The translations under genes were made by a program, and so were the position numbers. From Paludibacteraceae bacterium (GTDB lineage: Bacteria > Bacteroidota > Bacteroidia > Bacteroidales > Paludibacteraceae): DNA of 64,000 bases. Shown one piece after another: positions 1-64,000 of the stretch (position 1 is its first letter; the number at the start of each line of letters is the position of its first letter). The stretch covers positions 62,001 through 126,000 of the forward strand of contig JAFVDD010000052.1 in NCBI GenBank assembly GCA_017478725.1. Reading direction: 5' to 3'. Under the pieces are notes generated by a model that saw nothing but the letters and a program-made list of their open reading frames with translations, was not told the DNA's origin and ran no database searches.

Positions 1-1214
1 GGGTTTCGCTTATTCTGATAGCGGTTGTGACGGGTGTCATTCAGGCACTGTGTTTCGGCAATGCGGATATTTTCTCCACGATTCTCAATTCTACGTTCGA
101 CTCCGCCAAGACGGGTTTTGAACTGTCGTTAGGTTTGACCGGAGTGTTGTCGCTCTGGATGGGTATTATGAAAATCGGCGAGCGGGCTGGTGCCGTGAAC
201 GCATTGGGCAGGGCTATCAATCCTTTCTTCAGCCGTATTTTCCCGGATGTGCCCAAGGGGCATCCCGTTTTCGGATCTATGCTGATGAATATCGCCGCGA
301 ACATGCTCGGCCTTGACAATGCAGCCACGCCGATGGGGCTGAAAGCGATGGGAGAGCTGCAGGAACTGAATACCGACAAGCAGAAAGCCTCCAATGCGAT
401 GATCATGTTCGTGGTGCTGGGAGCCAGCGGACTCACGCTTATTCCCACTACTATCATGGCTTACCGTGCCCAGCTGGGCGCAGCCAATCCCGCAGACGTT
501 TTCCTGCCTATTCTGATTGCCACCTATGCTGCTACGCTGGTAGGCTTGATCTCCGTTTGTGTGGCGCAGCGCATCCGCATGACCGATCCCGTTGTGCTCG
601 GTACGCTCCTTGGCTTGACGGCGCTGGTCGGCTTGCTGGTATGGGGTGCCACGCTGCTGGATCCGCACACGCTGTCTGTGGTATCGGCGGCTGCTGCAGC
701 CGTTATTTTGTTGGGTATCATCTGCTGGTTCATCATACGCGCGATGGTCAAGAGGCTCAATGTCTATGACGCTTTCATCGACGGCGCAAAAGGCGGTTTC
801 CAGACTGCCGTCGGCATCATCCCCTATCTGATAGCCATCCTCGTGGCTGTGGGTATGTTCCGCGCCTGCGGGGCAATGGATCTGCTGGAGCACGGCATAG
901 CATGGCTGTTCGGCGTTTGCGGCATCAATCCCGACCTCGCCGGAGCCGTGCCTACCGCACTCATGAAACCTCTCAGCGGTTCGGGTGCACGCGGACTCAT
1001 GCTCGAGGCCATGACCACCCACGGCGCTGACAGTCTGGTTGGACGCCTCTGCTGCATCCTCCAGGGCACTACGGACACCACTTTTTATGTGCTGGCGGTT
1101 TATTTCGGCTCGGTGAATATCAAGGATACCCGCCACGCCGTAGCCTGCTGCCTCATAGCCGATCTGGCAGGAGCCATAGCGGCCTTTGCTATTGCGCCGA
1201 TATTCTTTGGATAA
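1..1214 (+). CDS. Nucleoside-recognition (fused SpmA/SpmB-type) membrane protein, 5' partial
   Basis: The reading frame is open to the window edge and runs through hydrophobic codons before the first GTG at 27, so the true start lies upstream. It is a polytopic inner-membrane protein. The first half carries the SpmA-like signature NMLGLDNAATPMGLKAMG; the second half carries the SpmB-like signature GTTDTTFYVLAVYFG. Bacteroidota commonly fuse the two spore-maturation halves into one protein of about 410 residues, which matches what is visible here. The family has a nucleoside-recognition (Gate) domain, but its substrate in non-sporulating bacteria is not settled. It precedes ybeY by 39 bases that are filled with an 8-base repeat. 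Confidence 0.85.
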   Translation, partial: VSLILIAVVTGVIQALCFGNADIFSTILNSTFDSAKTGFELSLGLTGVLSLWMGIMKIGERAGAVNALGRAINPFFSRIFPDVPKGHPVFGSMLMNIAANMLGLDNAATPMGLKAMGELQELNTDKQKASNAMIMFVVLGASGLTLIPTTIMAYRAQLGAANPADVFLPILIATYAATLVGLISVCVAQRIRMTDPVVLGTLLGLTALVGLLVWGATLLDPHTLSVVSAAAAAVILLGIICWFIIRAMVKRLNVYDAFIDGAKGGFQTAVGIIPYLIAILVAVGMFRACGAMDLLEHGIAWLFGVCGINPDLAGAVPTALMKPLSGSGARGLMLEAMTTHGADSLVGRLCCILQGTTDTTFYVLAVYFGSVNIKDTRHAVACCLIADLAGAIAAFAIAPIFFG

Positions 1215-1250
1215 CAGCTTAACAGTTTAACAACTTAACAGTTTAACGAT
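1211..1250. repeat. Octamer tandem repeat between SpmAB-like gene and ybeY
   Basis: Five consecutive 8-base units of the form TTAACAGT/TTAACAAC fill the junction. They begin inside the last codons of the upstream gene and end four bases before the ybeY ATG. A near-identical octamer tract lies at 53617-53648, next to an unrelated gene. Confidence 0.8.
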
Positions 1251-1253
1251 AAA

Positions 1254-1685
1254 ATGGTTTGTTTTATCTCTCAAGATATAGAAAAACCCGCGCTAAACGA
1301 GCGCAAAATCAGCCGATGGATCCGTGCCGTGGCGGCGGGATACGGCTTTAGGGTGGGAAACATCAACTATATCTTCTGCTCCGACGAACGCGAACTGGAG
1401 GTCAACCGTCAGTTCCTCGGTCACGACTATTACACGGACGTCATTACCTTTGACTACTCCACTGCCACTACCCTCAACGGCGACATCTTCATTTCCCTTG
1501 ACACGGTCCGTTCCAACGCCGCCACTGTGGGCGCAACCTTTGACCATGAGCTTCGACGCATTCTTATTCATGGAGTGCTGCACCTGACGGGGCAGGGCGA
1601 CAAAACACCCGAGACAAAAACGGAGATGACCGCCAAGGAGGAAAAAGCATTGGCGCTGTGGGCGCAGTTAGGTGGCGAATCTTAA
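1254..1685 (+). CDS. ybeY: Endoribonuclease YbeY (rRNA maturation factor)
   Basis: A 143-residue protein, the usual YbeY size. YbeY is a metal-dependent single-strand endoribonuclease acting in 16S rRNA 3'-end maturation and ribosome quality control in the cytoplasm. The metal site is visible as HGVLHLTGQGD, with His106 and His110. The third ligand, His in E. coli, is replaced by Asp116 in a GQGDKT context, close to the GYKDKT form common in Bacteroidota. The core strand segment LGHDYYTDVITFDY is also typical of the family. Confidence 0.92.
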   Translation: MVCFISQDIEKPALNERKISRWIRAVAAGYGFRVGNINYIFCSDERELEVNRQFLGHDYYTDVITFDYSTATTLNGDIFISLDTVRSNAATVGATFDHELRRILIHGVLHLTGQGDKTPETKTEMTAKEEKALALWAQLGGES

Positions 1686-1799
1686 TAATCGTGTACTTTT
1701 TGAGCCTCGGGAGCAAGTCGGACTTTTATCGGATGTATATCGGAAGCAAATCGGGGTTTACTCACACCCGGCCTAAAGCGGTCAAATCTTAATAATCGT
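1678..1799. repeat. 15-base direct repeat flanking an 11-bp-period tract
   Basis: The sequence AATCTTAATAATCGT occurs at 1678-1692, overlapping the ybeY stop codon, and again at 1785-1799. The bases between include the 11-bp-period tract at 1707-1761. The arrangement looks like a segment duplicated or inserted between ybeY and the pectate lyase gene. No gene is seen here. Confidence 0.7.
1707..1761. repeat. 11-bp-period tandem repeat, TCGG class, copy A
   Basis: TCGG occurs at 1707, 1718, 1729, 1740 and 1751, exactly 11 bases apart. The best units are TCGGGAGCAAG and TCGGAAGCAAA. The same unit family appears at 18011-18065 and, inverted, at 24276-24308. Confidence 0.8.
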
Positions 1800-1832
1800 A
1801 CATTTTTCAGTACAACAAATAAACCATCTCAT

Positions 1833-3491
1833 ATGAAACATTCCTCTACTCTCTTAGCCGCATTGCTGCTAATCCTTTCAACGTTCACTTTTCACCTTTC
1901 ACCTTTAATGGCCGTCACGTACTGCGCCACCTCGTCATGGGGCTATGCCGGCAATGCCGTTACAGGCGGCGGCAACGCCACACCTACGCTGGTCAAGAGC
2001 GAAAGCGAACTGAAGAATGCGCTCAAGAACAGCAACAAAATGGTGATTATCACAGAGAACATCACTGTTAGTAACCAAGTATCCATTGAAAATAAAAACA
2101 ATATTACTTTAATGGCTTTGCCCGGCAAGAAACTGACCAGCACATCACAAGAGGCGGGCACGTCCGGCATTTTGGCTATTAAAACGAGCACCAATATCAT
2201 TCTGCGCAACATCATTTTTGAAGGCCCCGGTGCTTTTGACTGCGACGGACGGGACAACCTCACTGTAACCGGTTCGCAGAATATATGGGTGGACCACTGC
2301 GATTTCCAGGACGGCTGTGACGGCAATTTCGATATCAATAAGACGTCGGACAACATCTCTGTTACATGGTGTCGTTTCCGGTACTTGAAATCACCTCGCC
2401 CACGCGATGCGGGTGACACCAATACCGATCACACGGACGACCATCGTTTTTCCAACCTTGTCGGCTCCAGTTCAAGCGACAAACCCTCTGACGGCACCTA
2501 CAACATCACCTATGCCTTCTGCTGGTGGGACGAAGGATGCAAACAGCGCATGACACGCTGCCGCAACTGCGAACTGCATTTCCTCAACTGCTACTGGAAC
2601 AGCTCCGTGGCGGACTACTACGTCGGACCGGAGAACGCCAAATGCTATTTCGAGGGTTGCACCTTTGCCGGCAAAGCCAATAGCGCCTCGAAAATATGGA
2701 GCCCTTTCAGCGGTTCCACCAACTATTGCACCTTCGTCAACTGTACCGGTAACCTGCCTGCCAATTCAAGCACTGCGGTTGCTGCACCATCCTATTCCTA
2801 CGACCATCTGTCTGCCGCCACGGCAAAGAACTGCGTCACCAACTCTGCCTGCGGCACAGGCGCCACACTCACTGTCACTACCGCCGGCAAGGTGAGCAGC
2901 AGCTGTGACGAAGAAGAAGAGGAAGAAGATACCGGCAAAACAGCTGTCAGCGGCACCTGTTGTATTGACCTCAGTCTGGGTGAAGCACCTACAACGTCTA
3001 ACGGAGGTATTCCCTCCGAGTTCAAGAAAACGGTGGTGGTCGTTAATCTGGCAAAAGGAACATGGGACCAAGGTTATCTCAACATGGGCGGCAACGCCGA
3101 CTATATTACCTTTGATTTCTCGGCCTACAACAGCACGATTACCTCCGTGGAGTTTGACGTAACTATTCCTAATTGGACTGAAGAAAAGAATACGGTTGCA
3201 TATCACTGGAACAGCAATCCGAATACCCAATACAACATAGCCGGTTCCGCCAAAGAGACCGTTGCACTCACAGCACCGGAGAACGCCACGTCGTTTACTA
3301 TCCAGCGCTCTGCCGGAACCGGTACACGCATTAGCCAAGTATGCTTTGTGCTGAAAGCGGAGGATGTCACAGGAATAGAAACACCCCTCAAACTCTCCGG
3401 CTCTCAAACTCACAAAGTGCTGCACAACGGACAACTCTATCTGAAACACCAAGAACGATTGTACGATGTACAAGGACACCGTATCCGATAA
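1833..3491 (+). CDS. Secreted pectate lyase, PL1 family, with C-terminal accessory domain and sorting-like tail
   Basis: 552 residues. A signal peptide (about 1-27) precedes a right-handed parallel beta-helix of the PL1 type (about 30-360), with the family core motif NIWVDHCDFQDGCDGNFD. PL1 enzymes cleave polygalacturonate by Ca2+-dependent beta-elimination. A linker with six glutamates encoded by a GAA/GAG run (near residue 360) leads to a beta-rich domain of about 120 residues, likely carbohydrate-binding. The protein ends with the short tail KVLHNGQLYL...YDVQGHRIR, shared with four other secreted proteins in this window. Part of the signal peptide (FTFHLSP) is encoded by heptamer repeats. 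No other pectin gene is nearby, so it may act alone. The following DUF1963 gene starts inside its last codons. Confidence 0.85.
   Translation: MKHSSTLLAALLLILSTFTFHLSPLMAVTYCATSSWGYAGNAVTGGGNATPTLVKSESELKNALKNSNKMVIITENITVSNQVSIENKNNITLMALPGKKLTSTSQEAGTSGILAIKTSTNIILRNIIFEGPGAFDCDGRDNLTVTGSQNIWVDHCDFQDGCDGNFDINKTSDNISVTWCRFRYLKSPRPRDAGDTNTDHTDDHRFSNLVGSSSSDKPSDGTYNITYAFCWWDEGCKQRMTRCRNCELHFLNCYWNSSVADYYVGPENAKCYFEGCTFAGKANSASKIWSPFSGSTNYCTFVNCTGNLPANSSTAVAAPSYSYDHLSAATAKNCVTNSACGTGATLTVTTAGKVSSSCDEEEEEEDTGKTAVSGTCCIDLSLGEAPTTSNGGIPSEFKKTVVVVNLAKGTWDQGYLNMGGNADYITFDFSAYNSTITSVEFDVTIPNWTEEKNTVAYHWNSNPNTQYNIAGSAKETVALTAPENATSFTIQRSAGTGTRISQVCFVLKAEDVTGIETPLKLSGSQTHKVLHNGQLYLKHQERLYDVQGHRIR
1876..1910. 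repeat. Heptamer repeat inside pectate lyase signal-peptide codons
   Basis: Five 7-base units (TTTCAAC, GTTCACT, TTTCACC, TTTCACC, TTTAATG) encode the hydrophobic core of the signal peptide. The same unit occurs at 20533-20567 in an unrelated lipoprotein gene, where it also produces the peptide FTFHLSP. Confidence 0.8.
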
Positions 3492-3999
3492 ACCGAACCA
3501 CTGGTGGGGATTGGCAACTCTGCCGGAAGAGATATCCTATCCCTACAACGGCGAAGCAAACCCCATGACCCTCGTCTGTCAGTTCGCCTATGGCGAAGGA
3601 TTGGTCTATATCTTTGCCGACCTTGACTATTTCTTCGGAGACATGGAGGCGGACGGCGGTCATATCGGCGAATGGAACAGCAACTTGTACCAAGTACTAT
3701 ATACCGACCATCTGTCTGATCTCCATGAGCACGAGATACGCTATGCGGACGGCAGCAGTGCTGTGCCCGAACCACGTGACACAACCAACTACGAATCGCG
3801 CATCCTGAGCAAACCTACCTGCTGGCAAGACGAACTGACACAAGACTACCCCGGCTATGAGGTGCTGGTGCAACTGGAGGAAGACGATGACATCGGTTTG
3901 CGGTTCTACGACTGCGGCACGCTCTTCTTCCTTATCAAGCCCGCAGACCTCGCCGCCCGTAACTTCAATAACGTCAAATGTGTCCTCTACTCCTACTAA
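3466..3999 (+). CDS. DUF1963 (YwqG-like) family protein
   Basis: 177 residues with no signal peptide, so cytoplasmic. The N-terminal stretch NHWWGLATLPEEISYPYNG matches the start of the DUF1963/YwqG fold (G.p.LP...yP), followed by a strand pattern with LVCQF, GLVYIFADL and VLYTDHL. The C-terminal part has FYDCGTLFFLIKPADLAARNF, close to the family's usual ending. The start at 3466 overlaps the pectate lyase end by 26 bases; a later start would remove conserved residues. It is shorter than typical YwqG proteins (about 260), lacking the N-terminal helical part. The biochemical role is unknown. Relatives are known from immunity-gene arrays of polymorphic toxin systems, which fits the heterogeneous neighbours, but that role is inferred. 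Confidence 0.7.
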   Translation: MYKDTVSDKPNHWWGLATLPEEISYPYNGEANPMTLVCQFAYGEGLVYIFADLDYFFGDMEADGGHIGEWNSNLYQVLYTDHLSDLHEHEIRYADGSSAVPEPRDTTNYESRILSKPTCWQDELTQDYPGYEVLVQLEEDDDIGLRFYDCGTLFFLIKPADLAARNFNNVKCVLYSY

Positions 4000-4013
4000 A
4001 TTTATAATTCGTA

Positions 4014-4041
4014 ATTTTTAACTTTTAATTTTTAATTCTAA
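4014..4041. repeat. AT-rich heptamer repeat before Sel1 gene
   Basis: Four 7-base units (ATTTTTA, ACTTTTA, ATTTTTA, ATTCTAA) fill the gap between the DUF1963 gene and the first Sel1-repeat gene and reach the ATG at 4041. Confidence 0.7.
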
Positions 4042-5297
4042 TGTCTGCTTTCTCACCTGAATTATTCAAAGCGGCATCGGGCGCCAAGTCCCTGCCAATC
4101 AACAAAGAACGTATCGACGACCCCTCCTTCGTGACTCCTGTTTACGAAGACTATGCCGCCAAAGGAGATTTAACGGGTTATATGACCGCCCTTTGGCACG
4201 GTGCTGCCGTGCGGGATATCGAGTGCCTGCAGGTCCTGCTCTATCTGGCTATCAAATGCCACGAGCCCGAAGATGTAATGGATTTGATCGATATGCTGAT
4301 TGATACGGACGATGACTCCTTCATTCCCCTTTGGCAAAAACTTAGCCAAATTATCAAAGATGCAAAGAAATGGCCCAAAGAGATTTATGAGGACGAAAAG
4401 AAGTATAAGTCCCGTTTGTCGGCTGAGTTTGAGAACGCCCTCTGCGTATCGGGCCCCCCGGACTGTCTGTTCGGTGAGGCCGAGCCGGAACTGCTGCGCG
4501 CGTATCTCAATAATGTAGGGCGTCAGTCCGATGCAAAAACACCCGACGAGGAGATAACTATTAACAACTGCGTGCCGGAAGAGACGAAGAACTACTGGCG
4601 CGGACTGTACCGCCGTGATGACTGCTCCTCCAACCAAGAGGTTATCTATCACGACGCGCTCACCTATGCGCAGAAAGGTGACCCGTTCGCGATGCATGTG
4701 GTCGGATACCTGCTCAATCATGGCATCCAGACCAAATACTCTAATCCTAATATCACCCTCCTCGAATGTGATCATCAGAAAGCTTTGCCGTGGCTTAAAC
4801 GCGCCGCCGATGCCGGTGTACCCGAAGCCTGCTATGAGGTGGCTTGCGCCCTATTCAATACGTGCTATGTCTCTACCTCTCGCGAGTCGTGTACGCCCGA
4901 GATGATGCACTACATCAAAAAAGGCGCCGAACTCAACGAGCGGCATTGTTTGGAGCGGTGCTTCCAATGGGCTGAGAATGACGAAGAGGCGTTCGGGTAT
5001 CTGGTTCGCCTTGCCGACGCATGGCACAAGCATGAATACAAACTCAAACTCGCTGAGTATTACGAGAAGGGTCGCGGTTGTGAGAAGGACGAGAAGAAAG
5101 CCTTTGAACTCGCCGAATATGTCTGGAAGAACTCTTCCGCCAGCCCGTACGACAGCAGCTATGAAGACTCGGTGGAACTCCTCTACCGCTATCTGCGCGA
5201 AGGTATCGGCTGCGAACCCGACCCCGAACGCGCCGGCAAAATATACTGCTGGTACAAGGACGACGAAGACCGCATGTGGGAACTTTTAACAAAATAA
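4041..5297 (+). CDS. Sel1-repeat (TPR-like) protein A
   Basis: 418 residues, no signal peptide, acidic. The second half contains Sel1-type alpha-helical repeats: PFAMHVVGYLLNHG with KALPWLKRAADAGVPEA, then LAEYYEKGRGCEKDEKKAFE and YRYLREGIGCEPDPERAGK. The first half (about 1-200) has no motif I recognise. Sel1 repeats are protein-protein interaction scaffolds. This is the first of two Sel1 proteins in the cluster (the other is at 9003-10340); each is followed, directly or after small genes, by an NPCBM-repeat secreted protein. Function unknown; a cytoplasmic partner or immunity-like role is inference. Confidence 0.75.
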   Translation: MSAFSPELFKAASGAKSLPINKERIDDPSFVTPVYEDYAAKGDLTGYMTALWHGAAVRDIECLQVLLYLAIKCHEPEDVMDLIDMLIDTDDDSFIPLWQKLSQIIKDAKKWPKEIYEDEKKYKSRLSAEFENALCVSGPPDCLFGEAEPELLRAYLNNVGRQSDAKTPDEEITINNCVPEETKNYWRGLYRRDDCSSNQEVIYHDALTYAQKGDPFAMHVVGYLLNHGIQTKYSNPNITLLECDHQKALPWLKRAADAGVPEACYEVACALFNTCYVSTSRESCTPEMMHYIKKGAELNERHCLERCFQWAENDEEAFGYLVRLADAWHKHEYKLKLAEYYEKGRGCEKDEKKAFELAEYVWKNSSASPYDSSYEDSVELLYRYLREGIGCEPDPERAGKIYCWYKDDEDRMWELLTK

Positions 5298-5325
5298 ATG
5301 ACTAAATTGTAAATGACTAAATTGT
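5296..5325. repeat. 15-base tandem duplication
   Basis: AAATGACTAAATTGT is repeated twice in tandem and followed by a partial third copy (AAATGAT). It starts over the stop codon of the Sel1 gene and fills the 38-base gap to the next ATG. Confidence 0.75.
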
Positions 5326-5335
5326 AAATGATATT

Positions 5336-5638
5336 ATGACAGCAGCATTTGTAAATTTGTATCAGAGCTACAGCGACCGCGGGGCGTTTGTGCAATCGGG
5401 TCTGTGGCAGAGTTCCGAAGTGGACGAGTCCGAAATCGTGGTAGGAGAGAAACTGCCCCATTGGCCCAGTTTCGATAAACCGATAGTGACTAACTTTAAA
5501 CCCGGCTTGCTCGAACTGGACTATCACGGCAAGACCTTCACGATCGCCTCCGGCGAAGAAGTACAAATCGACAGCTCGCCCTTCTCGCAGGAATACGGCG
5601 TGAGTTGTTATATCCTCAAATGTGTCAAAGTAGTGTAA
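5336..5638 (+). CDS. Small unknown protein, possible paralogue of the next gene
   Basis: 100 residues, cytoplasmic, no family recognised. The segment LLELDYHGKTFTIASGEE resembles AVFHYKGEDFFVEFGKS in the next gene: a hydrophobic strand, Y-H/K-G, then F and G. This suggests two diverged copies of one small beta-rich fold. One base separates its stop codon from the ATG at 5640, so the two are very likely co-translated. Confidence 0.6.
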   Translation: MTAAFVNLYQSYSDRGAFVQSGLWQSSEVDESEIVVGEKLPHWPSFDKPIVTNFKPGLLELDYHGKTFTIASGEEVQIDSSPFSQEYGVSCYILKCVKVV

Positions 5639-5639
5639 T

Positions 5640-5957
5640 ATGGCAGTAATTAAAGTTACCGGTTACGAGATTTCCAGCGACCCGGGGATACAAAACATTT
5701 CGTCTTACAAAGGCGAGACGGATACCAAAGACATCACGCCCGATATGGATTTGGAGAGACTTATTACAGATCCCTGGTGGTGCAGTGCTATCGGACCTAA
5801 GTTCAAAAAACTCACCTTAGTAGAACTGCGTGACACGGGTGCAGTCTTTCACTATAAAGGCGAAGACTTCTTCGTCGAGTTCGGCAAATCCCAAAAAGTA
5901 GAGCAAGTGGGCCTCTCCTACGCCTACGGCGAACTATGGGTCGAAGTGAAACAATAA
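5640..5957 (+). CDS. Small unknown protein, possible paralogue of the preceding gene
   Basis: 105 residues, no signal peptide, no family recognised. It has a WW pair (residues 46-47), then KKLTLVELRDTGAVFHYKG, a strand-turn-strand pattern shared loosely with the preceding 100-residue protein. It starts one base after the upstream stop and ends 15 bases before the NPCBM-repeat gene, so it is part of the same operon. Confidence 0.6.
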   Translation: MAVIKVTGYEISSDPGIQNISSYKGETDTKDITPDMDLERLITDPWWCSAIGPKFKKLTLVELRDTGAVFHYKGEDFFVEFGKSQKVEQVGLSYAYGELWVEVKQ

Positions 5958-5972
5958 AATACTATAACAATT

Positions 5973-8360
5973 ATGAAAAAATCTTTCTTTCTACTTATTC
6001 TCTTGCTGGGCAGCGTCGCTGCGCAGGCACAGGTCTATCTGACGGATAAATACAAACCGCAGGAAGAAAAGGCAAGTTACTATTCTTCGACTGAAGAGTT
6101 TTCGCACGATTTCTGCCACTCCCTAAGAGTAAAAGGTGGTATGCGCTTTATTTATCAAGATTGGGGAGGAAAAGTGCAAACATATAAAATCAACAAAGAA
6201 TATAGCACATTAACCTTTTGGGTTGGTCCGGATTATGAAGGGGGCAAAGGAATCTTGGTTATTGAGGCGGATGGCGAACCTATTTATGACGAACCCCTAC
6301 ATCACTATTATGCCCCACGTTTGGTCAAATTGGATATTAAGGGCGTTGAAACATTGGTATTCAAGGTCGTTGATCTTGATATGAATATTTTATTGGCGCA
6401 TATTCAACTATGGAAAGAGAATGAAACTGTTATTCCTGATAGTATTGGTATTGAACCGCCAAGCAGAAAGACTCAATTGGTGGAAGAAGTGTTGCCTTAT
6501 TACCTAGGAACGGAGATTATAAAGAAAGTAGAGTATCACCTTGGCGATAACTATTACTATGATAGACATATAGATAGTATCAGTATGGATCGCCATCTTT
6601 TCCAATCGGGATTGCAGATCACATCCCGTCAAGGACTATTCAATAGTATAGAAGATTTTGCTTATTTCTGGTTGAACAAAAAGTACGAGAAAATCTCTTT
6701 TGTTATCGGTCCGCGGGATAATATCAGCTCGCACGCTACGTCATGGTTCGTGATCAAAGGTGATAAGGATAAAATCCTCTACGAAGAGATTATTAGTCAG
6801 ACGGATTTGCCGCGGCAAGTAGTGGTAGATGTGTCGGGTCAAGACCGTATTTGTTTTTGTACCGAGTTGCGCGGTTCCGATACCTTCGGAGGCATCGTCT
6901 TCGGTGTAGTGGATATATGGGCTTATACGAAAAACGACCTCGCCGATGTACCGAAGGAAGGTTTGGTTAACCCCAATAAAGAGAAAATGGCAGCATTGCC
7001 GTCGCCTTGCCCGCTTATCTCCAAAATACCGTCTTTCTCGTATCACGGGAAAGCGCATCCTGATGCAGTCATATTTGATGGCAAGTCACGCCACCTGACC
7101 TTCTCCATGGGCGGCGAGAAGTTCAATCAGGGACTTATCTTCACCACGGGTTCAAACCTCTGGAACGACAATATCGACTGCTATTTCATGTTCGACCTCG
7201 GCGGCGAGTTTGACTACCTCAGTTTCTATGCCGGAATGCTCACCAAGCAGCGCGCCCTCGCGGATGACAGTATCCGTATCTACGCGGACGGCAAACTGAT
7301 TCTGGACACCATCATCCACTGCGCTTGGCCCAACCAGTACTTTGAAATACCTATCAACAAATGCCGCAAACTGACCTTCGCCAAACCCGGCAACGGTACG
7401 CTCAACAAAGACTGTTATATCTGCCTTGGCGACCTCGCCGTTTATCGCGGCAAGCCCGTCAAGCACCACCTTTTCACACATGACCGGCCCGAGTGTCCCG
7501 AAGAGGCAGACCTGATTGACCTTTGCGGCAAGCCCTATTTCCACTACGTGGGGCGTTACCTGTCCAACATCACTAACTTTGATTTTGAGGACTGCTTCAT
7601 GGACGGTTCCACCAAACGCCGCTCGTTCCACATGAAAGACGGCACGCAGATATACAAAGGTGTGATGCTGGAAGCGAACAAACCGCCTTTCTTTGAGGAC
7701 GCGACGCTGATGGACGTAGCCATGATAGGTCTGATGGGCGCCGGCAGTTCGCTCATGAGTTCGGACGTTGCCGCCTATACGGGTGTCACAGCCGGCGCCA
7801 GTCCGGTTGCCCTGGTGGCGTTGCCGCTCATGACTCAAAGCGGCGGACAAGCGTCGGTGGCGTCGTTCAACACGTACGGCGAGTATCAAACCTGCACGTT
7901 CACTATCGCCAACAAGTCCGAATACTGGGACGCGATGGATGAGCTGCTCCACCTCGGCGACCGCAAAGACGAGCCGTTCATACTCAATGTGCTGGCGGAC
8001 CAGCGTATCGTCAAGCAAATCGAGCTGCGCAACCGCATGGAGCCGCAGACTTTCACCGTGCCGCTCTATAACAGCAGTTCGCTCACCTTCTGGATGGAGC
8101 CGCGCGACGTACGTTCCGGCCAGTTCGTGCTCTACGACATGACGGTCAGCAAGCAGCCCTACACGCCCGCCAAACAATGCTGGGAAGTGACCTATGAGCA
8201 GTCCGGTGCTATGCAGACCATCTACGGCTGGCTCACCGAACAGGAAGTGCTGGAGAACATCGCCGAGATGCGTGCCGACCCGTCTGTCAGCAACATCTCT
8301 TACCGCCCCGCCTCCGCCAACGACCGCCATGCCTGCGAACAACTATTTGACAACCACTAA
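5973..8360 (+). CDS. Secreted protein with NPCBM-like beta-sandwich repeats (paralogue A)
   Basis: 795 residues with a signal peptide (MKKSFFLLILLLGSVAAQAQ). About four segments resemble NPCBM/NEW2-type carbohydrate-binding modules, with the recurring pattern 'Y..ISF.iGP...(G)...i..dgk.ilye....p....vdvsG...l.f'. They lie near residues 70-150, 225-320, 410-500 and 645-735; the clearest is YEKISFVIGPRDN near residue 228. Between the third and fourth is a hydrophobic Gly/Ala-rich stretch (IGLMGAGSSLMSSDVAAYTG). No catalytic domain is recognised, so it may bind glycans or cell-wall material at the surface. It is paralogous along its full length to the broken gene at 10359-12725. The NPCBM assignment is by pattern only. 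Confidence 0.65.
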   Translation: MKKSFFLLILLLGSVAAQAQVYLTDKYKPQEEKASYYSSTEEFSHDFCHSLRVKGGMRFIYQDWGGKVQTYKINKEYSTLTFWVGPDYEGGKGILVIEADGEPIYDEPLHHYYAPRLVKLDIKGVETLVFKVVDLDMNILLAHIQLWKENETVIPDSIGIEPPSRKTQLVEEVLPYYLGTEIIKKVEYHLGDNYYYDRHIDSISMDRHLFQSGLQITSRQGLFNSIEDFAYFWLNKKYEKISFVIGPRDNISSHATSWFVIKGDKDKILYEEIISQTDLPRQVVVDVSGQDRICFCTELRGSDTFGGIVFGVVDIWAYTKNDLADVPKEGLVNPNKEKMAALPSPCPLISKIPSFSYHGKAHPDAVIFDGKSRHLTFSMGGEKFNQGLIFTTGSNLWNDNIDCYFMFDLGGEFDYLSFYAGMLTKQRALADDSIRIYADGKLILDTIIHCAWPNQYFEIPINKCRKLTFAKPGNGTLNKDCYICLGDLAVYRGKPVKHHLFTHDRPECPEEADLIDLCGKPYFHYVGRYLSNITNFDFEDCFMDGSTKRRSFHMKDGTQIYKGVMLEANKPPFFEDATLMDVAMIGLMGAGSSLMSSDVAAYTGVTAGASPVALVALPLMTQSGGQASVASFNTYGEYQTCTFTIANKSEYWDAMDELLHLGDRKDEPFILNVLADQRIVKQIELRNRMEPQTFTVPLYNSSSLTFWMEPRDVRSGQFVLYDMTVSKQPYTPAKQCWEVTYEQSGAMQTIYGWLTEQEVLENIAEMRADPSVSNISYRPASANDRHACEQLFDNH

Positions 8361-8373
8361 AAAAGGATACGCT

Positions 8374-8991
8374 ATGAACTATTTACCACTCGACGGCAAA
8401 CCCGATTCATTAAAACGCTACACGCAGATTTGCAACGATTGTTGCGACCAAGCCGAAAAGATATTGCATGAGATGGACGACCCGAGTCCGATAGCGGACC
8501 TCGTTCGGGAAGTGATGTACTATGCACGGTATATGGGGCAGTTCGAGCACACACTGCCGCAGGCTTATACTGCCGCCAAACGTATCGCGGAGTGCCTGTT
8601 TGAACACCCGCGCTTAATGCTGGAACTGAAACTCCTGCAGTTGGAGTTAGTCCATTATGCAGAGGCTATCGAAGGGCATGAGTTCGATATAACCGAGGAC
8701 TTGCGCGCGGAAATCAATACGCTTCGCTACAATATTCAAATGGCAGACGAGGATCACTTGGAAGCTATTCGTGACGGCAGAATGCTCAAATCCGACCCTA
8801 TTGAGTGGACCAAAGCGTACGAAGAGGCGATTGATGACGCGGACAAAGAGGCGTACGCGAACCTCACGGACGCCCCGCGGGGAATGGGGTTCTGCTTCGG
8901 ATACTGGGCAGAGAAACGCAAAGCCCTCGCCAAACGAGGCATCGAATGGCGTAGTCCGGGTGAGATGAACCCCAGAGTCATGTTTGATTAA
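8374..8991 (+). CDS. Unknown helical cytoplasmic protein
   Basis: 205 residues from the ATG at 8374, which follows an AAGGA sequence and lies 13 bases after the upstream stop. An in-frame start further upstream would read through the end of the upstream gene and is unlikely. The protein is predicted mostly helical and acidic, with a central segment LELKLLQLELVHYAEAIEG and a C-terminal GMGFCFGYWAEKRKALAKRGIEW. No family recognised. It sits between the first NPCBM-repeat gene and the second Sel1 gene (11-base gap), so it belongs to the same operon. Confidence 0.65.
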   Translation: MNYLPLDGKPDSLKRYTQICNDCCDQAEKILHEMDDPSPIADLVREVMYYARYMGQFEHTLPQAYTAAKRIAECLFEHPRLMLELKLLQLELVHYAEAIEGHEFDITEDLRAEINTLRYNIQMADEDHLEAIRDGRMLKSDPIEWTKAYEEAIDDADKEAYANLTDAPRGMGFCFGYWAEKRKALAKRGIEWRSPGEMNPRVMFD

Positions 8992-9002
8992 ACACTATCG
9001 CT

Positions 9003-10340
9003 ATGACTAAATACCTTGAAATGCTCTACGAGGGCAAATACGACGAACTCGTCACCTCTGCACTACCCGTCTTGGATACAGACGCTGAAGCAAAATGTGC
9101 TTTCCTGCGCCTTTTTATGGCGAGAGATATTATGTTCCTCTTGGATTTCGATATATCTATCGAACCGTTAATCAAGGAAGCCGAGGCGGGCAATAAATAT
9201 GCCCAATATGCTTACGCCCGCTGGCAAACCCTCGTCCGAGGCGGCGAGAACTCTATCGCCATCGCCTACCACAACATGAAGGCTGCGGCGGAACAAGGAC
9301 TGCCAGATGCCATCGCCGGACTCGCCATTACATATGAATTTGGCGACATCGGACAAGTGGATTGGGACAAAGAAGACGAACTGCTGGACCGGGCACTTGA
9401 GATGGGCAGTGAACTGGCGGCGAAGTATAAACTGCAGGATTACTGTTTCGGTCGCCACTATCAAGATGCAAAGCTGTACAAGGCGATTGACCTGACAGAC
9501 CAACTCATTGCGCGTGATTTCGCCAATGGCACCGACCCGAACGGCTGGTGGTACTACTACCGCGCGGTAGCACAAGAGGAACGTCTCGGTCGCACGCGTG
9601 TTGCAGAAGACTATCAGCGGGCGTACAAGTTAGGAGTCTTGTATGCCTGTACAGACCTTATCTTTGCTGCCGGCTATGGCGATTCCGATACCACTCTGGT
9701 CGAAACAAAAGAGTACATCGAATATCTGAACGAAGGAATGAATCGCCTCTGCTCGGGTGCTTTCTTCCTGGATGCGGCGCGCGAGATGAAACGGTACGAC
9801 ACCTTTGAGGAACTCTATCACGAAGAAGACGGCGTGCAGCGGCACAAACTTAGATACAACCTGATGCAGCAATGTCACAACCGTATCTTCTCACGCCTCT
9901 CGCAAGCAGCGGAACTGGGCGACTGCGCCGCTTGGGAACAACTGGGTGATTGCTACAAAGACGGTCTTTATGACTTTGAGAAAGACGACAAGAAAGCCTT
10001 TGTCTGCTACTCCAACGGCACGATACACGACTCCCGCAGTTGTGTGGAGAAATTATGGAAAATGATGCACGACCACCTCATTGACCGTCCGCTGGACTAT
10101 GTCGATTCGATTGCGCTCAAAGGTGCCCGCTGCGGCTCCAAACGGCTCCTCGCCGAAACAGTCATCATTCATCAGGAAGGACGACTGACCGAATACGACG
10201 AGATAACCCGATTTTACGACCCTATCTTCGATGCGCCCGAGTTCACCCTCGATAACAACGAAGACTGGCGCGAGGTGATAGACGAGCTATTCGGCGACGA
10301 TGACCCCGATGATGACGGACGCTATGACGCCTGGGCATAA
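9003..10340 (+). CDS. Sel1-repeat (TPR-like) protein B
   Basis: 445 residues, no signal peptide. Repeats of Sel1 type include NKYAQYAYARWQTLVRGG, MKAAAEQGLPDAIAGLAITYEFGD and AAELGDCAAWEQLGDCYKDG followed by KDDKKAFVCYSNG. The C-terminus is strongly acidic (FGDDDPDDDGRYD). It shares architecture with Sel1 protein A at 4041-5297, but I cannot align them end to end by eye. It lies 18 bases before the second NPCBM-repeat gene, so the Sel1 + NPCBM pair appears twice in this cluster. Confidence 0.75.
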   Translation: MTKYLEMLYEGKYDELVTSALPVLDTDAEAKCAFLRLFMARDIMFLLDFDISIEPLIKEAEAGNKYAQYAYARWQTLVRGGENSIAIAYHNMKAAAEQGLPDAIAGLAITYEFGDIGQVDWDKEDELLDRALEMGSELAAKYKLQDYCFGRHYQDAKLYKAIDLTDQLIARDFANGTDPNGWWYYYRAVAQEERLGRTRVAEDYQRAYKLGVLYACTDLIFAAGYGDSDTTLVETKEYIEYLNEGMNRLCSGAFFLDAAREMKRYDTFEELYHEEDGVQRHKLRYNLMQQCHNRIFSRLSQAAELGDCAAWEQLGDCYKDGLYDFEKDDKKAFVCYSNGTIHDSRSCVEKLWKMMHDHLIDRPLDYVDSIALKGARCGSKRLLAETVIIHQEGRLTEYDEITRFYDPIFDAPEFTLDNNEDWREVIDELFGDDDPDDDGRYDAWA

Positions 10341-10358
10341 ACACTAAACAGACACATT

Positions 10359-12725
10359 ATGAAACGATTGTACTTCTTATTTTTCATTGCGTGCGCGGGG
10401 CTGGCAAGCCTCCACGCTCAGGCTTACCTTGTGAATACCTTGCAACCGACGGAGAAAAACAGACTCTCTGTCTCGTCCACCAAGACCGCTTCCGAATGGG
10501 GGGAAGACATGCTGCTGAAAATGAGTTATATCTTCCGGTCCAACGGCGGATTTCTCTTGGAAGGTGACGCACACGGGCTTATCGGCGGCGACAATCACGG
10601 ATATGTCACCTATCAACTGAACGGCCAATATGACAAGATTTCATTCTGGCTTGCCCCGGGCTTTACCACACAAGGAGTTGCGCCCCTTGACAAGACTATC
10701 CTTACCGTCAGGGGTGACAACAAACTGCTATACGACAAGCCGGTTTTTCATGCGGACCCGCCGCGCTTCATCACGCTGAACGTCAAGGGCGTAAAGGAAC
10801 TGAAGTTCAAACTGTTGATCGGCGAGATTGACCTTTCTTTTGCCAAAGTGCAACTATGGAAAGAGGGCGTTGAGGTTGTCCAGCCGTCCCTCTATCCCTC
10901 CTTGCCTGCCGGCAAAGTGCAGCTCGTGGAACAATTAGTGCCCTATTTCACCACGCGTTACGTCAATCCGATTACGCAACAAAAGAAAGTCAGAGGCCTT
11001 GAATACGCGTCCTAGTCCATCAACATGGCGAGACACACTTTCACCTCGGGTTTGTCTTTCACCTCTTCCGAACAACTCATGGGCGAGCGGCTGGACTACT
11101 CCTATTTCTGGCTGAACAAACGATATGACAAATTATCCTTTATCCTCGGTCCGCGAGACAACCAGAGTTCGAACTCTACGGCCTGGCTCGTCATCTACGG
11201 AGACAACAAGAAGATTCTCTACGAAGAGGTTGTTACCCAATCCGATCTTCCGCGGCAGGTGGTAGTCGATGTATCCGGACAAGAGCAGATATGCTTCAGC
11301 AACGAACTGCGTTCGAATGATTTTCTAGGCTCAATCACTTTTGCCGCCGTAGATATGTTTGTCTATCCCAAAGGCGACACGTCCGTGCCGAAGGCAGGGT
11401 TGGCGAATATCAACAAGGACAAGGTAGCCGGTCTGCCGTCGCCGTGCGCGCTCATGTCGAATATCCTGCCTTATTCCGTCCGCGGTGTGGCTGCCGCCAA
11501 GAACACCATGTTCACCGGCGAATCGTCGTATATCACATTCTCGATGGGAGGGGTCAAATATATGGAAGGCATCATTCTGGCGCCCGGCACCAACCTCATG
11601 GATGACAAGATAGACGCGTACGCCACTTTTGACCTTGCCGAAGAGTTTGACTATGTATCCTTCTACGCCGGCGCACTGACCAACCGCCGTGTGCTGGACG
11701 ACGGAAGACTGCTCGTCTATGCCGATGACCGGCTCATTCTTGATACCGTCATTTACTGCACACGGCCCAACGATTATTTCGAATTGCCGCTCCATAAATG
11801 CCGCATGCTAAAGTTTGTCAAACCCAGCACCAGCAGCAACAAGCAGATCTTCATCGGACTGGGAGACATAGCCCTCTATCGGGGCCGACCGGCAGAGAAC
11901 GACCTCTTCTATCACGAGTATCCCGATTTCCCGGAGGAAGCGGACTTGATTGACCTCTGCGGACGGCCGTATTTCCATTTCGTCGGACGCTACCTGTCCA
12001 CCCTCACGAACTTCGATTTCAATGACTGCTTCTATCCCGGCGGTACACAACGCCAGTTCTTCCAGATGAAGGACGGTTCGAAGATATACAAAGGGGTCAT
12101 GCTGGAAGCCAATGTGCCGCTGCCGTTTGAAGATATCCGGCTCACGGACGCCATTACGATGTTCCTTGTCGGAGCCGGAAGCGCGTTAAGCCACAGTGAT
12201 GTTTCCGCCTATACCGGAGTGACCGCAGGCGGCGGATTAGCGGGGGATATGGCTGTTCTCCAACTGATGAATCCGAAGAATAACGGACAGGCTTCCGTGG
12301 TGGCTTTCAATCCCTACGGACAATATGAGACCTGCACCTTCTCCATCGCCAACAAATCGGAGTACTGGGATGATATGTCCAAAGTCACTCATTTCGGCCA
12401 ACAAGTACAGGACACGTTCAAACTCTATGTTATCGCCGACCGGCAGTTAGTCAAAGAGCTGGATGTCTATAATACCATGGAGCCGCAAACGATTACCGTA
12501 CCCATTCATCAATGCCGTCAACTCATGTTCTGGCTTGCGCCGGGGGATTACCGTTCGGGGCAATTCGTGCTCTATGACATGAAGGTCAGCAAGAAACCTC
12601 TCCCCGCCATAGAGCCGGAAGTTAAAAGCCAAGAGCCGAAGCAGTCGGTACAGCCGGAGACTCCTGCAACAGTCTCTTCGCTTTTGGACTTGGTGGAAAA
12701 TCCCCAATCCGTATCGGTGGAATAA
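10359..12725 (+). pseudogene. NPCBM-repeat secreted protein (paralogue B), interrupted by one in-frame amber codon
   Basis: The frame would give 788 residues, against 795 in paralogue A at 5973. It starts with a signal peptide (MKRLYFLFFIACAGLASLHA) and is homologous throughout. A TAG at 11013-11015 stops translation after 218 residues. The frame continues directly with SINMARHTFTSG, which aligns with SISMDRHLFQSG of paralogue A, so no bases are lost. An ATG at 11025 could allow reinitiation of a 566-residue remainder, but without a signal peptide. A C-terminal extension (about 45 residues, rich in E, P and Q) is absent from paralogue A. A strong terminator follows. Either a recent nonsense mutation, a sequencing error, or readthrough; I favour the first two. 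Confidence 0.8.
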
Positions 12726-12749
12726 GGTTCTTAAGCCTCAACGGCTAAC

Positions 12750-12780
12750 AAAAACGGCGACTCATTGAGCCGCCGTTTTT
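12750..12780 (+). terminator. Rho-independent terminator after the NPCBM-repeat gene
   Basis: Ten-base arms AAAAACGGCG and CGCCGTTTTT enclose an 11-base loop. The A and T runs make it able to work in both directions, so it may also end the converging frdB transcript. Confidence 0.85.
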
Positions 12781-12815
12781 GTACATTGTACATTGTACAT
12801 TGTACCTTTGTACAT
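12781..12815. repeat. GTACATT heptamer repeat
   Basis: Three perfect copies of GTACATT, a variant GTACCTT and a partial copy lie between the terminator and the end of frdB. Related GTACATC words occur at 18470-18500. Confidence 0.85.
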
Positions 12816-12819
12816 CAAT

Positions 12820-13575
12820 TTAGTCTTTGAACTTGGCGCCGATGAACTCGCGGTTGAGGCGTGCGATGTTCGCCAGGGAAACAGATTTCGGGCACTCGGC
12901 AGCGCAAGCACCAGTGTTGGTACAGTTACCGAATCCGAGTTCGTCCATCTTGGCTACCATCGCTTTCGCACGCGCCGCAGCCTCCACCTTGCCTTGCGGC
13001 AGGAGAGCGAGTTGCGAAACCTTGGCCGCCACGAAGAGCATCGCCGAACCGTTCTTACAAGCGGCCGCACATGCGCCGCAACCGATACAGGACGCAGCGT
13101 CCATCGCCTCGTCGGCTACCGGCTTCGGAATGGGTATTGCGTTGGCATCGGGTACACCGCCGGTGTTGACGGAAACGAAACCGCCGGCTTGCATGATCTT
13201 GTCATACGCGCCGCGATCGACCATGAGGTCTTTGATTACCGGGAACGCACGGCTGCGCCACGGCTCCACGGTGATGGTCTCGCCGTCTTTGAACTTACGC
13301 ATATGGAGCTGGCAGGTCGTGATGGCGGAGTCGGGTCCGTGGGGGTGACCGTTGACATACATCGAGCACATACCGCAGATACCTTCACGGCAGTCGTGGT
13401 CGTAGGTAACGGGGTCTTTGTGCTCTGCGATGAGTTGTTCGTTGAGGATATCAATCATCTCCAGGAACGATGCGCCTTGGAATACATGTTTCAGGTCGTA
13501 GGTCTCGAAATGTCCTTGCGCCTTGGGTCCGGCTTGACGCCATACCCGTACTTTAATATCAATATAACTATCCAT
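12820..13575 (-). CDS. frdB: Fumarate reductase/succinate dehydrogenase iron-sulfur subunit
   Basis: 251 residues. The plant-type 2Fe-2S ligands are Cys62, Cys67 and Cys70 (CREGICGMC) with Cys88. The C-terminal half has [11 protein letters not shown] (163-173) and [13 protein letters not shown] (218-230) for the 4Fe-4S and 3Fe-4S clusters. It carries electrons between the menaquinone site of FrdC and the flavin of FrdA at the inner membrane. In Bacteroidales this complex mainly reduces fumarate in the succinate/propionate fermentation pathway. It starts two bases after the frdA stop and is the last gene of the operon. Confidence 0.95.
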
Positions 13576-13577
13576 GA

Positions 13578-15773
13578 TTAATTCTTATAATTACGGGTTT
13601 TACGTTCTGTGAATTCATAATCAAGCGGCTCTTTGATGAGTTGCGGCTCTTGGTCCTCGCCCATGTATTTCCAGCAGCCTACATAAGAGAACTTGTCGTC
13701 CTGACGGAGTGCCTCGCCTTCCGGCGTCTGGTATTCCTCGCGGAAGTGACCACCGCAAGACTCTTCGCGATGGAGGGCATCCACTGCCATCAGACGACCG
13801 ATCTCGATGAAGTCCGCCAGACGGAGGGCTTTCTCCAACTCGTTGTTGAGGGCGTTCGCCTCACCCGGAATATAGACATTGGTCCAGAACTCTTTCTTGA
13901 TGGCGTCGATCTTCGCGATACCTTCTTTCAAGCCTTCCGCCGTACGACCCATGCCGACAAAGTCCCACATGATGAGACCAAGCTCTTTGTGGATGGAATC
14001 CACCGAACGTTTTCCTTGGATAGCCATCAGTTTGTCAATCTTGTCCTGAACACGCTTCTCTGCCTCAGCAAACTCAGGCAGGTCGGTGCTCATACGCGGA
14101 ACGCCGATCTGGTCGGAGAGGTAGTTCTGAATGGTGTAAGGCAGTACGAAGTAACCGTCCGCGAGACCTTGCATCAGCGCCGAAGCACCGAGACGGTTCG
14201 CACCGTGGTCAGAGAAGTTCGCCTCACCGATACAGAACAGACCCTTGACGCTCGTCTGGAGCTCGTAATCCACCCAGATACCACCCATCGTATAGTGGAT
14301 AGCGGGGAAGATCATCATCGGGTTCTCGTACGGGTTCTCGTCCACAATCTTCTCGTACATCTGGAACAGGTTGCCGTATTTCTGTGCCACTACGTCTTTG
14401 CCCAGACGCTGGATAGCCTCAGAGAAGTCAAGGAACACAGCCAGACCGGTGTTGTTCACGCCGTAGCCCTTGTCGCAACGCTCTTTGGCAGCACGCGAAG
14501 CCACGTCACGCGGCACGAGGTTACCGAACGCCGGATAGCGACGCTCCAAGTAGTAATCGCGGTCCTCTTCAGGAATATCACGACCCTTGATCTCGCCGGC
14601 TTGCAGACGCTTGGCGTCCTCCAGTTTCTTCGGCACCCAGATACGTCCATCGTTACGGAGCGACTCAGACATCAGCGTCAGTTTGGACTGGAAATCACCA
14701 TGCTTCGGGATACAGGTCGGGTGGATCTGTGCGTAGCAGGGATTAGCGAACAGAGCGCCGTGGCGGTACATCTGCATAGCAGCCGAACCGTTGGACGCCA
14801 TGGCGTTCGTGCTCAGGAAGAACGTGTTGCCGTAACCGCCCGAACCGACTACTACGGCGTGCGCAAAGAAGCGCTCGATGCGGCCGGTAACAAGGTTACG
14901 GGCGATGATACCGCGTGCACGGGGTTCGCCGTTCTCGTCTTTGATCATCACGATGTCCAGCATCTCGTAACGCGTGTACATCTTCACTTTGCCTTTGCCA
15001 ATCTGGCGGCTCAATGCGCTGTAAGCGCCGAGCAGCAGCTGTTGGCCGGTCTGACCCTTGGCGTAGAACGTACGGCTGACCTGTGCGCCGCCGAACGAAC
15101 GGTTGTCCAGCAATCCGCCGTACTCGCGTGCGAAAGGTACACCTTGTGCTACACACTGGTCGATGATATTATTGGAAACCTCCGCCAAACGATACACGTT
15201 CGCCTCGCGGGCACGATAGTCACCGCCTTTGATCGTATCATAATAGAGACGATACACAGAGTCACCGTCGTTCTGGTAGTTCTTCGCGGCGTTGATACCA
15301 CCCTGCGCTGCGATGGAGTGCGCACGGCGAGGACTGTCTTGGATACAGAAATTCAATACATTGAATCCCATCTCAGCCAACGAAGCCGCAGCGGACGCAC
15401 CTGCCAGACCCGTACCTACAACGATGATGTCGAGGCGGCGTTTGTTAGCGGGGTTGACGAGTTTCTGATGATTCTTGTAGTTCGTCCATTTCAACTCTAA
15501 CGGACCCTCGGGGATCTTCGCATCCTTCGGGGTGATGACCTTCGTCTCTTTCTTTGGAGCAGCCTTCGGAGCAGCCTCTGCTTTCGGATCTTCTGCCGGT
15601 GCCATTATTTCCTCAGCGGCAGCCACGGCTGCTTTGCCGGCTTTCTTGGCAGCTTCGGTCACAGCCTCCACAGCCTCTTTTACCTCCGCGCGTTCGGCTA
15701 CTTTTTCCACTTTCTCCTTAATCACTTCTGCTGCTTTCTTGGCAGCGTCCAGTATTTCTTCTTTCTTTGCCAT
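13578..15773 (-). CDS. frdA: Fumarate reductase/succinate dehydrogenase flavoprotein subunit with N-terminal Lys/Ala extension
   Basis: 731 residues. The FAD-binding motif [15 protein letters not shown] begins at about residue 118 and the FAD-linking His region is [12 protein letters not shown]. Active-site and cap segments ([36 protein letters not shown]) are present. The core starts near residue 86 ([18 protein letters not shown]), as in ordinary Bacteroidales proteins of about 650 residues. Residues 1-80 are an unusual extra region of Lys, Ala and Glu ([20 protein letters not shown] and on), which looks like an amphipathic helix followed by an Ala/Pro/Lys linker. No other good start lies between. 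It follows the inserted AT-rich gene pair rather than frdC directly. Confidence 0.95.
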
Positions 15774-15790
15774 ATTATAATATGTATTAT

Positions 15791-16255
15791 TTATAAATTA
15801 CACAATATTACAATGTATAGTATAAGTATATGAGCCGTATCATAAAAACAATGCAGCCATTCCTGAGTCTTCAAAGATGCTTTATCAGAACGCTTTCCAT
15901 AAGTAGATATTATAAGACCTGATGTTATCCATACGCTGCATGTTATACTCAAGCCTATAGTCATTATAAAATCGTTTACATCTTCAAATTTGGTACTAAA
16001 GAACAGTCCATATAAAAACAACGAGTACGCTGTAATCATTGCACATAGCATTATTATTTTATACCAGAATGAATATTCTTTGTTAATGGCAACTAATATT
16101 ATCATTTGTACTATAAAGATGGCACTCAAAATAGATAAAACAATCTCCATTCCATCAATGGTATATTTAGCAAAAAAATATATTAATGCTATTATCACGG
16201 ACAACTCTCTGATGACTATCGAAGTAAATGGTATATTTACAAATCTTCTTCCCAT
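15791..16255 (-). CDS. Unknown polytopic membrane protein, candidate immunity partner
   Basis: 154 residues with about four to five hydrophobic helices (near 12-30, 38-58, 67-87, 96-116 and 136-153) and few charged residues. No family recognised. Its start overlaps the end of the preceding lipoprotein gene by 19 bases, so translation is probably coupled. The DNA is far richer in A+T than frdA and frdC on either side. Size, topology and pairing with a glycine-rich protein resemble bacteriocin immunity proteins, but no sequence match supports that here. Confidence 0.6.
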
Positions 16256-17163
16256 AATACAGAACTGTAGTAATACGTTGACAACATGCCATTAAGAAGC
16301 AATACATCTTCTTCGGCTAATCCGAATTGGCTAATTATTTTCATTACAGACTGGGTATAATCATGTTCATCGTTTGAGGAGATATTCATGAAAGTATCTG
16401 TATACTTATCTATTATTCTTTTATAATCAGCATTAACATTATGTAATTCATTGTCATTCTCTAATAATATATATTTCTCTCCTAATATATTTTGGATATC
16501 TACCCGATTATTGTATTTGCATATGCCATTTATCTCTAAGTAATCCAAAGTATAATTTATAGCATATTCTGAAGATGGTTTTTCTATAAAGTCTTGCCAC
16601 ATTTCTTGAATAATTAAGTTATGGTATAGACCTATATTTCCGCCAAAAATATCTTCGGAGAAGAGAGGAGTATCCTCGCATTTTTTTATTGAGTATCGCT
16701 TCCCTTGACGTCTCCTGACAGCATTGTTTGGTATATCTTTCTCGCCTGAAACTGCCATTGCAGAACTAACTACAGCAAAAGCCAACCCCGATGTCAATGC
16801 ATCTACAGCTGCACCTGTGGCAGAGCCGATACCTGGGCATATCACTGTTCCCATAATAACGCCTTCAGGTATTCCTGTAAGCACCCCGATTCCAAAGCCC
16901 AACATATCTTGCTTTATGATATTATTCTTATCATGTCGTTTTTTCGAATCCGAGTTACCGTCATTGGGTGACTTTATGCGTTGACAAGAAATATCTTCTC
17001 CGCCTGATGAACTTACATAAGCCAAACTTATGGAATCGATTTTTTGGACAAGATTCTGTATATCATTTGATTGTGCAATCTTGAACTCGTTGTGACGAGA
17101 ACATGAGACACTTGTTAATACCATACATACTAACAGATGTACTATAATTAACTTACTTTTCAT
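16237..17163 (-). CDS. Unknown putative lipoprotein with glycine-rich hydrophobic segment
   Basis: 308 residues. An N-terminal hydrophobic signal ends in a weak lipobox (LTSVSC, Cys21). A Gly/Ala-rich hydrophobic stretch at about 87-140 contains GFGIGVLTGIPEGVIMG and CPGIGSATGAAVDALTSG, spaced like a glycine zipper and similar in character to pore-forming bacteriocin segments. It is followed by a basic patch RRRQGKR (about 149-155) and a hydrophilic C-terminal half. It begins three bases after the frdC stop, in very AT-rich DNA. No family recognised; an exported toxin or envelope protein are both possible. Confidence 0.6.
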   Translation of the reverse strand: MKSKLIIVHLLVCMVLTSVSCSRHNEFKIAQSNDIQNLVQKIDSISLAYVSSSGGEDISCQRIKSPNDGNSDSKKRHDKNNIIKQDMLGFGIGVLTGIPEGVIMGTVICPGIGSATGAAVDALTSGLAFAVVSSAMAVSGEKDIPNNAVRRRQGKRYSIKKCEDTPLFSEDIFGGNIGLYHNLIIQEMWQDFIEKPSSEYAINYTLDYLEINGICKYNNRVDIQNILGEKYILLENDNELHNVNADYKRIIDKYTDTFMNISSNDEHDYTQSVMKIISQFGLAEEDVLLLNGMLSTYYYSSVLWEEDL

Positions 17164-17166
17164 AAT

Positions 17167-17859
17167 TTAGCAAAGCATTCCGATGCCCATGCCCAGATAA
17201 TACAGTACTACAATGGTGAACGGAGCTACAACAATCGATGCTACTACCGTGCTGATCACCTCCACGCGCTTCTGCCATTTCAGGTTGTTCAGTCCCATGG
17301 ACGTCATAGCCGAACCTACACCGTGATTGAGGTGCAGCCAGAGAACAACGAACCACAACAGATACAGTACGCAATATACCTGGCCCCAGACAGGCTCGGT
17401 GAACAGCGCTTTCACATAGGCGGCACCGTTCTGCGGATCAAATGCGCCCGTCTGAATGCCCGTCAGTTCGGCAAACTGCATCTTGAACCAGAAATTGTAC
17501 AAATGCAGGCAAAGGAAACCAAGGATAATAAAGCCCAGCACGAGCATGTTCTCACTCTCCCATGTCACGCCTTCTTTCTTGCCGCGAACCTCATAGCGGT
17601 CATTGCCGCGGGCTGCACGGTTCTGAATAGTCAGGTACAAGCCGTAGCAGAAATGCACCAGCACCAGAAACGCAATGCCCAGCGAGCCGATGACGGCGTA
17701 CCAGTTGGCACCGAGCAGACGGCAGATGGTGTTGTACGCCTCCTCGCTGAATACCAGCGCAAGGTTCATACAGCCGTGGAACAACAGGAACAGCACCAGC
17801 GCCGCTCCGCTGAGGGTCATAACGAACTTACGGCCGACAGATGAATCTTTTAACCACAT
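17167..17859 (-). CDS. frdC: Fumarate reductase/succinate dehydrogenase cytochrome b subunit
   Basis: 230 residues with five membrane helices, the di-heme cytochrome b558 type used by Bacteroidales. His residues in helices are visible in LFHGCMNLALVF, LVHFCYGLYLT, LCLHLYNFWF and LHLNHGVGSAM. It anchors FrdAB to the inner membrane and exchanges electrons with menaquinone. It is the first gene of the operon, downstream of the promoter at 17923-17953. The next gene, three bases on, is not frdA but an unrelated AT-rich insert. Confidence 0.93.
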   Translation of the reverse strand: MWLKDSSVGRKFVMTLSGAALVLFLLFHGCMNLALVFSEEAYNTICRLLGANWYAVIGSLGIAFLVLVHFCYGLYLTIQNRAARGNDRYEVRGKKEGVTWESENMLVLGFIILGFLCLHLYNFWFKMQFAELTGIQTGAFDPQNGAAYVKALFTEPVWGQVYCVLYLLWFVVLWLHLNHGVGSAMTSMGLNNLKWQKRVEVISTVVASIVVAPFTIVVLYYLGMGIGMLC

Positions 17860-17922
17860 AAAATAGTTTGTGTTTTTTAGATAAATATTATTGTTAATTA
17901 TTGTTTACCCTTTTTCAGCGTA

Positions 17923-17953
17923 CAAAATTACTGCTTTTTTTTGACATACGCAA
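17923..17953 (-). promoter_or_regulatory. frd operon promoter (left arm of inverted promoter pair)
   Basis: Read on the minus strand, TTGCG (17953-17949) stands for the -33 element and TAATTTTG (17930-17923) is the -7 box. The 25 bases from TTGCG to the TA of the -7 box are identical to the rpmH promoter at 18099-18130, in inverted orientation. The 362-base gap 17860-18221 holds these two promoters and the 11-bp repeat, and no gene. Confidence 0.8.
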
Positions 17954-18010
17954 GCGCACACGCATTTTTTCTGTAATTATTTGTATTTATTGCAATTACA
18001 TGATAGGTTA

Positions 18011-18065
18011 TCGGGAGCATCTCGGGAGCATCTCGGAAGCACATCGGAAGCAAGTCGAGATCAAA
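18011..18065. repeat. 11-bp-period tandem repeat, TCGG class, copy B
   Basis: TCGG occurs at 18011, 18022, 18033 and 18044, and TCGA at 18055. Units are TCGGGAGCATC (twice), TCGGAAGCACA and TCGGAAGCAAG. It sits between the two divergent promoters of frdC and rpmH. Confidence 0.85.
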
Positions 18066-18098
18066 TTTACCCTAAAAACGCAAAAAAATGCACAAAAA

Positions 18099-18130
18099 TT
18101 TGCGTATGTCAAAAAAAAGCAGTACCTTTG
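18099..18130 (+). promoter_or_regulatory. rpmH promoter (right arm of inverted promoter pair)
   Basis: TTTG at 18099-18102, a 20-base spacer, and TACCTTTG at 18123-18130 match the Bacteroidota housekeeping promoter. The arm mirrors the frd promoter on the other strand. Confidence 0.85.
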
Positions 18131-18168
18131 CACGCTTTTTTCGTCGGTCAATAGGCTCGACACCCGTT

Positions 18169-18189
18169 CAGCTGACAGCTGACAGCCCT
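18169..18189. repeat. CAGCTGA heptamer repeat in rpmH leader
   Basis: CAGCTGA twice, then CAGCCCT, in the untranslated leader between the promoter and the rpmH ATG. Confidence 0.65.
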
Positions 18190-18221
18190 AATAGTAATCA
18201 CACACTAAAACCTATAAAACA

Positions 18222-18380
18222 ATGAAACGTACATTTCAACCTTCGCAGCGCAAGCGCCGCAACAAACACGGTTTCCTCGAGAGAATGGCTACCGCTAACG
18301 GTCGTCGCGTTTTGGCTGCCCGCCGTGCTAAAGGTCGCAAGAAAATGACCGTAGCCGACGAGGGACGCCACAAGTTTTAA
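18222..18380 (+). CDS. rpmH: 50S ribosomal protein L34
   Basis: 52 residues beginning [18 protein letters not shown], the invariant L34 start, with the basic core [17 protein letters not shown]34 is a small protein of the large ribosomal subunit that binds 23S rRNA. It stands alone, with its own promoter (18099-18130) and a terminator just after it (18412-18445). It is not followed here by rnpA, the usual partner in many bacteria. Confidence 0.97.
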
Positions 18381-18411
18381 TTGACAATGAACATGCGACA
18401 ATTGACAAAAT

Positions 18412-18445
18412 AGGGAAAAGAGACTCGTCTCCTTTCCCTTGTTTT
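18412..18445 (+). terminator. Rho-independent terminator after rpmH
   Basis: A hairpin with arms AGGGAAAaGAGAC and GTCTCcTTTCCCT and a very short loop is followed by TTGTTTT. It isolates rpmH from rbfA. Confidence 0.85.
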
Positions 18446-18505
18446 GCTAAATACACAGACTATCGCAATTCGTACATCGTACATCGCTAAATCGTACATC
18501 ACTTT

Positions 18506-18841
18506 ATGGAATCAACCCGTCAACACAAAATCGCCCGTCTCATACAGAAAGACATGAGCGATATACTCCTTCGCTACGCGCGCACGCTGCACGGCACGCT
18601 CATCTCCGTGAGCGAGGTGCGCGTGTCGCCTGATCTCAGTATAGCACATATCTACGTCTCCATCTTCCCGCAGGATCGCGTACGGGAGACTATGACACTC
18701 ATCGAAGAGAACACCCATAAGTTCCGCGGCGAACTCGGTACGCTGGAGCGCCACCAGCTCCGCGTAATCCCCGAGATTGCCTTCCATCTCGATGAGACAA
18801 TCGACCGCATGGAGCGTATCGACCAACTGTTAAAACAATAA
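18506..18841 (+). CDS. rbfA: Ribosome-binding factor A
   Basis: 111 residues, the usual RbfA size, a single KH-like domain. The N-terminus ESTRQHKIARLIQKDMSDIL and the segments ISVSEVRVSPDLSIAHIYVS and LRVIPEIAFHLDETIDRMERI are characteristic. RbfA binds the 30S subunit during late 16S rRNA maturation. A short GTACATC repeat tract (about 18470-18500) precedes the start. The permease gene follows after 125 bases that hold heptamer repeats. Confidence 0.95.
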   Translation: MESTRQHKIARLIQKDMSDILLRYARTLHGTLISVSEVRVSPDLSIAHIYVSIFPQDRVRETMTLIEENTHKFRGELGTLERHQLRVIPEIAFHLDETIDRMERIDQLLKQ

Positions 18842-18947
18842 TGAACAATGAATAATTATCAATTCACAAAGCGTCCTAAAGGTTTTGTACAAACTTAATA
18901 GAAAGCACGTATCTTAAAAAACTTGTACCAAACTCCTAAAGCCCTTT

Positions 18948-18968
18948 GTAAATTGTAAATTGTGAATT
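18948..18968. repeat. GTAAATT heptamer repeat running into the TTG start of the permease gene
   Basis: GTAAATT twice and GTGAATT once. The last unit supplies the first two bases of the TTG start codon at 18967. Confidence 0.7.
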
Positions 18969-20184
18969 GAAGATAGAGCCTCACATAGCCTGGCGGTACC
19001 TTTTTTCCAAGAAAGGCCACAATGCCATCAATATCGTCTCTGTGGTCTCAGCCGCAGCAGTGGCGGTAGTCACTGCGGCTATGATTTGTGTGCTCTCAGT
19101 CATGAACGGTTTCGGCACACTCATCGAACATATGTTCTCCGAGTTTGACGCCGAACTGCTGGTAGTGCCTGCCGAGGGCACCACGCTGCGAACCGATGCG
19201 CCGGAGATAGCCGGGCTATATGCCCTTGACGGCATCGAAGCCGTCTCCGCCCAACTGGAGCAAACGGCGCTTGTGCGGTACAAAGACCATCAGACGCCGG
19301 CACGTATTCTGGGTGTGGACAGCCTCTTTGCCCGCACCGCCCATATCGACTCGATCATCACCGACGGTTATTACTCCGTCTGGGACGGCGCTTTCGAACG
19401 GGCTGTCCTCGGCCGAGGACTCGCCGCACAGATAGGCATCAACGCCCATTTCACAGGTGCGCTGCATCTCTATGCACCCAACCGCACCGAGCGTATCAAT
19501 CTCCTTCGGCCGGATAAATCGCTCGTCCACGAGCACGCCTTCATTGTCGGCACCTTCGCGGTAAACCAACTGGAGTACGACGACCAACTCATGCTCGTCT
19601 CGCTGCCGCTCGCGCAGCGCCTCTTCTGCTACGACGACCATACCGCCTCCGCCCTCCGCATCAAAGTCAAAGACAGCAAAAAAATATCAACTGTCAACTA
19701 TCATCTGTCAACTATCCTGGGACCCGAGTACCGCGTGCTCGACCGCTATGAGCAGCAGGCGGATTTCTTCCGCATTCTCCGGATAGAGAAACTGCTGACG
19801 ATGCTGTTGATGGTTTTTATCCTTGTTATAGCCGGCTTCAACCTCATCGGTTCGCTCTCCATGCTTATGCTGGACAAGCGCGAGGATATCCGGATTCTCT
19901 CACACCTGGGTGCCGACGAACCCGCTATCCGCCGGATCTTCCGTCTGGAGGGTTGGTTGATCTCTTCGCTCGGCGCAGCAGCCGGACTCATCATAGGCAC
20001 GCTCGTCTGCCTCGGGCAGCAGCACTACGGCTGGCTCCGACTGGGCAACGGCAGCGACTACGTCATATCCGCCTACCCGGTCACCGTTCAGCCGACGGAT
20101 ATACTCATCGTGGCGCTGATTGTGCTGTCATTGGGCTTTGTCACCGCGTGGATACCTACAAGGAAGTTGAGAGTTGAGAGTTGA
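18967..20184 (+). CDS. LolC/LolE-type lipoprotein-releasing ABC transporter permease
   Basis: 405 residues with a TTG start; the N-terminus IEPHIAWRYLFSKKGHNAINIVS is where family members begin, so this start is well supported. Architecture is FtsX/MacB-like: one helix near residues 20-45, a large periplasmic domain (about 45-270), then three helices (about 275-300, 325-350, 375-395). With a separate ATPase it would extract lipoproteins from the inner membrane for transfer to the outer membrane. No ATPase gene is adjacent. The loop STVNYHLSTILG is encoded by heptamer repeats (19687-19714), and the last codons and stop lie in another tract (20167-20201). Confidence 0.88.
   Translation: MKIEPHIAWRYLFSKKGHNAINIVSVVSAAAVAVVTAAMICVLSVMNGFGTLIEHMFSEFDAELLVVPAEGTTLRTDAPEIAGLYALDGIEAVSAQLEQTALVRYKDHQTPARILGVDSLFARTAHIDSIITDGYYSVWDGAFERAVLGRGLAAQIGINAHFTGALHLYAPNRTERINLLRPDKSLVHEHAFIVGTFAVNQLEYDDQLMLVSLPLAQRLFCYDDHTASALRIKVKDSKKISTVNYHLSTILGPEYRVLDRYEQQADFFRILRIEKLLTMLLMVFILVIAGFNLIGSLSMLMLDKREDIRILSHLGADEPAIRRIFRLEGWLISSLGAAAGLIIGTLVCLGQQHYGWLRLGNGSDYVISAYPVTVQPTDILIVALIVLSLGFVTAWIPTRKLRVES
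19687..19714. repeat. TCAACTA/TCAACTG heptamer repeat inside permease gene
   Basis: Four 7-base units (TCAACTG, TCAACTA, TCATCTG, TCAACTA) lie in frame inside the periplasmic-domain coding sequence. Confidence 0.75.
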
Positions 20185-20201
20185 GAGTTGAAAAATGAAA
20201 G
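20167..20201. repeat. TTGAGAG heptamer repeat spanning a stop and a start codon
   Basis: TTGAGAG three times, TTGAAAA, then ATGAAAG. The tract contains the stop of the permease (20182-20184) and the ATG of the lipoprotein gene (20195). Confidence 0.85.
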
Positions 20202-20791
20202 CTATGAAAAAACGTCTGTATATATTTGCCTTTTGTACGTTGTACATTCTCCCTTTGTACATCCTCTCTTCCTGCACACGCTATACGCCTGCGCCCTACC
20301 GTGGCTTACCCAAGGAGTATTCCGTTGCTTATCAGGAACTGTATGGCAGGTGCTACGACTCGATTCCCTACTCCGTCGTTGCCCTTGATCTCTATTCCGA
20401 CAGTCTGTCGCTCGACAAGAACCGCCGTATGCAGGGCACAGGCTACAACCTGTACATCTCGGATATCTTCGTTTCCGCCGACACCCTCACGCCGGGTGAA
20501 TACCACTCTATTCACCCCGACTCCCTCTCATCTTTCACCTTTCACCTTTCACCTTCCTCCTTCCTTCCCGGGCGCGACTGGGACGGCACGCCTACAGGCA
20601 TGTATCTGTTGTATGTAGAGCAAGGCAAACTGCAATCCATCCAACTACTTGACAGCGGTTCGTTCATCCTGCGTGACACTACCAACGGACTCGCCGACCT
20701 GCAGTTCACGCTCTATTACAAGAACGCGTACGGCTATCGCGCCACCTACACGCCGCATTTCCAAGGTGTACTCACCTGCATCCGCAAATGA
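20195..20791 (+). CDS. Lipoprotein of unknown function
   Basis: 198 residues; an alternative start at 20204 is nine bases downstream. A signal peptide with lipobox LSSC (mature Cys near residue 28) indicates a lipoprotein. The mature part is soluble and beta-rich, with the segment GTPTGMYLLYVEQGKLQSIQL. No family recognised. Residues around SSFTFHLSPSSF are encoded by the heptamer tract 20533-20567, which looks like an insertion. It lies three bases before xerD. Confidence 0.7.
   Translation: MKAMKKRLYIFAFCTLYILPLYILSSCTRYTPAPYRGLPKEYSVAYQELYGRCYDSIPYSVVALDLYSDSLSLDKNRRMQGTGYNLYISDIFVSADTLTPGEYHSIHPDSLSSFTFHLSPSSFLPGRDWDGTPTGMYLLYVEQGKLQSIQLLDSGSFILRDTTNGLADLQFTLYYKNAYGYRATYTPHFQGVLTCIRK
20533..20567. 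repeat. TTTCACC heptamer repeat inside lipoprotein gene
   Basis: TTTCACC three times, TTCCTCC and TTCCTTC, all in coding sequence. It uses the same unit as 1876-1910. Confidence 0.85.
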
Positions 20792-20794
20792 CTT

Positions 20795-21727
20795 ATGCCC
20801 AAAGCCCGATCCGACATATTCCGGGAATACCACACATGGCTGCGTCTGGAGCGTGGCTATTCGTCCCATACTATCGAGGGTTATGAGCAGGATCTGCAGC
20901 GTCTGCGCACTTATTGCAGCGCACACACGGATTCCCAAGGGCAAGCCCTGGATCCTGTGAAACTGGATTTCGACCAACTGCAGGATTTTGTGTACGAGGA
21001 GTTCAAGATTATCACTTCTTCCACCACCCAGGCACGCGTCTTAGCCGGTATCCGCTCGTGGTACCGTTTTCTGCTCTACAAAGACTATATCGAGCAGGAT
21101 CCCTCCGAACTGATTGAGGGGCCCAAGAAAGCGCGGCATCTGCCTACGGTTCTGTCGCTGGAGGAAGTCAACCGGCTCATGGCGGCTATCGACCTCTCTA
21201 CCAACGAAGGCCACCGCAACCGCGCCATGCTGGAGATGCTCTACGGCAGCGGCTTGCGGGTGAGCGAACTCACCGACCTCCACCTCAGCCAAATCTTCCT
21301 CGACGAACATTACATGCTCATTCAGGGCAAAGGCAGCAAACAGCGTCTGGTGCCGCTCTCGCCCGTGGCGGAAGAGTGGTTCGGCTACTGGATGCAGCAA
21401 CGTGCCCACTGGCCGATCAAGCCCGAAGCCAAAGACATAGCTTTCGTCAACCGCTACGGACGGCCGCTCACGCGGGCAATGGTCTTCACGATCATACGCC
21501 GCCTCTGCGCCGAAGCAGGCATCACCAAGACAATCTCGCCCCACACGCTCCGCCACTCGTTTGCCACCCATCTGCTGCAGAACGGAGCCGACCTCCGCGT
21601 GATCCAGCAGCTACTCGGACACGAGGACCTCGCCACCACCGAGATATACACCCACGTGGACGTACAAAACCTGCGCCAAGCAATTCTCCAATACCACCCC
21701 GCTAATAAATTGAAAGGTGAAAAGTGA
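20795..21727 (+). CDS. xerD: Site-specific tyrosine recombinase XerD
   Basis: 310 residues. An N-terminal SAM-like core-binding domain (about 5-100) is followed by the catalytic domain. The full active site is visible: Arg155 in GSGLRVSEL, a Lys near 179 in GKGSKQR, His250 and Arg253 in HTLRHSFATHL, His276 in GHEDLA, and nucleophile Tyr285 in TTEIYTHVD. It resolves chromosome dimers at dif with a partner recombinase. Its last codons (KLKGEK) are made of GAAAAGT heptamers, and its stop overlaps the GTG start of the next gene. Confidence 0.92.
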   Translation: MPKARSDIFREYHTWLRLERGYSSHTIEGYEQDLQRLRTYCSAHTDSQGQALDPVKLDFDQLQDFVYEEFKIITSSTTQARVLAGIRSWYRFLLYKDYIEQDPSELIEGPKKARHLPTVLSLEEVNRLMAAIDLSTNEGHRNRAMLEMLYGSGLRVSELTDLHLSQIFLDEHYMLIQGKGSKQRLVPLSPVAEEWFGYWMQQRAHWPIKPEAKDIAFVNRYGRPLTRAMVFTIIRRLCAEAGITKTISPHTLRHSFATHLLQNGADLRVIQQLLGHEDLATTEIYTHVDVQNLRQAILQYHPANKLKGEK

Positions 21728-21739
21728 AAAGTGAAAAGA
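21712..21739. repeat. GAAAAGT heptamer repeat over the xerD stop / DUF5686 start
   Basis: GAAAGGT, GAAAAGT twice and GAAAAGA. The xerD stop TGA (21725-21727) and the next gene's GTG (21724) both fall inside it. Confidence 0.85.
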
Positions 21740-24180
21740 CACATAGCATCTGGTGGAGACTGATTCTCCTTTCAATTTTCAGTTTTCAGTTTTCATTTCT
21801 GCCTGCCGTAGAAACCATCATAGTCGGCGAGGTGGTCAACGACGCTACAGGCGAACCCGTTCCGAACGTGAACATCCGTTTCCGGGGCACCAAGATCGGT
21901 ACCACCTCCGATGAGAGCGGCGCCTATGCCCTGCGGGTGGATATACAGGAGAAAGCGGTGCTCGTCTTCTCCGCCGTGGGCTATCACTCCCAGCGTTTTG
22001 AGATAGAGCCGGGTACGATGGCAGGGCTGGAGGTAACGCTCCACGAACGTACGGCGGCGCTCTCCGAACTGGTGGTCACGCCCTCGGAAAATCCGGCACT
22101 GGCACTTCTCCGCCGTGTGCGTGAACACCGCCTGGAGAACGACCGTCTGTTGAACCCCGAACTCATTACGGATGTCCGGCGCGAGCAGACGCTCTATATA
22201 TCCCAAATCCAGAAACGCCACCTCCGCCGCGCCCTCTGGAGGAGCCTGCAGGCAGGTATGATGGCGCAGGACGACAGCACCTATATATTGCCGCTCTACC
22301 GCGAGACACAGACTTTCCGCCTTGCCGGACAAGAGATGATCCCTGCCAACGACCAGCGGTCGCAGGCAGTCGTCCTCACCTCTACCGACTACTCGTCGCT
22401 GCTTCAGCTCTCCGGCAATCTGGATTTCTACCAATCCAACATCGCCCTCATGGGTCACTCGTTCCTCTCGCCTCTTGCGCCGAGCGGAAACCTCTACTAC
22501 CGCTATTATATCAACGAAGAAGAAATCAACAGTTCAAACTGCGTCAGCATCACCTTTCGCACAAGAAACCCTTTCTACGCCACCTTCAACGGCGAAATGC
22601 TGATTGACACCGCCACCTTCGCCCTCAGAGCCGTTCACGCCTATGTACCGCCCGAGGTAGCGGTCAATTATGTCAATAATATCCATATCTCGCAAACCCT
22701 TGCGCCGGACAACTCCCTGGCCGACGAACATATTTCCGTGCTTCTGGATTTTGCGGTCAAGACGGAGCAGACGGCTACGGTCTTTCCCACGGTGCTGCTG
22801 ACCAATCATCTCCATAACCCGAACATCTCAGTTTCTCCATGCGGCGAAGCCGCTATCAACAATGCCGAAAGCATTTCCAACGGCGAAGCCTATCCACGCG
22901 GCGAAGCCGCTGACTCCCTCGCTTTTGCGGCGCTCGACAGTCTGCCTATCGTCCGCACCGCCAAATGGTTTGCCACGATAGCCACCACCGGCTATATACC
23001 TACCGGCACACCGGTGGACATCGGTCATATAGAGGAGATCCTGCAGGTCAACCAACCCGAAGGCGTGCACGTAGGTCTGCCCTTCCGCACCAACGAACGG
23101 TTCTCCCGGGTCGTCTCGCTGGAGGCGGCAGTGGGCTACGGGTTCCGCGACCGCTCGCCCAAAGGCCTCGGACGTATCTCCGTCAATCTGCCTACCCCGC
23201 GCAAGAACACCCTGCAATTGGAGTACAGAGACCGCTATGTGTGGTCGGAAGTCGATGATTTCAGCCGGTTGCTTAGGGAGAACTCCATCGGCTACGGCAA
23301 TTTCGATTTCACGTCTTACGCCTTTGAGGCGCTCAGGCGGGATACTTTCTGCGTCAGTACAATGATGCGCCAGCGCCAAGGACAGATCCATTGGTTTGCC
23401 GACTGGAGCGAAGGCTCTGCACACTCCGCCGCCCTTGAGACGCACGCCTACGTCCGTTTCGGCTGGCAGGGCGGCGTAGCTTATCAGTCGCTCTCTGCTA
23501 TCGCACGTCTCAGCTGGGGCGAACATAAATACGACGGTTTCTTCTCCCGCCGCTACGCCTACTCGTCGCTCTACCCTGTTCTCTACCTCGGCCTCGAAAC
23601 CGGCCACTGGACCAACACGCTTAACGGCGAAGCCTATAACGCAGGCACTTCCAACCTCTACCTTCACCTGCGCGTCATGCTCACCCAGCATGCCCAACTC
23701 GGCATGAGCGGGTCGCTCAGTTATGCCCTGCAGGCGGGTGCCATATTCGGTTCGGTGCCTGATTTTATGCTCTGGCAGGCGAACGCCAACCAGGGCTACG
23801 CCTATGATCCCTACCGCTTCACGTTGCTCCACGGAGGCGAACTGACAGCGGACAAGTACATCGCCCTGCATGCCGAATGGAACGGCCAGGGTATTCTCTT
23901 CAACCTCATTCCGGGTATCCGCTGGTTGCATCTGCGCGAACTCGTGGAAGCCAAGATCGTTTACGGCTATTTAAGCCATCAGCTATCAGCAAGGTCAGAC
24001 CTGTATCAGCAATCTCCGCATAGTTTCTATGCGGAAGCGGGCGTAGGCATCGGCAATATCCTTCGCGTGTGCGATCTCTACTCTGTCTGGTCGCTCGTGC
24101 CCACTACCTCACCCCTCGCCGCACAACAAAAAGGAAGCGCCATGTGGTCTATGCGCTTCCGTATTCATTTGGGATTGTAG
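21724..24180 (+). CDS. DUF5686 family outer-membrane protein with carboxypeptidase-like regulatory domain
   Basis: 818 residues from a GTG start that overlaps the xerD stop. A signal peptide ends near residue 22 (FSFLPAVE). Residues about 25-105 form a CarboxypepD_reg-like beta-sandwich (GEVVNDATGEPVPNVNIRFR ... SAVGYHSQ). The rest is beta-strand-rich and fits DUF5686, a presumed outer-membrane beta-barrel of Bacteroidota with unknown cargo. Around residues 370-400 there is a low-complexity insert with three CGEA/NGEA-type units encoded by GGCGAAGCC hairpins (22841-22910). The signal-peptide codons contain heptamers (21769-21796). Confidence 0.8.
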   Translation: MKSEKTHSIWWRLILLSIFSFQFSFLPAVETIIVGEVVNDATGEPVPNVNIRFRGTKIGTTSDESGAYALRVDIQEKAVLVFSAVGYHSQRFEIEPGTMAGLEVTLHERTAALSELVVTPSENPALALLRRVREHRLENDRLLNPELITDVRREQTLYISQIQKRHLRRALWRSLQAGMMAQDDSTYILPLYRETQTFRLAGQEMIPANDQRSQAVVLTSTDYSSLLQLSGNLDFYQSNIALMGHSFLSPLAPSGNLYYRYYINEEEINSSNCVSITFRTRNPFYATFNGEMLIDTATFALRAVHAYVPPEVAVNYVNNIHISQTLAPDNSLADEHISVLLDFAVKTEQTATVFPTVLLTNHLHNPNISVSPCGEAAINNAESISNGEAYPRGEAADSLAFAALDSLPIVRTAKWFATIATTGYIPTGTPVDIGHIEEILQVNQPEGVHVGLPFRTNERFSRVVSLEAAVGYGFRDRSPKGLGRISVNLPTPRKNTLQLEYRDRYVWSEVDDFSRLLRENSIGYGNFDFTSYAFEALRRDTFCVSTMMRQRQGQIHWFADWSEGSAHSAALETHAYVRFGWQGGVAYQSLSAIARLSWGEHKYDGFFSRRYAYSSLYPVLYLGLETGHWTNTLNGEAYNAGTSNLYLHLRVMLTQHAQLGMSGSLSYALQAGAIFGSVPDFMLWQANANQGYAYDPYRFTLLHGGELTADKYIALHAEWNGQGILFNLIPGIRWLHLRELVEAKIVYGYLSHQLSARSDLYQQSPHSFYAEAGVGIGNILRVCDLYSVWSLVPTTSPLAAQQKGSAMWSMRFRIHLGL
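21769..21796. repeat. TTTTCAG heptamer repeat in signal-peptide codons
   Basis: CTTTCAA, TTTTCAG twice and TTTTCAT encode part of the DUF5686 signal peptide (SIFSFQFSF). Confidence 0.8.
22841..22910. repeat. GCGGC-GAA-GCCGC hairpin repeats inside DUF5686 gene
   Basis: Perfect hairpins GCGGCGAAGCCGC occur at 22841-22853 and 22898-22910, a shorter CGGCGAAGCC at 22881-22890, and another single copy at 23625-23634. They encode repeated G-E-A residues in a region that looks inserted. Confidence 0.65.
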
Positions 24181-24275
24181 TTAGCCTCCATACGCTTCGG
24201 ATTCGAGTGTCAGAAACCAAAGAGGAGTGTGCGAAATAATACTTGTTGCGCATAGTGATTGTAATTTGATTAGGA

Positions 24276-24308
24276 CTTGCTCCCGAGATGCTCCCGATGC
24301 GCTCCCGA
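24276..24308. repeat. 11-bp-period tandem repeat, TCGG class, copy C (inverted)
   Basis: CCGA occurs at 24283, 24294 and 24305. On the minus strand the units are TCGGGAGCGCA, TCGGGAGCATC and TCGGGAGCAAG. It lies in the 229-base gap between two converging genes (24181-24409), where no convincing gene or terminator is seen. Confidence 0.8.
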
Positions 24309-24409
24309 CATGACCGTTGCGTTTGAGTTGGTCATAGACGGATTGGAACATTTTGCGGTAGGGTCGTGGATCACCCGCCAAGCGGAGGCGGAGGTAGTTT
24401 CAAAAGCAC

Positions 24410-25591
24410 TCAATAAATCAAATAGTTGCGCGATGAAGGTTTCGCTTTGCTATTCGTATTGTAAAGAGAAAGATAGTCTTTATCAGGGAAATACGTATTG
24501 GCCCGATAGAGAATCCAGCACATGTTCTGCTGTTCTTTTTCCCAATCGGCAATCTGGAGAAAAGGCCATGCGGAAACAGGTTTGCCCAGATAGGGCGACA
24601 GGAAATCCACCGCTTTCTCCACGCGCGAGGCTATTTCGGCATCCGCCAACAGATCAATACCCTGCAGACGGCAAATATCCATCATATCCAGAATATGCTT
24701 GAGGTTGTAACAACTATAGCCGTACGCCCGTGTGCGAACCAATTCTTTAGGTTGCCGTCCGTCGGGTTCTAACTGCGGCAAGATACGCCGATCGGCAAAA
24801 CTATGGAGATATTGCTGTGCAACCGAGTCATTGTCTGTAAAAAGTGCATAAACTGCCACCTGGATATGATAAGCCGTACCATGGTTGTTAGGAGCTATAT
24901 CTTCTTTCCGGCCTTGCGGCGAAGAAAGCATCCAGTCCAGATAGTTGGCGAACCATTGTTTAATGGTTTCGATATCTTTGGTCTTGGCACTTTTGGAAGC
25001 AGACAAAATCTCCACCGCATCGGGCACGATGAGCAGCGAATATCCGTCCAGCAAGCCGGAGTTGGAGCCTTGGTTACCGTTATGCCCCATACGGACCTGG
25101 CTATACTGAAGGCTCGGATTCATCCGGGTTTTCTTGTCAATAAACCACGCATGCAGAATTTCCCATCCCTTCTCGGCATAGGTCTCCTTGTCGGTATAGA
25201 AATAGGCAAGGGCATAAACCGTCAGCATCTTTTCCATCGCGCCGAGTGTCTCGCGGTCCATGCCTTCGGTTTCCGGATTGCGTTTCCCGTCCTGACGGAT
25301 ATAGGGCAAACCGTCCGGTTTCTTGGGATCCGGCCACCAATAACGCGCCATAGAGAAATAATCATGTTTGTCTCCGCTTGGCGCCACCCGTTTTTTGTCG
25401 GTTATCACAGGTATAGGCGAGGGCAGCATCTTATCTGCATCGCGGATGATACCCTTGACGGCAGGTTCTCGCACCTCGTCCGGCGCTTCCCTATAAGCAG
25501 CCATACGGGCAGTGTCCCACAAATACGAGGCAGCCGATGCCGGTAAGATCATCAGTCCGCTCAAAAGGAGAATCAGGAGTCTTCGTGTCAT
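24410..25591 (-). CDS. Secreted alginate lyase superfamily protein (PF05426), PL38-like
   Basis: 393 residues with a signal peptide (cut near ASA-ASYLW). The alpha/alpha-barrel alginate-lyase pattern is visible: HDYFSMARYWWPDP near the N-terminus, SQVRMGHNGNQGSNSG, and NNHGTAYHIQVAVYALF with the Asn-His pair expected at the active site. PL38 enzymes found in gut Bacteroides alginate loci have this size and fold; PL5 is the alternative. It would cut alginate chains by beta-elimination. It is the last gene of the minus-strand alginate operon, 24 bases after the beta-helix gene. Confidence 0.75.
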   Translation of the reverse strand: MTRRLLILLLSGLMILPASAASYLWDTARMAAYREAPDEVREPAVKGIIRDADKMLPSPIPVITDKKRVAPSGDKHDYFSMARYWWPDPKKPDGLPYIRQDGKRNPETEGMDRETLGAMEKMLTVYALAYFYTDKETYAEKGWEILHAWFIDKKTRMNPSLQYSQVRMGHNGNQGSNSGLLDGYSLLIVPDAVEILSASKSAKTKDIETIKQWFANYLDWMLSSPQGRKEDIAPNNHGTAYHIQVAVYALFTDNDSVAQQYLHSFADRRILPQLEPDGRQPKELVRTRAYGYSCYNLKHILDMMDICRLQGIDLLADAEIASRVEKAVDFLSPYLGKPVSAWPFLQIADWEKEQQNMCWILYRANTYFPDKDYLSLYNTNSKAKPSSRNYLIY

Positions 25592-25615
25592 TGGATATTG
25601 GTCATTAATGGTATG

Positions 25616-27406
25616 TCATAACAATATTTTCTGTACGCCCATAGCGTTGGACGTAGAGAACCATACAAAAAATATGCCACTCACTCCCTCCCGGAGTGTC
25701 AGTTGCTCATTGCAGCGGAGATGGGTAGCCGAGAGTACGACTCTGCCATCCGGAGCAAACAAGACCAGCCGCTCTACATCCGTCGTCATTACGCCGGCGT
25801 TATTGATTACAGGCCGGGTTGCAGGCTCTGATACAGAGCCGGACGGCAACATCGCATGTCTGACCTCCCATTGCGCCAGATAGAGCGACAAGGGCTCCAG
25901 TCCCTCGATATTTTGCCCTTCCACATACCCCGGCGGAAAATCCGATGCATTGACCGGATGGCCTGTTATTTTTTTAGCCTTGCAGCCGATAGCATAGTTC
26001 TGCGCCGTAGGCGGTTGTTGCAATCCGATGGTGCCGTAAGCGGCATCCACGTCGCAGTTCCACAGCACCGATTGCACGGCAGCCCATCCGTGACCGGTAC
26101 CCATCGCCACACGATTATAGAGCCCCAAGGTGAAGGGACGGGTCATATTGATGTCGCGATGATTGTCATAAAGCATTCCCTGGGTCCAACCCCTGTGGCC
26201 TTCGTTCACATTGAGCGCTCCGTCGGAAACACATTGCAGGAACACATTGCCGGAGGTTCCTGAGGTGCCGTTGGAGATATAATTGTGCCGTCCGGCGCGG
26301 GCATAACACTCGCGGAACAAATTCAACTGGGAATGGAGATAGGTATTGAAATTGTATTTGCGTTCACCGGTAGTAACACCCACCGGATCGAGTGCGGAGC
26401 AGCGGATAAACGAACTGCGCCGGCATGCCTCGGTAACGATACCGGACTGGCCAAATCCGATGAAGGTACAACCTACCGCCCAGGCGTTCTCTATGCTACG
26501 GAAGCGCACGGCATTCCATGCGTGGTTTTCATCCTCACCGCCAAGCGACTCTATTTCAATAGTCAGATTCTCAATACCCGAACCATAGACAGTGCCGTTC
26601 ATATTGGGTTCATAGACATACGACTCAGCCAGGGCTTTGCGCAATGTGTAAAATACAGGAGCGTCCAATGTGAGTGTATTGCCGTCAATAGCGGTGATAT
26701 AGCGGTGATAAGTAACCGGATACTGCCCTTCCGTCCATCGCTCGTCGGCATCCTCGGGAGCAGAAGGATCAGGATAAGGTACACCGCCATAATCCACCGC
26801 AGCCAGCCATTGGGAGGAGCAAGGGTGATAGATAATTATCTGCTGCCCCACCCTATAGGACGAAGCATCCGATACATGTATCTCCATGGCCCCGGGTCTG
26901 ATCACCTCATCCGTTATTGACCGGCGTGTATTCTTTTTCTCGGAGCCTCCCCAGATACGGCTGGTTGCACCCACTACCAGCACATCCCGCTGATGGGGTG
27001 TATCCCCCGTAGCGTAGAGCACCGCCCCATCCTCTCCGCGCAATACCACGCCGTCGTAGGGAACTGTGAGTGTACCGCGAATCTCGTAGGTACCCTCCTT
27101 CAGCAGCAACGCACCGCGTATGCCATCCCGAAGGGGCATTGCGCCTACGGCATCAATCGCCTCCTGAAGATGCGCAGTATTATCACCGGAGACAGGCGCG
27201 ACGGTGCGCACTACAGCCACCTCAGGTATTTCTGCATCTGCGCCCTGATAACCCGCATGACTGAAATCCGGCAGCATATAGCCGTCTGCATCCGCATGAT
27301 ATACCAGTCCGCCGTTGCTGACAGAGAGCATAGCGCTCTGCCATGCCATCACCGGCAACGAAGCTGCCAGCATAACAATCAATCCTATAACCTTATGTTT
27401 CCCCAC
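25616..27406 (-). CDS. Secreted parallel beta-helix protein, candidate polysaccharide lyase
   Basis: 596 residues with a signal peptide. From about residue 75 there is a pectate-lyase-3-like beta-helix start (DNTAHLQEAIDAVGAMP ... LLLKEGTYEIRGTLTVPYDG), then many helix coils to about 470. The C-terminal 60 residues (APDGRVVLS ... LREGVSGIFFVWF) look like a type-A secretion tail. It shows no K/R pair of the PL6 kind, so it is not an ordinary PL6. Its place between PL6 and PL38-like genes suggests alginate or a linked glycan as substrate; the activity is unknown. Confidence 0.6.
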   Translation of the reverse strand: MGKHKVIGLIVMLAASLPVMAWQSAMLSVSNGGLVYHADADGYMLPDFSHAGYQGADAEIPEVAVVRTVAPVSGDNTAHLQEAIDAVGAMPLRDGIRGALLLKEGTYEIRGTLTVPYDGVVLRGEDGAVLYATGDTPHQRDVLVVGATSRIWGGSEKKNTRRSITDEVIRPGAMEIHVSDASSYRVGQQIIIYHPCSSQWLAAVDYGGVPYPDPSAPEDADERWTEGQYPVTYHRYITAIDGNTLTLDAPVFYTLRKALAESYVYEPNMNGTVYGSGIENLTIEIESLGGEDENHAWNAVRFRSIENAWAVGCTFIGFGQSGIVTEACRRSSFIRCSALDPVGVTTGERKYNFNTYLHSQLNLFRECYARAGRHNYISNGTSGTSGNVFLQCVSDGALNVNEGHRGWTQGMLYDNHRDINMTRPFTLGLYNRVAMGTGHGWAAVQSVLWNCDVDAAYGTIGLQQPPTAQNYAIGCKAKKITGHPVNASDFPPGYVEGQNIEGLEPLSLYLAQWEVRHAMLPSGSVSEPATRPVINNAGVMTTDVERLVLFAPDGRVVLSATHLRCNEQLTLREGVSGIFFVWFSTSNAMGVQKILL

Positions 27407-27426
27407 GTATAAGTTGTTCTTTCCGG

Positions 27427-29748
27427 TTACAATCCTATATTCCCGCCATCCGTAGCGACGCCGGCGAGCGGCGATTTAGGATGAGTATGATAACTCTTCT
27501 TCTGGAATTTGGGTTTGGCAGTCATGATTCCTTCCGCCCGGGCACCTCCCTGCGTTCCGATTTTCCCGCAGAGATAGACATTGCAGTTCGCTGCCCGGTG
27601 AGCAGCACCAACCAGACGGACAGCCCATTTGGAAGAAGAGTTCATGAACAAGGTATTCGTTATCTCCACCCTCTTGATTCCTTTCTGGCGAAGGATAGTC
27701 TGGTCATCCCGGTCGTTGACCTCATCGAAGACACAATGGTTCACAATGAGTGCGCCGCCGGTGGTGGACTCATCCTGTCCGAGCCGGTTGTAATCCACTG
27801 CCCATTGGGTGATAGCATGAAAGACTGTATTCTCAAAGACCACCACCTCGGCGTTGTAGAGACCTTTCTCCTCTTTTTCCTCTGCCAAAGCAAAGCCGCG
27901 ATAGCAGTCATGGATATCGCAGTTGCGTACGATGATGGAGTCAGCGAAGGTATTCTTGTACGCCTTGAAGAGCGCGCCGCCGTCGGTGACCATAAATCCG
28001 GAAATCTCACAGCGGTCTATCACCAGACTATAGTTGGAGGCTGACTCCTTGTTGGCCGTGAAGCAGTATTTAGCCAGCGGTTCGCCATTCTTGTCACCGC
28101 GTACCACTACCCCTTCGACAGTCAGTCGTGCATCATTGCCAATCTCGAAACCGATGATTGTGCTTTGGTCTCCGGCAATAAACAGGACCGGTTTGGCACC
28201 CTCCGCCGCCCGGATAGTGAGATTGGTAAGCACTTTTGCTTTTTTGGTGAGCGTGTAGGTGCCATCCGCCAGTTCGATAATATCTCCGGCCTGTGCTTTT
28301 CGAATAGCTTTGCCGAGAGCTTCATCTCCTTGCTCGGGACGCCATGTTTTAGGCGCACGCTGCGCTTTGGATGCGGAAATCTCGACAGGCTTATACCATG
28401 CCGGACCGCAGTTGGCGGCAGAAGCCGTTTCATAGGCAGGATCGGCAAACACTCTTCCGCTCATGGCACCTATGGACGCATCGTCAGCAAGAGGGATAAA
28501 TAGGTCGTGCCAGAACGAAGTCTGCACCTCCGTCGTTGCCGAGGAGGGGTCGAAACCGGCAGCAGAGAACATCACATTGCGGCTGAACGTAATATCATAG
28601 CCCTCATCATAAGCCTGCACCAGATCGGTGGCGGTAGGGCAATAGACCATATTGCTGCTGACGCGTGTACGCTGGGGTCGGGCATCACGGTCGCGGAATC
28701 CTTTGCCTACGCATAACTCAAATGGATGATCACAACTGACAAAGGTATTATGCTCAATCACGGCATCCTTGACCTGATGATACCCATTGAGCGGCGTATC
28801 ATAGATTCCGTTCATGATACTGAGTGCCGCACGGAACTCTTTGCCCGCCAGTTTATAGAAGATATTGTGGTGCACATGTTGCCCCTCATTGACAATACGC
28901 ACACCGCCTGTATGGCGTTTGCCATTGCCGACAAACAGGTTGCCGCATACTTCGTTTCTGTCACCGTGACGCAGCACTACCGAGCCTTCGCATTCATAGA
29001 ACGTATTGTTGCGGATGATATTCTCGCAACTCTTGACCGACACGATCTCCACCTCGCCGTCGCAATGCTCGAAATAGTTGCCCTCGACGATTGTCTGCGA
29101 ATTGGATTTGGACACATGACTTGTACCGATGCGCATGGTCTCGCCGCCGTTGGATCCCAGCGGTTTGCGGTACCCGAAATAATTGCGACGGATCAGATGA
29201 TGATTCTCCTGCGAGAGCGAATCATTGGGCCATACAATAAAGGTTGTTCCCTGGTTGGTCTTGCCGGCAAAATAGCAGTATTGGACGGTATTATCCTTCC
29301 CCCAGAGGCTGATCCAATCGCTATGTTCGGATTTGTCCTGCGGGTTATAATCTTTGATAACGCATTCGCTCAGGACCGAGTGGTTGGCATAGTCCGTGGA
29401 CGAAGTGCGGAACTCTATCACGTGTCGCACTCCCGCTCCACCGTTTTGGAATACCAGCCCTTCCACCTTGACGTACTCGCCGGAAAAACGGATGGAGGAA
29501 GCACCTTCGAGTGTGGTTTTGCCTTTCTCCTCCACGGTGATGATGACAGGTGATTCCTGGGTTCCATGAGCCCGTTTCACCACTAATTTGGCATCTTGCC
29601 ACACTCCTGAAGCCATTATCACCGAGTCGCCTGCCTGCAACTGTTTGACAGCTGCATTGAAACCGTCTGCATCACTCACACGGTGAACTGTTGCAAAACT
29701 ACTGAAGGCTATCGCCAACAGGGTTGTCAGTACCAAAATTCTCTTCAT
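27427..29748 (-). CDS. Two-domain alginate lyase, PL6 family
   Basis: 773 residues from the ATG at 29748, chosen because the signal peptide MKRILVLTTLLAIAFSSFA begins there. The first beta-helix (about 20-460) holds the catalytic pair Lys239 (IVSVKSCENIIRNN) and Arg260 (VVLRHGDRN). Their 21-residue spacing matches that of the characterised PL6 enzyme AlyGC (Lys220/Arg241). A second beta-helix (about 470-770) lacks such a pair and may aid binding or dimerisation, as in other long PL6 enzymes. PL6 enzymes split alginate, often at MG or GG sites, using Ca2+. It starts four bases after the upstream PL6 gene. Confidence 0.88.
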   Translation of the reverse strand: MKRILVLTTLLAIAFSSFATVHRVSDADGFNAAVKQLQAGDSVIMASGVWQDAKLVVKRAHGTQESPVIITVEEKGKTTLEGASSIRFSGEYVKVEGLVFQNGGAGVRHVIEFRTSSTDYANHSVLSECVIKDYNPQDKSEHSDWISLWGKDNTVQYCYFAGKTNQGTTFIVWPNDSLSQENHHLIRRNYFGYRKPLGSNGGETMRIGTSHVSKSNSQTIVEGNYFEHCDGEVEIVSVKSCENIIRNNTFYECEGSVVLRHGDRNEVCGNLFVGNGKRHTGGVRIVNEGQHVHHNIFYKLAGKEFRAALSIMNGIYDTPLNGYHQVKDAVIEHNTFVSCDHPFELCVGKGFRDRDARPQRTRVSSNMVYCPTATDLVQAYDEGYDITFSRNVMFSAAGFDPSSATTEVQTSFWHDLFIPLADDASIGAMSGRVFADPAYETASAANCGPAWYKPVEISASKAQRAPKTWRPEQGDEALGKAIRKAQAGDIIELADGTYTLTKKAKVLTNLTIRAAEGAKPVLFIAGDQSTIIGFEIGNDARLTVEGVVVRGDKNGEPLAKYCFTANKESASNYSLVIDRCEISGFMVTDGGALFKAYKNTFADSIIVRNCDIHDCYRGFALAEEKEEKGLYNAEVVVFENTVFHAITQWAVDYNRLGQDESTTGGALIVNHCVFDEVNDRDDQTILRQKGIKRVEITNTLFMNSSSKWAVRLVGAAHRAANCNVYLCGKIGTQGGARAEGIMTAKPKFQKKSYHTHPKSPLAGVATDGGNIGL

Positions 29749-29752
29749 GATT

Positions 29753-31135
29753 CTATTCGTTATTGATATTAATAATTCTCCCGTCCAACGTGACATACAT
29801 CACTGTCTGCCCGCGTTCCATACGCAGCATTCTGACGCCATTTTTCATCACCCATTCCGCCTTGTGTGGAGAAGGGTTTTGGTCTATGCCTTGTGGATCC
29901 GGGTCAGTATCCGTGATAGTATTGTTCTCCAGTCGGACTTGGCTGTCATTCATTTGGGTATGGAAAGTGATCGGCGAACGCACAAACAAGTTGCCGCTCA
30001 CCACACAGTTGACAGGTTTCTTGGAATATTTGCCGCTATTGGTAAACCCGACTTCCATACCTGATGCACAGTCGATGAGGGTATTACCGGTTATCAATAC
30101 ATTCTCCGGCAGGAAATGTGCAGAATAATTGGTAGAAGAATTGGTTGCATCGCCGTTGGTAATCGTCAGGCCGGCATCCCAAGTATCCCCCGTGAGACCT
30201 TCCATATGATTGCCACGGATGATATGGTCCTTGCCGTACACGCGGATGCCTCCGCAACCAATCGTTTTGTCCTCGTACTCAGCCGTTTTGCCCTCGCCGT
30301 AGAAGGAGTTGTTCTCTGCCGTATTACGAAATCCCTGGCGCAGACACAGCGTACCCAGACAGCGGCGGAAAATATTGTTTCGGATAACATTGTCACAACT
30401 CTTGACCGACACTATTTCCGGATCGCCGTCACAGTCCTCAAACACATTGTTTTCCACTACTGTCCATGCCGATTGGGTAGTGAGATCGCTGACGCCGATG
30501 CGGATAGTTTCTTTCTCATTGGATGCACGAGGTCCTACGTTGCGGAAGGTATTGTGGTCAATCGTATCATGTACGCTGATATGAGGTGTACCTCCGTGAG
30601 AGCCGTCAATCACGAACAGCGGACCGCCGTCCTGTTTGTTCTCAAAGATATTATGATCGAAACGGTTATATCCGCTGTTACAGGTTGTATTCTCCCAAAT
30701 ATCTCCTATGAGAATCCATTTGGAGGTTTGTCCCTCTTTGTCCATCGACATGGTGAACCGGCAGCCGGTAACGCGTATATGGTGCGCTCCCTGGAATTTC
30801 ATGATGGAGGATGTAGCCGACATGTCAAAATCAATGCCGTCAAAAACCATCCATGAGGCACCATTGAGTGTCACGCAGCCTGTTCCTGTCACACGCGCTC
30901 CAAGCGGGTGTTCGGCCTTCAGCACAATCGGATGCCCCTCTTCTCCCGCACACGACAGTTTGAGCCAGGAGAGTGCATAAGCGCCGTCCGCCAACACAAA
31001 CGTATCACCGGGCAATGCAGCAGGGAGCTGCTGAATCACCTGTTTGGCCTGCGTACAATACTGCGTAGCGGCACTTAGCGGCAGTACACTCACCGCGAGC
31101 AGTACCCATAATCCTATAGCCTTGCATCCTCTCAT
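29753..31135 (-). CDS. Single-domain alginate lyase, PL6 family
   Basis: 460 residues with a signal peptide (to about residue 22). One beta-helix carries NEKETIRIGVSD, then the catalytic Lys245 in IVSVKSCDNVIRNN and Arg266 in LCLRQGFRN, 21 residues apart as in the other PL6 proteins here. Short single-domain PL6 enzymes are typically exo- or short-chain-acting on alginate. It is the second of three PL6 genes in this locus and is not a recent duplicate, since it differs clearly from both. Confidence 0.87.
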   Translation of the reverse strand: MRGCKAIGLWVLLAVSVLPLSAATQYCTQAKQVIQQLPAALPGDTFVLADGAYALSWLKLSCAGEEGHPIVLKAEHPLGARVTGTGCVTLNGASWMVFDGIDFDMSATSSIMKFQGAHHIRVTGCRFTMSMDKEGQTSKWILIGDIWENTTCNSGYNRFDHNIFENKQDGGPLFVIDGSHGGTPHISVHDTIDHNTFRNVGPRASNEKETIRIGVSDLTTQSAWTVVENNVFEDCDGDPEIVSVKSCDNVIRNNIFRRCLGTLCLRQGFRNTAENNSFYGEGKTAEYEDKTIGCGGIRVYGKDHIIRGNHMEGLTGDTWDAGLTITNGDATNSSTNYSAHFLPENVLITGNTLIDCASGMEVGFTNSGKYSKKPVNCVVSGNLFVRSPITFHTQMNDSQVRLENNTITDTDPDPQGIDQNPSPHKAEWVMKNGVRMLRMERGQTVMYVTLDGRIININNE

Positions 31136-31137
31136 CG

Positions 31138-32592
31138 TTACTTGCTCCAGATAATATCAAACTCCACCTCGGGTATGCGTCCGTTCACCGCCTCCTTGGG
31201 CATTGCAGTTACCTTGATAATACCGCTTTTGCCCGTTGTGAAATTCTTCACCCATCCGTACGGATAGTCATCCAGCGAGAAATGCGAGTTGCTGTAACCA
31301 TTGTCTTTGGCGGATTTATACACACGCGGTGCCTTGCTGGACGGCTCGGTTACGCCGGCAAAAAAGTCTTCGCTGAGTTCCACTATTGTTCCTGCTTCAT
31401 AAGCATCTATAATCGCTTTTTCGGCCGGGTTCTCCGGTTTGAGGATGCGGAAGCAGGTCTCTGTCTGGAAGAACGGAGTCCATGTACCGTCCTGCGGATC
31501 GATAGTCTTGCCGTCGCATTTGAAATTCTTGACCGTATTCGAGGCATTATGCGGCCCGTAGAACTGGACATACCCCGCCTGGTCATATGCCAGAAAATCA
31601 ATGACCGGGATATTAGCTGCAGCAGCGCAAGAAGAGATGACTGTTCCGCTCTCGGCGTCAAAGAACGACTCTTCGTTGCCGCCATACGCCGCACGGGCGC
31701 TAAGCAAGATATTCTTGTAAGAATAATACCGCGGTTCGTCGGGATCGGCTATCACCTCAAAACCACCGGCTATCAGCATTTGTTTGCTGCCATAATAAAC
31801 AGCCTTCAGGTCGCCGGTCATGTTACCGCCGAAATAATTGGTAGGCATATCAAACGTGATCTCTTCGTCGGATTGCAGTTTGATCAGCACCGGTTCGCTG
31901 CCGACCATCATCCGCTCTATCAGCTTGAGGTGTTCGCCCTGCAGTGTAACGGGTTGGTATTTGGTGAGGGATAGCGGGCAATAGGTCACTATAGGAGCCT
32001 CTTTGAGCACCAGAAACGAGTTGCCCTCTGCTCCGACAGACTGCATCGAAGTGCCATCGAAATACGTAAATCGAAGCGAGACTTTGCTCTCCTCGTCGGA
32101 ATACGGCACTTTGAACACCAGTTCGTTTTTGCGCTGGGCAATGATTACCGCCGCTTTGCCATCCACCAGCACTTGCTCGATAAAATGCAGATTATCTCCC
32201 TCCACCACCAGTTCGGCATTGACGGTGCCGGAATCGGGGTATTGTTTGATTACCGGCACTGCGTATTGCACGGTGAACACGTCCTTGGATTCAGCCGAAC
32301 CGTTGACATTAGCAATCCGGATAGTGCCGGTACGGTTGCCATTCACCACTTTGGCCACCAGTTTCTCCGAACTGATCCTATACAGGATAGCCGCCCGGGT
32401 ACCGCCTATCAATACCGTATCCACGCGCTGCAGATGATTGCCGGTAATAGTGATCTCCGTACCCGTTTCACCTTGTTTGGGCATAAAATCCGACAACTCG
32501 GGTGCGTGCTCTTCGTGCGTAGGGATATAGGCTTGCTCGCAGGCTGCCAGCAGAACCGCCATAGCTGCTATTATGATACTTTTGCTTTTCAT
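31138..32592 (-). CDS. Surface glycan-binding lipoprotein with IPT/TIG domains (alginate locus)
   Basis: 484 residues. The lipobox LLAAC gives mature Cys18. Three IPT/TIG-type immunoglobulin-like domains follow (about 35-110, 112-200, 203-285), with the repeated pattern 'F.P..G..GT.iTI.G..L..vd.v.iGg' (for example MPKQGETGTEITITGNHLQ). A C-terminal beta-rich domain (about 290-484) is probably the glycan-binding part. It is immediately downstream of susD, the usual place for the SusE/F-like surface binding protein. Confidence 0.82.
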   Translation of the reverse strand: MKSKSIIIAAMAVLLAACEQAYIPTHEEHAPELSDFMPKQGETGTEITITGNHLQRVDTVLIGGTRAAILYRISSEKLVAKVVNGNRTGTIRIANVNGSAESKDVFTVQYAVPVIKQYPDSGTVNAELVVEGDNLHFIEQVLVDGKAAVIIAQRKNELVFKVPYSDEESKVSLRFTYFDGTSMQSVGAEGNSFLVLKEAPIVTYCPLSLTKYQPVTLQGEHLKLIERMMVGSEPVLIKLQSDEEITFDMPTNYFGGNMTGDLKAVYYGSKQMLIAGGFEVIADPDEPRYYSYKNILLSARAAYGGNEESFFDAESGTVISSCAAAANIPVIDFLAYDQAGYVQFYGPHNASNTVKNFKCDGKTIDPQDGTWTPFFQTETCFRILKPENPAEKAIIDAYEAGTIVELSEDFFAGVTEPSSKAPRVYKSAKDNGYSNSHFSLDDYPYGWVKNFTTGKSGIIKVTAMPKEAVNGRIPEVEFDIIWSK

Positions 32593-32605
32593 ATGCTTCG
32601 CTGTT

Positions 32606-34075
32606 TTAATAGCCCATGTTTTGGGTAATGACTTGATTGATATCTATCTCTTTCTGCGGGATAGGCAGCAATATCAGGTTCTCGTTCAGCACGATAGGTC
32701 CGGTCTCGGCAATGATAGAGGTGTAATAGCTCTCGGTGTTCCAATGCTCGGTCATTACCTCTATCACACGGTTGGTACGGATCAGGTCAAACCATCGGTG
32801 GTTCTCATACGCCAGTTCCAGCCGCCGCTCTTTCTCTATCGCCATACGCATCTGATGGCGGTTGCCTACCTGCGAACCTGTCAGGGCGGCGAGACCTGCG
32901 CGTTGGCGGGTTTTGTTGATATAGGGCAGTGCCGCATCGGGACCGTCCAGTTCGTTCAGTATCTCGGCGTAAAGCAGCAATATATCCGCATAGCGGAGCA
33001 CCGGCCAGTCTTTGTCGCCATCCTTGGCCAGCGTCACAGGCGAGAGGTATTTGGTCACATACCTGCGATCCACCACCTGACCGCGCTCGTTGGTATAATC
33101 CAGTGCCAGGGTAGCCGCACGGCGCGTATCGGACGACGAATAGGACGCCACGAGATCATCCGTAGGATAGTTATACCCGCTTCCTCCACCGTTCACTACA
33201 GCCGCACCGCTCTGGAGCGGAGCAAACAGATTGCCAAACGGAGAGCCCAAGCCCAAACCGCCGGAGGTGTACCGGATCGCAAACAGTATCTCCGTATTTA
33301 GTTCGTTGTTGATATCAAACACTGCAGCATAAGTAGGTTCCAAGTCAAACCCGCCGTGGTCGATGATATCTTTGAGCAAATCGCGTGTCGTGGTATCGTA
33401 CAATCCTTGTGTCATCCGCACCTTGGCCAGCAAACCTTTGGCGACCCAGGAGGTCAAACGTCCGAGTTCGGAGGCAGGATAGGCTGCAGGCAGGTTGTCC
33501 GCAGCAAACTGCAGATCGGCAGTCAGAAAATCATATACCTCCTCTACCGACGCACGCTCGTAATTGAGAGCAGACACGGCATCCAGACGTTTGTCCACAA
33601 TAAAGACCGGTCCATACAGGCGCACCAGATTGAAATAGTGGTAGCCGCGGATACAACGCGCCTCCGCTTCATACTGTGTGCGCAGCGAATCCTGCGTCAC
33701 GGCATCCAGATGCATCAGCACCACATTGCACCGCGCTATGTTATGATACACCGATTTCCAATAGTTATATACATGTTCGCTGGTAGCGGACACACGCGAC
33801 TGGTCGAAATCCAGTTGCATCGTACGGTCGGTGGAGGTGGTGGCAGAGGTATGCAGACGTGCATTGTCCGAACGCAACTCTGTCAGCATCCATTCGTATT
33901 CCATCGGTGCCTGAAGACCGTTGTAGCAGGCCACTACTGCCGCATTGACCTCTGCAGTGTTTTTATAAAACGCACCGTCACCCACTTCGGAAATCGGTTG
34001 CATCTTCAGATCGCAACTTGTGAAGCAGCCAAACAAGACTGCGACGCATAAACTATATATACTATTTCTTCTCAT
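32606..34075 (-). CDS. SusD/RagB-family alginate-oligosaccharide binding lipoprotein
   Basis: 489 residues; lipobox FTSC with mature Cys22. The N-terminal SusD-like region is followed by the helical RagB/SusD core (TEARCIRGYHYFNLVRLYG) and the C-terminal motif WPVLRYADILLLYAEILNELDG. The final segment RRLELAYENHRWFDLIRTNRV is typical. SusD forms the lid of the SusC outer-membrane channel and captures oligosaccharides at the surface. The gene ends 13 bases before the IPT/TIG lipoprotein gene. Confidence 0.93.
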   Translation of the reverse strand: MRRNSIYSLCVAVLFGCFTSCDLKMQPISEVGDGAFYKNTAEVNAAVVACYNGLQAPMEYEWMLTELRSDNARLHTSATTSTDRTMQLDFDQSRVSATSEHVYNYWKSVYHNIARCNVVLMHLDAVTQDSLRTQYEAEARCIRGYHYFNLVRLYGPVFIVDKRLDAVSALNYERASVEEVYDFLTADLQFAADNLPAAYPASELGRLTSWVAKGLLAKVRMTQGLYDTTTRDLLKDIIDHGGFDLEPTYAAVFDINNELNTEILFAIRYTSGGLGLGSPFGNLFAPLQSGAAVVNGGGSGYNYPTDDLVASYSSSDTRRAATLALDYTNERGQVVDRRYVTKYLSPVTLAKDGDKDWPVLRYADILLLYAEILNELDGPDAALPYINKTRQRAGLAALTGSQVGNRHQMRMAIEKERRLELAYENHRWFDLIRTNRVIEVMTEHWNTESYYTSIIAETGPIVLNENLILLPIPQKEIDINQVITQNMGY

Positions 34076-34087
34076 GGTCGTAAGGTA

Positions 34088-37000
34088 TTAAAAGCCGATT
34101 TCTACTCCGACGGTATAGGTTCGCTGGATGGGGAATCCGCCACGCTGATAGCCGTCTATCAGCGGTGAGCTGTACTGGTTGGATGTATAACGTGCCTCCG
34201 GATTGATACCCTTGTAGCCTTTGCCCCATACATACAGCAGGTTTTGACCGGAGAAATAGATGCGGATTGTATTCAGGTGAATAGGACGCAGCTGTTTTTT
34301 GTTGAACCGGTAGCCGATAGTGACATCCTTGAGCGCGCCATACGAGGCTTCCTGCAACAGATAATCCGTCAGTTCCCACGCCATACCGTTGCCATTGGCA
34401 AAAGCAGGTGTTTTGCCGTCACCCGGATACTCGGCACTGATAAAGCGGTTGGCTGTATAGGCACGGTTGATTTTCTTGGTCTCCTGATAATAGCCGTCGC
34501 CGTTCAATACCGTTACGCCGGCTACGCCTTGCAGCATGAACGACACGTCAAATCCGTAAAATGTGAACGTATTGGTCATACCCCATGTGAGAGTCGGGAA
34601 CGGACTGCCAAGCACATCACGGTCGTAAGCATCAATAATACCGTTGCCGTCGCGATCCACCACTTTGAGCGTACCGGGCACTACCGTCTTGCCTACCAAG
34701 AACACATCGGTAGCCGGACGGCCTGCTAGAAAATCATCTATCTCCTCTTGCGAAGTCCAGACACCGTCAGTGCGATAGCCATAGTATTGGATGGACGGAC
34801 CGCCTACCTGCGCGGCATACACCTCGCTGCGCTCTCCGTAACTGAGCAGCCGCTCCGAGCCGTCACCCAATGCCAGCAGGCGGTTGTTGTTGGCAGAAAG
34901 GTTCAGCTGCGTCTGCCATTCGAAATTCTTGTTTTTGATATTGTAGGTTGTCAACTCGACCTCCACACCCTGATTGCGCACCTTGCCGATATTGTTCCAA
35001 TAATTGGTATAACCGGTGATGGCGAGTGCCGGTTGCTGGAACAGCAGGCTGCGGGTGATGGAGTAATAATAATCCACACTCAGGTTGACTCTGGTTTTGA
35101 ACATGCTCAGGTCGAATCCCACGTCAAACTCATTGGTCTGTTCCCAGGATATATGGCGGTTGCCCAGCACGGAGCCTACATTGGCCAAGCCTGCCGCCAG
35201 CGTGTTGGAGGTACCAAAGGTGTAGTTGGCGGCATTCAGTTTGTCGTAGGCGGCATAATTGACAATATCGTTGTTTCCTGTTACGCCCCAACTGCCGCGG
35301 ATCTTGAGTTGGTTGAGCCAGCTTTGGTCTTTCAGCCACTCTTCCTCACTCATACGCCAGCCCAGCGACACGGAGGGGAAGAAACCCCATTGGTTCTCCG
35401 GGCCGAACTTGGAGGAACCATCGGCACGAAAACTGACAGAAGCCAGATACCGGCCGCCGTAACTGTAATTGACACGAGCCAACACAGACAGCAGCATCTC
35501 GGCTTCCTTCAGGGTATAAGTACGGCGTGTGCCGTCGTTCTCCGTAATCACAATCTCCGTAGCGGCGTTGATAGTAGGAATATAATCCGTCGGGAAAGCC
35601 GTTCCCTTGATGCCGGCAGTGGTGGTCCATACCTTGTTGGCGGTGAAGCCTGCCATGGCACCGAACTCATGTTTTCCCCACGTAGCGTTATAACTCAGCG
35701 TGTTCTCGGTGAGCAGGTCGGTACGCAGGCGGTTGGTATAGAGCGCATAGTTGGCATCGCCGTCGCTTTTGGCATTGGCGTTGTGATAGGTGTCGTTGTC
35801 ACGGTATTGCACATAGAATCCGTTCTGCGAGCGGAACACCAGCCCCTTGACTATGTTGATATTGATATAGGCGGACGTGTTCAGACGATAGTCCTGCGTA
35901 TAGCGACGCTCGTTGTCCATCACACACCGAGGGTTGTTGTTGTTCGTACCCCACGGGCTGGCAGTGAACACATTGCCGTCCGGATCGGTGTAATCCAGAT
36001 TGTTGAAATGCCGGCCATGAGCATAACTGCCTACCGGCTGGCCTGTGAGCGCTGCCGTAGCCTCCGTATGGCGGACAGGTAGCCACGAATAGGTGCGGTA
36101 AAAATCAATGAAACTGGTTGCCGGAGACTCACGTTTGGTGTACGACGGCGCCATGTTGATACCTATCTCTACGATTTTGGAGAGCGTAGCATTCACTTTG
36201 GCGCGGACATTGAACTTGTCGTACCGCGAGTTGATCATGATACCGTCATCGCCGGTGTAGCTGCCGGAGATATAGTATTTCGCTTCTTTCTTGCCGCCGG
36301 AGACGGAGAACTGCACATTGGTGATGTTGGCTACTGACCGCAGCGCCTCACGCTGCCAGTCGGTGTGGTTGTCTATGGCAAGCCATGCTTTTTCCGAATT
36401 GGTAGGCGAAGCGCCTCCCAGAGACTCCTCGCGGTAGAGCATCCGTACGTAGTCATGCGAGTCCATCAGGTCATGCAACTTATATGCCTGTTTGAAGCCC
36501 GTGAACACCTTGACCGAATACTTGGCTTTGGATATATTGCCGCTTTTGGTCGTGATAAGAATCACGCCGTTGGCTCCGCGGCTGCCGTAGATTGCGGCGG
36601 AGGCGGCATCTTTCAATACTTCGATGGACTCTACATCGTTCATGTCGATGAAGCTCAGTCCGTCCGACATCGGATAGCCGTCCACTACCACCAGCGGTTC
36701 ATTGCTCGCCGAAATCGAACCCATACCACGCACTCGCACTTGCGGAGCCGAACCGGCTTCCGAGGACACGTTGGAAATGTTGACACCGGCTATCTTACCC
36801 TGCAGAGCCTGATCCAGACGCGACACAGCCTGGTTGCCTAAATTCTCATCCGAATACTTGCTCACCGAGCCGGTCAGATGGCTTTTTTTCTGTACGCCGT
36901 AGCCTACTACTACCACCTCGTCGATGTTCTGCGCCATCTCATCGAGCACAACCGTACCCAGATTGCCGTTCCCGGCACTCACCTCCCTGGTCTGATAGCC

Positions 37001-37222
37001 CATATAGGACAAAACCAACACCGATGATGCAGAGGGCACCTCAATCGTGAACTCTCCGTCGATATTGGTGAGCGTGCCGGTGGTGGTGCCTTGAATAAGG
37101 ATATTGACGCCTATCAGCGGTTCGCCGGAGGCATCGGTAACCCGGCCGCCTACCAATATGTCAGCCCATGCCGACAGTCCGATGGATAAGAGGATGGTTA
37201 GAAAAACTGCACGTGTTCTCAT
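34088..37222 (-). CDS. SusC/RagA-family TonB-dependent outer-membrane transporter (alginate locus)
   Basis: 1044 residues with a signal peptide. Then come a CarboxypepD_reg-like domain (GGRVTDASGEPLIGVNI), a TonB-box-like stretch before the plug (IDEVVVVGYGVQKKSHLTGS), the plug with PLVVVDGYPM and VLKDAASAAIYGSRGANGVI, and a 22-strand barrel ending in ...YTVGVEIGF. With SusD it imports alginate oligosaccharides using TonB energy. It begins 14 bases after the PL6 gene at 37237-38640. Confidence 0.95.
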   Translation of the reverse strand: MRTRAVFLTILLSIGLSAWADILVGGRVTDASGEPLIGVNILIQGTTTGTLTNIDGEFTIEVPSASSVLVLSYMGYQTREVSAGNGNLGTVVLDEMAQNIDEVVVVGYGVQKKSHLTGSVSKYSDENLGNQAVSRLDQALQGKIAGVNISNVSSEAGSAPQVRVRGMGSISASNEPLVVVDGYPMSDGLSFIDMNDVESIEVLKDAASAAIYGSRGANGVILITTKSGNISKAKYSVKVFTGFKQAYKLHDLMDSHDYVRMLYREESLGGASPTNSEKAWLAIDNHTDWQREALRSVANITNVQFSVSGGKKEAKYYISGSYTGDDGIMINSRYDKFNVRAKVNATLSKIVEIGINMAPSYTKRESPATSFIDFYRTYSWLPVRHTEATAALTGQPVGSYAHGRHFNNLDYTDPDGNVFTASPWGTNNNNPRCVMDNERRYTQDYRLNTSAYININIVKGLVFRSQNGFYVQYRDNDTYHNANAKSDGDANYALYTNRLRTDLLTENTLSYNATWGKHEFGAMAGFTANKVWTTTAGIKGTAFPTDYIPTINAATEIVITENDGTRRTYTLKEAEMLLSVLARVNYSYGGRYLASVSFRADGSSKFGPENQWGFFPSVSLGWRMSEEEWLKDQSWLNQLKIRGSWGVTGNNDIVNYAAYDKLNAANYTFGTSNTLAAGLANVGSVLGNRHISWEQTNEFDVGFDLSMFKTRVNLSVDYYYSITRSLLFQQPALAITGYTNYWNNIGKVRNQGVEVELTTYNIKNKNFEWQTQLNLSANNNRLLALGDGSERLLSYGERSEVYAAQVGGPSIQYYGYRTDGVWTSQEEIDDFLAGRPATDVFLVGKTVVPGTLKVVDRDGNGIIDAYDRDVLGSPFPTLTWGMTNTFTFYGFDVSFMLQGVAGVTVLNGDGYYQETKKINRAYTANRFISAEYPGDGKTPAFANGNGMAWELTDYLLQEASYGALKDVTIGYRFNKKQLRPIHLNTIRIYFSGQNLLYVWGKGYKGINPEARYTSNQYSSPLIDGYQRGGFPIQRTYTVGVEIGF

Positions 37223-37236
37223 AGTATAGAAATCGA

Positions 37237-38640
37237 TTAATATATCAATTGCCCTGTCAGGGTATATTGTTTTCCGTTTAATTCAATCGTCATCTGTCCG
37301 TTGCGGATATGTTTTTCCGCGCGAGGTATCGTAGATGCGACCACGTCACCCGTAGCCAACTCTTCGCCTCGCGGTTCCGGCTTAACCATATCGGCATCCC
37401 GTAGCCATTCCGACGAAGCGGGTGAATAATCTTTCCATTTGCCGGCGTTGTAGGTATTGTTGGCCCATGTGACCGTTCCGCCGGCGGCGGCTACATAGAC
37501 GATTCGATTGCCGGTATTGCCGGCATCGTTATAGACGATATTGTTGTCAATCGTCGTGTTGAGCGCAGGTAGCGTACAATCCGACGAGGAATGATAGTTC
37601 ACACTAAAAGCCTCTTTGCAATTTACAAAGATATTGCCGCTGACGGTGGCATCCTTTACTTGGAAATACTCGTTCAACTCCGGGTTCTCCTTACCGCGCA
37701 CTATACAGATACCTGCGCGGTAATTATTGCCGGCCAGGTTCTCAAAATAGTTGTTGCGTACGATATGCCCTTCGCCTATGATACGAACGCCGCCGCTCCC
37801 GCTCTTGCCGTTGCCAAGGAACTGATTGTCCTCTACTGTGCAGCGATTGCCATGACGCAGGGTCAGCATGCCGCTGCAAGAGCGGAAAATGTTGTTGCGG
37901 TATATATTGCCGCAGGATTTATTGGAGATAGTCTCTATCTCGCCGTCGCATTCCTCAAACAGGTTGCTCTCCACCACGCAATCAGCATCCTGCATACTGG
38001 TACTGCTGTCGCCTATTCGGATTATCTCCTGTCCGTTCAGTTCCTTGCCGTTGCTGTCCAGATTGGCGGTACGGCGGTAGAAATGATTGTGGTCGATAGT
38101 ATGAGACGGCACTACGCCGTTCTCCAGCCATACCACTAATAATGTACCCGCGTTGGTCTTGTTCTCAAAGAAACAATGGTCCACGCGGTTGTTCTGACCT
38201 TTGAGCGAGACCCATTTGAAGTCTTTCGTTGCATCGGTCGGGTTAAAACTCTCTATGCTGCAATCGGTCAGACGGCAGTGCGACGAGGCGCTGCTGAACT
38301 GGACCACATGGTCCGTTCCTGTGTTAGTACCACGGAACACAAACCCGTGCACCTCTATATACGTGCCGTCTATCGTCAGACGGGATTTGGTAGTCAGCGC
38401 CACTTGGCGTGATGTCTGTGCACGCAGCACAATGGGAGCCTCGGCACTGCCGCCCCCCTTTAGGGTCAGCACCTTGCCGTTATACTCCCCGTCAGTCCAT
38501 ACCAGCGTGTCACCCGCCTGCCATGTCTTGTTGACATCAGCAGCCGAGTGCACGGATATAGTACGCGCTACAGCCTGCCCTGCCGCACCAAGCAGCAAGG
38601 CAAGCGTCATAGCACATATGTGATACAATGGGCGTTTCAT
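37237..38640 (-). CDS. Alginate lyase, PL6 family, with C-terminal sorting-like tail
   Basis: 467 residues from the ATG at 38640; a longer frame to 38670 would run into the 11-bp repeat and lacks a signal peptide at its start. The signal peptide ends near GQAVA. The catalytic residues are Lys241 (TISNKSCGNIYRNN) and Arg262 (LTLRHGNR), 21 apart. The end (HIRNGQMTIELNGKQYTLTG) matches the tail motif found on four other exported proteins in the window. It is the gene directly before susC. Confidence 0.87.
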   Translation of the reverse strand: MKRPLYHICAMTLALLLGAAGQAVARTISVHSAADVNKTWQAGDTLVWTDGEYNGKVLTLKGGGSAEAPIVLRAQTSRQVALTTKSRLTIDGTYIEVHGFVFRGTNTGTDHVVQFSSASSHCRLTDCSIESFNPTDATKDFKWVSLKGQNNRVDHCFFENKTNAGTLLVVWLENGVVPSHTIDHNHFYRRTANLDSNGKELNGQEIIRIGDSSTSMQDADCVVESNLFEECDGEIETISNKSCGNIYRNNIFRSCSGMLTLRHGNRCTVEDNQFLGNGKSGSGGVRIIGEGHIVRNNYFENLAGNNYRAGICIVRGKENPELNEYFQVKDATVSGNIFVNCKEAFSVNYHSSSDCTLPALNTTIDNNIVYNDAGNTGNRIVYVAAAGGTVTWANNTYNAGKWKDYSPASSEWLRDADMVKPEPRGEELATGDVVASTIPRAEKHIRNGQMTIELNGKQYTLTGQLIY

Positions 38641-38658
38641 ACTAATTACCGGACAACG

Positions 38659-38713
38659 CCGATTCCGCACCGTAGGATAACCGTAACATAACCATAGGAC
38701 ACCCGTAGGATAA
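38659..38713. repeat. 11-bp-period tandem repeat, CCGTAGGATAA class
   Basis: Units CCGTAGGATAA (38670), CCGTAACATAA (38681), CCATAGGACAC (38692) and CCGTAGGATAA (38703), plus a degenerate unit at 38659, follow each other every 11 bases. It lies in the 153-base gap upstream of a PL6 gene. The rest of the gap is an AT-rich TATATA stretch (38741-38775) with no clear TAnnTTTG promoter. Confidence 0.85.
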
Positions 38714-38793
38714 ACCTCGCAATGTGTATTAATGTACGTTATACTATATATATACTATGTATATATATACTTTTTATCCTTTGGGGCTTGATT

Positions 38794-40410
38794 TTAGAGT
38801 ACCTTGGTTCCGGTCATGTTGAAGTACTCGCCGTTGCGCTCTATCAGCATCTGACCATTCACCATCACCTTCCGAGCCTTCGCACCCGCATTCACTTGGT
38901 CGATAGCTGTCGGATTTACGGGAGCCGGAATGGTTTCGATTTTCCATATGTATTTAGAACTACCATCCGCATTGGCTACACGCAGTTTGGCAACACCAGA
39001 TTTCGGCGTTACAGAAACTTCGGTGATATTGTCCTTCGACAATGGATAACTCGCATCGCCTATTTGCTCCCATTCATCGGTGCTACTGTTATACTGCTCC
39101 ACCTTTATTGCTTTTTGATCCGTACCGGCATGTGCATAAACCTTTATTTGTGATGCGGATTTCACAGCCGGAAGTGTAATTACACCTGTGGTAGCACTGA
39201 GCACTATACGAGCAGTATAACCAGATTTATTCGAAGCGTGGAAATATGCATTTGCAAAATCATATCCAAAGATAGATGCACTTGTATAAGAATTTGTGTA
39301 AAGCGATGTTCCCTTCCAAATGTCATCTGATGGAATTAGTTCGATAGACTCAATAGGATCGCTCGTAGTAGTGAAACTCTCAGAAGCAGATGACTCAGGA
39401 GAATTGTTATAATCTATTCCATCACCCAATGCTATAACTTTGTAACTCATAGTGGTTGCTACCGGAACATTATTAACAACGACACTTGTCTCCTCTTGCC
39501 CATTTACGACTTTCTCTGCAATCACGTTTTCACCATAATATACATTTACTCTATATCCCGTGGCACTCTCTACTGCTGTCCAGTTGGCCGTAAAGTTATC
39601 TGCACCTATTTGAGAAGCTTCTCCTACAATGGGAGCATCCAGAGTTGTCAATTCGCCCTTCTTAGCTACAGCCTCAGCCCATGTCGTACTTACGCGCAAA
39701 CCGCTAACAGTAAAATTGGCTACACTATTACCATTGTGCTTGAATATTATGTATCCCAAAGAGGATTTTGCTATTCCCTTTTCTGAATCACTAATGTTGG
39801 CAGTAGGCTCAACTGTTGTTCCGAGTTCAGGATTTATAAACAAGGAAGCAGTCTGGTTGGTGAAATCATACTTAAGTACAACTAAAATTACGGTATTGGT
39901 GGGAATAGTAGAATCATCGCACCATTGAATATCACCTCCTGTTGTGCTTACGCGTGTAATGCCAAGACGGAATGGATTCTTAGTTCCGCTACTTTGTTTG
40001 CCCGCCCAAGCTTTCACAGCTGATTGATTCTTAGCATCAGAAAGACCGATTACTTCTGACTGTGACTGACTTTGATCTCCATCTGCTTTGTATAAATACG
40101 ACAGATATACCACCCCGGAGCTAATTTCCTCTATTTGTTTATAAGCAATATAGTTCGAACCTTTGGCATATACATTTTTCACAGCTTTTCCAACACCCGA
40201 TAAAGCATATTCTTTATCGTTTTGGGTGTACTCCAAAGGCGTAGCCAGCAAGGCGCGATTGGCACCTTCTGTCCAGTATCCGGTAGATGTCCACTCCGGG
40301 GCTGCTCCCAAAGTGTCTACATTATAATTAAACGTCTCATCTATTATTACATTTGCGTGAGAGAAGACAGCGAATGCAAGCGCTGCAATGGTTAATAAAT
40401 GTTTTTTCAT
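38794..40410 (-). CDS. Secreted jelly-roll (LamG-like) + fibronectin-III protein of unknown function
   Basis: 538 residues with a signal peptide (MKKHLLTIAALAFAVFSHA). A concanavalin-like jelly-roll domain (about 20-245) starts IIDETFNYNVDTLG and ends GLRVSTTWAEAV; the same domain is found in the two following upstream genes. A fibronectin type III domain follows (about 255-345: LDAPIVGEASQIGADNFTAN). A C-terminal beta-domain precedes the tail motif VMVNGQMLIERNGEYFNMTG. No catalytic residues recognised; alginate or cell-surface glycan binding is likely. Confidence 0.65.
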   Translation of the reverse strand: MKKHLLTIAALAFAVFSHANVIIDETFNYNVDTLGAAPEWTSTGYWTEGANRALLATPLEYTQNDKEYALSGVGKAVKNVYAKGSNYIAYKQIEEISSGVVYLSYLYKADGDQSQSQSEVIGLSDAKNQSAVKAWAGKQSSGTKNPFRLGITRVSTTGGDIQWCDDSTIPTNTVILVVLKYDFTNQTASLFINPELGTTVEPTANISDSEKGIAKSSLGYIIFKHNGNSVANFTVSGLRVSTTWAEAVAKKGELTTLDAPIVGEASQIGADNFTANWTAVESATGYRVNVYYGENVIAEKVVNGQEETSVVVNNVPVATTMSYKVIALGDGIDYNNSPESSASESFTTTSDPIESIELIPSDDIWKGTSLYTNSYTSASIFGYDFANAYFHASNKSGYTARIVLSATTGVITLPAVKSASQIKVYAHAGTDQKAIKVEQYNSSTDEWEQIGDASYPLSKDNITEVSVTPKSGVAKLRVANADGSSKYIWKIETIPAPVNPTAIDQVNAGAKARKVMVNGQMLIERNGEYFNMTGTKVL

Positions 40411-40458
40411 AATACGTAAATTTAGTTGTTAATATTATGTTGTTATTCGATTATCAGG

Positions 40459-42138
40459 TTATTGTACTTTTGCACCGCTGATAGTATATATACTGCCGTC
40501 GCGGATGATGAGCAACTGACCGTCGCGTAAAATCTTGGTATATTGTACCTGGTTGCCTTGTACATTATCAATGGCTTCCGGTGACGGAGCTTTGTAATTG
40601 AGCGCTTTCTCCCATGTCTTGGCTACGCGGATACCGTCAAAGGTGGCGTTCAGTTTCATCTGGCGGAAGCAGAGGTAACGCAGATCCGTGCCGCCGTCTG
40701 CACTATTTCCCTCTGCTACCAACATCTTGGCAGCATTCTCCGCCTCGGTCTTCGCAGGGTCGGGGTTGACATAAAGGTAGAACTCATCCGGGGTATTCGA
40801 ACTGCCGGTACTCTTATTCACGTATTTTACTACCAGCAATGCAGTCTCAGCCTTGTCCAGCGAATCGGACCACTGGGTGATTTCCTGGCTGTTTTTGTGG
40901 ATACCGAAGACCATCTTGTCTTTCGCAATCTTCACATGAACACGGCCACGCATCGTGGTTCCTGTACTCTCAGCCGTTCCTTGTTTCAGATAGGTGAAGA
41001 TATCCTTGCCGGAGGTGCTGTTCATCTCGCTGAGATGGACTAACAATGCGGTATAAACGACCTCGTCTGTTGCCAGTTTGGCATTGGCAAAAGGCATCAC
41101 CGTATTACGTTTCAGATTGCCCGAGATCTCCTGTGCCACACTATCCAGTACCAGCGCACCGCCTTCGCCACTGCCGTAACCGGCATAGGTCAACGACTCA
41201 GCACCTACCTTCGGGCTTAAACCGTCCTGCTCTTCCGGCTTGCTGCTTACGACCCAACCGCCTTGACCTTCGATGGCACTGCCTGCCTCGTACTCAAAAT
41301 CTTCGATAGCGTAAATATCCGGATCAACCTCCGGTTTCTCAGGCTCGTCGGGAGTATCCGAACCGTCGCTCTTGACTACATCCGCCCAACTTGTGCCGAT
41401 GCGCAGACCGCCTATCTCCACACCGTTACCGCGCTGACGGAGCCCGAAACCCTTTACCAACATATCGGTTGCATTATCCGTCGTTGCCAGAGGAGTCTGC
41501 TCTGCCTCTGTCTTGCTTAGCGAGGGGTTCACCCATACTTTCACTACATCATTGCTTGCACCTTCTACTACCTCGTATTTCATTACGATGAGGTTGACAC
41601 TGCCTATTTCCAGAGACTCCGACCAAGCAGAGATACTACTGCTATTTTTCGTAACGCCTACTTTGACTGCACTTCCGTCTTTAGCTAAGAACAGACGCCC
41701 GCGGCACATTGAACTGGTCACAGAGCCTTCCCAGATAGCGAAATCGCGACCGGATGTGTTTTTAGCGGATAGCGGTTTCATCAGAAATGCTGCATACATA
41801 GACACCGTGTCGCGTGCGCCCAGTGTATCCAGATAATACACACTGATGCGCTGGGTGGTGTTATCATCACCCACAGCGGCATCCAGTACAGCCACTTTGC
41901 CTTGTGCTGAAGCGATGTAACCCGGGTAAGTCAGATTACGGTTTGCTACTACGGGCGAGACACCCAGAGAGTCAGCAGGTTTGAGGGACTGCATCCATTT
42001 GCCTACTACCAGTTCGTCATTGCCGGCCTGCTCCAGCGGGCCATCAGGATAATTGAAATTCTCCTCCAGCCAAACTGCTGCTTGCATACTGACTGCAGCT
42101 ACTGCCAAACCAAGAAACAATGTAAAGATCTTTTTCAT
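40459..42138 (-). CDS. Secreted protein with two jelly-roll (LamG-like) domains
   Basis: 559 residues with a signal peptide. Two homologous domains start with WLEENFNYPDGPLEQ (about residue 22) and AIEDFEYEAGSAIEGQGG (about residue 283), and each ends with a GLRIGTSWADVV / GIRVAKTWEKAL segment. A Pro/Glu-rich linker (DTPDEPEKPEVDPD) separates them. The end carries the tail KILRDGQLLIIRDGSIYTIS. It is the second gene of the GntR-controlled operon. It probably binds polysaccharide; no enzyme motif is seen. Confidence 0.65.
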   Translation of the reverse strand: MKKIFTLFLGLAVAAVSMQAAVWLEENFNYPDGPLEQAGNDELVVGKWMQSLKPADSLGVSPVVANRNLTYPGYIASAQGKVAVLDAAVGDDNTTQRISVYYLDTLGARDTVSMYAAFLMKPLSAKNTSGRDFAIWEGSVTSSMCRGRLFLAKDGSAVKVGVTKNSSSISAWSESLEIGSVNLIVMKYEVVEGASNDVVKVWVNPSLSKTEAEQTPLATTDNATDMLVKGFGLRQRGNGVEIGGLRIGTSWADVVKSDGSDTPDEPEKPEVDPDIYAIEDFEYEAGSAIEGQGGWVVSSKPEEQDGLSPKVGAESLTYAGYGSGEGGALVLDSVAQEISGNLKRNTVMPFANAKLATDEVVYTALLVHLSEMNSTSGKDIFTYLKQGTAESTGTTMRGRVHVKIAKDKMVFGIHKNSQEITQWSDSLDKAETALLVVKYVNKSTGSSNTPDEFYLYVNPDPAKTEAENAAKMLVAEGNSADGGTDLRYLCFRQMKLNATFDGIRVAKTWEKALNYKAPSPEAIDNVQGNQVQYTKILRDGQLLIIRDGSIYTISGAKVQ

Positions 42139-42163
42139 AATGTTACTATTTAAAAGGTTAGTA

Positions 42164-45100
42164 CTATTTGCGTATTTTGGTGCTCAGACCTTCGCCGTTT
42201 CTGAGGTTGATGCGCACGCTGTATATGCCTCTCGGCAGCGCCGCCATCGAGCAACGGTCTCCTTTGACCTGCAACACCGTCTGTCCCAATACCGTATAGA
42301 CAATGATACTGTCCACCCCCGCCGGGCTGTCCGCTATCAGTTCTTCTCCCTCTACACGGCAGAAGCCTTTGCCGGATATATTTTCGTAAGCCGAAACACT
42401 ATGATCGGCTATCGGATAGCGGTTGAAGGTCAAGGCTGCATAGCCGTCCTCATTGCGCAGCCACGGATCGACATACAAGGTATCCATGCCGCGGGTGGCA
42501 CTATAGACATAGTTGTCCGGACCATAGGTCAGATGCGTCGGACGGGCAGCCGAACTCTCCAACTCCAGCAGCACGATGTGCTTGTCTGCCGTGTCCACCT
42601 TGCCGCTCTTCATCGGAATAGCTTGCTCGTTCTCGTCATAGAAATAATCCTTCATATCTCTGCCCCACATGATTTCGGGCCACACCATCTCCTGATCGAA
42701 ACGGATGGCGATGGTATTCTTCTGCTCATCGGTCCATTGCACGCTCTTCACTGCGGGAGAGGTCAGCGGACGATCGAACGTCTTGCCGTAAAAATCCCGC
42801 TCTATCAGCCGCGTGTACTGGGTATAGAGACGGTCGTAGCCGTCGTCCACATAGTGGCAACTATCATAGCGGATAGTAATACCTATATTGGTAATGACGG
42901 TGATATCATCGTAGATCTGGCCAAACATACGCTGCATCTCACGCATCTCCGAGGCGTACGGACTGGTGCCGCAGCCTACGTTGATCTGGCTCAGATAAAT
43001 ACGCTCCACATTGGGGTAATCCTGTTTCCATGCATGATATAGTTTGTCAAATCGCAGGGCGTAGTCCTCGTACAAACCGTTCTGGTCACTCTCTCCCTGC
43101 ACCCATATAATCGCTTTCACAGCGTCTGCCAAACCGGCTTTACGCAGACGATAGAGACCTTCGCCGTAGAAAGTGCTCAAGTCCTCATGGTTCTCCTCGT
43201 TAGGCATGTTCTGGTTGAGCGAGCTACCGCCGATGGCGATATTGACCACAGCGGTCGGCATGTTTTGCTCTTGGAGCAGATTGCGCTGCATCACATAGCC
43301 TGACCATCCGTTGTAATACTGCTTGCCATAGCCCCAACCGGCGCTGTTAGACATGCCCCATGTAGTGTCTGCGGGGTTATAGACAGAGGTCTTCTGGACA
43401 CAGCCGAAATTGCGCCAGTACAGGTTGGTCACGCCCGGATTGCCGCTGGCGGCAGCCGCACCGTTGGATTGACCGGCTATCACAAACACATCGCCGGCTA
43501 CCACACTGTCTGCCAGCACCTCTTCGGTGCCCATATTCGTCGTGTAGGTGAATTTATAGTCTGCCGGCTCAGCCGTTATCTCAAACGAAGCGGCAAAAGG
43601 TACGCCTTTGCTTACGCTCAGCGGCTTGGACGACTGCTCCTCTTTGTTGCGGTACATCTTCAGAGTCACTTGGTTGATGCCGCTATGCTGCGTCATACCC
43701 GCAATCTCCACCACCGCTTTGTTCTCGCTGTTGCGCGGATAGAGTTGCATCCGTTGCGGTTGCTTGTTGAATACTACCGGACGGAACTCATCAAACTCTA
43801 CGGCATTCAGTGTCAGCGCAGATGTGCCGGTATTACGCAGACGCAATACCACTCCCGGCTCTACCGATATACGGATATCTCCTGTAGTGGCTGTCTCCGT
43901 ACCGGTGAAAACTGCCGGAGTTCCTTCACCGGCAATCACACTCAGCTCCATAGCGCCCGTACCAGCAAACTCGGCGCGCAGTCCTTCGAGCCCCTCGCTG
44001 TATGTCCATTCCTCACCTGCAGCCAAGGTCACATTCGGTGTCAGACGGGTGGCATAGGATTGATATACCGTGTACGACATCACCTCGGTGGTGTCGGATA
44101 CATAATACGCATCAAACGCAATAATACGGTAATATACCTTCCCCGTACGGTCAGCCTTGATTGCATCGGAGAGGAACTGCGTGGCATCGGTCTTGCGCAT
44201 CGCCACCTCTTCATCCAGCATCTCCGGATGATAGCCGTATTGGATCTTCGCTTCCGCTATGCTTCGCTCTTCCGGGCTGGAGATAGCGGCGCGCACTGCC
44301 GTAGGACGATTGACTGAGGGGAAAGGTACGGTCAGCGTAGCACCGCTGATCTCGGGCGACTGACCGCTGATATAGTTGGTAAGCGATATATCATCTATGT
44401 ACAGCGTGCCGGCACCCAGACCACAGTCGTTCACCTCAAGCATTACCTTAATATTCGCGCGCTCATCGCGCACGAGAACGGTCACTTCACGCCACTCTTT
44501 GTTGAACGGTCCCTCAATGTAGGCGACCTCGGTCGTGTCACTGCCGATAATCTTATAGACAGTGATATTACCGCGTGTCTCGTTGGCAGAACCGATTACA
44601 AAGAAACGCAGCACGCCGGCAGTATTTACTGCAGGTGAAATGATTTGCGAGTGGTTGCAACGGTCGTTGCCCTCTGTCTTGTTGAACGTAAGACTACGGT
44701 CGGTTGTACCGAAATCGCCATGGTTGCGGTTGGTAGATGAACCTCCGCGGATAACGGTCCAGTTGCCGTTCGTATCAAAGCCTTCCTGAAAATGGAAAAC
44801 CGGCTTGTTGGGATCCTCAGGTTCTATACTCGGTCCTGTATAGTTGACCGCCTCCTCCCATGTGGTAGTTACACGAAGATGGGACATAATTAGCACCCCC
44901 CCCCCTTCGCGTTGTTTGACTGACATCGCCTTCAGTTGCGACGGGTCTGCTGTATTCGAATCGAAGTCCGTGCTCTTGACCATCTTGGCCTGAACCGCTC
45001 CCGCATACTCATCATACCCAAGCGGAAAATTCACAAACAGCGACACCTCGTCATTAACATCGCCGTCAATAAAATCGTATTTCATCACCGCCAGATAGGT

Positions 45101-45643
45101 CTTGCCTAACTCCAACACTTCCGACCATACCGGCGTTGTGTTCGCACGCGTAATACCTAATGTATATCCTGCGCCGCTCTTTTTCAAAAACAGACGCCCG
45201 CGCTGGGCGGTACCTGTATTACCGTCAAAAGCAAAAAAATCGCGTGTATTAGACGTAGCCTCGCTCACATTGATAAGGAATGCCACATACAATGCGTCGG
45301 TATTGCTCGGTTTGTAAGAGCTATTGGTATCAAACATCTTATAGGTTACCCGCTGACGGTTAGATTCCGGCGAAATAGTACACTGCGGAATCACCACGCC
45401 CAGCCCGCTCGCTTCTGCGCCTTGCCCGTAATACGCCATACTCAATCCCGTATCGGATACCTTGAGCGGCACGCTGGCTGTCTGCTGATTGTTGGCATTG
45501 GTAGATAGCGTCCAGACATTGGAAGTACCCAGACCTTCCAGTTCGGCGCCGGCAGTATAATTAAAATCCTCTACGAGCACTACGGCTGCCTGCATGCTGA
45601 TTGATGAAATTACAACGGACAACAAGGATAAAATTCGTTTCAT
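42164..45643 (-). CDS. Large secreted jelly-roll + SASA/SGNH-type esterase with T9SS-like C-terminus
   Basis: 1159 residues, signal peptide, first gene of the minus-strand alginate operon. Domain order: jelly-roll domain homologous to the two neighbours (about 20-265), a CBM-like beta-sandwich (about 275-425), linker domains, then a sialate-O-acetylesterase-like (SASA, SGNH) domain. Its catalytic residues are Ser726 in VIAGQSNG, Glu851 in WVQGESDQ, and Asp927/His930 in DSCHY. The last 75 residues (IIVYTVLGQTVLQ ... ALPRGIYSVRI) form a type-A T9SS sorting domain. It may remove acetyl groups from alginate or a linked glycan. A run of ten G (on the coding strand, 44896-44905) lies in the first domain. 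Confidence 0.75.
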   Translation of the reverse strand: MKRILSLLSVVISSISMQAAVVLVEDFNYTAGAELEGLGTSNVWTLSTNANNQQTASVPLKVSDTGLSMAYYGQGAEASGLGVVIPQCTISPESNRQRVTYKMFDTNSSYKPSNTDALYVAFLINVSEATSNTRDFFAFDGNTGTAQRGRLFLKKSGAGYTLGITRANTTPVWSEVLELGKTYLAVMKYDFIDGDVNDEVSLFVNFPLGYDEYAGAVQAKMVKSTDFDSNTADPSQLKAMSVKQREGGGVLIMSHLRVTTTWEEAVNYTGPSIEPEDPNKPVFHFQEGFDTNGNWTVIRGGSSTNRNHGDFGTTDRSLTFNKTEGNDRCNHSQIISPAVNTAGVLRFFVIGSANETRGNITVYKIIGSDTTEVAYIEGPFNKEWREVTVLVRDERANIKVMLEVNDCGLGAGTLYIDDISLTNYISGQSPEISGATLTVPFPSVNRPTAVRAAISSPEERSIAEAKIQYGYHPEMLDEEVAMRKTDATQFLSDAIKADRTGKVYYRIIAFDAYYVSDTTEVMSYTVYQSYATRLTPNVTLAAGEEWTYSEGLEGLRAEFAGTGAMELSVIAGEGTPAVFTGTETATTGDIRISVEPGVVLRLRNTGTSALTLNAVEFDEFRPVVFNKQPQRMQLYPRNSENKAVVEIAGMTQHSGINQVTLKMYRNKEEQSSKPLSVSKGVPFAASFEITAEPADYKFTYTTNMGTEEVLADSVVAGDVFVIAGQSNGAAAASGNPGVTNLYWRNFGCVQKTSVYNPADTTWGMSNSAGWGYGKQYYNGWSGYVMQRNLLQEQNMPTAVVNIAIGGSSLNQNMPNEENHEDLSTFYGEGLYRLRKAGLADAVKAIIWVQGESDQNGLYEDYALRFDKLYHAWKQDYPNVERIYLSQINVGCGTSPYASEMREMQRMFGQIYDDITVITNIGITIRYDSCHYVDDGYDRLYTQYTRLIERDFYGKTFDRPLTSPAVKSVQWTDEQKNTIAIRFDQEMVWPEIMWGRDMKDYFYDENEQAIPMKSGKVDTADKHIVLLELESSAARPTHLTYGPDNYVYSATRGMDTLYVDPWLRNEDGYAALTFNRYPIADHSVSAYENISGKGFCRVEGEELIADSPAGVDSIIVYTVLGQTVLQVKGDRCSMAALPRGIYSVRINLRNGEGLSTKIRK
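44896..44905. repeat. Poly(C)/poly(G) homopolymer tract inside coding sequence
   Basis: Ten consecutive C on the plus strand encode Gly-Gly-Gly near residue 247 of the esterase protein. A one-base change would shift the frame and stop production of the large protein. Confidence 0.85.
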
Positions 45644-45680
45644 GGCAGAATAATTTGCAATTTGTTCGTATTTTTTATAA

Positions 45681-45694
45681 ATTGGTCAACCAAT
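45681..45694. promoter_or_regulatory. Predicted GntR operator, minus-strand alginate operon
   Basis: ATTGGTCAACCAAT is an inverted repeat with two central bases. It lies 12 bases from the last base of the -7 box of the minus-strand promoter, on the downstream side. It matches the perfect palindrome at 46654-46669 at the other arm. Confidence 0.75.
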
Positions 45695-45706
45695 TCAAAT
45701 TCGGCG

Positions 45707-45737
45707 CAAAGATAGTAAAAATATTTAATACTGCAAA
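45707..45737 (-). promoter_or_regulatory. Promoter of the minus-strand alginate operon
   Basis: On the minus strand TTTG (45737-45734), a 19-base spacer and TATCTTTG (45714-45707) fit the Bacteroidota consensus. It would drive the esterase gene and, if no other promoter exists, the whole 21-kb operon to 24410. Confidence 0.8.
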
Positions 45738-45753
45738 ATTTTTGAGCATTTTT

Positions 45754-45784
45754 TTTGTACTTTCGAAAAAAAAGAGTAATTTTG
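45754..45784 (+). promoter_or_regulatory. gntR promoter
   Basis: TTTG at 45754-45757, a 19-base spacer and TAATTTTG at 45777-45784. Its position fixes the regulator start at 45827 rather than at any upstream in-frame codon. Confidence 0.75.
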
Positions 45785-45826
45785 CACCGTTTTTCAAGCG
45801 TAACATATCCAACACACCTATTTTAT

Positions 45827-46546
45827 ATGGATCAAAAACCTGTCCATATCATCGAGGATCAGAACCCGCACGATTTTATCATCCGCCAGATCCGCCGCAA
45901 ACTCCAGAGCGGCGAACTGAAGCCGGGAATGCGTCTGCCCGCAGAACGCAAGATGGCGGAAGAATATGGCGTAAGCCGCACCTACGTACGCACGGCACTC
46001 AAAGCTCTTGAAAGCTACGGAATTGTAGAAACAAAGCCCCAAAGCGGTACCTTTATCGTAGGATTGGATATCAGCGCCATCGACGGCTTATTCGCTGATA
46101 TACTGCGGCTTGACGCATTCGATTTTGCATCGCTTGCCGAGATGCGCGCTATATTGGAGGTCAATGCCGCCCGTCTCAGTGCAGAGCGCAGATCAGAGGA
46201 GGATTTGGAGAAAATACACACCGCGCTTGTCAACTACGAAGCCGCCTTTGAGCGGGGCGACCAACAGCAGATATATACTACCGATTTTGAGTTTCACCGC
46301 TGCATTGCAGCAGCCAGCGGCAACTCCACTTTGCGCTCCATGCTCATGCTCATCACCCCCGATATCATGAGTATCTACCAGAAACAGCGCATCTGCTCTA
46401 CCGCCGACACCGTGCCGCTGGAAGAACACCGGTTGCTATACCGCTTCATTGCAGAAAAACGCCCGGAGGTAGCCGCACAACTAATGAAGACACATCTGGA
46501 CGGAATGCTGCAATACGCAGAAGCACTGCGCTCTGAACCCGTCTAA
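45827..46546 (+). CDS. GntR/FadR-family transcriptional regulator of alginate genes
   Basis: 239 residues from the ATG at 45827 (MDQKPVHIIEDQNPHDF). A winged helix-turn-helix domain covers about 18-85 (LPAERKMAEEYGVSRTYVRT ... SGTFIVG). An FCD-type all-helical ligand domain covers about 100-230, with the metal-ligand-like positions in the segment DFEFHRCIAAASGN and a His-containing KTHLDGMLQY. Similar FCD regulators accompany alginate operons of marine Bacteroidota and respond to alginate breakdown products. It lies between the two divergent arms of the locus; palindromes just after each promoter suggest repression relieved by an unsaturated uronate. Confidence 0.88.
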   Translation: MDQKPVHIIEDQNPHDFIIRQIRRKLQSGELKPGMRLPAERKMAEEYGVSRTYVRTALKALESYGIVETKPQSGTFIVGLDISAIDGLFADILRLDAFDFASLAEMRAILEVNAARLSAERRSEEDLEKIHTALVNYEAAFERGDQQQIYTTDFEFHRCIAAASGNSTLRSMLMLITPDIMSIYQKQRICSTADTVPLEEHRLLYRFIAEKRPEVAAQLMKTHLDGMLQYAEALRSEPV

Positions 46547-46611
46547 AAACATTCGTTTTGATGCAAAAAATCAAGAAAGTGGCATAAAAATGTCACTTTT
46601 TTTGTTTTTTG

Positions 46612-46643
46612 TTTGCACGATTGAAAAATTATTACTACCTTTG
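46612..46643 (+). promoter_or_regulatory. Promoter of the plus-strand alginate operon (PL17 onward)
   Basis: TTTG at 46612-46615, a 20-base spacer, and TACCTTTG at 46636-46643. The predicted operator follows at the same distance as on the other arm. Confidence 0.83.
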
Positions 46644-46653
46644 CAGCCGGAAT

Positions 46654-46669
46654 AATTGGTTAACCAATT
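46654..46669. promoter_or_regulatory. Predicted GntR operator, plus-strand alginate operon
   Basis: AATTGGTTAACCAATT is a perfect 16-base palindrome placed where transcription would begin. Bound protein would block the promoter at 46612-46643. Confidence 0.8.
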
Positions 46670-46685
46670 TACAACTATAACCACC

Positions 46686-48830
46686 ATGACCCGTTCGAAA
46701 CACATACTCATGCTGCTGGCTGCTTGTTGTCTGGCCTTTAGCGCCTGCACCGGCAGCAAGTTCACCCACCCGCTGTTATCCCTCACCCCTGACGATGCGC
46801 AACTGATCCATAACTCGCTCGGTAAATACCCGGTGTTTGATGCATCGTTCGAATACGCGCGCCGCACAGCAGACGAGGCTCTGGCACTGCCGATTGACGT
46901 GCCGGAACCGCTGCATGCAGCCGGCGGATACACCCACGAGCAGCACAAAAACAACTACTACGCCATGTACTATGCCGGTATTCTATACCAGGTGACAGGC
47001 GAAAAACGCTATGCCGTGTTTGTACACGACATGCTGCTGCAATACGCCGACAAATACAGCACCTGGGGTCAGCATCCCTACAAAGGTTCGCCGGTGCCCG
47101 GTCGTATGTTCTGGCAAACGCTGAACGAATCGGTATGGCTGGTACATACTGCCATGGCATATGATTGCGTGTATGACATTTTTTCCGATAAGGAACGCGC
47201 GCACGTAGAGAACGACCTGCTGTTTCAGATAGCCGAATTTGTAGAACACGGAACGGAGGCTAATTACGCCACATTCAATCGTATGCATAATCATGCTACA
47301 TGGGCGAACGCAGCCGTAGGAATGACCGGTTACGCTACCGGCAACCGCGACTTGGTAGAACGTGCTTTGTACGGATCGGAGAAGGACGGCAAAGCCGGAT
47401 TCCTGCTCCAGTTGGAGCAACTATTCTCTCCGGAAGGCTATTTCACCGAAGGGGCCTACTATCTCAGGTATGCCATTTGGCCGTTCATGCTCTTTGCACA
47501 GGCTATTGAAATAAACGAGCCTGAGTTGCATATTTTCGCCCGCAGAGACGGCATACTGCTCAAAGCTGTCAACGCGCTGCTGCAACAAGCCTACAACGGA
47601 GAGATCATACGCGCCAACGATGCGCTGAAGAAGACCTATAGCACCCAAGAGATCGTGGCAGCAGTGGATATAGCCTACTGGGCAAGCCGCGACCCACAAC
47701 TGCTGTCGATAGCCAAAGAGCAGGGTTCGTTTGTTCTTTCCTCCGCCGGCATCACTACCGCCAAGGCCATAGCGGACCACAAAGACAAACCGTTTGACTA
47801 CAAGTCGGTGCTCTATCATGACGGAGCCGATGGCAGTCAGGGAGGCGTAGCGATTATCCGCCGCGGCGAGGAAGCCGGCAAACAGATGATGCTGGTATTC
47901 AAGGCCACCTCCCACGGCCTCTCCCATGGTCATTACGACAAACTGACTTACAGCCTGTATGACAACGGCAGCGAGATACTGACCGACTACGGCGCAGCGC
48001 GGTTTCTCAATATCGAATCCAAGAGCGGCGGACGCTACACTCACGAGAACGACACCTATGCTATGCAGACAGTAGCGCACAACACGCCGGTAGTGGACGG
48101 AGAAAGCCATTTCCGTGGCGACTATAATACATCGATGAGCTATTCGCCGGTCATCAACTATGCATCTATGGACAACCAGCTCTCGGTGGTATCCGCAACC
48201 GATACCGCCGCCTATCTGTCGAAAGGAGTCCGCATGGATCGTACTCTGGCAGTGATGCAGCCTATGGGAGCAGAATTCCCGCTGGTAGTGGACATTCTGC
48301 GTCTCCATGCCCCCTCCGCGCACACCTATGACCTGCCCTTCCACTACAACGGCCATCTCATCAACAGTTCATTCCCTGCCCGAAAACAGGGCAATGTGCT
48401 CTACCCGATGCACGGCAGCTACGGCTACGAGCACCTGTGGAACGAATGCGAAACGGCTGTGCAGGGACCTAACGCATGGTTCACCATCCTGCAGGGCGAC
48501 CGGTTCTATTCCATCACCACCACCATTGACCATGGCAGAGTATTCCTCGTCCGGTCAGGCGCCAACGATCCTGACAATAACCTGCGCAGCGAACCGGCTG
48601 TGCTATTCCGCGAGGAAGGCAAGAGCACCCATGTGTTCGCCAGCGTGATAGAGCCGCATGGGTTGTTCGACCCCAATCTGGAGCTCACCAAGGGTGCGCT
48701 ACCGCAAGTAGAGCATATCGAGGTGATCTCGGACACCAACGACTCCACCACTATCTTTTTCACCCTGCGGGGCGAGCCCAAACCCGTGGTGGTGACCACA
48801 CGCCGGGACACCTGTATCATCCGGCAATAA
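46686..48830 (+). CDS. Oligoalginate lyase, PL17 family (heparinase II/III-like), lipoprotein
   Basis: 714 residues from the ATG at 46686; an earlier in-frame codon lies inside the operator. A lipobox (FSAC, Cys near 21) makes it a lipoprotein. The N-terminal alpha/alpha-barrel holds Asn202-His203 (RMHNHATWANAA) and Tyr258 (TEGAYYLRYA), and the C-terminal beta-sandwich holds His414/His416 (SHGHYDKLTY). These nearly match the Asn201, His202, Tyr258 and His413 reported for Alg17C. The enzyme releases unsaturated monouronate from oligoalginate. First gene of the catabolic arm, 29 bases before the cupin gene. Confidence 0.92.
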   Translation: MTRSKHILMLLAACCLAFSACTGSKFTHPLLSLTPDDAQLIHNSLGKYPVFDASFEYARRTADEALALPIDVPEPLHAAGGYTHEQHKNNYYAMYYAGILYQVTGEKRYAVFVHDMLLQYADKYSTWGQHPYKGSPVPGRMFWQTLNESVWLVHTAMAYDCVYDIFSDKERAHVENDLLFQIAEFVEHGTEANYATFNRMHNHATWANAAVGMTGYATGNRDLVERALYGSEKDGKAGFLLQLEQLFSPEGYFTEGAYYLRYAIWPFMLFAQAIEINEPELHIFARRDGILLKAVNALLQQAYNGEIIRANDALKKTYSTQEIVAAVDIAYWASRDPQLLSIAKEQGSFVLSSAGITTAKAIADHKDKPFDYKSVLYHDGADGSQGGVAIIRRGEEAGKQMMLVFKATSHGLSHGHYDKLTYSLYDNGSEILTDYGAARFLNIESKSGGRYTHENDTYAMQTVAHNTPVVDGESHFRGDYNTSMSYSPVINYASMDNQLSVVSATDTAAYLSKGVRMDRTLAVMQPMGAEFPLVVDILRLHAPSAHTYDLPFHYNGHLINSSFPARKQGNVLYPMHGSYGYEHLWNECETAVQGPNAWFTILQGDRFYSITTTIDHGRVFLVRSGANDPDNNLRSEPAVLFREEGKSTHVFASVIEPHGLFDPNLELTKGALPQVEHIEVISDTNDSTTIFFTLRGEPKPVVVTTRRDTCIIRQ

Positions 48831-48858
48831 ACAGTCTAACCATAAACAATCAACTAAT

Positions 48859-49200
48859 ATGAAAACCCGTAGCACAAGTTTTTGCTTAGCCAAAGACATT
48901 GAATGGGAGAACCCGGGACCGGGTATCCGTCGTCAAGTAATGGCCTATGACGGCCAACTGATGCTTGTCAAAGTATGTTTTGAGAAAGGAGCCGTAGGCA
49001 CACCGCACGAGCATTATCACTCGCAAGCCACCTATGTAGCCAAAGGCAAGTTCGAAATGCTTATCGGCGATAAGAAGCGTATTATCTCCGAGGGCGACGC
49101 CTACTATATTGCCCCCGACGAATGGCACGGATGCGTATGTCTGGAGGAGGGTATATTGATTGACACGTTCTCGCCCATGCGTGCAGATTTTCTGAAATAA
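48859..49200 (+). CDS. kdgF: KdgF-like cupin, unsaturated uronate linearising enzyme
   Basis: 113 residues forming one cupin barrel. Likely metal ligands are His50 and His52 (PHEHYHSQATYV), Gln56 and His90 (APDEWHGC), in the KdgF arrangement. KdgF converts the 4,5-unsaturated monouronate from pectin or alginate lyases to the linear keto form (DEH for alginate). Its place between PL17 and the uronate permease fits exactly. The next gene starts 12 bases on. Confidence 0.88.
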   Translation: MKTRSTSFCLAKDIEWENPGPGIRRQVMAYDGQLMLVKVCFEKGAVGTPHEHYHSQATYVAKGKFEMLIGDKKRIISEGDAYYIAPDEWHGCVCLEEGILIDTFSPMRADFLK

Positions 49201-49212
49201 GGAGCAACAGGT

Positions 49213-50511
49213 ATGAAGATCAAAGGACTAAGATGGTGGATTCTGGCGCTCATTGTGATTGTCACCATCATTAATTATCTGGACCGCAACACGCTCGGTA
49301 TCATGTGGGCGCAGATTGTGGAGGATCTCGGGCTCATCGACCGCGAAGGCTTGAGCGATGCCGAGTTTAACAGCCGCAGCAAGGAGCTGTTTGCCTATAT
49401 CAACATGTTCTTCATGGTGGCATATGGTATCTCCCAGATGCTGTCGGGCAAGCTGTATGACAAGATCGGCACCCGCCTCGGCTTTACCTTCTCCGCACTC
49501 ATCTGGGGTATCAGCGATATACTCATGTCACTGGCTACGGGTGTGAAATCCATTTGCGGTTTCCGCGCCGGTCTTGGTCTGGGCGTAGCCGGTCCGTGGC
49601 CCGGTACCGTCAAGAGCAATGCCGAATGGTTTCCTCAGAAAGAGCGTGCGATGGCGCAAGGTCTCTTCAATGCCGGTGCATCCGTAGGCGCTATCCTTGC
49701 TCCTATACTCATCGCGCTCATCTGTGCTGCCGCCGGATGGAAAATGACATTTGTAATCATCGGTGCGATGGCACCGCTATGGGTTATACCATGGCTGCTG
49801 CTACGCAAGAAAGGTCCCAAGGACCATCCTAATATCACCGACGAGGAGCGAGAGTATATTCTCACCGGCCAGCCGGAATGCAAGGTAACCAACGACAAAG
49901 GACTCAGTTGGGGTCAGTTGCTTTCGCGCCGCAAGAGTTATGCGGTAATCCTGTCGCGTTTCTTTCTGGATCCTGTATGGTGGATGTTCGTCACATGGCT
50001 GCCTATCTATCTGGGGCAGAAATACCAGATGGATCTCAAGGCTCTGGCAGCGCATATGTGGATTCCCTACGTAGGTGCAGCCCTCGGTTCGATAGCCGGA
50101 GGATGGGTTTCCAGCCATTTGGTCAGTGCAGGAAGAACGGTTAATTTTGCCCGTAAGTCCTCGATCATTATCGGTGCTCTGATCACGCTGCCGGCACTCA
50201 TCTATGTGGCCTTTGTACAGGACGCGATGGTAGCCGTATGCTGCATGGCGGTCATCCTGTTCGGATTCCAGTTCACCATGAATAATATCCAGACCCTTGC
50301 CAGTGACATGTACACCGGCAAGAGTGTCGGTTCGCTCGCCGGACTGGGCGGCGCAGCAGCCACATTGGGCACTATCCTGTCGATCTGCTTTATCCCGATG
50401 CTTACGGCAGGAGACAACTGGACTCCCTTCTTTATCATGGGTGCGGCGCTGGTACCCATCAGCGTATGCTGTGTGTTCCTGTTCGGACGCAATATCAGTC
50501 ATGATGCATAA
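49213..50511 (+). CDS. MFS hexuronate-type permease (ACS family)
   Basis: 432 residues, 12 predicted membrane helices. The N-terminus WWILALIVIVTIINYLDRNTL and the loop GKLYDKIGTRLGF are characteristic of the anion:cation symporter group with ExuT and related hexuronate carriers. An insertion of about 20 residues after helix 1 (EDLGLIDREGLSDAEF) is seen. It most likely carries DEH or the unsaturated uronate across the inner membrane. A central cytoplasmic loop lies at about 195-235. Confidence 0.88.
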   Translation: MKIKGLRWWILALIVIVTIINYLDRNTLGIMWAQIVEDLGLIDREGLSDAEFNSRSKELFAYINMFFMVAYGISQMLSGKLYDKIGTRLGFTFSALIWGISDILMSLATGVKSICGFRAGLGLGVAGPWPGTVKSNAEWFPQKERAMAQGLFNAGASVGAILAPILIALICAAAGWKMTFVIIGAMAPLWVIPWLLLRKKGPKDHPNITDEEREYILTGQPECKVTNDKGLSWGQLLSRRKSYAVILSRFFLDPVWWMFVTWLPIYLGQKYQMDLKALAAHMWIPYVGAALGSIAGGWVSSHLVSAGRTVNFARKSSIIIGALITLPALIYVAFVQDAMVAVCCMAVILFGFQFTMNNIQTLASDMYTGKSVGSLAGLGGAAATLGTILSICFIPMLTAGDNWTPFFIMGAALVPISVCCVFLFGRNISHDA

Positions 50512-50537
50512 TTATTCAATTTATAATTCATACTATT

Positions 50538-51293
50538 ATGAAAAAACTTGCAAACAGAGTAGCCATCGTAACCGGTGGCGCACGAGACCTGGGAAGAGCC
50601 GTCTCTCTCAAACTGGCTTCCGAAGGAGCCAAAGTGGTAGTTAACTATTTCGACAATGAGGATGATGCCAAAGAGACGCAGCGCCTGATTGCCGAAGGGG
50701 GCGGTGAGGCTATCATCGTTCAGGGCGATATGACCAAGGCCGCGGATGTAAAGCGCATCGTGGACGAGGCCATCAAAGCATTCGGCAATGAGATACACGT
50801 ACTCATCAACGTGGTAGGCGGTATTGTAGGCCGCAAGAAAATCACCGAACAGGATGAAGCATGGTATAATTTCTTGATGGATGTCAACATGAAGAGCTGC
50901 TGGCTCTGCACCCGTGAGGTAGTTCCGCATATGCCGCGCGGAGGCGCTATTGTCAATTTCTCGTCGCTGGCAGCCAAGGACGGTGGAGGTCCTGGTGCAT
51001 CCATGTACGCTACCGCGAAGGGCGCAGTAGCAGTCTTCACCCGCGCCATGGCCAAGGAACTTGGTCCCGACGGTATCCGCGTCAACGCCGTGGCTCCGGG
51101 CACCATCGCCACTTCGTTCCACGACCGTTTCAACACACCTGAGAACCGCGAGCGTATGAAAGGTATCTATCCGCTCCGCCGCGAGGGAGACGCAGGTGAC
51201 GTTGCCGATCTGATATGCTTCCTTGCATGCGACGACTCGGATTACATCACCGGAACCAATATCGATATCAACGGAGGAATCTTCTTCTCCTAA
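50538..51293 (+). CDS. Short-chain dehydrogenase, probable DEH (4-deoxy-L-erythro-5-hexoseulose uronate) reductase
   Basis: 251 residues, classical SDR. Cofactor motif TGGARDLG (12-19), an NVVGG form of the NNAG motif at 91-95, catalytic Ser near 142-143 and Tyr157-x3-Lys161 (YATAK). The end DITGTNIDINGG-like segment (TGTNIDINGG) is standard. In alginate operons an SDR of this kind reduces DEH to 2-keto-3-deoxygluconate with NAD(P)H. Last gene of the plus-strand arm, closed by the terminator at 51316-51347. The specific substrate is inferred from context. Confidence 0.85.
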   Translation: MKKLANRVAIVTGGARDLGRAVSLKLASEGAKVVVNYFDNEDDAKETQRLIAEGGGEAIIVQGDMTKAADVKRIVDEAIKAFGNEIHVLINVVGGIVGRKKITEQDEAWYNFLMDVNMKSCWLCTREVVPHMPRGGAIVNFSSLAAKDGGGPGASMYATAKGAVAVFTRAMAKELGPDGIRVNAVAPGTIATSFHDRFNTPENRERMKGIYPLRREGDAGDVADLICFLACDDSDYITGTNIDINGGIFFS

Positions 51294-51315
51294 ACCTTTT
51301 TATGGTTCTTCTATC

Positions 51316-51347
51316 AATGCCAAGTTACGACTTGGCATTTTTTGTTT
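51316..51347 (+). terminator. Rho-independent terminator of the alginate catabolic operon
   Basis: A perfect 10-bp stem AATGCCAAGT / ACTTGGCATT with a four-base loop is followed by a T run. Confidence 0.9.
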
Positions 51348-51361
51348 TATTGACGACAGGG

Positions 51362-51405
51362 CAAAACATTGCCAAGGGTATAGCAAGGGTATAGTAAGGG
51401 TATAC
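51362..51405. repeat. 11-bp-period tandem repeat, CAAGGGTATAG class
   Basis: CAAGGGTATAG at 51373 and 51384 and TAAGGGTATAC at 51395, preceded by a degenerate unit CAAAACATTGC at 51362. It lies between two terminators that separate the converging alginate and levan operons. Confidence 0.85.
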
Positions 51406-51455
51406 GATTAGCGCGAGTAATGGCGAAGGGTGAATGTTTATAATGGCGTATGGGC

Positions 51456-51494
51456 AAAAAAAAATCGACATACACTAAGTATGCCGATTTTTTT
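51456..51494 (-). terminator. Terminator of the fructokinase transcript
   Basis: Arms AAATCGaCATAC and GTATGcCGATTT (one mismatch) enclose a five-base loop. An A run lies on one side and a T run on the other, so it can work in both directions. Confidence 0.85.
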
Positions 51495-51504
51495 GGAGTT
51501 GTAG

Positions 51505-52410
51505 TCAGCCCTTCACTTCATCGGGCAAGACGGGCATGGCGCCATGCTGCGTGCAAACGAAAGCACTGACACGAACGGCACGTTCGTGCGCCTCGCGCAT
51601 GGGTTTGCCGAGCAGCAGTTGAGCCACGAAGGTAGCGGTAAACGAGTCGCCTGCGCCTACGGTGTCCGCCACCTGCACTTTCGGAGTAGCCACATAGCTC
51701 TCCTCATCGGCAGTGAACACATACGAGCCGATGGCACCACAGGTGAGGATCAGCATCCTGAGGTTATAGCGTGTGATGAGTTCGCGGCAGATGCGGCGTG
51801 TCTTGGCGGCATCCTCAGCGATGAGTTGTCCGGGGGCAGTAGGTTCGCCGAGGAGCATCGTAGCCACTACATCCAGTTCCTCGTCGTTGATCTTCAGGAT
51901 ATTGGCGCGGTGCAGACTCTCGGCAATCACCTCAGCCGTGTACCACTGCTGGCGGAGATTGATGTCGAACACCTTCAGCGCGTCAGCAGGCGCCGCCTCC
52001 AGAAACGCCTGAATAGTGGCACGGCTGACCTCCGAGCGTTGCGCCAGCGAACCGAAACAGACAGCCTGCGCCTGCTTGGCTACCTCTATCATCTCGTCCG
52101 TCAGAGGGATATTATCCCACGCTACTCCCAGACAGATCTCGTACTGCGGCACGCCCTTGTCGTCCAGCGTGACCTTGACGGTGCCGGTAGGCTGCTCCAC
52201 CACCGGCAGGATATGATTGAGTTTCACTTTCTTGAACGTGTCCACAATCTCCTCACCCAGTTCGTCATCGCCGATGGCTGAGATCGCACAGCCGTTGAGG
52301 CCGAATTGGGATACATGGTAAGCAAAGTTGGCAGGCGCGCCACCCAGTTTGCGCCCTTCCGGCAGGCAGTCAAACAGCGCCTCACCGAGTCCGATTACAT
52401 ATTTTTTCAT
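51505..52410 (-). CDS. Fructokinase, PfkB family
   Basis: 301 residues. PfkB signatures are GGAPANFAYH (23-32) and DTVGAGDSF (249-257), with Asp255 the catalytic base. The size and the LGGAPAN signature match bacterial fructokinases that phosphorylate free fructose to fructose-6-phosphate. It is the last gene of the levan transcript, 37 bases after the permease gene, the same partner as in the BT1757-BT1763 type locus. Confidence 0.9.
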   Translation of the reverse strand: MKKYVIGLGEALFDCLPEGRKLGGAPANFAYHVSQFGLNGCAISAIGDDELGEEIVDTFKKVKLNHILPVVEQPTGTVKVTLDDKGVPQYEICLGVAWDNIPLTDEMIEVAKQAQAVCFGSLAQRSEVSRATIQAFLEAAPADALKVFDINLRQQWYTAEVIAESLHRANILKINDEELDVVATMLLGEPTAPGQLIAEDAAKTRRICRELITRYNLRMLILTCGAIGSYVFTADEESYVATPKVQVADTVGAGDSFTATFVAQLLLGKPMREAHERAVRVSAFVCTQHGAMPVLPDEVKG

Positions 52411-52447
52411 TTGTTCTTTACCGTTTAGACATTTATTTATTATTGGA

Positions 52448-53605
52448 TCATTTAGCCATCTTGAAAGCGAAGAAAGTGAGGTATGCAGCGCCTACAGCCA
52501 TGACGAGCACGGCTCCGACACTACCCATTACATCGCTCATCAGACCCATTGCCAATGGGAAGATGGTACCGCCGAACAGACCCATGATCATCAAGCCCGA
52601 GATCTCGTTCTTGTGTGCGGGGTCATGGTTGAGCGCCTGGGCAAAGCAGATAGAGAAGATATTCGAGTTGCCGAACCCGACCAGCGCAATACCCGTATAA
52701 AGCACCCACTGCGCCGTACCTGTTGCCATCAGTATCATAGCAGCAATGATCATGCAGACCGAGACAGCGAAGAACACTTTCTCCGGAATCAGGCGCAGGA
52801 TAGCGGAGCCGCTCAGGCAGCCTATGGTACGGAAGATAAAGTAGAGCGAGGTAGCAAAACCCGCCGTTGCCAGATCCAGACCCAGCCGCTCCATGAGGAT
52901 CTTCGGGGCGGTAGTGTTTGTACCTACGTCAATACCCACGTGGCACATGATACCCAGAAAACACAGCAGGATAAACGGATTGGCCAGAAGCTTGAAGCAC
53001 TCAGCAAAACCCGAACCTTTGGCCACCGGCTCCTCATGGATGGTGGTCAGCGAGAGCGCCACGATAGCGATGGTGCCGATGACGGCATAGACAGGGAACA
53101 GCACTTTCCATCCCAATCCCATCGAAGGGATAACCGCCGTAGCGCCCCACATGGCAATGTACGGCGCAAGGAAAGAGGCAATCGCCTTGACAAACTGGCC
53201 GAAAGTCAGCGTAGCGCTGAGGTTGCCTGTAACGATGTTGCTGACCAGCGGGTTGAGCGAGGTCTGCATGAGCGCATTGCCTATACCCAGGAGCGAGAAC
53301 GCGCACAGCATGAGCGCATAGCTCTCGCCGCAGAGCGGCAGGACGAGCGACAGGACGGTAACGACGATAGACAGCAGCACTGTTTTCTTGCGACCGATCT
53401 TGTTCATCAGAATGCCCGTAGGCACAGAGAAAATCAGGAACCAGAAGAACACCAGCGACGGCATGATGTTCGCCTGTGCGTGCGTGAGACCGAGATCTTG
53501 CTGGACGTAGTTGGAGGCAATGCCTACCAGGTCAACAAAACCCATGGTGAAGAAGCACAGCATCACAACTGCCAGTGCGCCTAAAGATGATTTGGTGTTT
53601 GACAT
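52448..53605 (-). CDS. FHS-family (FucP/GluP-like) sugar permease, probable fructose transporter
   Basis: 385 residues, 12 membrane helices. The start GALAVVMLCFFTMGFVDLVG and the segment NPLVSNIVTGNLSATLTFGQF match the FHS group of sugar:proton symporters. Between a fructokinase and GH32 genes it most likely imports fructose released in the periplasm. It starts 28 bases after the GH32 stop, in a gap filled by an octamer repeat. Confidence 0.87.
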   Translation of the reverse strand: MSNTKSSLGALAVVMLCFFTMGFVDLVGIASNYVQQDLGLTHAQANIMPSLVFFWFLIFSVPTGILMNKIGRKKTVLLSIVVTVLSLVLPLCGESYALMLCAFSLLGIGNALMQTSLNPLVSNIVTGNLSATLTFGQFVKAIASFLAPYIAMWGATAVIPSMGLGWKVLFPVYAVIGTIAIVALSLTTIHEEPVAKGSGFAECFKLLANPFILLCFLGIMCHVGIDVGTNTTAPKILMERLGLDLATAGFATSLYFIFRTIGCLSGSAILRLIPEKVFFAVSVCMIIAAMILMATGTAQWVLYTGIALVGFGNSNIFSICFAQALNHDPAHKNEISGLMIMGLFGGTIFPLAMGLMSDVMGSVGAVLVMAVGAAYLTFFAFKMAK

Positions 53606-53616
53606 ATAGATTATAA

Positions 53617-53648
53617 TTTAACGGTTTAACAACTTAACGGTTTAACTC
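53617..53648. repeat. TTTAACGG octamer repeat over the GH32 stop codon
   Basis: TTTAACGG, TTTAACAA, CTTAACGG and TTTAACTC. The tract encodes the last residues and the stop of the GH32 gene (53634) and resembles 1211-1250. Confidence 0.8.
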
Positions 53649-54247
53649 ATATATAGTGGCTGTACCGCCGTTAACCTCCACGCGGTTGTAGGGTTCGGAG
53701 GGGAAGACGAGATTGGTCATCGCCCACGCGCCCTCGCCGTCAAAGGCCTCAATCGAGCAGCGGTCGATGAACAGGCGGACGGTGTACGAAGGACGGTGTA
53801 CAAAAAGCGGGGCGGTGGTGACGGCAGGAAAATCCTTGGAGAAAGACACATTGCCGGAGTGGTTGCGGTTCATCGAGAACGTCTTCTTGCTCGGGTCAAG
53901 CGTCATCACTACCTTTTCACCCTTGTCGTTGGAGAGGGTGATCACGGTCTTTCTGCCCTCCGGCGCACCAGCCACCTCGATGAGCGAGGTTTCAGAAGGT
54001 TGGTCGGTCAGGTTACCTCGGAGAGTGAAAGCTTCGGCTGAAGGCACGACAGCCACGCGGTATTCGCCTTGGTCATCCGTGTAAAGCGACAGATCTCTCG
54101 GCAGACTGTTCTGCGAACGGAACTGACGGGTAGGCAACATAGGGGCGTACTGCCAGTTGCTCATCCAGGCAATACTCGTCACACGCCTTCAGGCGCGTTG
54201 TGCCATGTCACCGCCGCATAATGGTCTTTGCCGTAATCCAGCCACTT

Positions 54248-54275
54248 GCATTCTGCATTCTGACTTCTGACTTCG
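54248..54275. repeat. GCATTCT/GACTTCT heptamer repeat inside GH32 gene
   Basis: GCATTCT twice, GACTTCT and GACTTCG, in coding sequence about 70 bases upstream (in the coding sense) of the frameshift. Confidence 0.8.
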
Positions 54276-54393
54276 AGCCCGTGGCCGTCCATCACAAACT
54301 CCTTGCCGTCCCAGTTGCCTACGAAGTACTGGGTAGCCGATCCGCCGAACGGCCCGCCCGGGTTGATATTGACGAGCAACACCCACTTCTCCT

Positions 54394-54421
54394 CTGAAGG
54401 CTGAGAGTTGACGACTGAAAG
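54394..54421. repeat. CTGAAGG/CTGAGAG heptamer repeat inside GH32 gene
   Basis: Four 7-base units (CTGAAGG, CTGAGAG, TTGACGA, CTGAAAG) encode the surface segment around SVVNSQPSEE. Confidence 0.7.
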
Positions 54422-55468
54422 TTTTATTAAATCCGGGCACTCCCATACGCCCCCGTGACAGCCTGCACCCTGGCCGAAACGCGATACGCAGGCCCAGTGC
54501 TTGAGGTCGGGCGACTGATAGAAACGTATCTCCTGCTGACAGGCCAGCGCCATTGTCCAGCACTCCGCCAGCTCGTCCCAGAACACTTTCGGGTCACGGA
54601 AATCGGCTATGCTGTCCGTCAGGACGGGATTGCCCGTATAGGGTGTAAAGGTCAAGCCGCCGTCGGTCGAATAGGCTATCGACTGCATCTGTCCGCACAC
54701 CTCCGCCTGCGTATAGACAGCCACCACGGCGTTCTCGCCGAAGCCGGCGGTGTTATGACGGTCAATCACCGCACTGCCGGAGAAGATAGTGCCCAGCCCG
54801 TCCGGCATGATAGCGCTCGGCAGGTGCGTCCAATGGATCAGGTCGGGTGAGACAGAGTAGCCCCACGTCATGTTCTGCCACATCGAGCAGTAGGGGTTCC
54901 ATTGGTAATAGAGATGCCATAAACCCGTCGCGTCGTCGTAGTACATACCGTTCGGGTCGTTCATCCATCCGTAGGCGGGCGAGTGGTGATAGACAGGACG
55001 GTGAGCCTCACGGTTGGAGGTGTCGAACGTGTCGGCCTGACAGATAGCCTGCCAGCAGACATAGTTGCCGGTGCCCTTTTTGTCCGGATTCCAGAAACAC
55101 ATATCCATTACCACCGGCGCCGTACTCTTCCACTCATAGGGCACGAAATAGTCGATACTGTCCACTGCGAGACGGATAACCAGGTTGTCCGTCTCGCGGC
55201 CGTTCTCAATCACGCGCAGGCGTCCTTCCGACGCGCTCTCCTGCACCGGCAGCAGCAGGTAGTGTCCTTCCGGCACCCAGCGCATCACTACATGGTTGTT
55301 TCCGCTCAGACTGATATTCTCAGGCAGCGGCGCTGCCTCGGGGCGGGATTGGTCGGTCGATGCCACGCAGCCCGTCAGCATGGCTGCTGTCATAAGAATA
55401 AAAATGTGTTGTTTCATATCATTAGTGATTAACTTTCGCTATTGGAGTCCATTTGCCGAACGCGAGTG

Positions 55469-55565
55469 CAAAGGTACTGCTTTTCGCGCACATACGCAAA
55501 TATCTATGTTGCGAAATATAGCAATTATGTTGCACTGCACTATTTCTGCCACCTTTTGCAACAAA
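55469..55565 (-). promoter_or_regulatory. Levan regulatory module 2: promoter and three conserved elements upstream of the split GH32 gene
   Basis: On the minus strand: -7 box TACCTTTG (55476-55469), 20-base spacer, TTTG (55500-55497). Upstream, on the plus-strand sequence, ATGTTGC (55506), GTTGC (55529) and TTTTGCAACAAA (55554) follow. The same elements with the same spacing lie upstream of the levan susC gene. Confidence 0.85.
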
Positions 55566-55587
55566 AAAACGCCCCGAAGGACGTTTT
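55563..55587 (-). terminator. Terminator after the LamG-GH32 gene, with UUCG tetraloop
   Basis: On the minus strand AAAACGTCC and GGGCGTTTT (nine pairs, one G-U) close a TTCG loop and run into seven T. It separates the upstream levan transcript from the one starting at 55469 and touches the distal regulatory element. Confidence 0.85.
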
Positions 55588-55608
55588 CTTGCTGACCCGG
55601 CTCTCCGT

Positions 55609-57885
55609 TTACAGCTGTGCGCCGAGCACGTTGTACATTTGTCCTTCGTACATGAGGTAGAGTTGTCCGTTGCGGAGCACTTTCGTCCATCCGCCATCCG
55701 CCCTTCGTCCATTAACCATTACATCGTCGACAGCCTCGTTATCGCCCGTTTGGTCGGGTTCGGGTTGGACGAGGGTATAGGTCTTGGGGGTGGCAGTCGT
55801 CTCAAGGTTATAGATAGCGACGCGTGTTGCGGGTCCTGTGACGCTGACCTCCTGACCGGCTTGGGCGGAAGGGAAGAGCCGGACGGAGCTTGCCCATTGG
55901 TCGTTGACAAAGAGATCGAGGACACTATGGTCAAGGTAGGTATGCAGCCTGAGCGTGCTGCCTTGGGCGAGAGGCTGCGGCAGGGCGGAGGCATAGAGTC
56001 CGTTGAACACGCCGGCATCGTTAGTCTTGCGCCGGAGGGCGGTCATATCCACGACGATGCGATTGGCGGACGGTTCGTAATACACCTTGAGTTGGTCATC
56101 GAGCATATGGAAAGCGCAGTTGTCCGTGCCTACCGTAAACTCCGCCTCCATTTCCACTTGGAAAGGATCGGTTACCTGCGCCTGCAGTGCGGTGACGGTA
56201 TCGCGTCGGAGGGCAGTGAGTCCGCTGAAGGGTTTCTGCTCCAGTGTGCCGTCGTCACTGAGCGACCATTCGCGCGGAAGGGAATAGGAGTGTGCCCAGC
56301 CCATATCGTAATTGACAGCCGCAGCGAGTTTGTCAGGCACTATACCGAGAGCTATCGTCTTGCCTGACAGTTGACATACCGTAGGCGAGAGGAGTCCGTA
56401 GCCCTCACGTGCCAGTCCGGGCAGTTCAACTGTTTGCGGCGCGGCGTTGTCGGGAACGAACTGACCATCGGCGTTGACGGTGCCTACCCAGTATATCGTG
56501 CGGACACCGGAAGCGGAGCCTAAAGGCGTGACGGTGAGCAGCCAGCGGTCGCCTGTCTGCGTGAGAGTAGGCATCTCGAAGAAAGTGCCGCATGAGGCTG
56601 CATCGGAGCCACTGAAGAAGAGGCGTCCGTCGTTGGTGAGCGACCCGTCAGCGAGGAACTCATGGAGCGTAAGCACGCCTACGCCGTTCTTGGACGAGCC
56701 GACAATCATATACGCCTTATCGCCATTGCGGAAGAAACAGGGGTCGCGGAAATCGTCGGTCAGTCCTGCGGGCCGGCCGTTGATACGCGGGTTATTAGCG
56801 CTCTTGATCCATTCGAGCAAAGAAGACGCGGCAGGCATGGCAAAATCAATCGTTGCCTTGGCGTTATCCACGCCGGTATAGGCTATCCATGGTTCGCCGC
56901 CGGTGAGTTGCTCATCGGCAAAGACGCAACCCGACCAGCAGCCTTTGATATCATACATCTCGGAGGGCGCCAAAGCCACAGGCACCTCTTCCCAGCCGCA
57001 TAGGTCGGAGGAGACGAGGTGTCCCCAATGCAAACGGGCCATATAGGGTCCGTTCGGGTTCTTCTGGAAGAAGAGGTGGTAGGTGCCGTCGCGGTAGATC
57101 ATACCGTGCGTTTCGTTGGTCCAGCCCATCATCGGTTGCCCGTGAAAGTGCGACCGGAGGCGGTTGGAATAGAACGCATCCTGCGGGAAGATGAGGTCGG
57201 CTTCATGTTGCGGCAGAGCGTTGATCTCCTCGTCTGACCAGATACGGCTGTCGATGCGGACATCATCAATCAAGCCGTTAAAGGTATTCAGCATAAAAGA
57301 CGAGTACGTTTTCGTTTGCCCGTCTTTGCCGATAAGCATCGTGCCGCTGCCTGCGGACAAAGCACTCATCGTCCGGCCCTGTGCAATCTTCTCCCCATTG
57401 AGATACATCTTGCTCTCACGCGCAACGGCATCGAGCGTCACAACGATATGGCTCCACTGATAAGCAGGCAGCAGCACATCCGTCTCAAGCGTCTGCTTCC
57501 ATCCGTCGGAATAACACTCGAAGCGCAGGTTGCCTTGCGACGACAGCTGCAACGCAAAGCCCGTATGAGCCGTCTCGTCGATGGTCTCGATGATAGATGT
57601 GAACGCGTTCTCCGCCTCCCGGGCATTCATCATCGGGTAGGTTTCCGGGGCACACCAGACGGAGATCGTCTGCTGCGTCGTACTGAGCGAAGAGGCGTTA
57701 TACTTCTTTTTGGCATACGACGTATAGCCGTTCAGCCGCACGGCGTTGCCTACCGCTCCGGGCATCACGACAGCGCCCTGAAAACCCGTGGCCTCGTCCA
57801 GCGGAAACCGTACCTGTGCCTCCACAGGGAGACACAGGACGGCTGTTACCGCCAAAACAAATAGTGTGCGAGTGGTACGCTTCAT
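55609..57885 (-). CDS. Secreted LamG + GH32 fructan hydrolase with altered nucleophile motif
   Basis: 758 residues, signal peptide to about residue 23 (VEA). A LamG/concanavalin-like domain (about 25-225) precedes the GH32 propeller and C-terminal beta-sandwich. The usual WMNDPNG is WTNETHG, so Glu258 replaces the nucleophile Asp. The second motif FRDP (DDFRDPCFF) and the acid/base Glu (FFEMPTL) are present. It ends with the tail VLRNGQLYLMYEGQMYNVLG. It may still hydrolyse levan or inulin, or serve as a binding protein. It starts eight bases after the DUF4960 gene. Confidence 0.85.
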   Translation of the reverse strand: MKRTTRTLFVLAVTAVLCLPVEAQVRFPLDEATGFQGAVVMPGAVGNAVRLNGYTSYAKKKYNASSLSTTQQTISVWCAPETYPMMNAREAENAFTSIIETIDETAHTGFALQLSSQGNLRFECYSDGWKQTLETDVLLPAYQWSHIVVTLDAVARESKMYLNGEKIAQGRTMSALSAGSGTMLIGKDGQTKTYSSFMLNTFNGLIDDVRIDSRIWSDEEINALPQHEADLIFPQDAFYSNRLRSHFHGQPMMGWTNETHGMIYRDGTYHLFFQKNPNGPYMARLHWGHLVSSDLCGWEEVPVALAPSEMYDIKGCWSGCVFADEQLTGGEPWIAYTGVDNAKATIDFAMPAASSLLEWIKSANNPRINGRPAGLTDDFRDPCFFRNGDKAYMIVGSSKNGVGVLTLHEFLADGSLTNDGRLFFSGSDAASCGTFFEMPTLTQTGDRWLLTVTPLGSASGVRTIYWVGTVNADGQFVPDNAAPQTVELPGLAREGYGLLSPTVCQLSGKTIALGIVPDKLAAAVNYDMGWAHSYSLPREWSLSDDGTLEQKPFSGLTALRRDTVTALQAQVTDPFQVEMEAEFTVGTDNCAFHMLDDQLKVYYEPSANRIVVDMTALRRKTNDAGVFNGLYASALPQPLAQGSTLRLHTYLDHSVLDLFVNDQWASSVRLFPSAQAGQEVSVTGPATRVAIYNLETTATPKTYTLVQPEPDQTGDNEAVDDVMVNGRRADGGWTKVLRNGQLYLMYEGQMYNVLGAQL

Positions 57886-57893
57886 AGGAAAAA

Positions 57894-59090
57894 TCAGTTG
57901 TCCTGACGTTTGCTCAGGTAGTCAATCGTGTTCTCCGTCAGCTTTTCGATGTTCGCCTGGTACCGGTTATCCTGGTTGTTCTGCTTGAACTCGTAGGCCG
58001 ACAGTCCGTTGGCGATGATCGTACCGCGCCATGCACCCGTAGGATGAAACTCCACGATACCCGCACAGCAATAGTCGGACACGTGCCCCCAGGTACCTAA
58101 AACGGTAGAGGCGGTTACGTCCTCAAAGTTCTTGATCACATTGGGTTCGGCTGCAAAACCGTAGGCGTTGCAATCCCACATCGTATTGTGGTCCTCGCGG
58201 AAGCCGCCGGGGCCTAAGAGCGGGAAGACCTCAAAGCCGTAGAAATCCGTGTTGGTTTCCATAGTCTGATAGATGGGGTGGTAGCGGTGGTCATAGGTGC
58301 CGATGCCTATGTTGGCGTTCACGCACCATGTGTCATCACCCGTACCGCCGTCGCCGTCGCCGAAGATACCCGGTGCGTAACGATCCTCAATACGGCCGAT
58401 AGCGCTTACCAGCGGTGTAGCCATCTTGGCCAGGTAAATATTGCCACCGTCCTCTACATACTTGCGCAAACCTGCCAGTGCGGCATCGGAGATGAGTGCG
58501 GACGGCAGATTAGCCCACCCTGCTCCCAGACCTACACGGTCCACGAGGATAAAGAGCATGCTGTAGTCGTTCACCGAGATAGACCCTAGTTCGGCCGCCG
58601 GGAGGAACGCACCCTTGTTCTGATCCACATAATGCGCCTTGAACCACCGGGCTGCATATACCTCGTCATCATCAGGCAATGCCTCCGGGTCGGCAGCCAA
58701 CAGCACCATAGCCGGTACCGGCTGCGACTCCGGCTCTACGTAGAACGTCACCGATACGCCTTTCGAGATAGAGCGGTCGGAGATCACGCGGACCGTATAA
58801 GTCAGGTCAACACCTACCTCGGCTTTCTCTATTACATAACCGGTCACGGCTCCTTCCGTCTCCTTGAAGGTTTTGTCATTCTCCTTCACAATCTGCAAAG
58901 CCAGTACGTTCTCATCCGCCGGCAACTGCCAGCTCAATGTGACCTGGCGGCCGTCGATAGTATAACTCAGATTGCTCACTTCCTTAGCCGGCTCCACGGG
59001 AGCATCCTTTTTCCCGCAGCTCGCAAGGAACAAGGAGCAAGGAACAAGGAATAAGGACAAATATGTCTTTAAAGATTTCATTGTTTTCAT
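57894..59090 (-). CDS. Surface levan-binding lipoprotein, DUF4960 family
   Basis: 398 residues; lipobox LASC with Cys near 25. A fibronectin-III-like domain (about 38-118) is followed by a DUF4960 domain with an alpha/beta, glutamine-amidotransferase-like fold (SMLFILVDRVGLGAGW, LRKYVEDGGNIYLAKMA). This order matches the surface glycan-binding protein BT1761 of the Bacteroides levan locus. The signal peptide SLFLVPCSLFLASC is encoded by a five-unit heptamer repeat (59023-59057). Confidence 0.87.
   Translation of the reverse strand: MKTMKSLKTYLSLFLVPCSLFLASCGKKDAPVEPAKEVSNLSYTIDGRQVTLSWQLPADENVLALQIVKENDKTFKETEGAVTGYVIEKAEVGVDLTYTVRVISDRSISKGVSVTFYVEPESQPVPAMVLLAADPEALPDDDEVYAARWFKAHYVDQNKGAFLPAAELGSISVNDYSMLFILVDRVGLGAGWANLPSALISDAALAGLRKYVEDGGNIYLAKMATPLVSAIGRIEDRYAPGIFGDGDGGTGDDTWCVNANIGIGTYDHRYHPIYQTMETNTDFYGFEVFPLLGPGGFREDHNTMWDCNAYGFAAEPNVIKNFEDVTASTVLGTWGHVSDYCCAGIVEFHPTGAWRGTIIANGLSAYEFKQNNQDNRYQANIEKLTENTIDYLSKRQDN
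59023..59057. repeat. CAAGGAA-type heptamer repeat encoding a signal peptide
   Basis: GCAAGGA, ACAAGGA, GCAAGGA, ACAAGGA and ATAAGGA on the plus strand. On the coding strand they give the repeated L-F-L and C-S pattern of the lipoprotein signal. Confidence 0.85.
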
Positions 59091-59110
59091 AACTTTAAAC
59101 TTTCTGTTAT

Positions 59111-59131
59111 ATCTGATATCTGATGGCTGAC
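59111..59131. repeat. ATCTGAT heptamer repeat between levan lipoprotein genes
   Basis: ATCTGAT twice, then GGCTGAC, in the 51-base gap before the DUF4960 gene. Confidence 0.7.
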
Positions 59132-59141
59132 AGCCCTCATA

Positions 59142-60791
59142 TTACTGCCCTACCTCTCCATAGAGGCCGTTGGCATTGCGCACTTCGTCAATAGGCAGCG
59201 GCAGGAAAATCTTGTCGTTGCTCATCGTAGCTCCTGCCAGATACGGACGCAGCGCACTCTCGGACTGATAGTAGGCATTCATCACCTCGGTCACTACGCC
59301 CCAGCGGCAGAGGTCAAACCAACGGTTGCCTTCCATCGCCAACTCCAGACGGCGCTCCATACGTACCGCCTTGCGGGCATAATCCTGTGTCCAGCCGGCC
59401 GTCGGATAACCGGCTACGTAGTAATTGGCTTTGGTCGGGTCGAGATCCTGCGGGGTATAGGTGGCGCTTACCGAACGCGCAGCCTTGGTGCGCACCTCGT
59501 TGATGAGCGTGCGGGCAGTCTCCAGATCAGTGCCTTGCTCTATCAATGCCTCTGCTTTCAGCAGCAGGATATCGGCATAACGGATGAGACAGAAATTCAG
59601 TCCGCTGGCTCCCCACGGGAAACCCTGCACCATATCCGGCGACTCAGGCGAAATAAGCCCTTTCTTGCCCGAATACTCGCCATACACATCGTACGCACGG
59701 CACCAGCCCAGCGTATAAGTATGACCGCGGAACGGCATACCGATACGGCCTACCGTCAGATCCAGACGCGGATCCACATTGCCGGTGTACGTAGCCACAT
59801 CCACTTTGACCTCATTGAAATCATCCAGGTATGGCAGACCGTTGGCATCCGTGCGGAACGCATTGACGAGGTTCTGGCTGCCGATGAAGAAATCATCGCC
59901 GTTGCCGAACAGGTTGCCGTCCGAATAGGTCGTATTGAGCAGATTGGACCAGTTGATATGGGCGTTGTTATTCGCCGTAGAGAACTGGATAGCCATGATC
60001 GACTCCATCTTGTTGTTGAACTCGATCTTCGACATATCCGCATAGTTCTGATACAGGGCGTACTGACCTGAACCGATTACATAGTCGGCATAGGTAGCCA
60101 CGTCAGCCCAATCGGAGGTGTATGCGCTCACTTTGGCCATCAGCGCGGCGGCTACGTAGCGGTTGAAACGCCCCGCTTGGGATTGGCTGACCGGCAGGTC
60201 GTTATAAGCCTGACGCAAGTCATCTTTGATAAAGCCGAAGATCTGGTCACGCGTGTAGGCGTCGTAACGGGCCGCATTGGGGTCGTCGTCCTGCGTGAAA
60301 TACGGGATGCGCTCAAAGATACGGATGAGGTCGAAATAGTACCACGCACGCAGTACGCGCAACTCACCCAGCAGCGCCTCTTTGTTCTCCACACTCGAGT
60401 TGGCTATACCGCGCCATGCCTGGTGTACACGCGAAATGGCAAAATAATTGTTCTGCCACTTGTTCAGACAGCTCACATTGTCACTTGTCAGATTGCTCAC
60501 CTCCAGCTGGTGGATATTGGCCTCCATGGACACACCTCCGCCGCCTTTGTAGGCGTCGTCCGAGCGGACATCGAAAATCCAGTTGGTGCTCGGCCCGGCA
60601 AAAGCCTCGTTGTTGCCGAAATAGTGCGCCTCCAGACCGGCATACGCCGAAGCCAGCAGGCCCTCTATCGACTCATCGCTCAACTGCGCAGCAGTAAACT
60701 GACCGTAAGGCTCCGTGTTCAAAAAACTATCGCAACTTACCAAACTAACGGATACTAATCCTATTAGGGCTAATTTTACTATACTTTTCAT
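59142..60791 (-). CDS. SusD/RagB-family levan-oligosaccharide binding lipoprotein
   Basis: 549 residues; lipobox LVSC with Cys20. SusD-type N-terminus (SFLNTEPYGQFT), helical core with RVLRAWYYFDLIRIFERIPY, and the C-terminal CLIRYADILLLKAEALIEQ and RRLELAMEGNRWFDLCRWG. It pairs with the SusC protein 12 bases upstream to capture and import fructooligosaccharides, in the role of BT1762. Confidence 0.93.
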   Translation of the reverse strand: MKSIVKLALIGLVSVSLVSCDSFLNTEPYGQFTAAQLSDESIEGLLASAYAGLEAHYFGNNEAFAGPSTNWIFDVRSDDAYKGGGGVSMEANIHQLEVSNLTSDNVSCLNKWQNNYFAISRVHQAWRGIANSSVENKEALLGELRVLRAWYYFDLIRIFERIPYFTQDDDPNAARYDAYTRDQIFGFIKDDLRQAYNDLPVSQSQAGRFNRYVAAALMAKVSAYTSDWADVATYADYVIGSGQYALYQNYADMSKIEFNNKMESIMAIQFSTANNNAHINWSNLLNTTYSDGNLFGNGDDFFIGSQNLVNAFRTDANGLPYLDDFNEVKVDVATYTGNVDPRLDLTVGRIGMPFRGHTYTLGWCRAYDVYGEYSGKKGLISPESPDMVQGFPWGASGLNFCLIRYADILLLKAEALIEQGTDLETARTLINEVRTKAARSVSATYTPQDLDPTKANYYVAGYPTAGWTQDYARKAVRMERRLELAMEGNRWFDLCRWGVVTEVMNAYYQSESALRPYLAGATMSNDKIFLPLPIDEVRNANGLYGEVGQ

Positions 60792-60803
60792 AATTGCGTC
60801 TGA

Positions 60804-63800
60804 TTAGAAGTTAAGATTCAAACCTAATGAGAAACTGCGACTGCGGGGGTACGGGCCATTATCAATGCGTGCACCGTAGCCGCCCAACGGCAGTTCGGGA
60901 TCAAGACCGCTGTAAGCCGTGGCAGTGAACATATTCTCCACTTGGGCGAAGATATTCAGCCTCTCACAATGCCACGGAGTAAGCACGCGTTTCGGCAGAT
61001 CGTAACTGAGTTTGATATATTTCATTTTCAGGTACGAGCCGTCCTCTACATAATAGGAAGACATACGCATCTCGTTGTTGTTGTCCACCGCCGAGAGCGC
61101 AGGCACAGTAGTGTTGGTATTGGCGGGTGTCCAGGCGTTAAGCACCGATACACCGCGGTTGGTCGATACACCGCCATAAGACATGAAATCCAACTGACGC
61201 TTGGTCGTGTTGTAGATATCAAAGCCGCACTCCGAGGTGAAGAACATTGACAGCGTCAGACCTTTCCATTTGAAATCCAGGTTCAGACCCATCGACACAT
61301 CCGGGTTCGGGTCGCCGATGATCTTCTGGTCCTTCTCGTCGATGAGACCGTTGTTGTCCAGGTCGGCATACATGAGGCGGCCCGGGGCGGCACCTGTCTG
61401 CGTAGCGTGAGACGCCACCTCAGCGGCGTTCTGGAAGATACCCTCCACTACATAGCCGTAATAGACACCCATCGGCTGGCCCTCGATCAGACGATAGTCA
61501 CCGCCGAGTTGGTTGACAAAGTCGTTCAGTTTGACCACTGTGTTCTTGTAATGCGAGATATTGAACGACGCATTCCACGAGAAGTCGTTGTATTGGGGAC
61601 TATTGTAGGATATGATAAACTCCACACCCATATTGCGCATGTCACCCGTGTTGCGCCATACAGCGGCGTTCTCACCGGCTACAGAAAGCGTCGGCGGCAC
61701 GGTTAACATATCTTTGGTGTCCTTCAAATACCAGTCCAACGAAGCTGTGATATCGCCATGCAGGAACGAGAGGTCGAGACCTACGTTGGTCTGCATCGTA
61801 GTCTCCCATTTGAGGTCTTGGTTGCCGCTCTTGGCTACCACCACACCTGCCACTGCACCTGTGTTCGTGCCATTGAAATCATAGGCCGCATTGCCTGTCG
61901 AATAGGCGTAAGTGGACCAAGTAGCGTAGTTGTCCGAGATAGCGGCATTACCGTTGGTACCCCAGCCTACGCGCACCTTGGCGTCCGTGAGCACATCGTT
62001 CTTGGGATAGAACTCCTCCTCCGTGAAACGCCATGCCGCACTGAAAGCGGGGAACCATCCATGGTTCTTGGCGCCATACAGACGGCTCGTAGCATCGCGA
62101 CGGACGGTAGCGCTGATCAGATAGCGGTCGGCATAGTTATAATCGGCTTTGGCGAACAGCGAGAACAGGCGCCATTCGGCGATACCGCCGCCGTTGGTCT
62201 GCGTACCTTCGCCTGCGTTCAGAACCATGTAATGAGAGTCCTCAAAAGCATACTGATTGCGCCAACCCGTCAAGTCCTGGAACTTATAACCTATCGTCTC
62301 CGTACCTAACAACGCATTGAAACGATGCTGTCCCCATTTCTCACTGTAAGCGGCAGTATTAGTCCATGTCCATGTCAGACCCTGGCCATATGCACGGCTT
62401 ACTGCCGGCACATCGCTTGCCTCTACGCGGCGAGTCAGGGCGTTATTGAAATACTGCAAGTGCTCGATACCGATATTCGATTTCAGTGTCAAACCCTTGA
62501 CCGGATAAATCTCCAGATAGGCATTACCGAAGATACGCCAACTGTCGTTCTTGTTATCACGGCTGTTATGGAGTTGGTGCACAGGGTTAGCTATATCCGA
62601 TGAAGCCAATACCATCGGGCTTGTGAAATTGCCGTTCGAGTCATACACGGGAATAGCCGGGTGCTGACGCATGGCGGTATAAGGAATACCGCGGTCGTCG
62701 CCCGTTGCCGCGCCGTTATCGCTCCATTGGGCAATCATCAGGTTCTCGCCTACGCCCACGTATTTGCCTATCTTGTAATTACTATTCAGGCGCACGTTAA
62801 AGCGGCGGTAATAACTCTCGCGGATCAGACCGTCCTGGTTGATATAGTTGCCGGAGAAGAACACGTTGCCCTTCTCGCTCGCGTGAGCCACAGACGCAGA
62901 TACGTTATGTGTCCATGCTTCATGATAAACGGCATTCTGCCAGTCGGTATCCGCAGTGCGAACCGTACCGTCCGCATCCAGATAGTGGAGTAGCTGCGGC
63001 GTAGCGCCGTTGCCGTAGAAGGGGTGCGAAGGTGTCAGACCGGCGTTGAGGTTGGCTGCCCAGTAAGCTTCGCCCCATTGCCGGGCGTTGAGCGTCTGGT
63101 AACGTTTGGCTACCGTCTGCAGCGTGGCTGCGTAACTGAGGTTAACATCCAGTTTGTCGCCTTTGGCTTTCTTGGTGGTGATGATAACCACGCCGTTCGC
63201 CGCGCGCGAACCATATATAGAAGCCGAGGAGGCGTCTTTCAGCACCTGGATGGATTCGATGTCCGCCTGGTTGAGCGAAGCGATGTTCTCCGTCGTCGGC
63301 ACACCGTCAATCACATAGAGAGGATCCGTGCCGTTGATTGAACTCATACCGCGGATGCGGATACTGCCGGCACCGCCCGGAGCGGCATCCGTGGTGATCT
63401 GCACACCCGGCAAGCGTCCCTGCATCGAAGTCAGCATGGATGCGCTCGATTCGCTGGTGGCACCGCTCATGTCCATCACCGCTACCGCACCCGTCAAGTC
63501 TGCCTTGCGCTGGGTGGTATAACCGGTTACCACTACTTCTTCCAGGATTTCGCTGTCCTCTACCAGAGAGATACGCATGTCGGCTGCGGGGTAGAGCCGC
63601 TGGGTTTTGTAGCCCACATAACTCACCACCACCATGGCGTCACTGGCCACCGTGAGCGTAAAATTACCGTCGAAATCCGTAATCGTTCCGTTGGTCGTTC
63701 CTTCCTCCAGCACCGACGCACCGATCACCGGTTCGCCCGTCGCGGCGTCAATCACCACACCCGTCGCTGTCACCTGCGCAAACGCAACAGCAATGCCCGA

Positions 63801-63839
63801 CATTACCGTGAGAAAGGCTAAGCATAAACGTTTTTTCAT
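60804..63839 (-). CDS. SusC/RagA-family TonB-dependent outer-membrane transporter (levan locus)
   Basis: 1011 residues. Signal peptide, CarboxypepD_reg-like domain (TGVVIDAATGEPVIGASV), pre-plug LEEVVVTGYTTQRKADLTGA, plug with DPLYVIDGVPT and VLKDASSASIYGSRAANGVV, and barrel ending ...SRSFSLGLNLNF. It imports levan oligosaccharides with SusD and TonB, in the role of BT1763. First gene of the levan transcript, downstream of the promoter at 63900-63931. Confidence 0.94.
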   Translation of the reverse strand: MKKRLCLAFLTVMSGIAVAFAQVTATGVVIDAATGEPVIGASVLEEGTTNGTITDFDGNFTLTVASDAMVVVSYVGYKTQRLYPAADMRISLVEDSEILEEVVVTGYTTQRKADLTGAVAVMDMSGATSESSASMLTSMQGRLPGVQITTDAAPGGAGSIRIRGMSSINGTDPLYVIDGVPTTENIASLNQADIESIQVLKDASSASIYGSRAANGVVIITTKKAKGDKLDVNLSYAATLQTVAKRYQTLNARQWGEAYWAANLNAGLTPSHPFYGNGATPQLLHYLDADGTVRTADTDWQNAVYHEAWTHNVSASVAHASEKGNVFFSGNYINQDGLIRESYYRRFNVRLNSNYKIGKYVGVGENLMIAQWSDNGAATGDDRGIPYTAMRQHPAIPVYDSNGNFTSPMVLASSDIANPVHQLHNSRDNKNDSWRIFGNAYLEIYPVKGLTLKSNIGIEHLQYFNNALTRRVEASDVPAVSRAYGQGLTWTWTNTAAYSEKWGQHRFNALLGTETIGYKFQDLTGWRNQYAFEDSHYMVLNAGEGTQTNGGGIAEWRLFSLFAKADYNYADRYLISATVRRDATSRLYGAKNHGWFPAFSAAWRFTEEEFYPKNDVLTDAKVRVGWGTNGNAAISDNYATWSTYAYSTGNAAYDFNGTNTGAVAGVVVAKSGNQDLKWETTMQTNVGLDLSFLHGDITASLDWYLKDTKDMLTVPPTLSVAGENAAVWRNTGDMRNMGVEFIISYNSPQYNDFSWNASFNISHYKNTVVKLNDFVNQLGGDYRLIEGQPMGVYYGYVVEGIFQNAAEVASHATQTGAAPGRLMYADLDNNGLIDEKDQKIIGDPNPDVSMGLNLDFKWKGLTLSMFFTSECGFDIYNTTKRQLDFMSYGGVSTNRGVSVLNAWTPANTNTTVPALSAVDNNNEMRMSSYYVEDGSYLKMKYIKLSYDLPKRVLTPWHCERLNIFAQVENMFTATAYSGLDPELPLGGYGARIDNGPYPRSRSFSLGLNLNF

Positions 63840-63899
63840 GTTACTGATAATTGATTGTTAAATTTAAATGAACGAATCTGCTTAATCAGATTTGCGGTG

Positions 63900-63996
63900 C
63901 AAAGGTACAACCCTTGACGCGCATACACAAAAAAACATGTTGCAAAATATACCACTGAGGTTGCGCTGCAACAAATCGGTCATATTTTGCAACAAA
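63900..63996 (-). promoter_or_regulatory. Levan regulatory module 1: susC promoter and three conserved elements
   Basis: On the minus strand: -7 box TACCTTTG (63907-63900), 20-base spacer, TTTG (63931-63928). Upstream elements ATGTTGC (63937), GTTGC (63960) and TTTTGCAACAAA (63985) repeat those at 55506, 55529 and 55554 with the same distances. Probably the binding site of a hybrid two-component regulator encoded outside the window. Confidence 0.85.
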
Positions 63997-64000
63997 TTTA

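Follow-up and report, generated by a model that had tools for sequence, protein, structure and literature searches.

The stretch of DNA analyzed here (the window, 64,000 nucleotides in length) comes from a gut bacterium of the family Paludibacteraceae, whose group is mostly known from ruminants. The window carries, on its minus strand, the fumarate reductase genes frdC, frdA and frdB, an operon order (frdCAB) that is also given in PMC5210497. Between frdC and frdA lie two further genes, here called LpX and MemX. The features of the locus, in the direction of transcription, are as follows.

17923..17953, minus strand: promoter-like site upstream of frdC, TTG followed by TAATTTTG; candidate driver for the whole operon
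17167..17859, minus strand: frdC, cytochrome b subunit of fumarate reductase and upstream flank of the insert; called from its open reading frame and from homologues that adjoin frdA in the own genus
16237..17163, minus strand: LpX, a 308-aa lipoprotein and putative toxin; called from its open reading frame and a leave-one-out profile
17101..17112, minus strand: lipobox of LpX, last residue Cys21; read from the sequence, with C21 invariant in the seven rows of alignment A1
16750..16890, minus strand: Gly-rich hydrophobic region of LpX, aa 92-138, with segments 92-108 and 122-138
16696..16716, minus strand: RRRQGKR, a polybasic stretch of LpX (aa 150-156) and possible protease site, unconserved in the family
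16618..16632, minus strand: GxxHN motif of LpX, aa 178-182; alignment A5 (16 rows) keeps H181 and N182 in 90% of rows or more
16252..16272, minus strand: C-terminal YYSxxLW motif of LpX, aa 298-304, with Y298, S300 and W304 invariant in A1 and W304 in at least 90% of A5
15791..16255, minus strand: MemX, a 154-aa membrane protein of about five helices and putative immunity protein
13578..15773, minus strand: frdA, flavoprotein subunit of fumarate reductase and downstream flank of the insert; called from its open reading frame and search matches
12820..13575, minus strand: frdB, iron-sulfur subunit of fumarate reductase; named by eye from sequence and operon order

LpX and MemX face the same direction and share 19 nt (16237-16255). 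The stop of frdC is followed after 3 nt by the start of LpX, and the stop of MemX after 17 nt by the start of frdA; this overlap and these short gaps give frdC-LpX-MemX-frdA the layout of one operon. The GC content was 0.352 for LpX and 0.297 for MemX, versus 0.531-0.570 for the three frd genes, and the corresponding GC3 values were 0.307 and 0.284 versus 0.656-0.688. Among the 45 ORFs of the window (those of at least 100 aa, largely non-overlapping), the two genes had the lowest GC. The third most AT-rich ORF (38794-40410, minus strand; GC 0.425) encodes a protein of 538 aa in which a signal peptide was recognized by eye. Immediately downstream of the frd operon, a convergent gene (11025-12725, plus strand) encodes a protein of 566 aa that matches an NPCBM domain (PF08305, E 6.3e-10), and an XerD-like ORF (by eye) lies at 20795-21727, away from the frdC/frdA junction.

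We compared the frdC/frdA junction across related genomes, measuring the distance from FrdC to a conserved part of FrdA in genome searches. Of the 178 genomes of the own genus, 158 had an FrdC match and 152 had an FrdA match. Among the 150 matches listed for each, both genes lay on one contig in 136 pairs from 135 genomes, and 129 of these pairs were contiguous (no more than 477 nt apart), while 14 frdC matches had no frdA match on their contig. Seven of the listed pairs were more than 500 nt apart and held inserts (G000, G044, G098, G027, G033, G116 and G057). In the other genera of the family, for which 80 of the 168 listed genomes were searched, 64 of 70 pairs were contiguous. Six exceeded 500 nt, with genes between frdC and frdA in G214, G215, G209 and G228 and without genes in G338 and G357; in G213, the contig ended within or just past an insert gene, and frdA was found on another contig. 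We also inspected a set of 80 named loci of FrdC, which overlaps the own-genus set; their labels are Paludibacteraceae, Bacteroidales or Bacteroidia, and their sources, where given, were mostly ruminants. Of the 77 usable loci, 73 were contiguous, three had a BspA-type gene and one had a partner gene with a lipobox ORF.

The LpX-MemX pair of the window itself was found in one genome only. Among the matches listed, the two genomes nearest by FrdC identity, G066 (96%) and G153 (95%), have contiguous frdC and frdA and lack the pair; thus, a gain in the lineage of the window is the simpler account, and a loss elsewhere is possible. We saw no scar of a target-site duplication at the insert, and the short spacers of relatives were unlike either of its edges. 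The original prediction had described two AT-rich genes with a 19-base overlap between frdC and frdA, genes that are normally contiguous, and had taken them for an insert of foreign composition. The coordinates, the GC contrast, the contiguity counts and the absence of the pair from these close congeners agree with it throughout. One alternative is that MemX and LpX are accessory subunits that modulate the fumarate reductase complex. Their operon position would suit such a role; however, given that 129 of the 136 own-genus pairs listed have no insert at all and that LpX-type and MemX-type families also adjoin unrelated genes, we regard this as highly improbable.

The same junction has received other genes. 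A 552-aa leucine-rich repeat (LRR) protein is encoded there in G027, G033, G116 and G057 (L057, L059, L058 and L060, respectively), and the G116 copy was assigned by Pfam to the LRR_5/BspA type. G057 carries an RmuC gene besides the LRR gene, G209 carries two other AT-rich genes, and G228 carries a methylase-like fragment. All 18 genes that we assigned at occupied junctions are oriented like frd. The LRR gene was compared among the copies in G116, G027 and G033 (the G057 copy was left out): its dS was 0.029 between G116 and G027, where that of frdC was 0.86, and again 0.029 between G116 and G033, where that of frdC was 0.18. The near-identical block shared by G116 and G027 starts in the final 35-60 nt of frdC and stops about 180-280 nt into frdA. 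A dS far below that of frdC, together with a near-identical block reaching into the frd flanks, is the pattern of a recent transfer by homologous recombination. The frdC/frdA junction is therefore a recurrent insertion site that receives foreign genes. This transfer bears on the junction and is not direct evidence for the LpX-MemX pair, and the unrelated cargo indicates that the site is not specific to that pair. Consequently, the claim of an insertion in the frd operon holds for the pair but is incomplete as an account. The result for the junction, namely recurrent co-directional cargo with one case of spread by flank recombination, holds even without any reading of the pair as a toxin.

A junction so tolerant and prone to recombination might also carry LpX-MemX as a neutral or selfish passenger that is of no use there. 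The variety of its cargo (BspA-type genes in four genomes, RmuC in one, a methylase-like fragment in one, and others) and the recent spread of the BspA-type gene would fit this idea. However, the LpX and MemX frames are intact and overlapping with a spacing that suits translation, the assigned junction genes all face the frd direction, and genes of the partner type recur at this one site. We therefore consider a mere passenger quite unlikely.

LpX begins with a signal peptide with a lipobox at Cys21. The residues after the lipidated cysteine are SRHNE; the acidic signal that would hint at surface export is weak here, which counts against the toxin reading proposed below. Based on its sequence, we assign LpX to an unnamed, divergent family of Bacteroidota lipoproteins with four hallmarks, all of which are present in LpX: a lipobox, a hydrophobic segment rich in Gly, the GxxHN motif and, at the C-terminus, YS..LW. 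One or two hydrophobic segments occur in 15 of the 16 aligned members; by script, the GxxHN pattern was found in 14 of 16 rows (once as G..HR) and the strict YS..LW pattern in 10 of 16. As exceptions, the lipobox is missing in L055 and in L074 (whose start was placed at an internal ATG), the hydrophobic segment in L055, and GxxHN in L014 and L074. In a leave-one-out profile, LpX scored 113.3 bits, while the highest of its 300 shuffles reached 18.9, and its second half alone scored 70.5 bits. All 16 rows of A5 exceeded their own 300 shuffles, the weakest being L074 (27.4 versus 6.9).

A search with the single LpX sequence (E 0.01) gave matches in nine of 358 family genomes, counting the own genome and including the nonmembers G198 and G294. 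A seven-row LpX profile reached 37 of 358, with many of the weakest matches confined to the N-terminus. At the order level (1e-4), 10 of 295 genomes matched, the own genome counted; G631 and G595 are members, and five match at the N-terminal end only. At the phylum level (1e-3), 12 of 296 matched, again with the own genome counted, and G734 was inspected and found to be a member. Loci in G386, G439 and G066 and the C2 place in G631 were also inspected and rejected as non-members. The distribution is sporadic. No entry accounting for the family was found in Pfam, NCBIfam, PADLOC, PHROG or PDB sequences, and we found no description of it, or of cargo within frd, in the open-licence literature. 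The original prediction was correct in seeing a lipoprotein with a glycine-zipper-like segment beside a membrane protein of four to five helices, as the Cys21 lipobox, the hydrophobic segments and the five segments of MemX above the Kyte-Doolittle threshold indicate. It had, however, recognized no homologue, and this did not hold, since relatives were found in the own family of bacteria and in other families of the phylum (G631, G595 and G734). Neither conservation of the pair across the whole family with normal base composition nor membership of a housekeeping family, both of which were looked for, was found.

A small membrane or barrel-like partner gene adjoins the lipoprotein gene at 15 of 18 family loci, so that the two gene kinds, whose co-occurrence had been proposed as a check, are indeed paired elsewhere. 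This count leaves aside three short zipper-less relatives, in G036 and as second copies in G039 and G083. The partners are of three kinds. At nine loci (G000, G063 twice, G086, G039, G083, G214, G058 and G215), the partner is helical, with three to five predicted helices in roughly 130-170 aa. Four loci have a bPH2-type partner (G020, G050, G051 and G148) and two have a barrel-like partner (G631 and G595), while no partner was seen at the remaining three lipoprotein loci (G060, G162 and G734). For the bPH_2 model (PF03703), the L053 partner scored 23.1 bits against a gathering threshold of 22, L048 scored 13.6 bits and L052 gave no match; by BLAST, L048 and L052 were linked to the L053 partner with E values of 1e-34 and 2e-16. 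The G631 partner matched OMP_b-brl at E 0.0014, where its 19.3 bits fall short of the 28.7-bit cut-off, and the G595 partner was assigned by layout only. Elsewhere, too, such lipoprotein and small membrane gene pairs often lie in AT-rich DNA. Toxin-immunity evolution would be expected to keep the lipoprotein conserved while its membrane partners diverge and are exchanged, as is seen in this family.

Partner-like genes also recur at the frd junction itself. G214, from another genus, has a full related pair between frdC and frdA in reversed gene order. At the G098 junction, two partner-like genes stand without a lipoprotein, the G044 junction has one partner and a 66-aa lipobox ORF, and in G213 (L163) and G215 (L158) a single five-helix gene follows frdC without a lipoprotein there. 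Pairwise scores were judged against a background of 65 membrane ORFs, which included a relative of L011/L012 that affects those two rows only. Among 15 partner-type proteins, MemX and the second G098 gene were reciprocal best matches with a score of 79 (z 4.8/7.2; background maxima 73 and 50), a score barely over the MemX background maximum of 73. The G044 partner and the first G098 gene were likewise reciprocal best matches, with a score of 91 (z 8.2/7.4; background maxima 60 and 61). These two matches suggest that the G098 junction holds, side by side, relatives of two frd-junction partners. In addition, the frd partner of G214 had its best match, which was not reciprocal, in the lipoprotein-associated partner of G058 (score 76; background maxima 60 and 57).

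The lone gene in G213 and G215 is a putative orphan, judged by layout and place only, and no convincing homologue was found for it pairwise. Its two copies differ by 11 non-synonymous and five synonymous changes, whereas frdC and 457 frdA codons show no amino-acid change; this faster change, measured on few sites, could also mean weaker constraint. In a six-frame search, no lipoprotein remnant was found at the orphan sites of G098, G213 and G215, and the match in G044 covers profile positions 1-27 only, so loss of the lipoprotein at these sites is assumed here. A single family of helical partners was also considered and rejected, since the partners are too diverged for one profile and only the pairwise links hold. 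In the leave-one-out test, the number of shuffles out of 500 that reached the real score was 2 for MemX, 4 for G044 and 0 for the second G098 gene, and 202 for G214, 434 for the first G098 gene, 36 for G215 and 29 and 38 for the two G063 copies.

Taken together, the exchangeable partner types, the partner-like genes standing alone at the same site and the analogies described below make a toxin with its immunity protein the best reading of the pair. We propose that LpX-MemX may be a mobile two-gene antagonism module. LpX would be exported and lipid-anchored, a step for which the lipobox is the visible sign, and probably displayed on the envelope surface, where its Gly-rich hydrophobic region might damage the membrane of neighbouring cells; MemX would protect the producer from within its own membrane. 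The pair would have been placed in line between frdC and frdA such that the frd promoter stands in for the regulator that adjoins many of its relatives, and the same-site partner-like genes in some relatives would be orphan immunity genes. Judging from the anatomy of the locus, we give this reading, with its surface glycine-zipper toxin, membrane immunity protein, use of the frd promoter and orphan immunity in relatives, about an even chance. Among the observations that speak against a toxin, one family member (L055) has neither the lipobox nor the hydrophobic segment, and three of the 18 loci have no visible partner. No toxin or immunity model matched the LpX family, and PADLOC was blank for LpX and MemX. 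For the toxin-immunity claim of the original prediction, the support comes from the exchangeable partners, the partner-like genes standing alone at the same site, and analogy.

With regard to expression, the promoter-like call upstream of frdC depends on the octamer TAnnTTTG, which we take to be the promoter consensus. A scan of the minus strand from 15500 to 18230 found it at 17930 and 18069, before frdC, and at 17030 and 16651, inside LpX, with no copy inside frdC or in the 3-nt gap between frdC and LpX. With 47 octamers of this kind in the window, both strands counted, the site upstream of frdC could be due to chance, and the copies inside LpX mean that an internal transcription start for the genes downstream is possible. 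It is plausible, from this sequence arrangement, that LpX-MemX borrows the frd promoter.

Next, we considered known antagonistic systems. The nearest working analogue is Cdz of Caulobacter crescentus, in which the surface glycine-zipper proteins CdzC and CdzD, proposed to form pores in targets, are accompanied by the small inner-membrane immunity protein CdzI (PMC5380434). As described there, CdzC (86 aa) and CdzD (84 aa) are not lipoproteins and their type I export is encoded alongside; the likeness to LpX is one of description. This hallmark, type I secretion genes by short zipper proteins, was not seen by eye at our locus, where LpX has 308 aa, a lipobox and frd neighbours. BcpT/BcpI of Phocaeicola resembles our pair in that a lipoprotein toxin of Bacteroidales is followed by a small protective gene; by its description, BcpT is plasmid-borne, has 499 aa, is cut by C11 proteases at R65 and R199 and has a 57-aa lipoprotein as its immunity protein (PMC9308784). 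Fab1/RFab1 of Bacteroides fragilis, also likened to LpX by description, is a sporadic pair with a downstream immunity gene, RFab1, that also occurs as an orphan, and activation by fragipain has been shown for Fab1 (PMC8406203). BcpT and Fab1 show that secreted protein toxins followed by small immunity genes do occur in Bacteroidales. Proteolytic activation of LpX in the BcpT/Fab1 manner appears unlikely, since the family does not conserve the polybasic site: LpX has basic runs ahead of GxxHN at aa 74 and 150, and of the other rows among the 16 a single one has such a run.

The rAID arrays of Bacteroidales are similarly AT-rich (their detection rule is <41% GC) and consist of co-directional short genes without a toxin; they differ in that their immunity genes are those of T6SS and come with a tyrosine recombinase (PMC12247911). 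None of the occupied junctions that we inspected has a recombinase between frdC and frdA. Finally, the leaderless bacteriocin clusters described from Actinomycetota in PMC11580447 place bPH_2 membrane proteins by a membrane-active agent and replace them elsewhere with other membrane types, but their agents are short peptides that are active straight after translation. Each testable defining feature of Cdz, BcpT and Fab1 is either absent from LpX-MemX or left open by it. Several database matches were discarded. BSAP5b (NF053772) scored 20.5 and 13.3 bits against a curated 380 in two of 14 members, over residues 1-60 and 1-64 at the signal-peptide end, and did not match LpX. The YiaD/OmpA glycine-zipper, PdsO, LeoBC and phage tail/lysis matches lie over the Gly-rich part, and the spanin match lies over the signal peptide. 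A CASP_dom match in MemX (E 0.0039, 17.4 bits, cut-off 26.2) was taken as compositional.

Sporadic AT-rich cargo is typical for defence genes. LpX-MemX is cargo of this kind, and LpX might stop phage or conjugative entry at the surface in the manner of TraT, with MemX as its membrane co-factor. Weak TraT matches were obtained for two of 14 members (best E 0.015). On the other hand, no LpX relative was found in plasmid or phage records (tblastn, E 0.01), two scans of viral contigs with single proteins, of a kind that detects close relatives only, were empty, and PADLOC returned LeoBC only, in two of nine proteins (E 0.0003 and 0.012), where the matches fall on the Gly-rich part. We therefore consider such an exclusion or defence role unlikely. 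A wider form of the toxin-immunity reading can also be put forward, tentatively and with less expectation of being right than for the pair itself. The GxxHN lipoproteins may be an undescribed, Bacteroidota-wide class of lipid-anchored glycine-zipper toxins with immunity from exchangeable membrane proteins of at least three folds. A core respiratory operon would serve them as the site of insertion and expression, and species would exchange the genes for the toxins and for orphan immunity via recombination in the conserved frd flanks. If the toxin-immunity reading is true, then it would provide a testable antibacterial lipoprotein family in uncultured rumen and gut Bacteroidales, extend orphan immunity beyond T6SS and rAID, and mean that a central metabolic operon serves as a cargo site.

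The surroundings of the other family loci introduce one more possibility. Related regulator-like, membrane-anchored proteins occur in 11 of the 18 family stretches, although some of the BLAST links are weak (E 0.004-0.0004). One of these proteins has a SusR-like C-terminus (E 5.4e-5); HTH was otherwise called by eye, and the Pfam searches that were run gave no HTH match. DUF3244-like proteins adjoin four loci, and a weaker relative adjoins G162. Both kinds of neighbour would be in keeping with an envelope sensor or stress module, in which the lipoprotein senses, the small membrane protein relays to the membrane-anchored SusR-like regulator, and the module has become uncoupled at frd. However, the regulator is absent from both frd loci with a full-length lipoprotein (G000 and G214) and was seen at none of the occupied frd junctions, and partner-like genes with neither lipoprotein nor regulator make little sense for signalling. 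We thus regard the sensor module as a serious but less likely alternative and retain the toxin with its immunity protein as the best reading. Two further arrangements were seen beside the family loci. At L010 (G063), positions 2853-8395 hold a tandem duplicate of a regulator-like ORF, a small membrane protein and a glycine-zipper lipoprotein. Beside the lipoprotein loci of L011, L012, L014 and L049 lies a conserved block, 61-90% identical between genomes, with one gene for a DUF3244-like protein of 125 aa and one for a protein that is TPR/HTH-like by eye.
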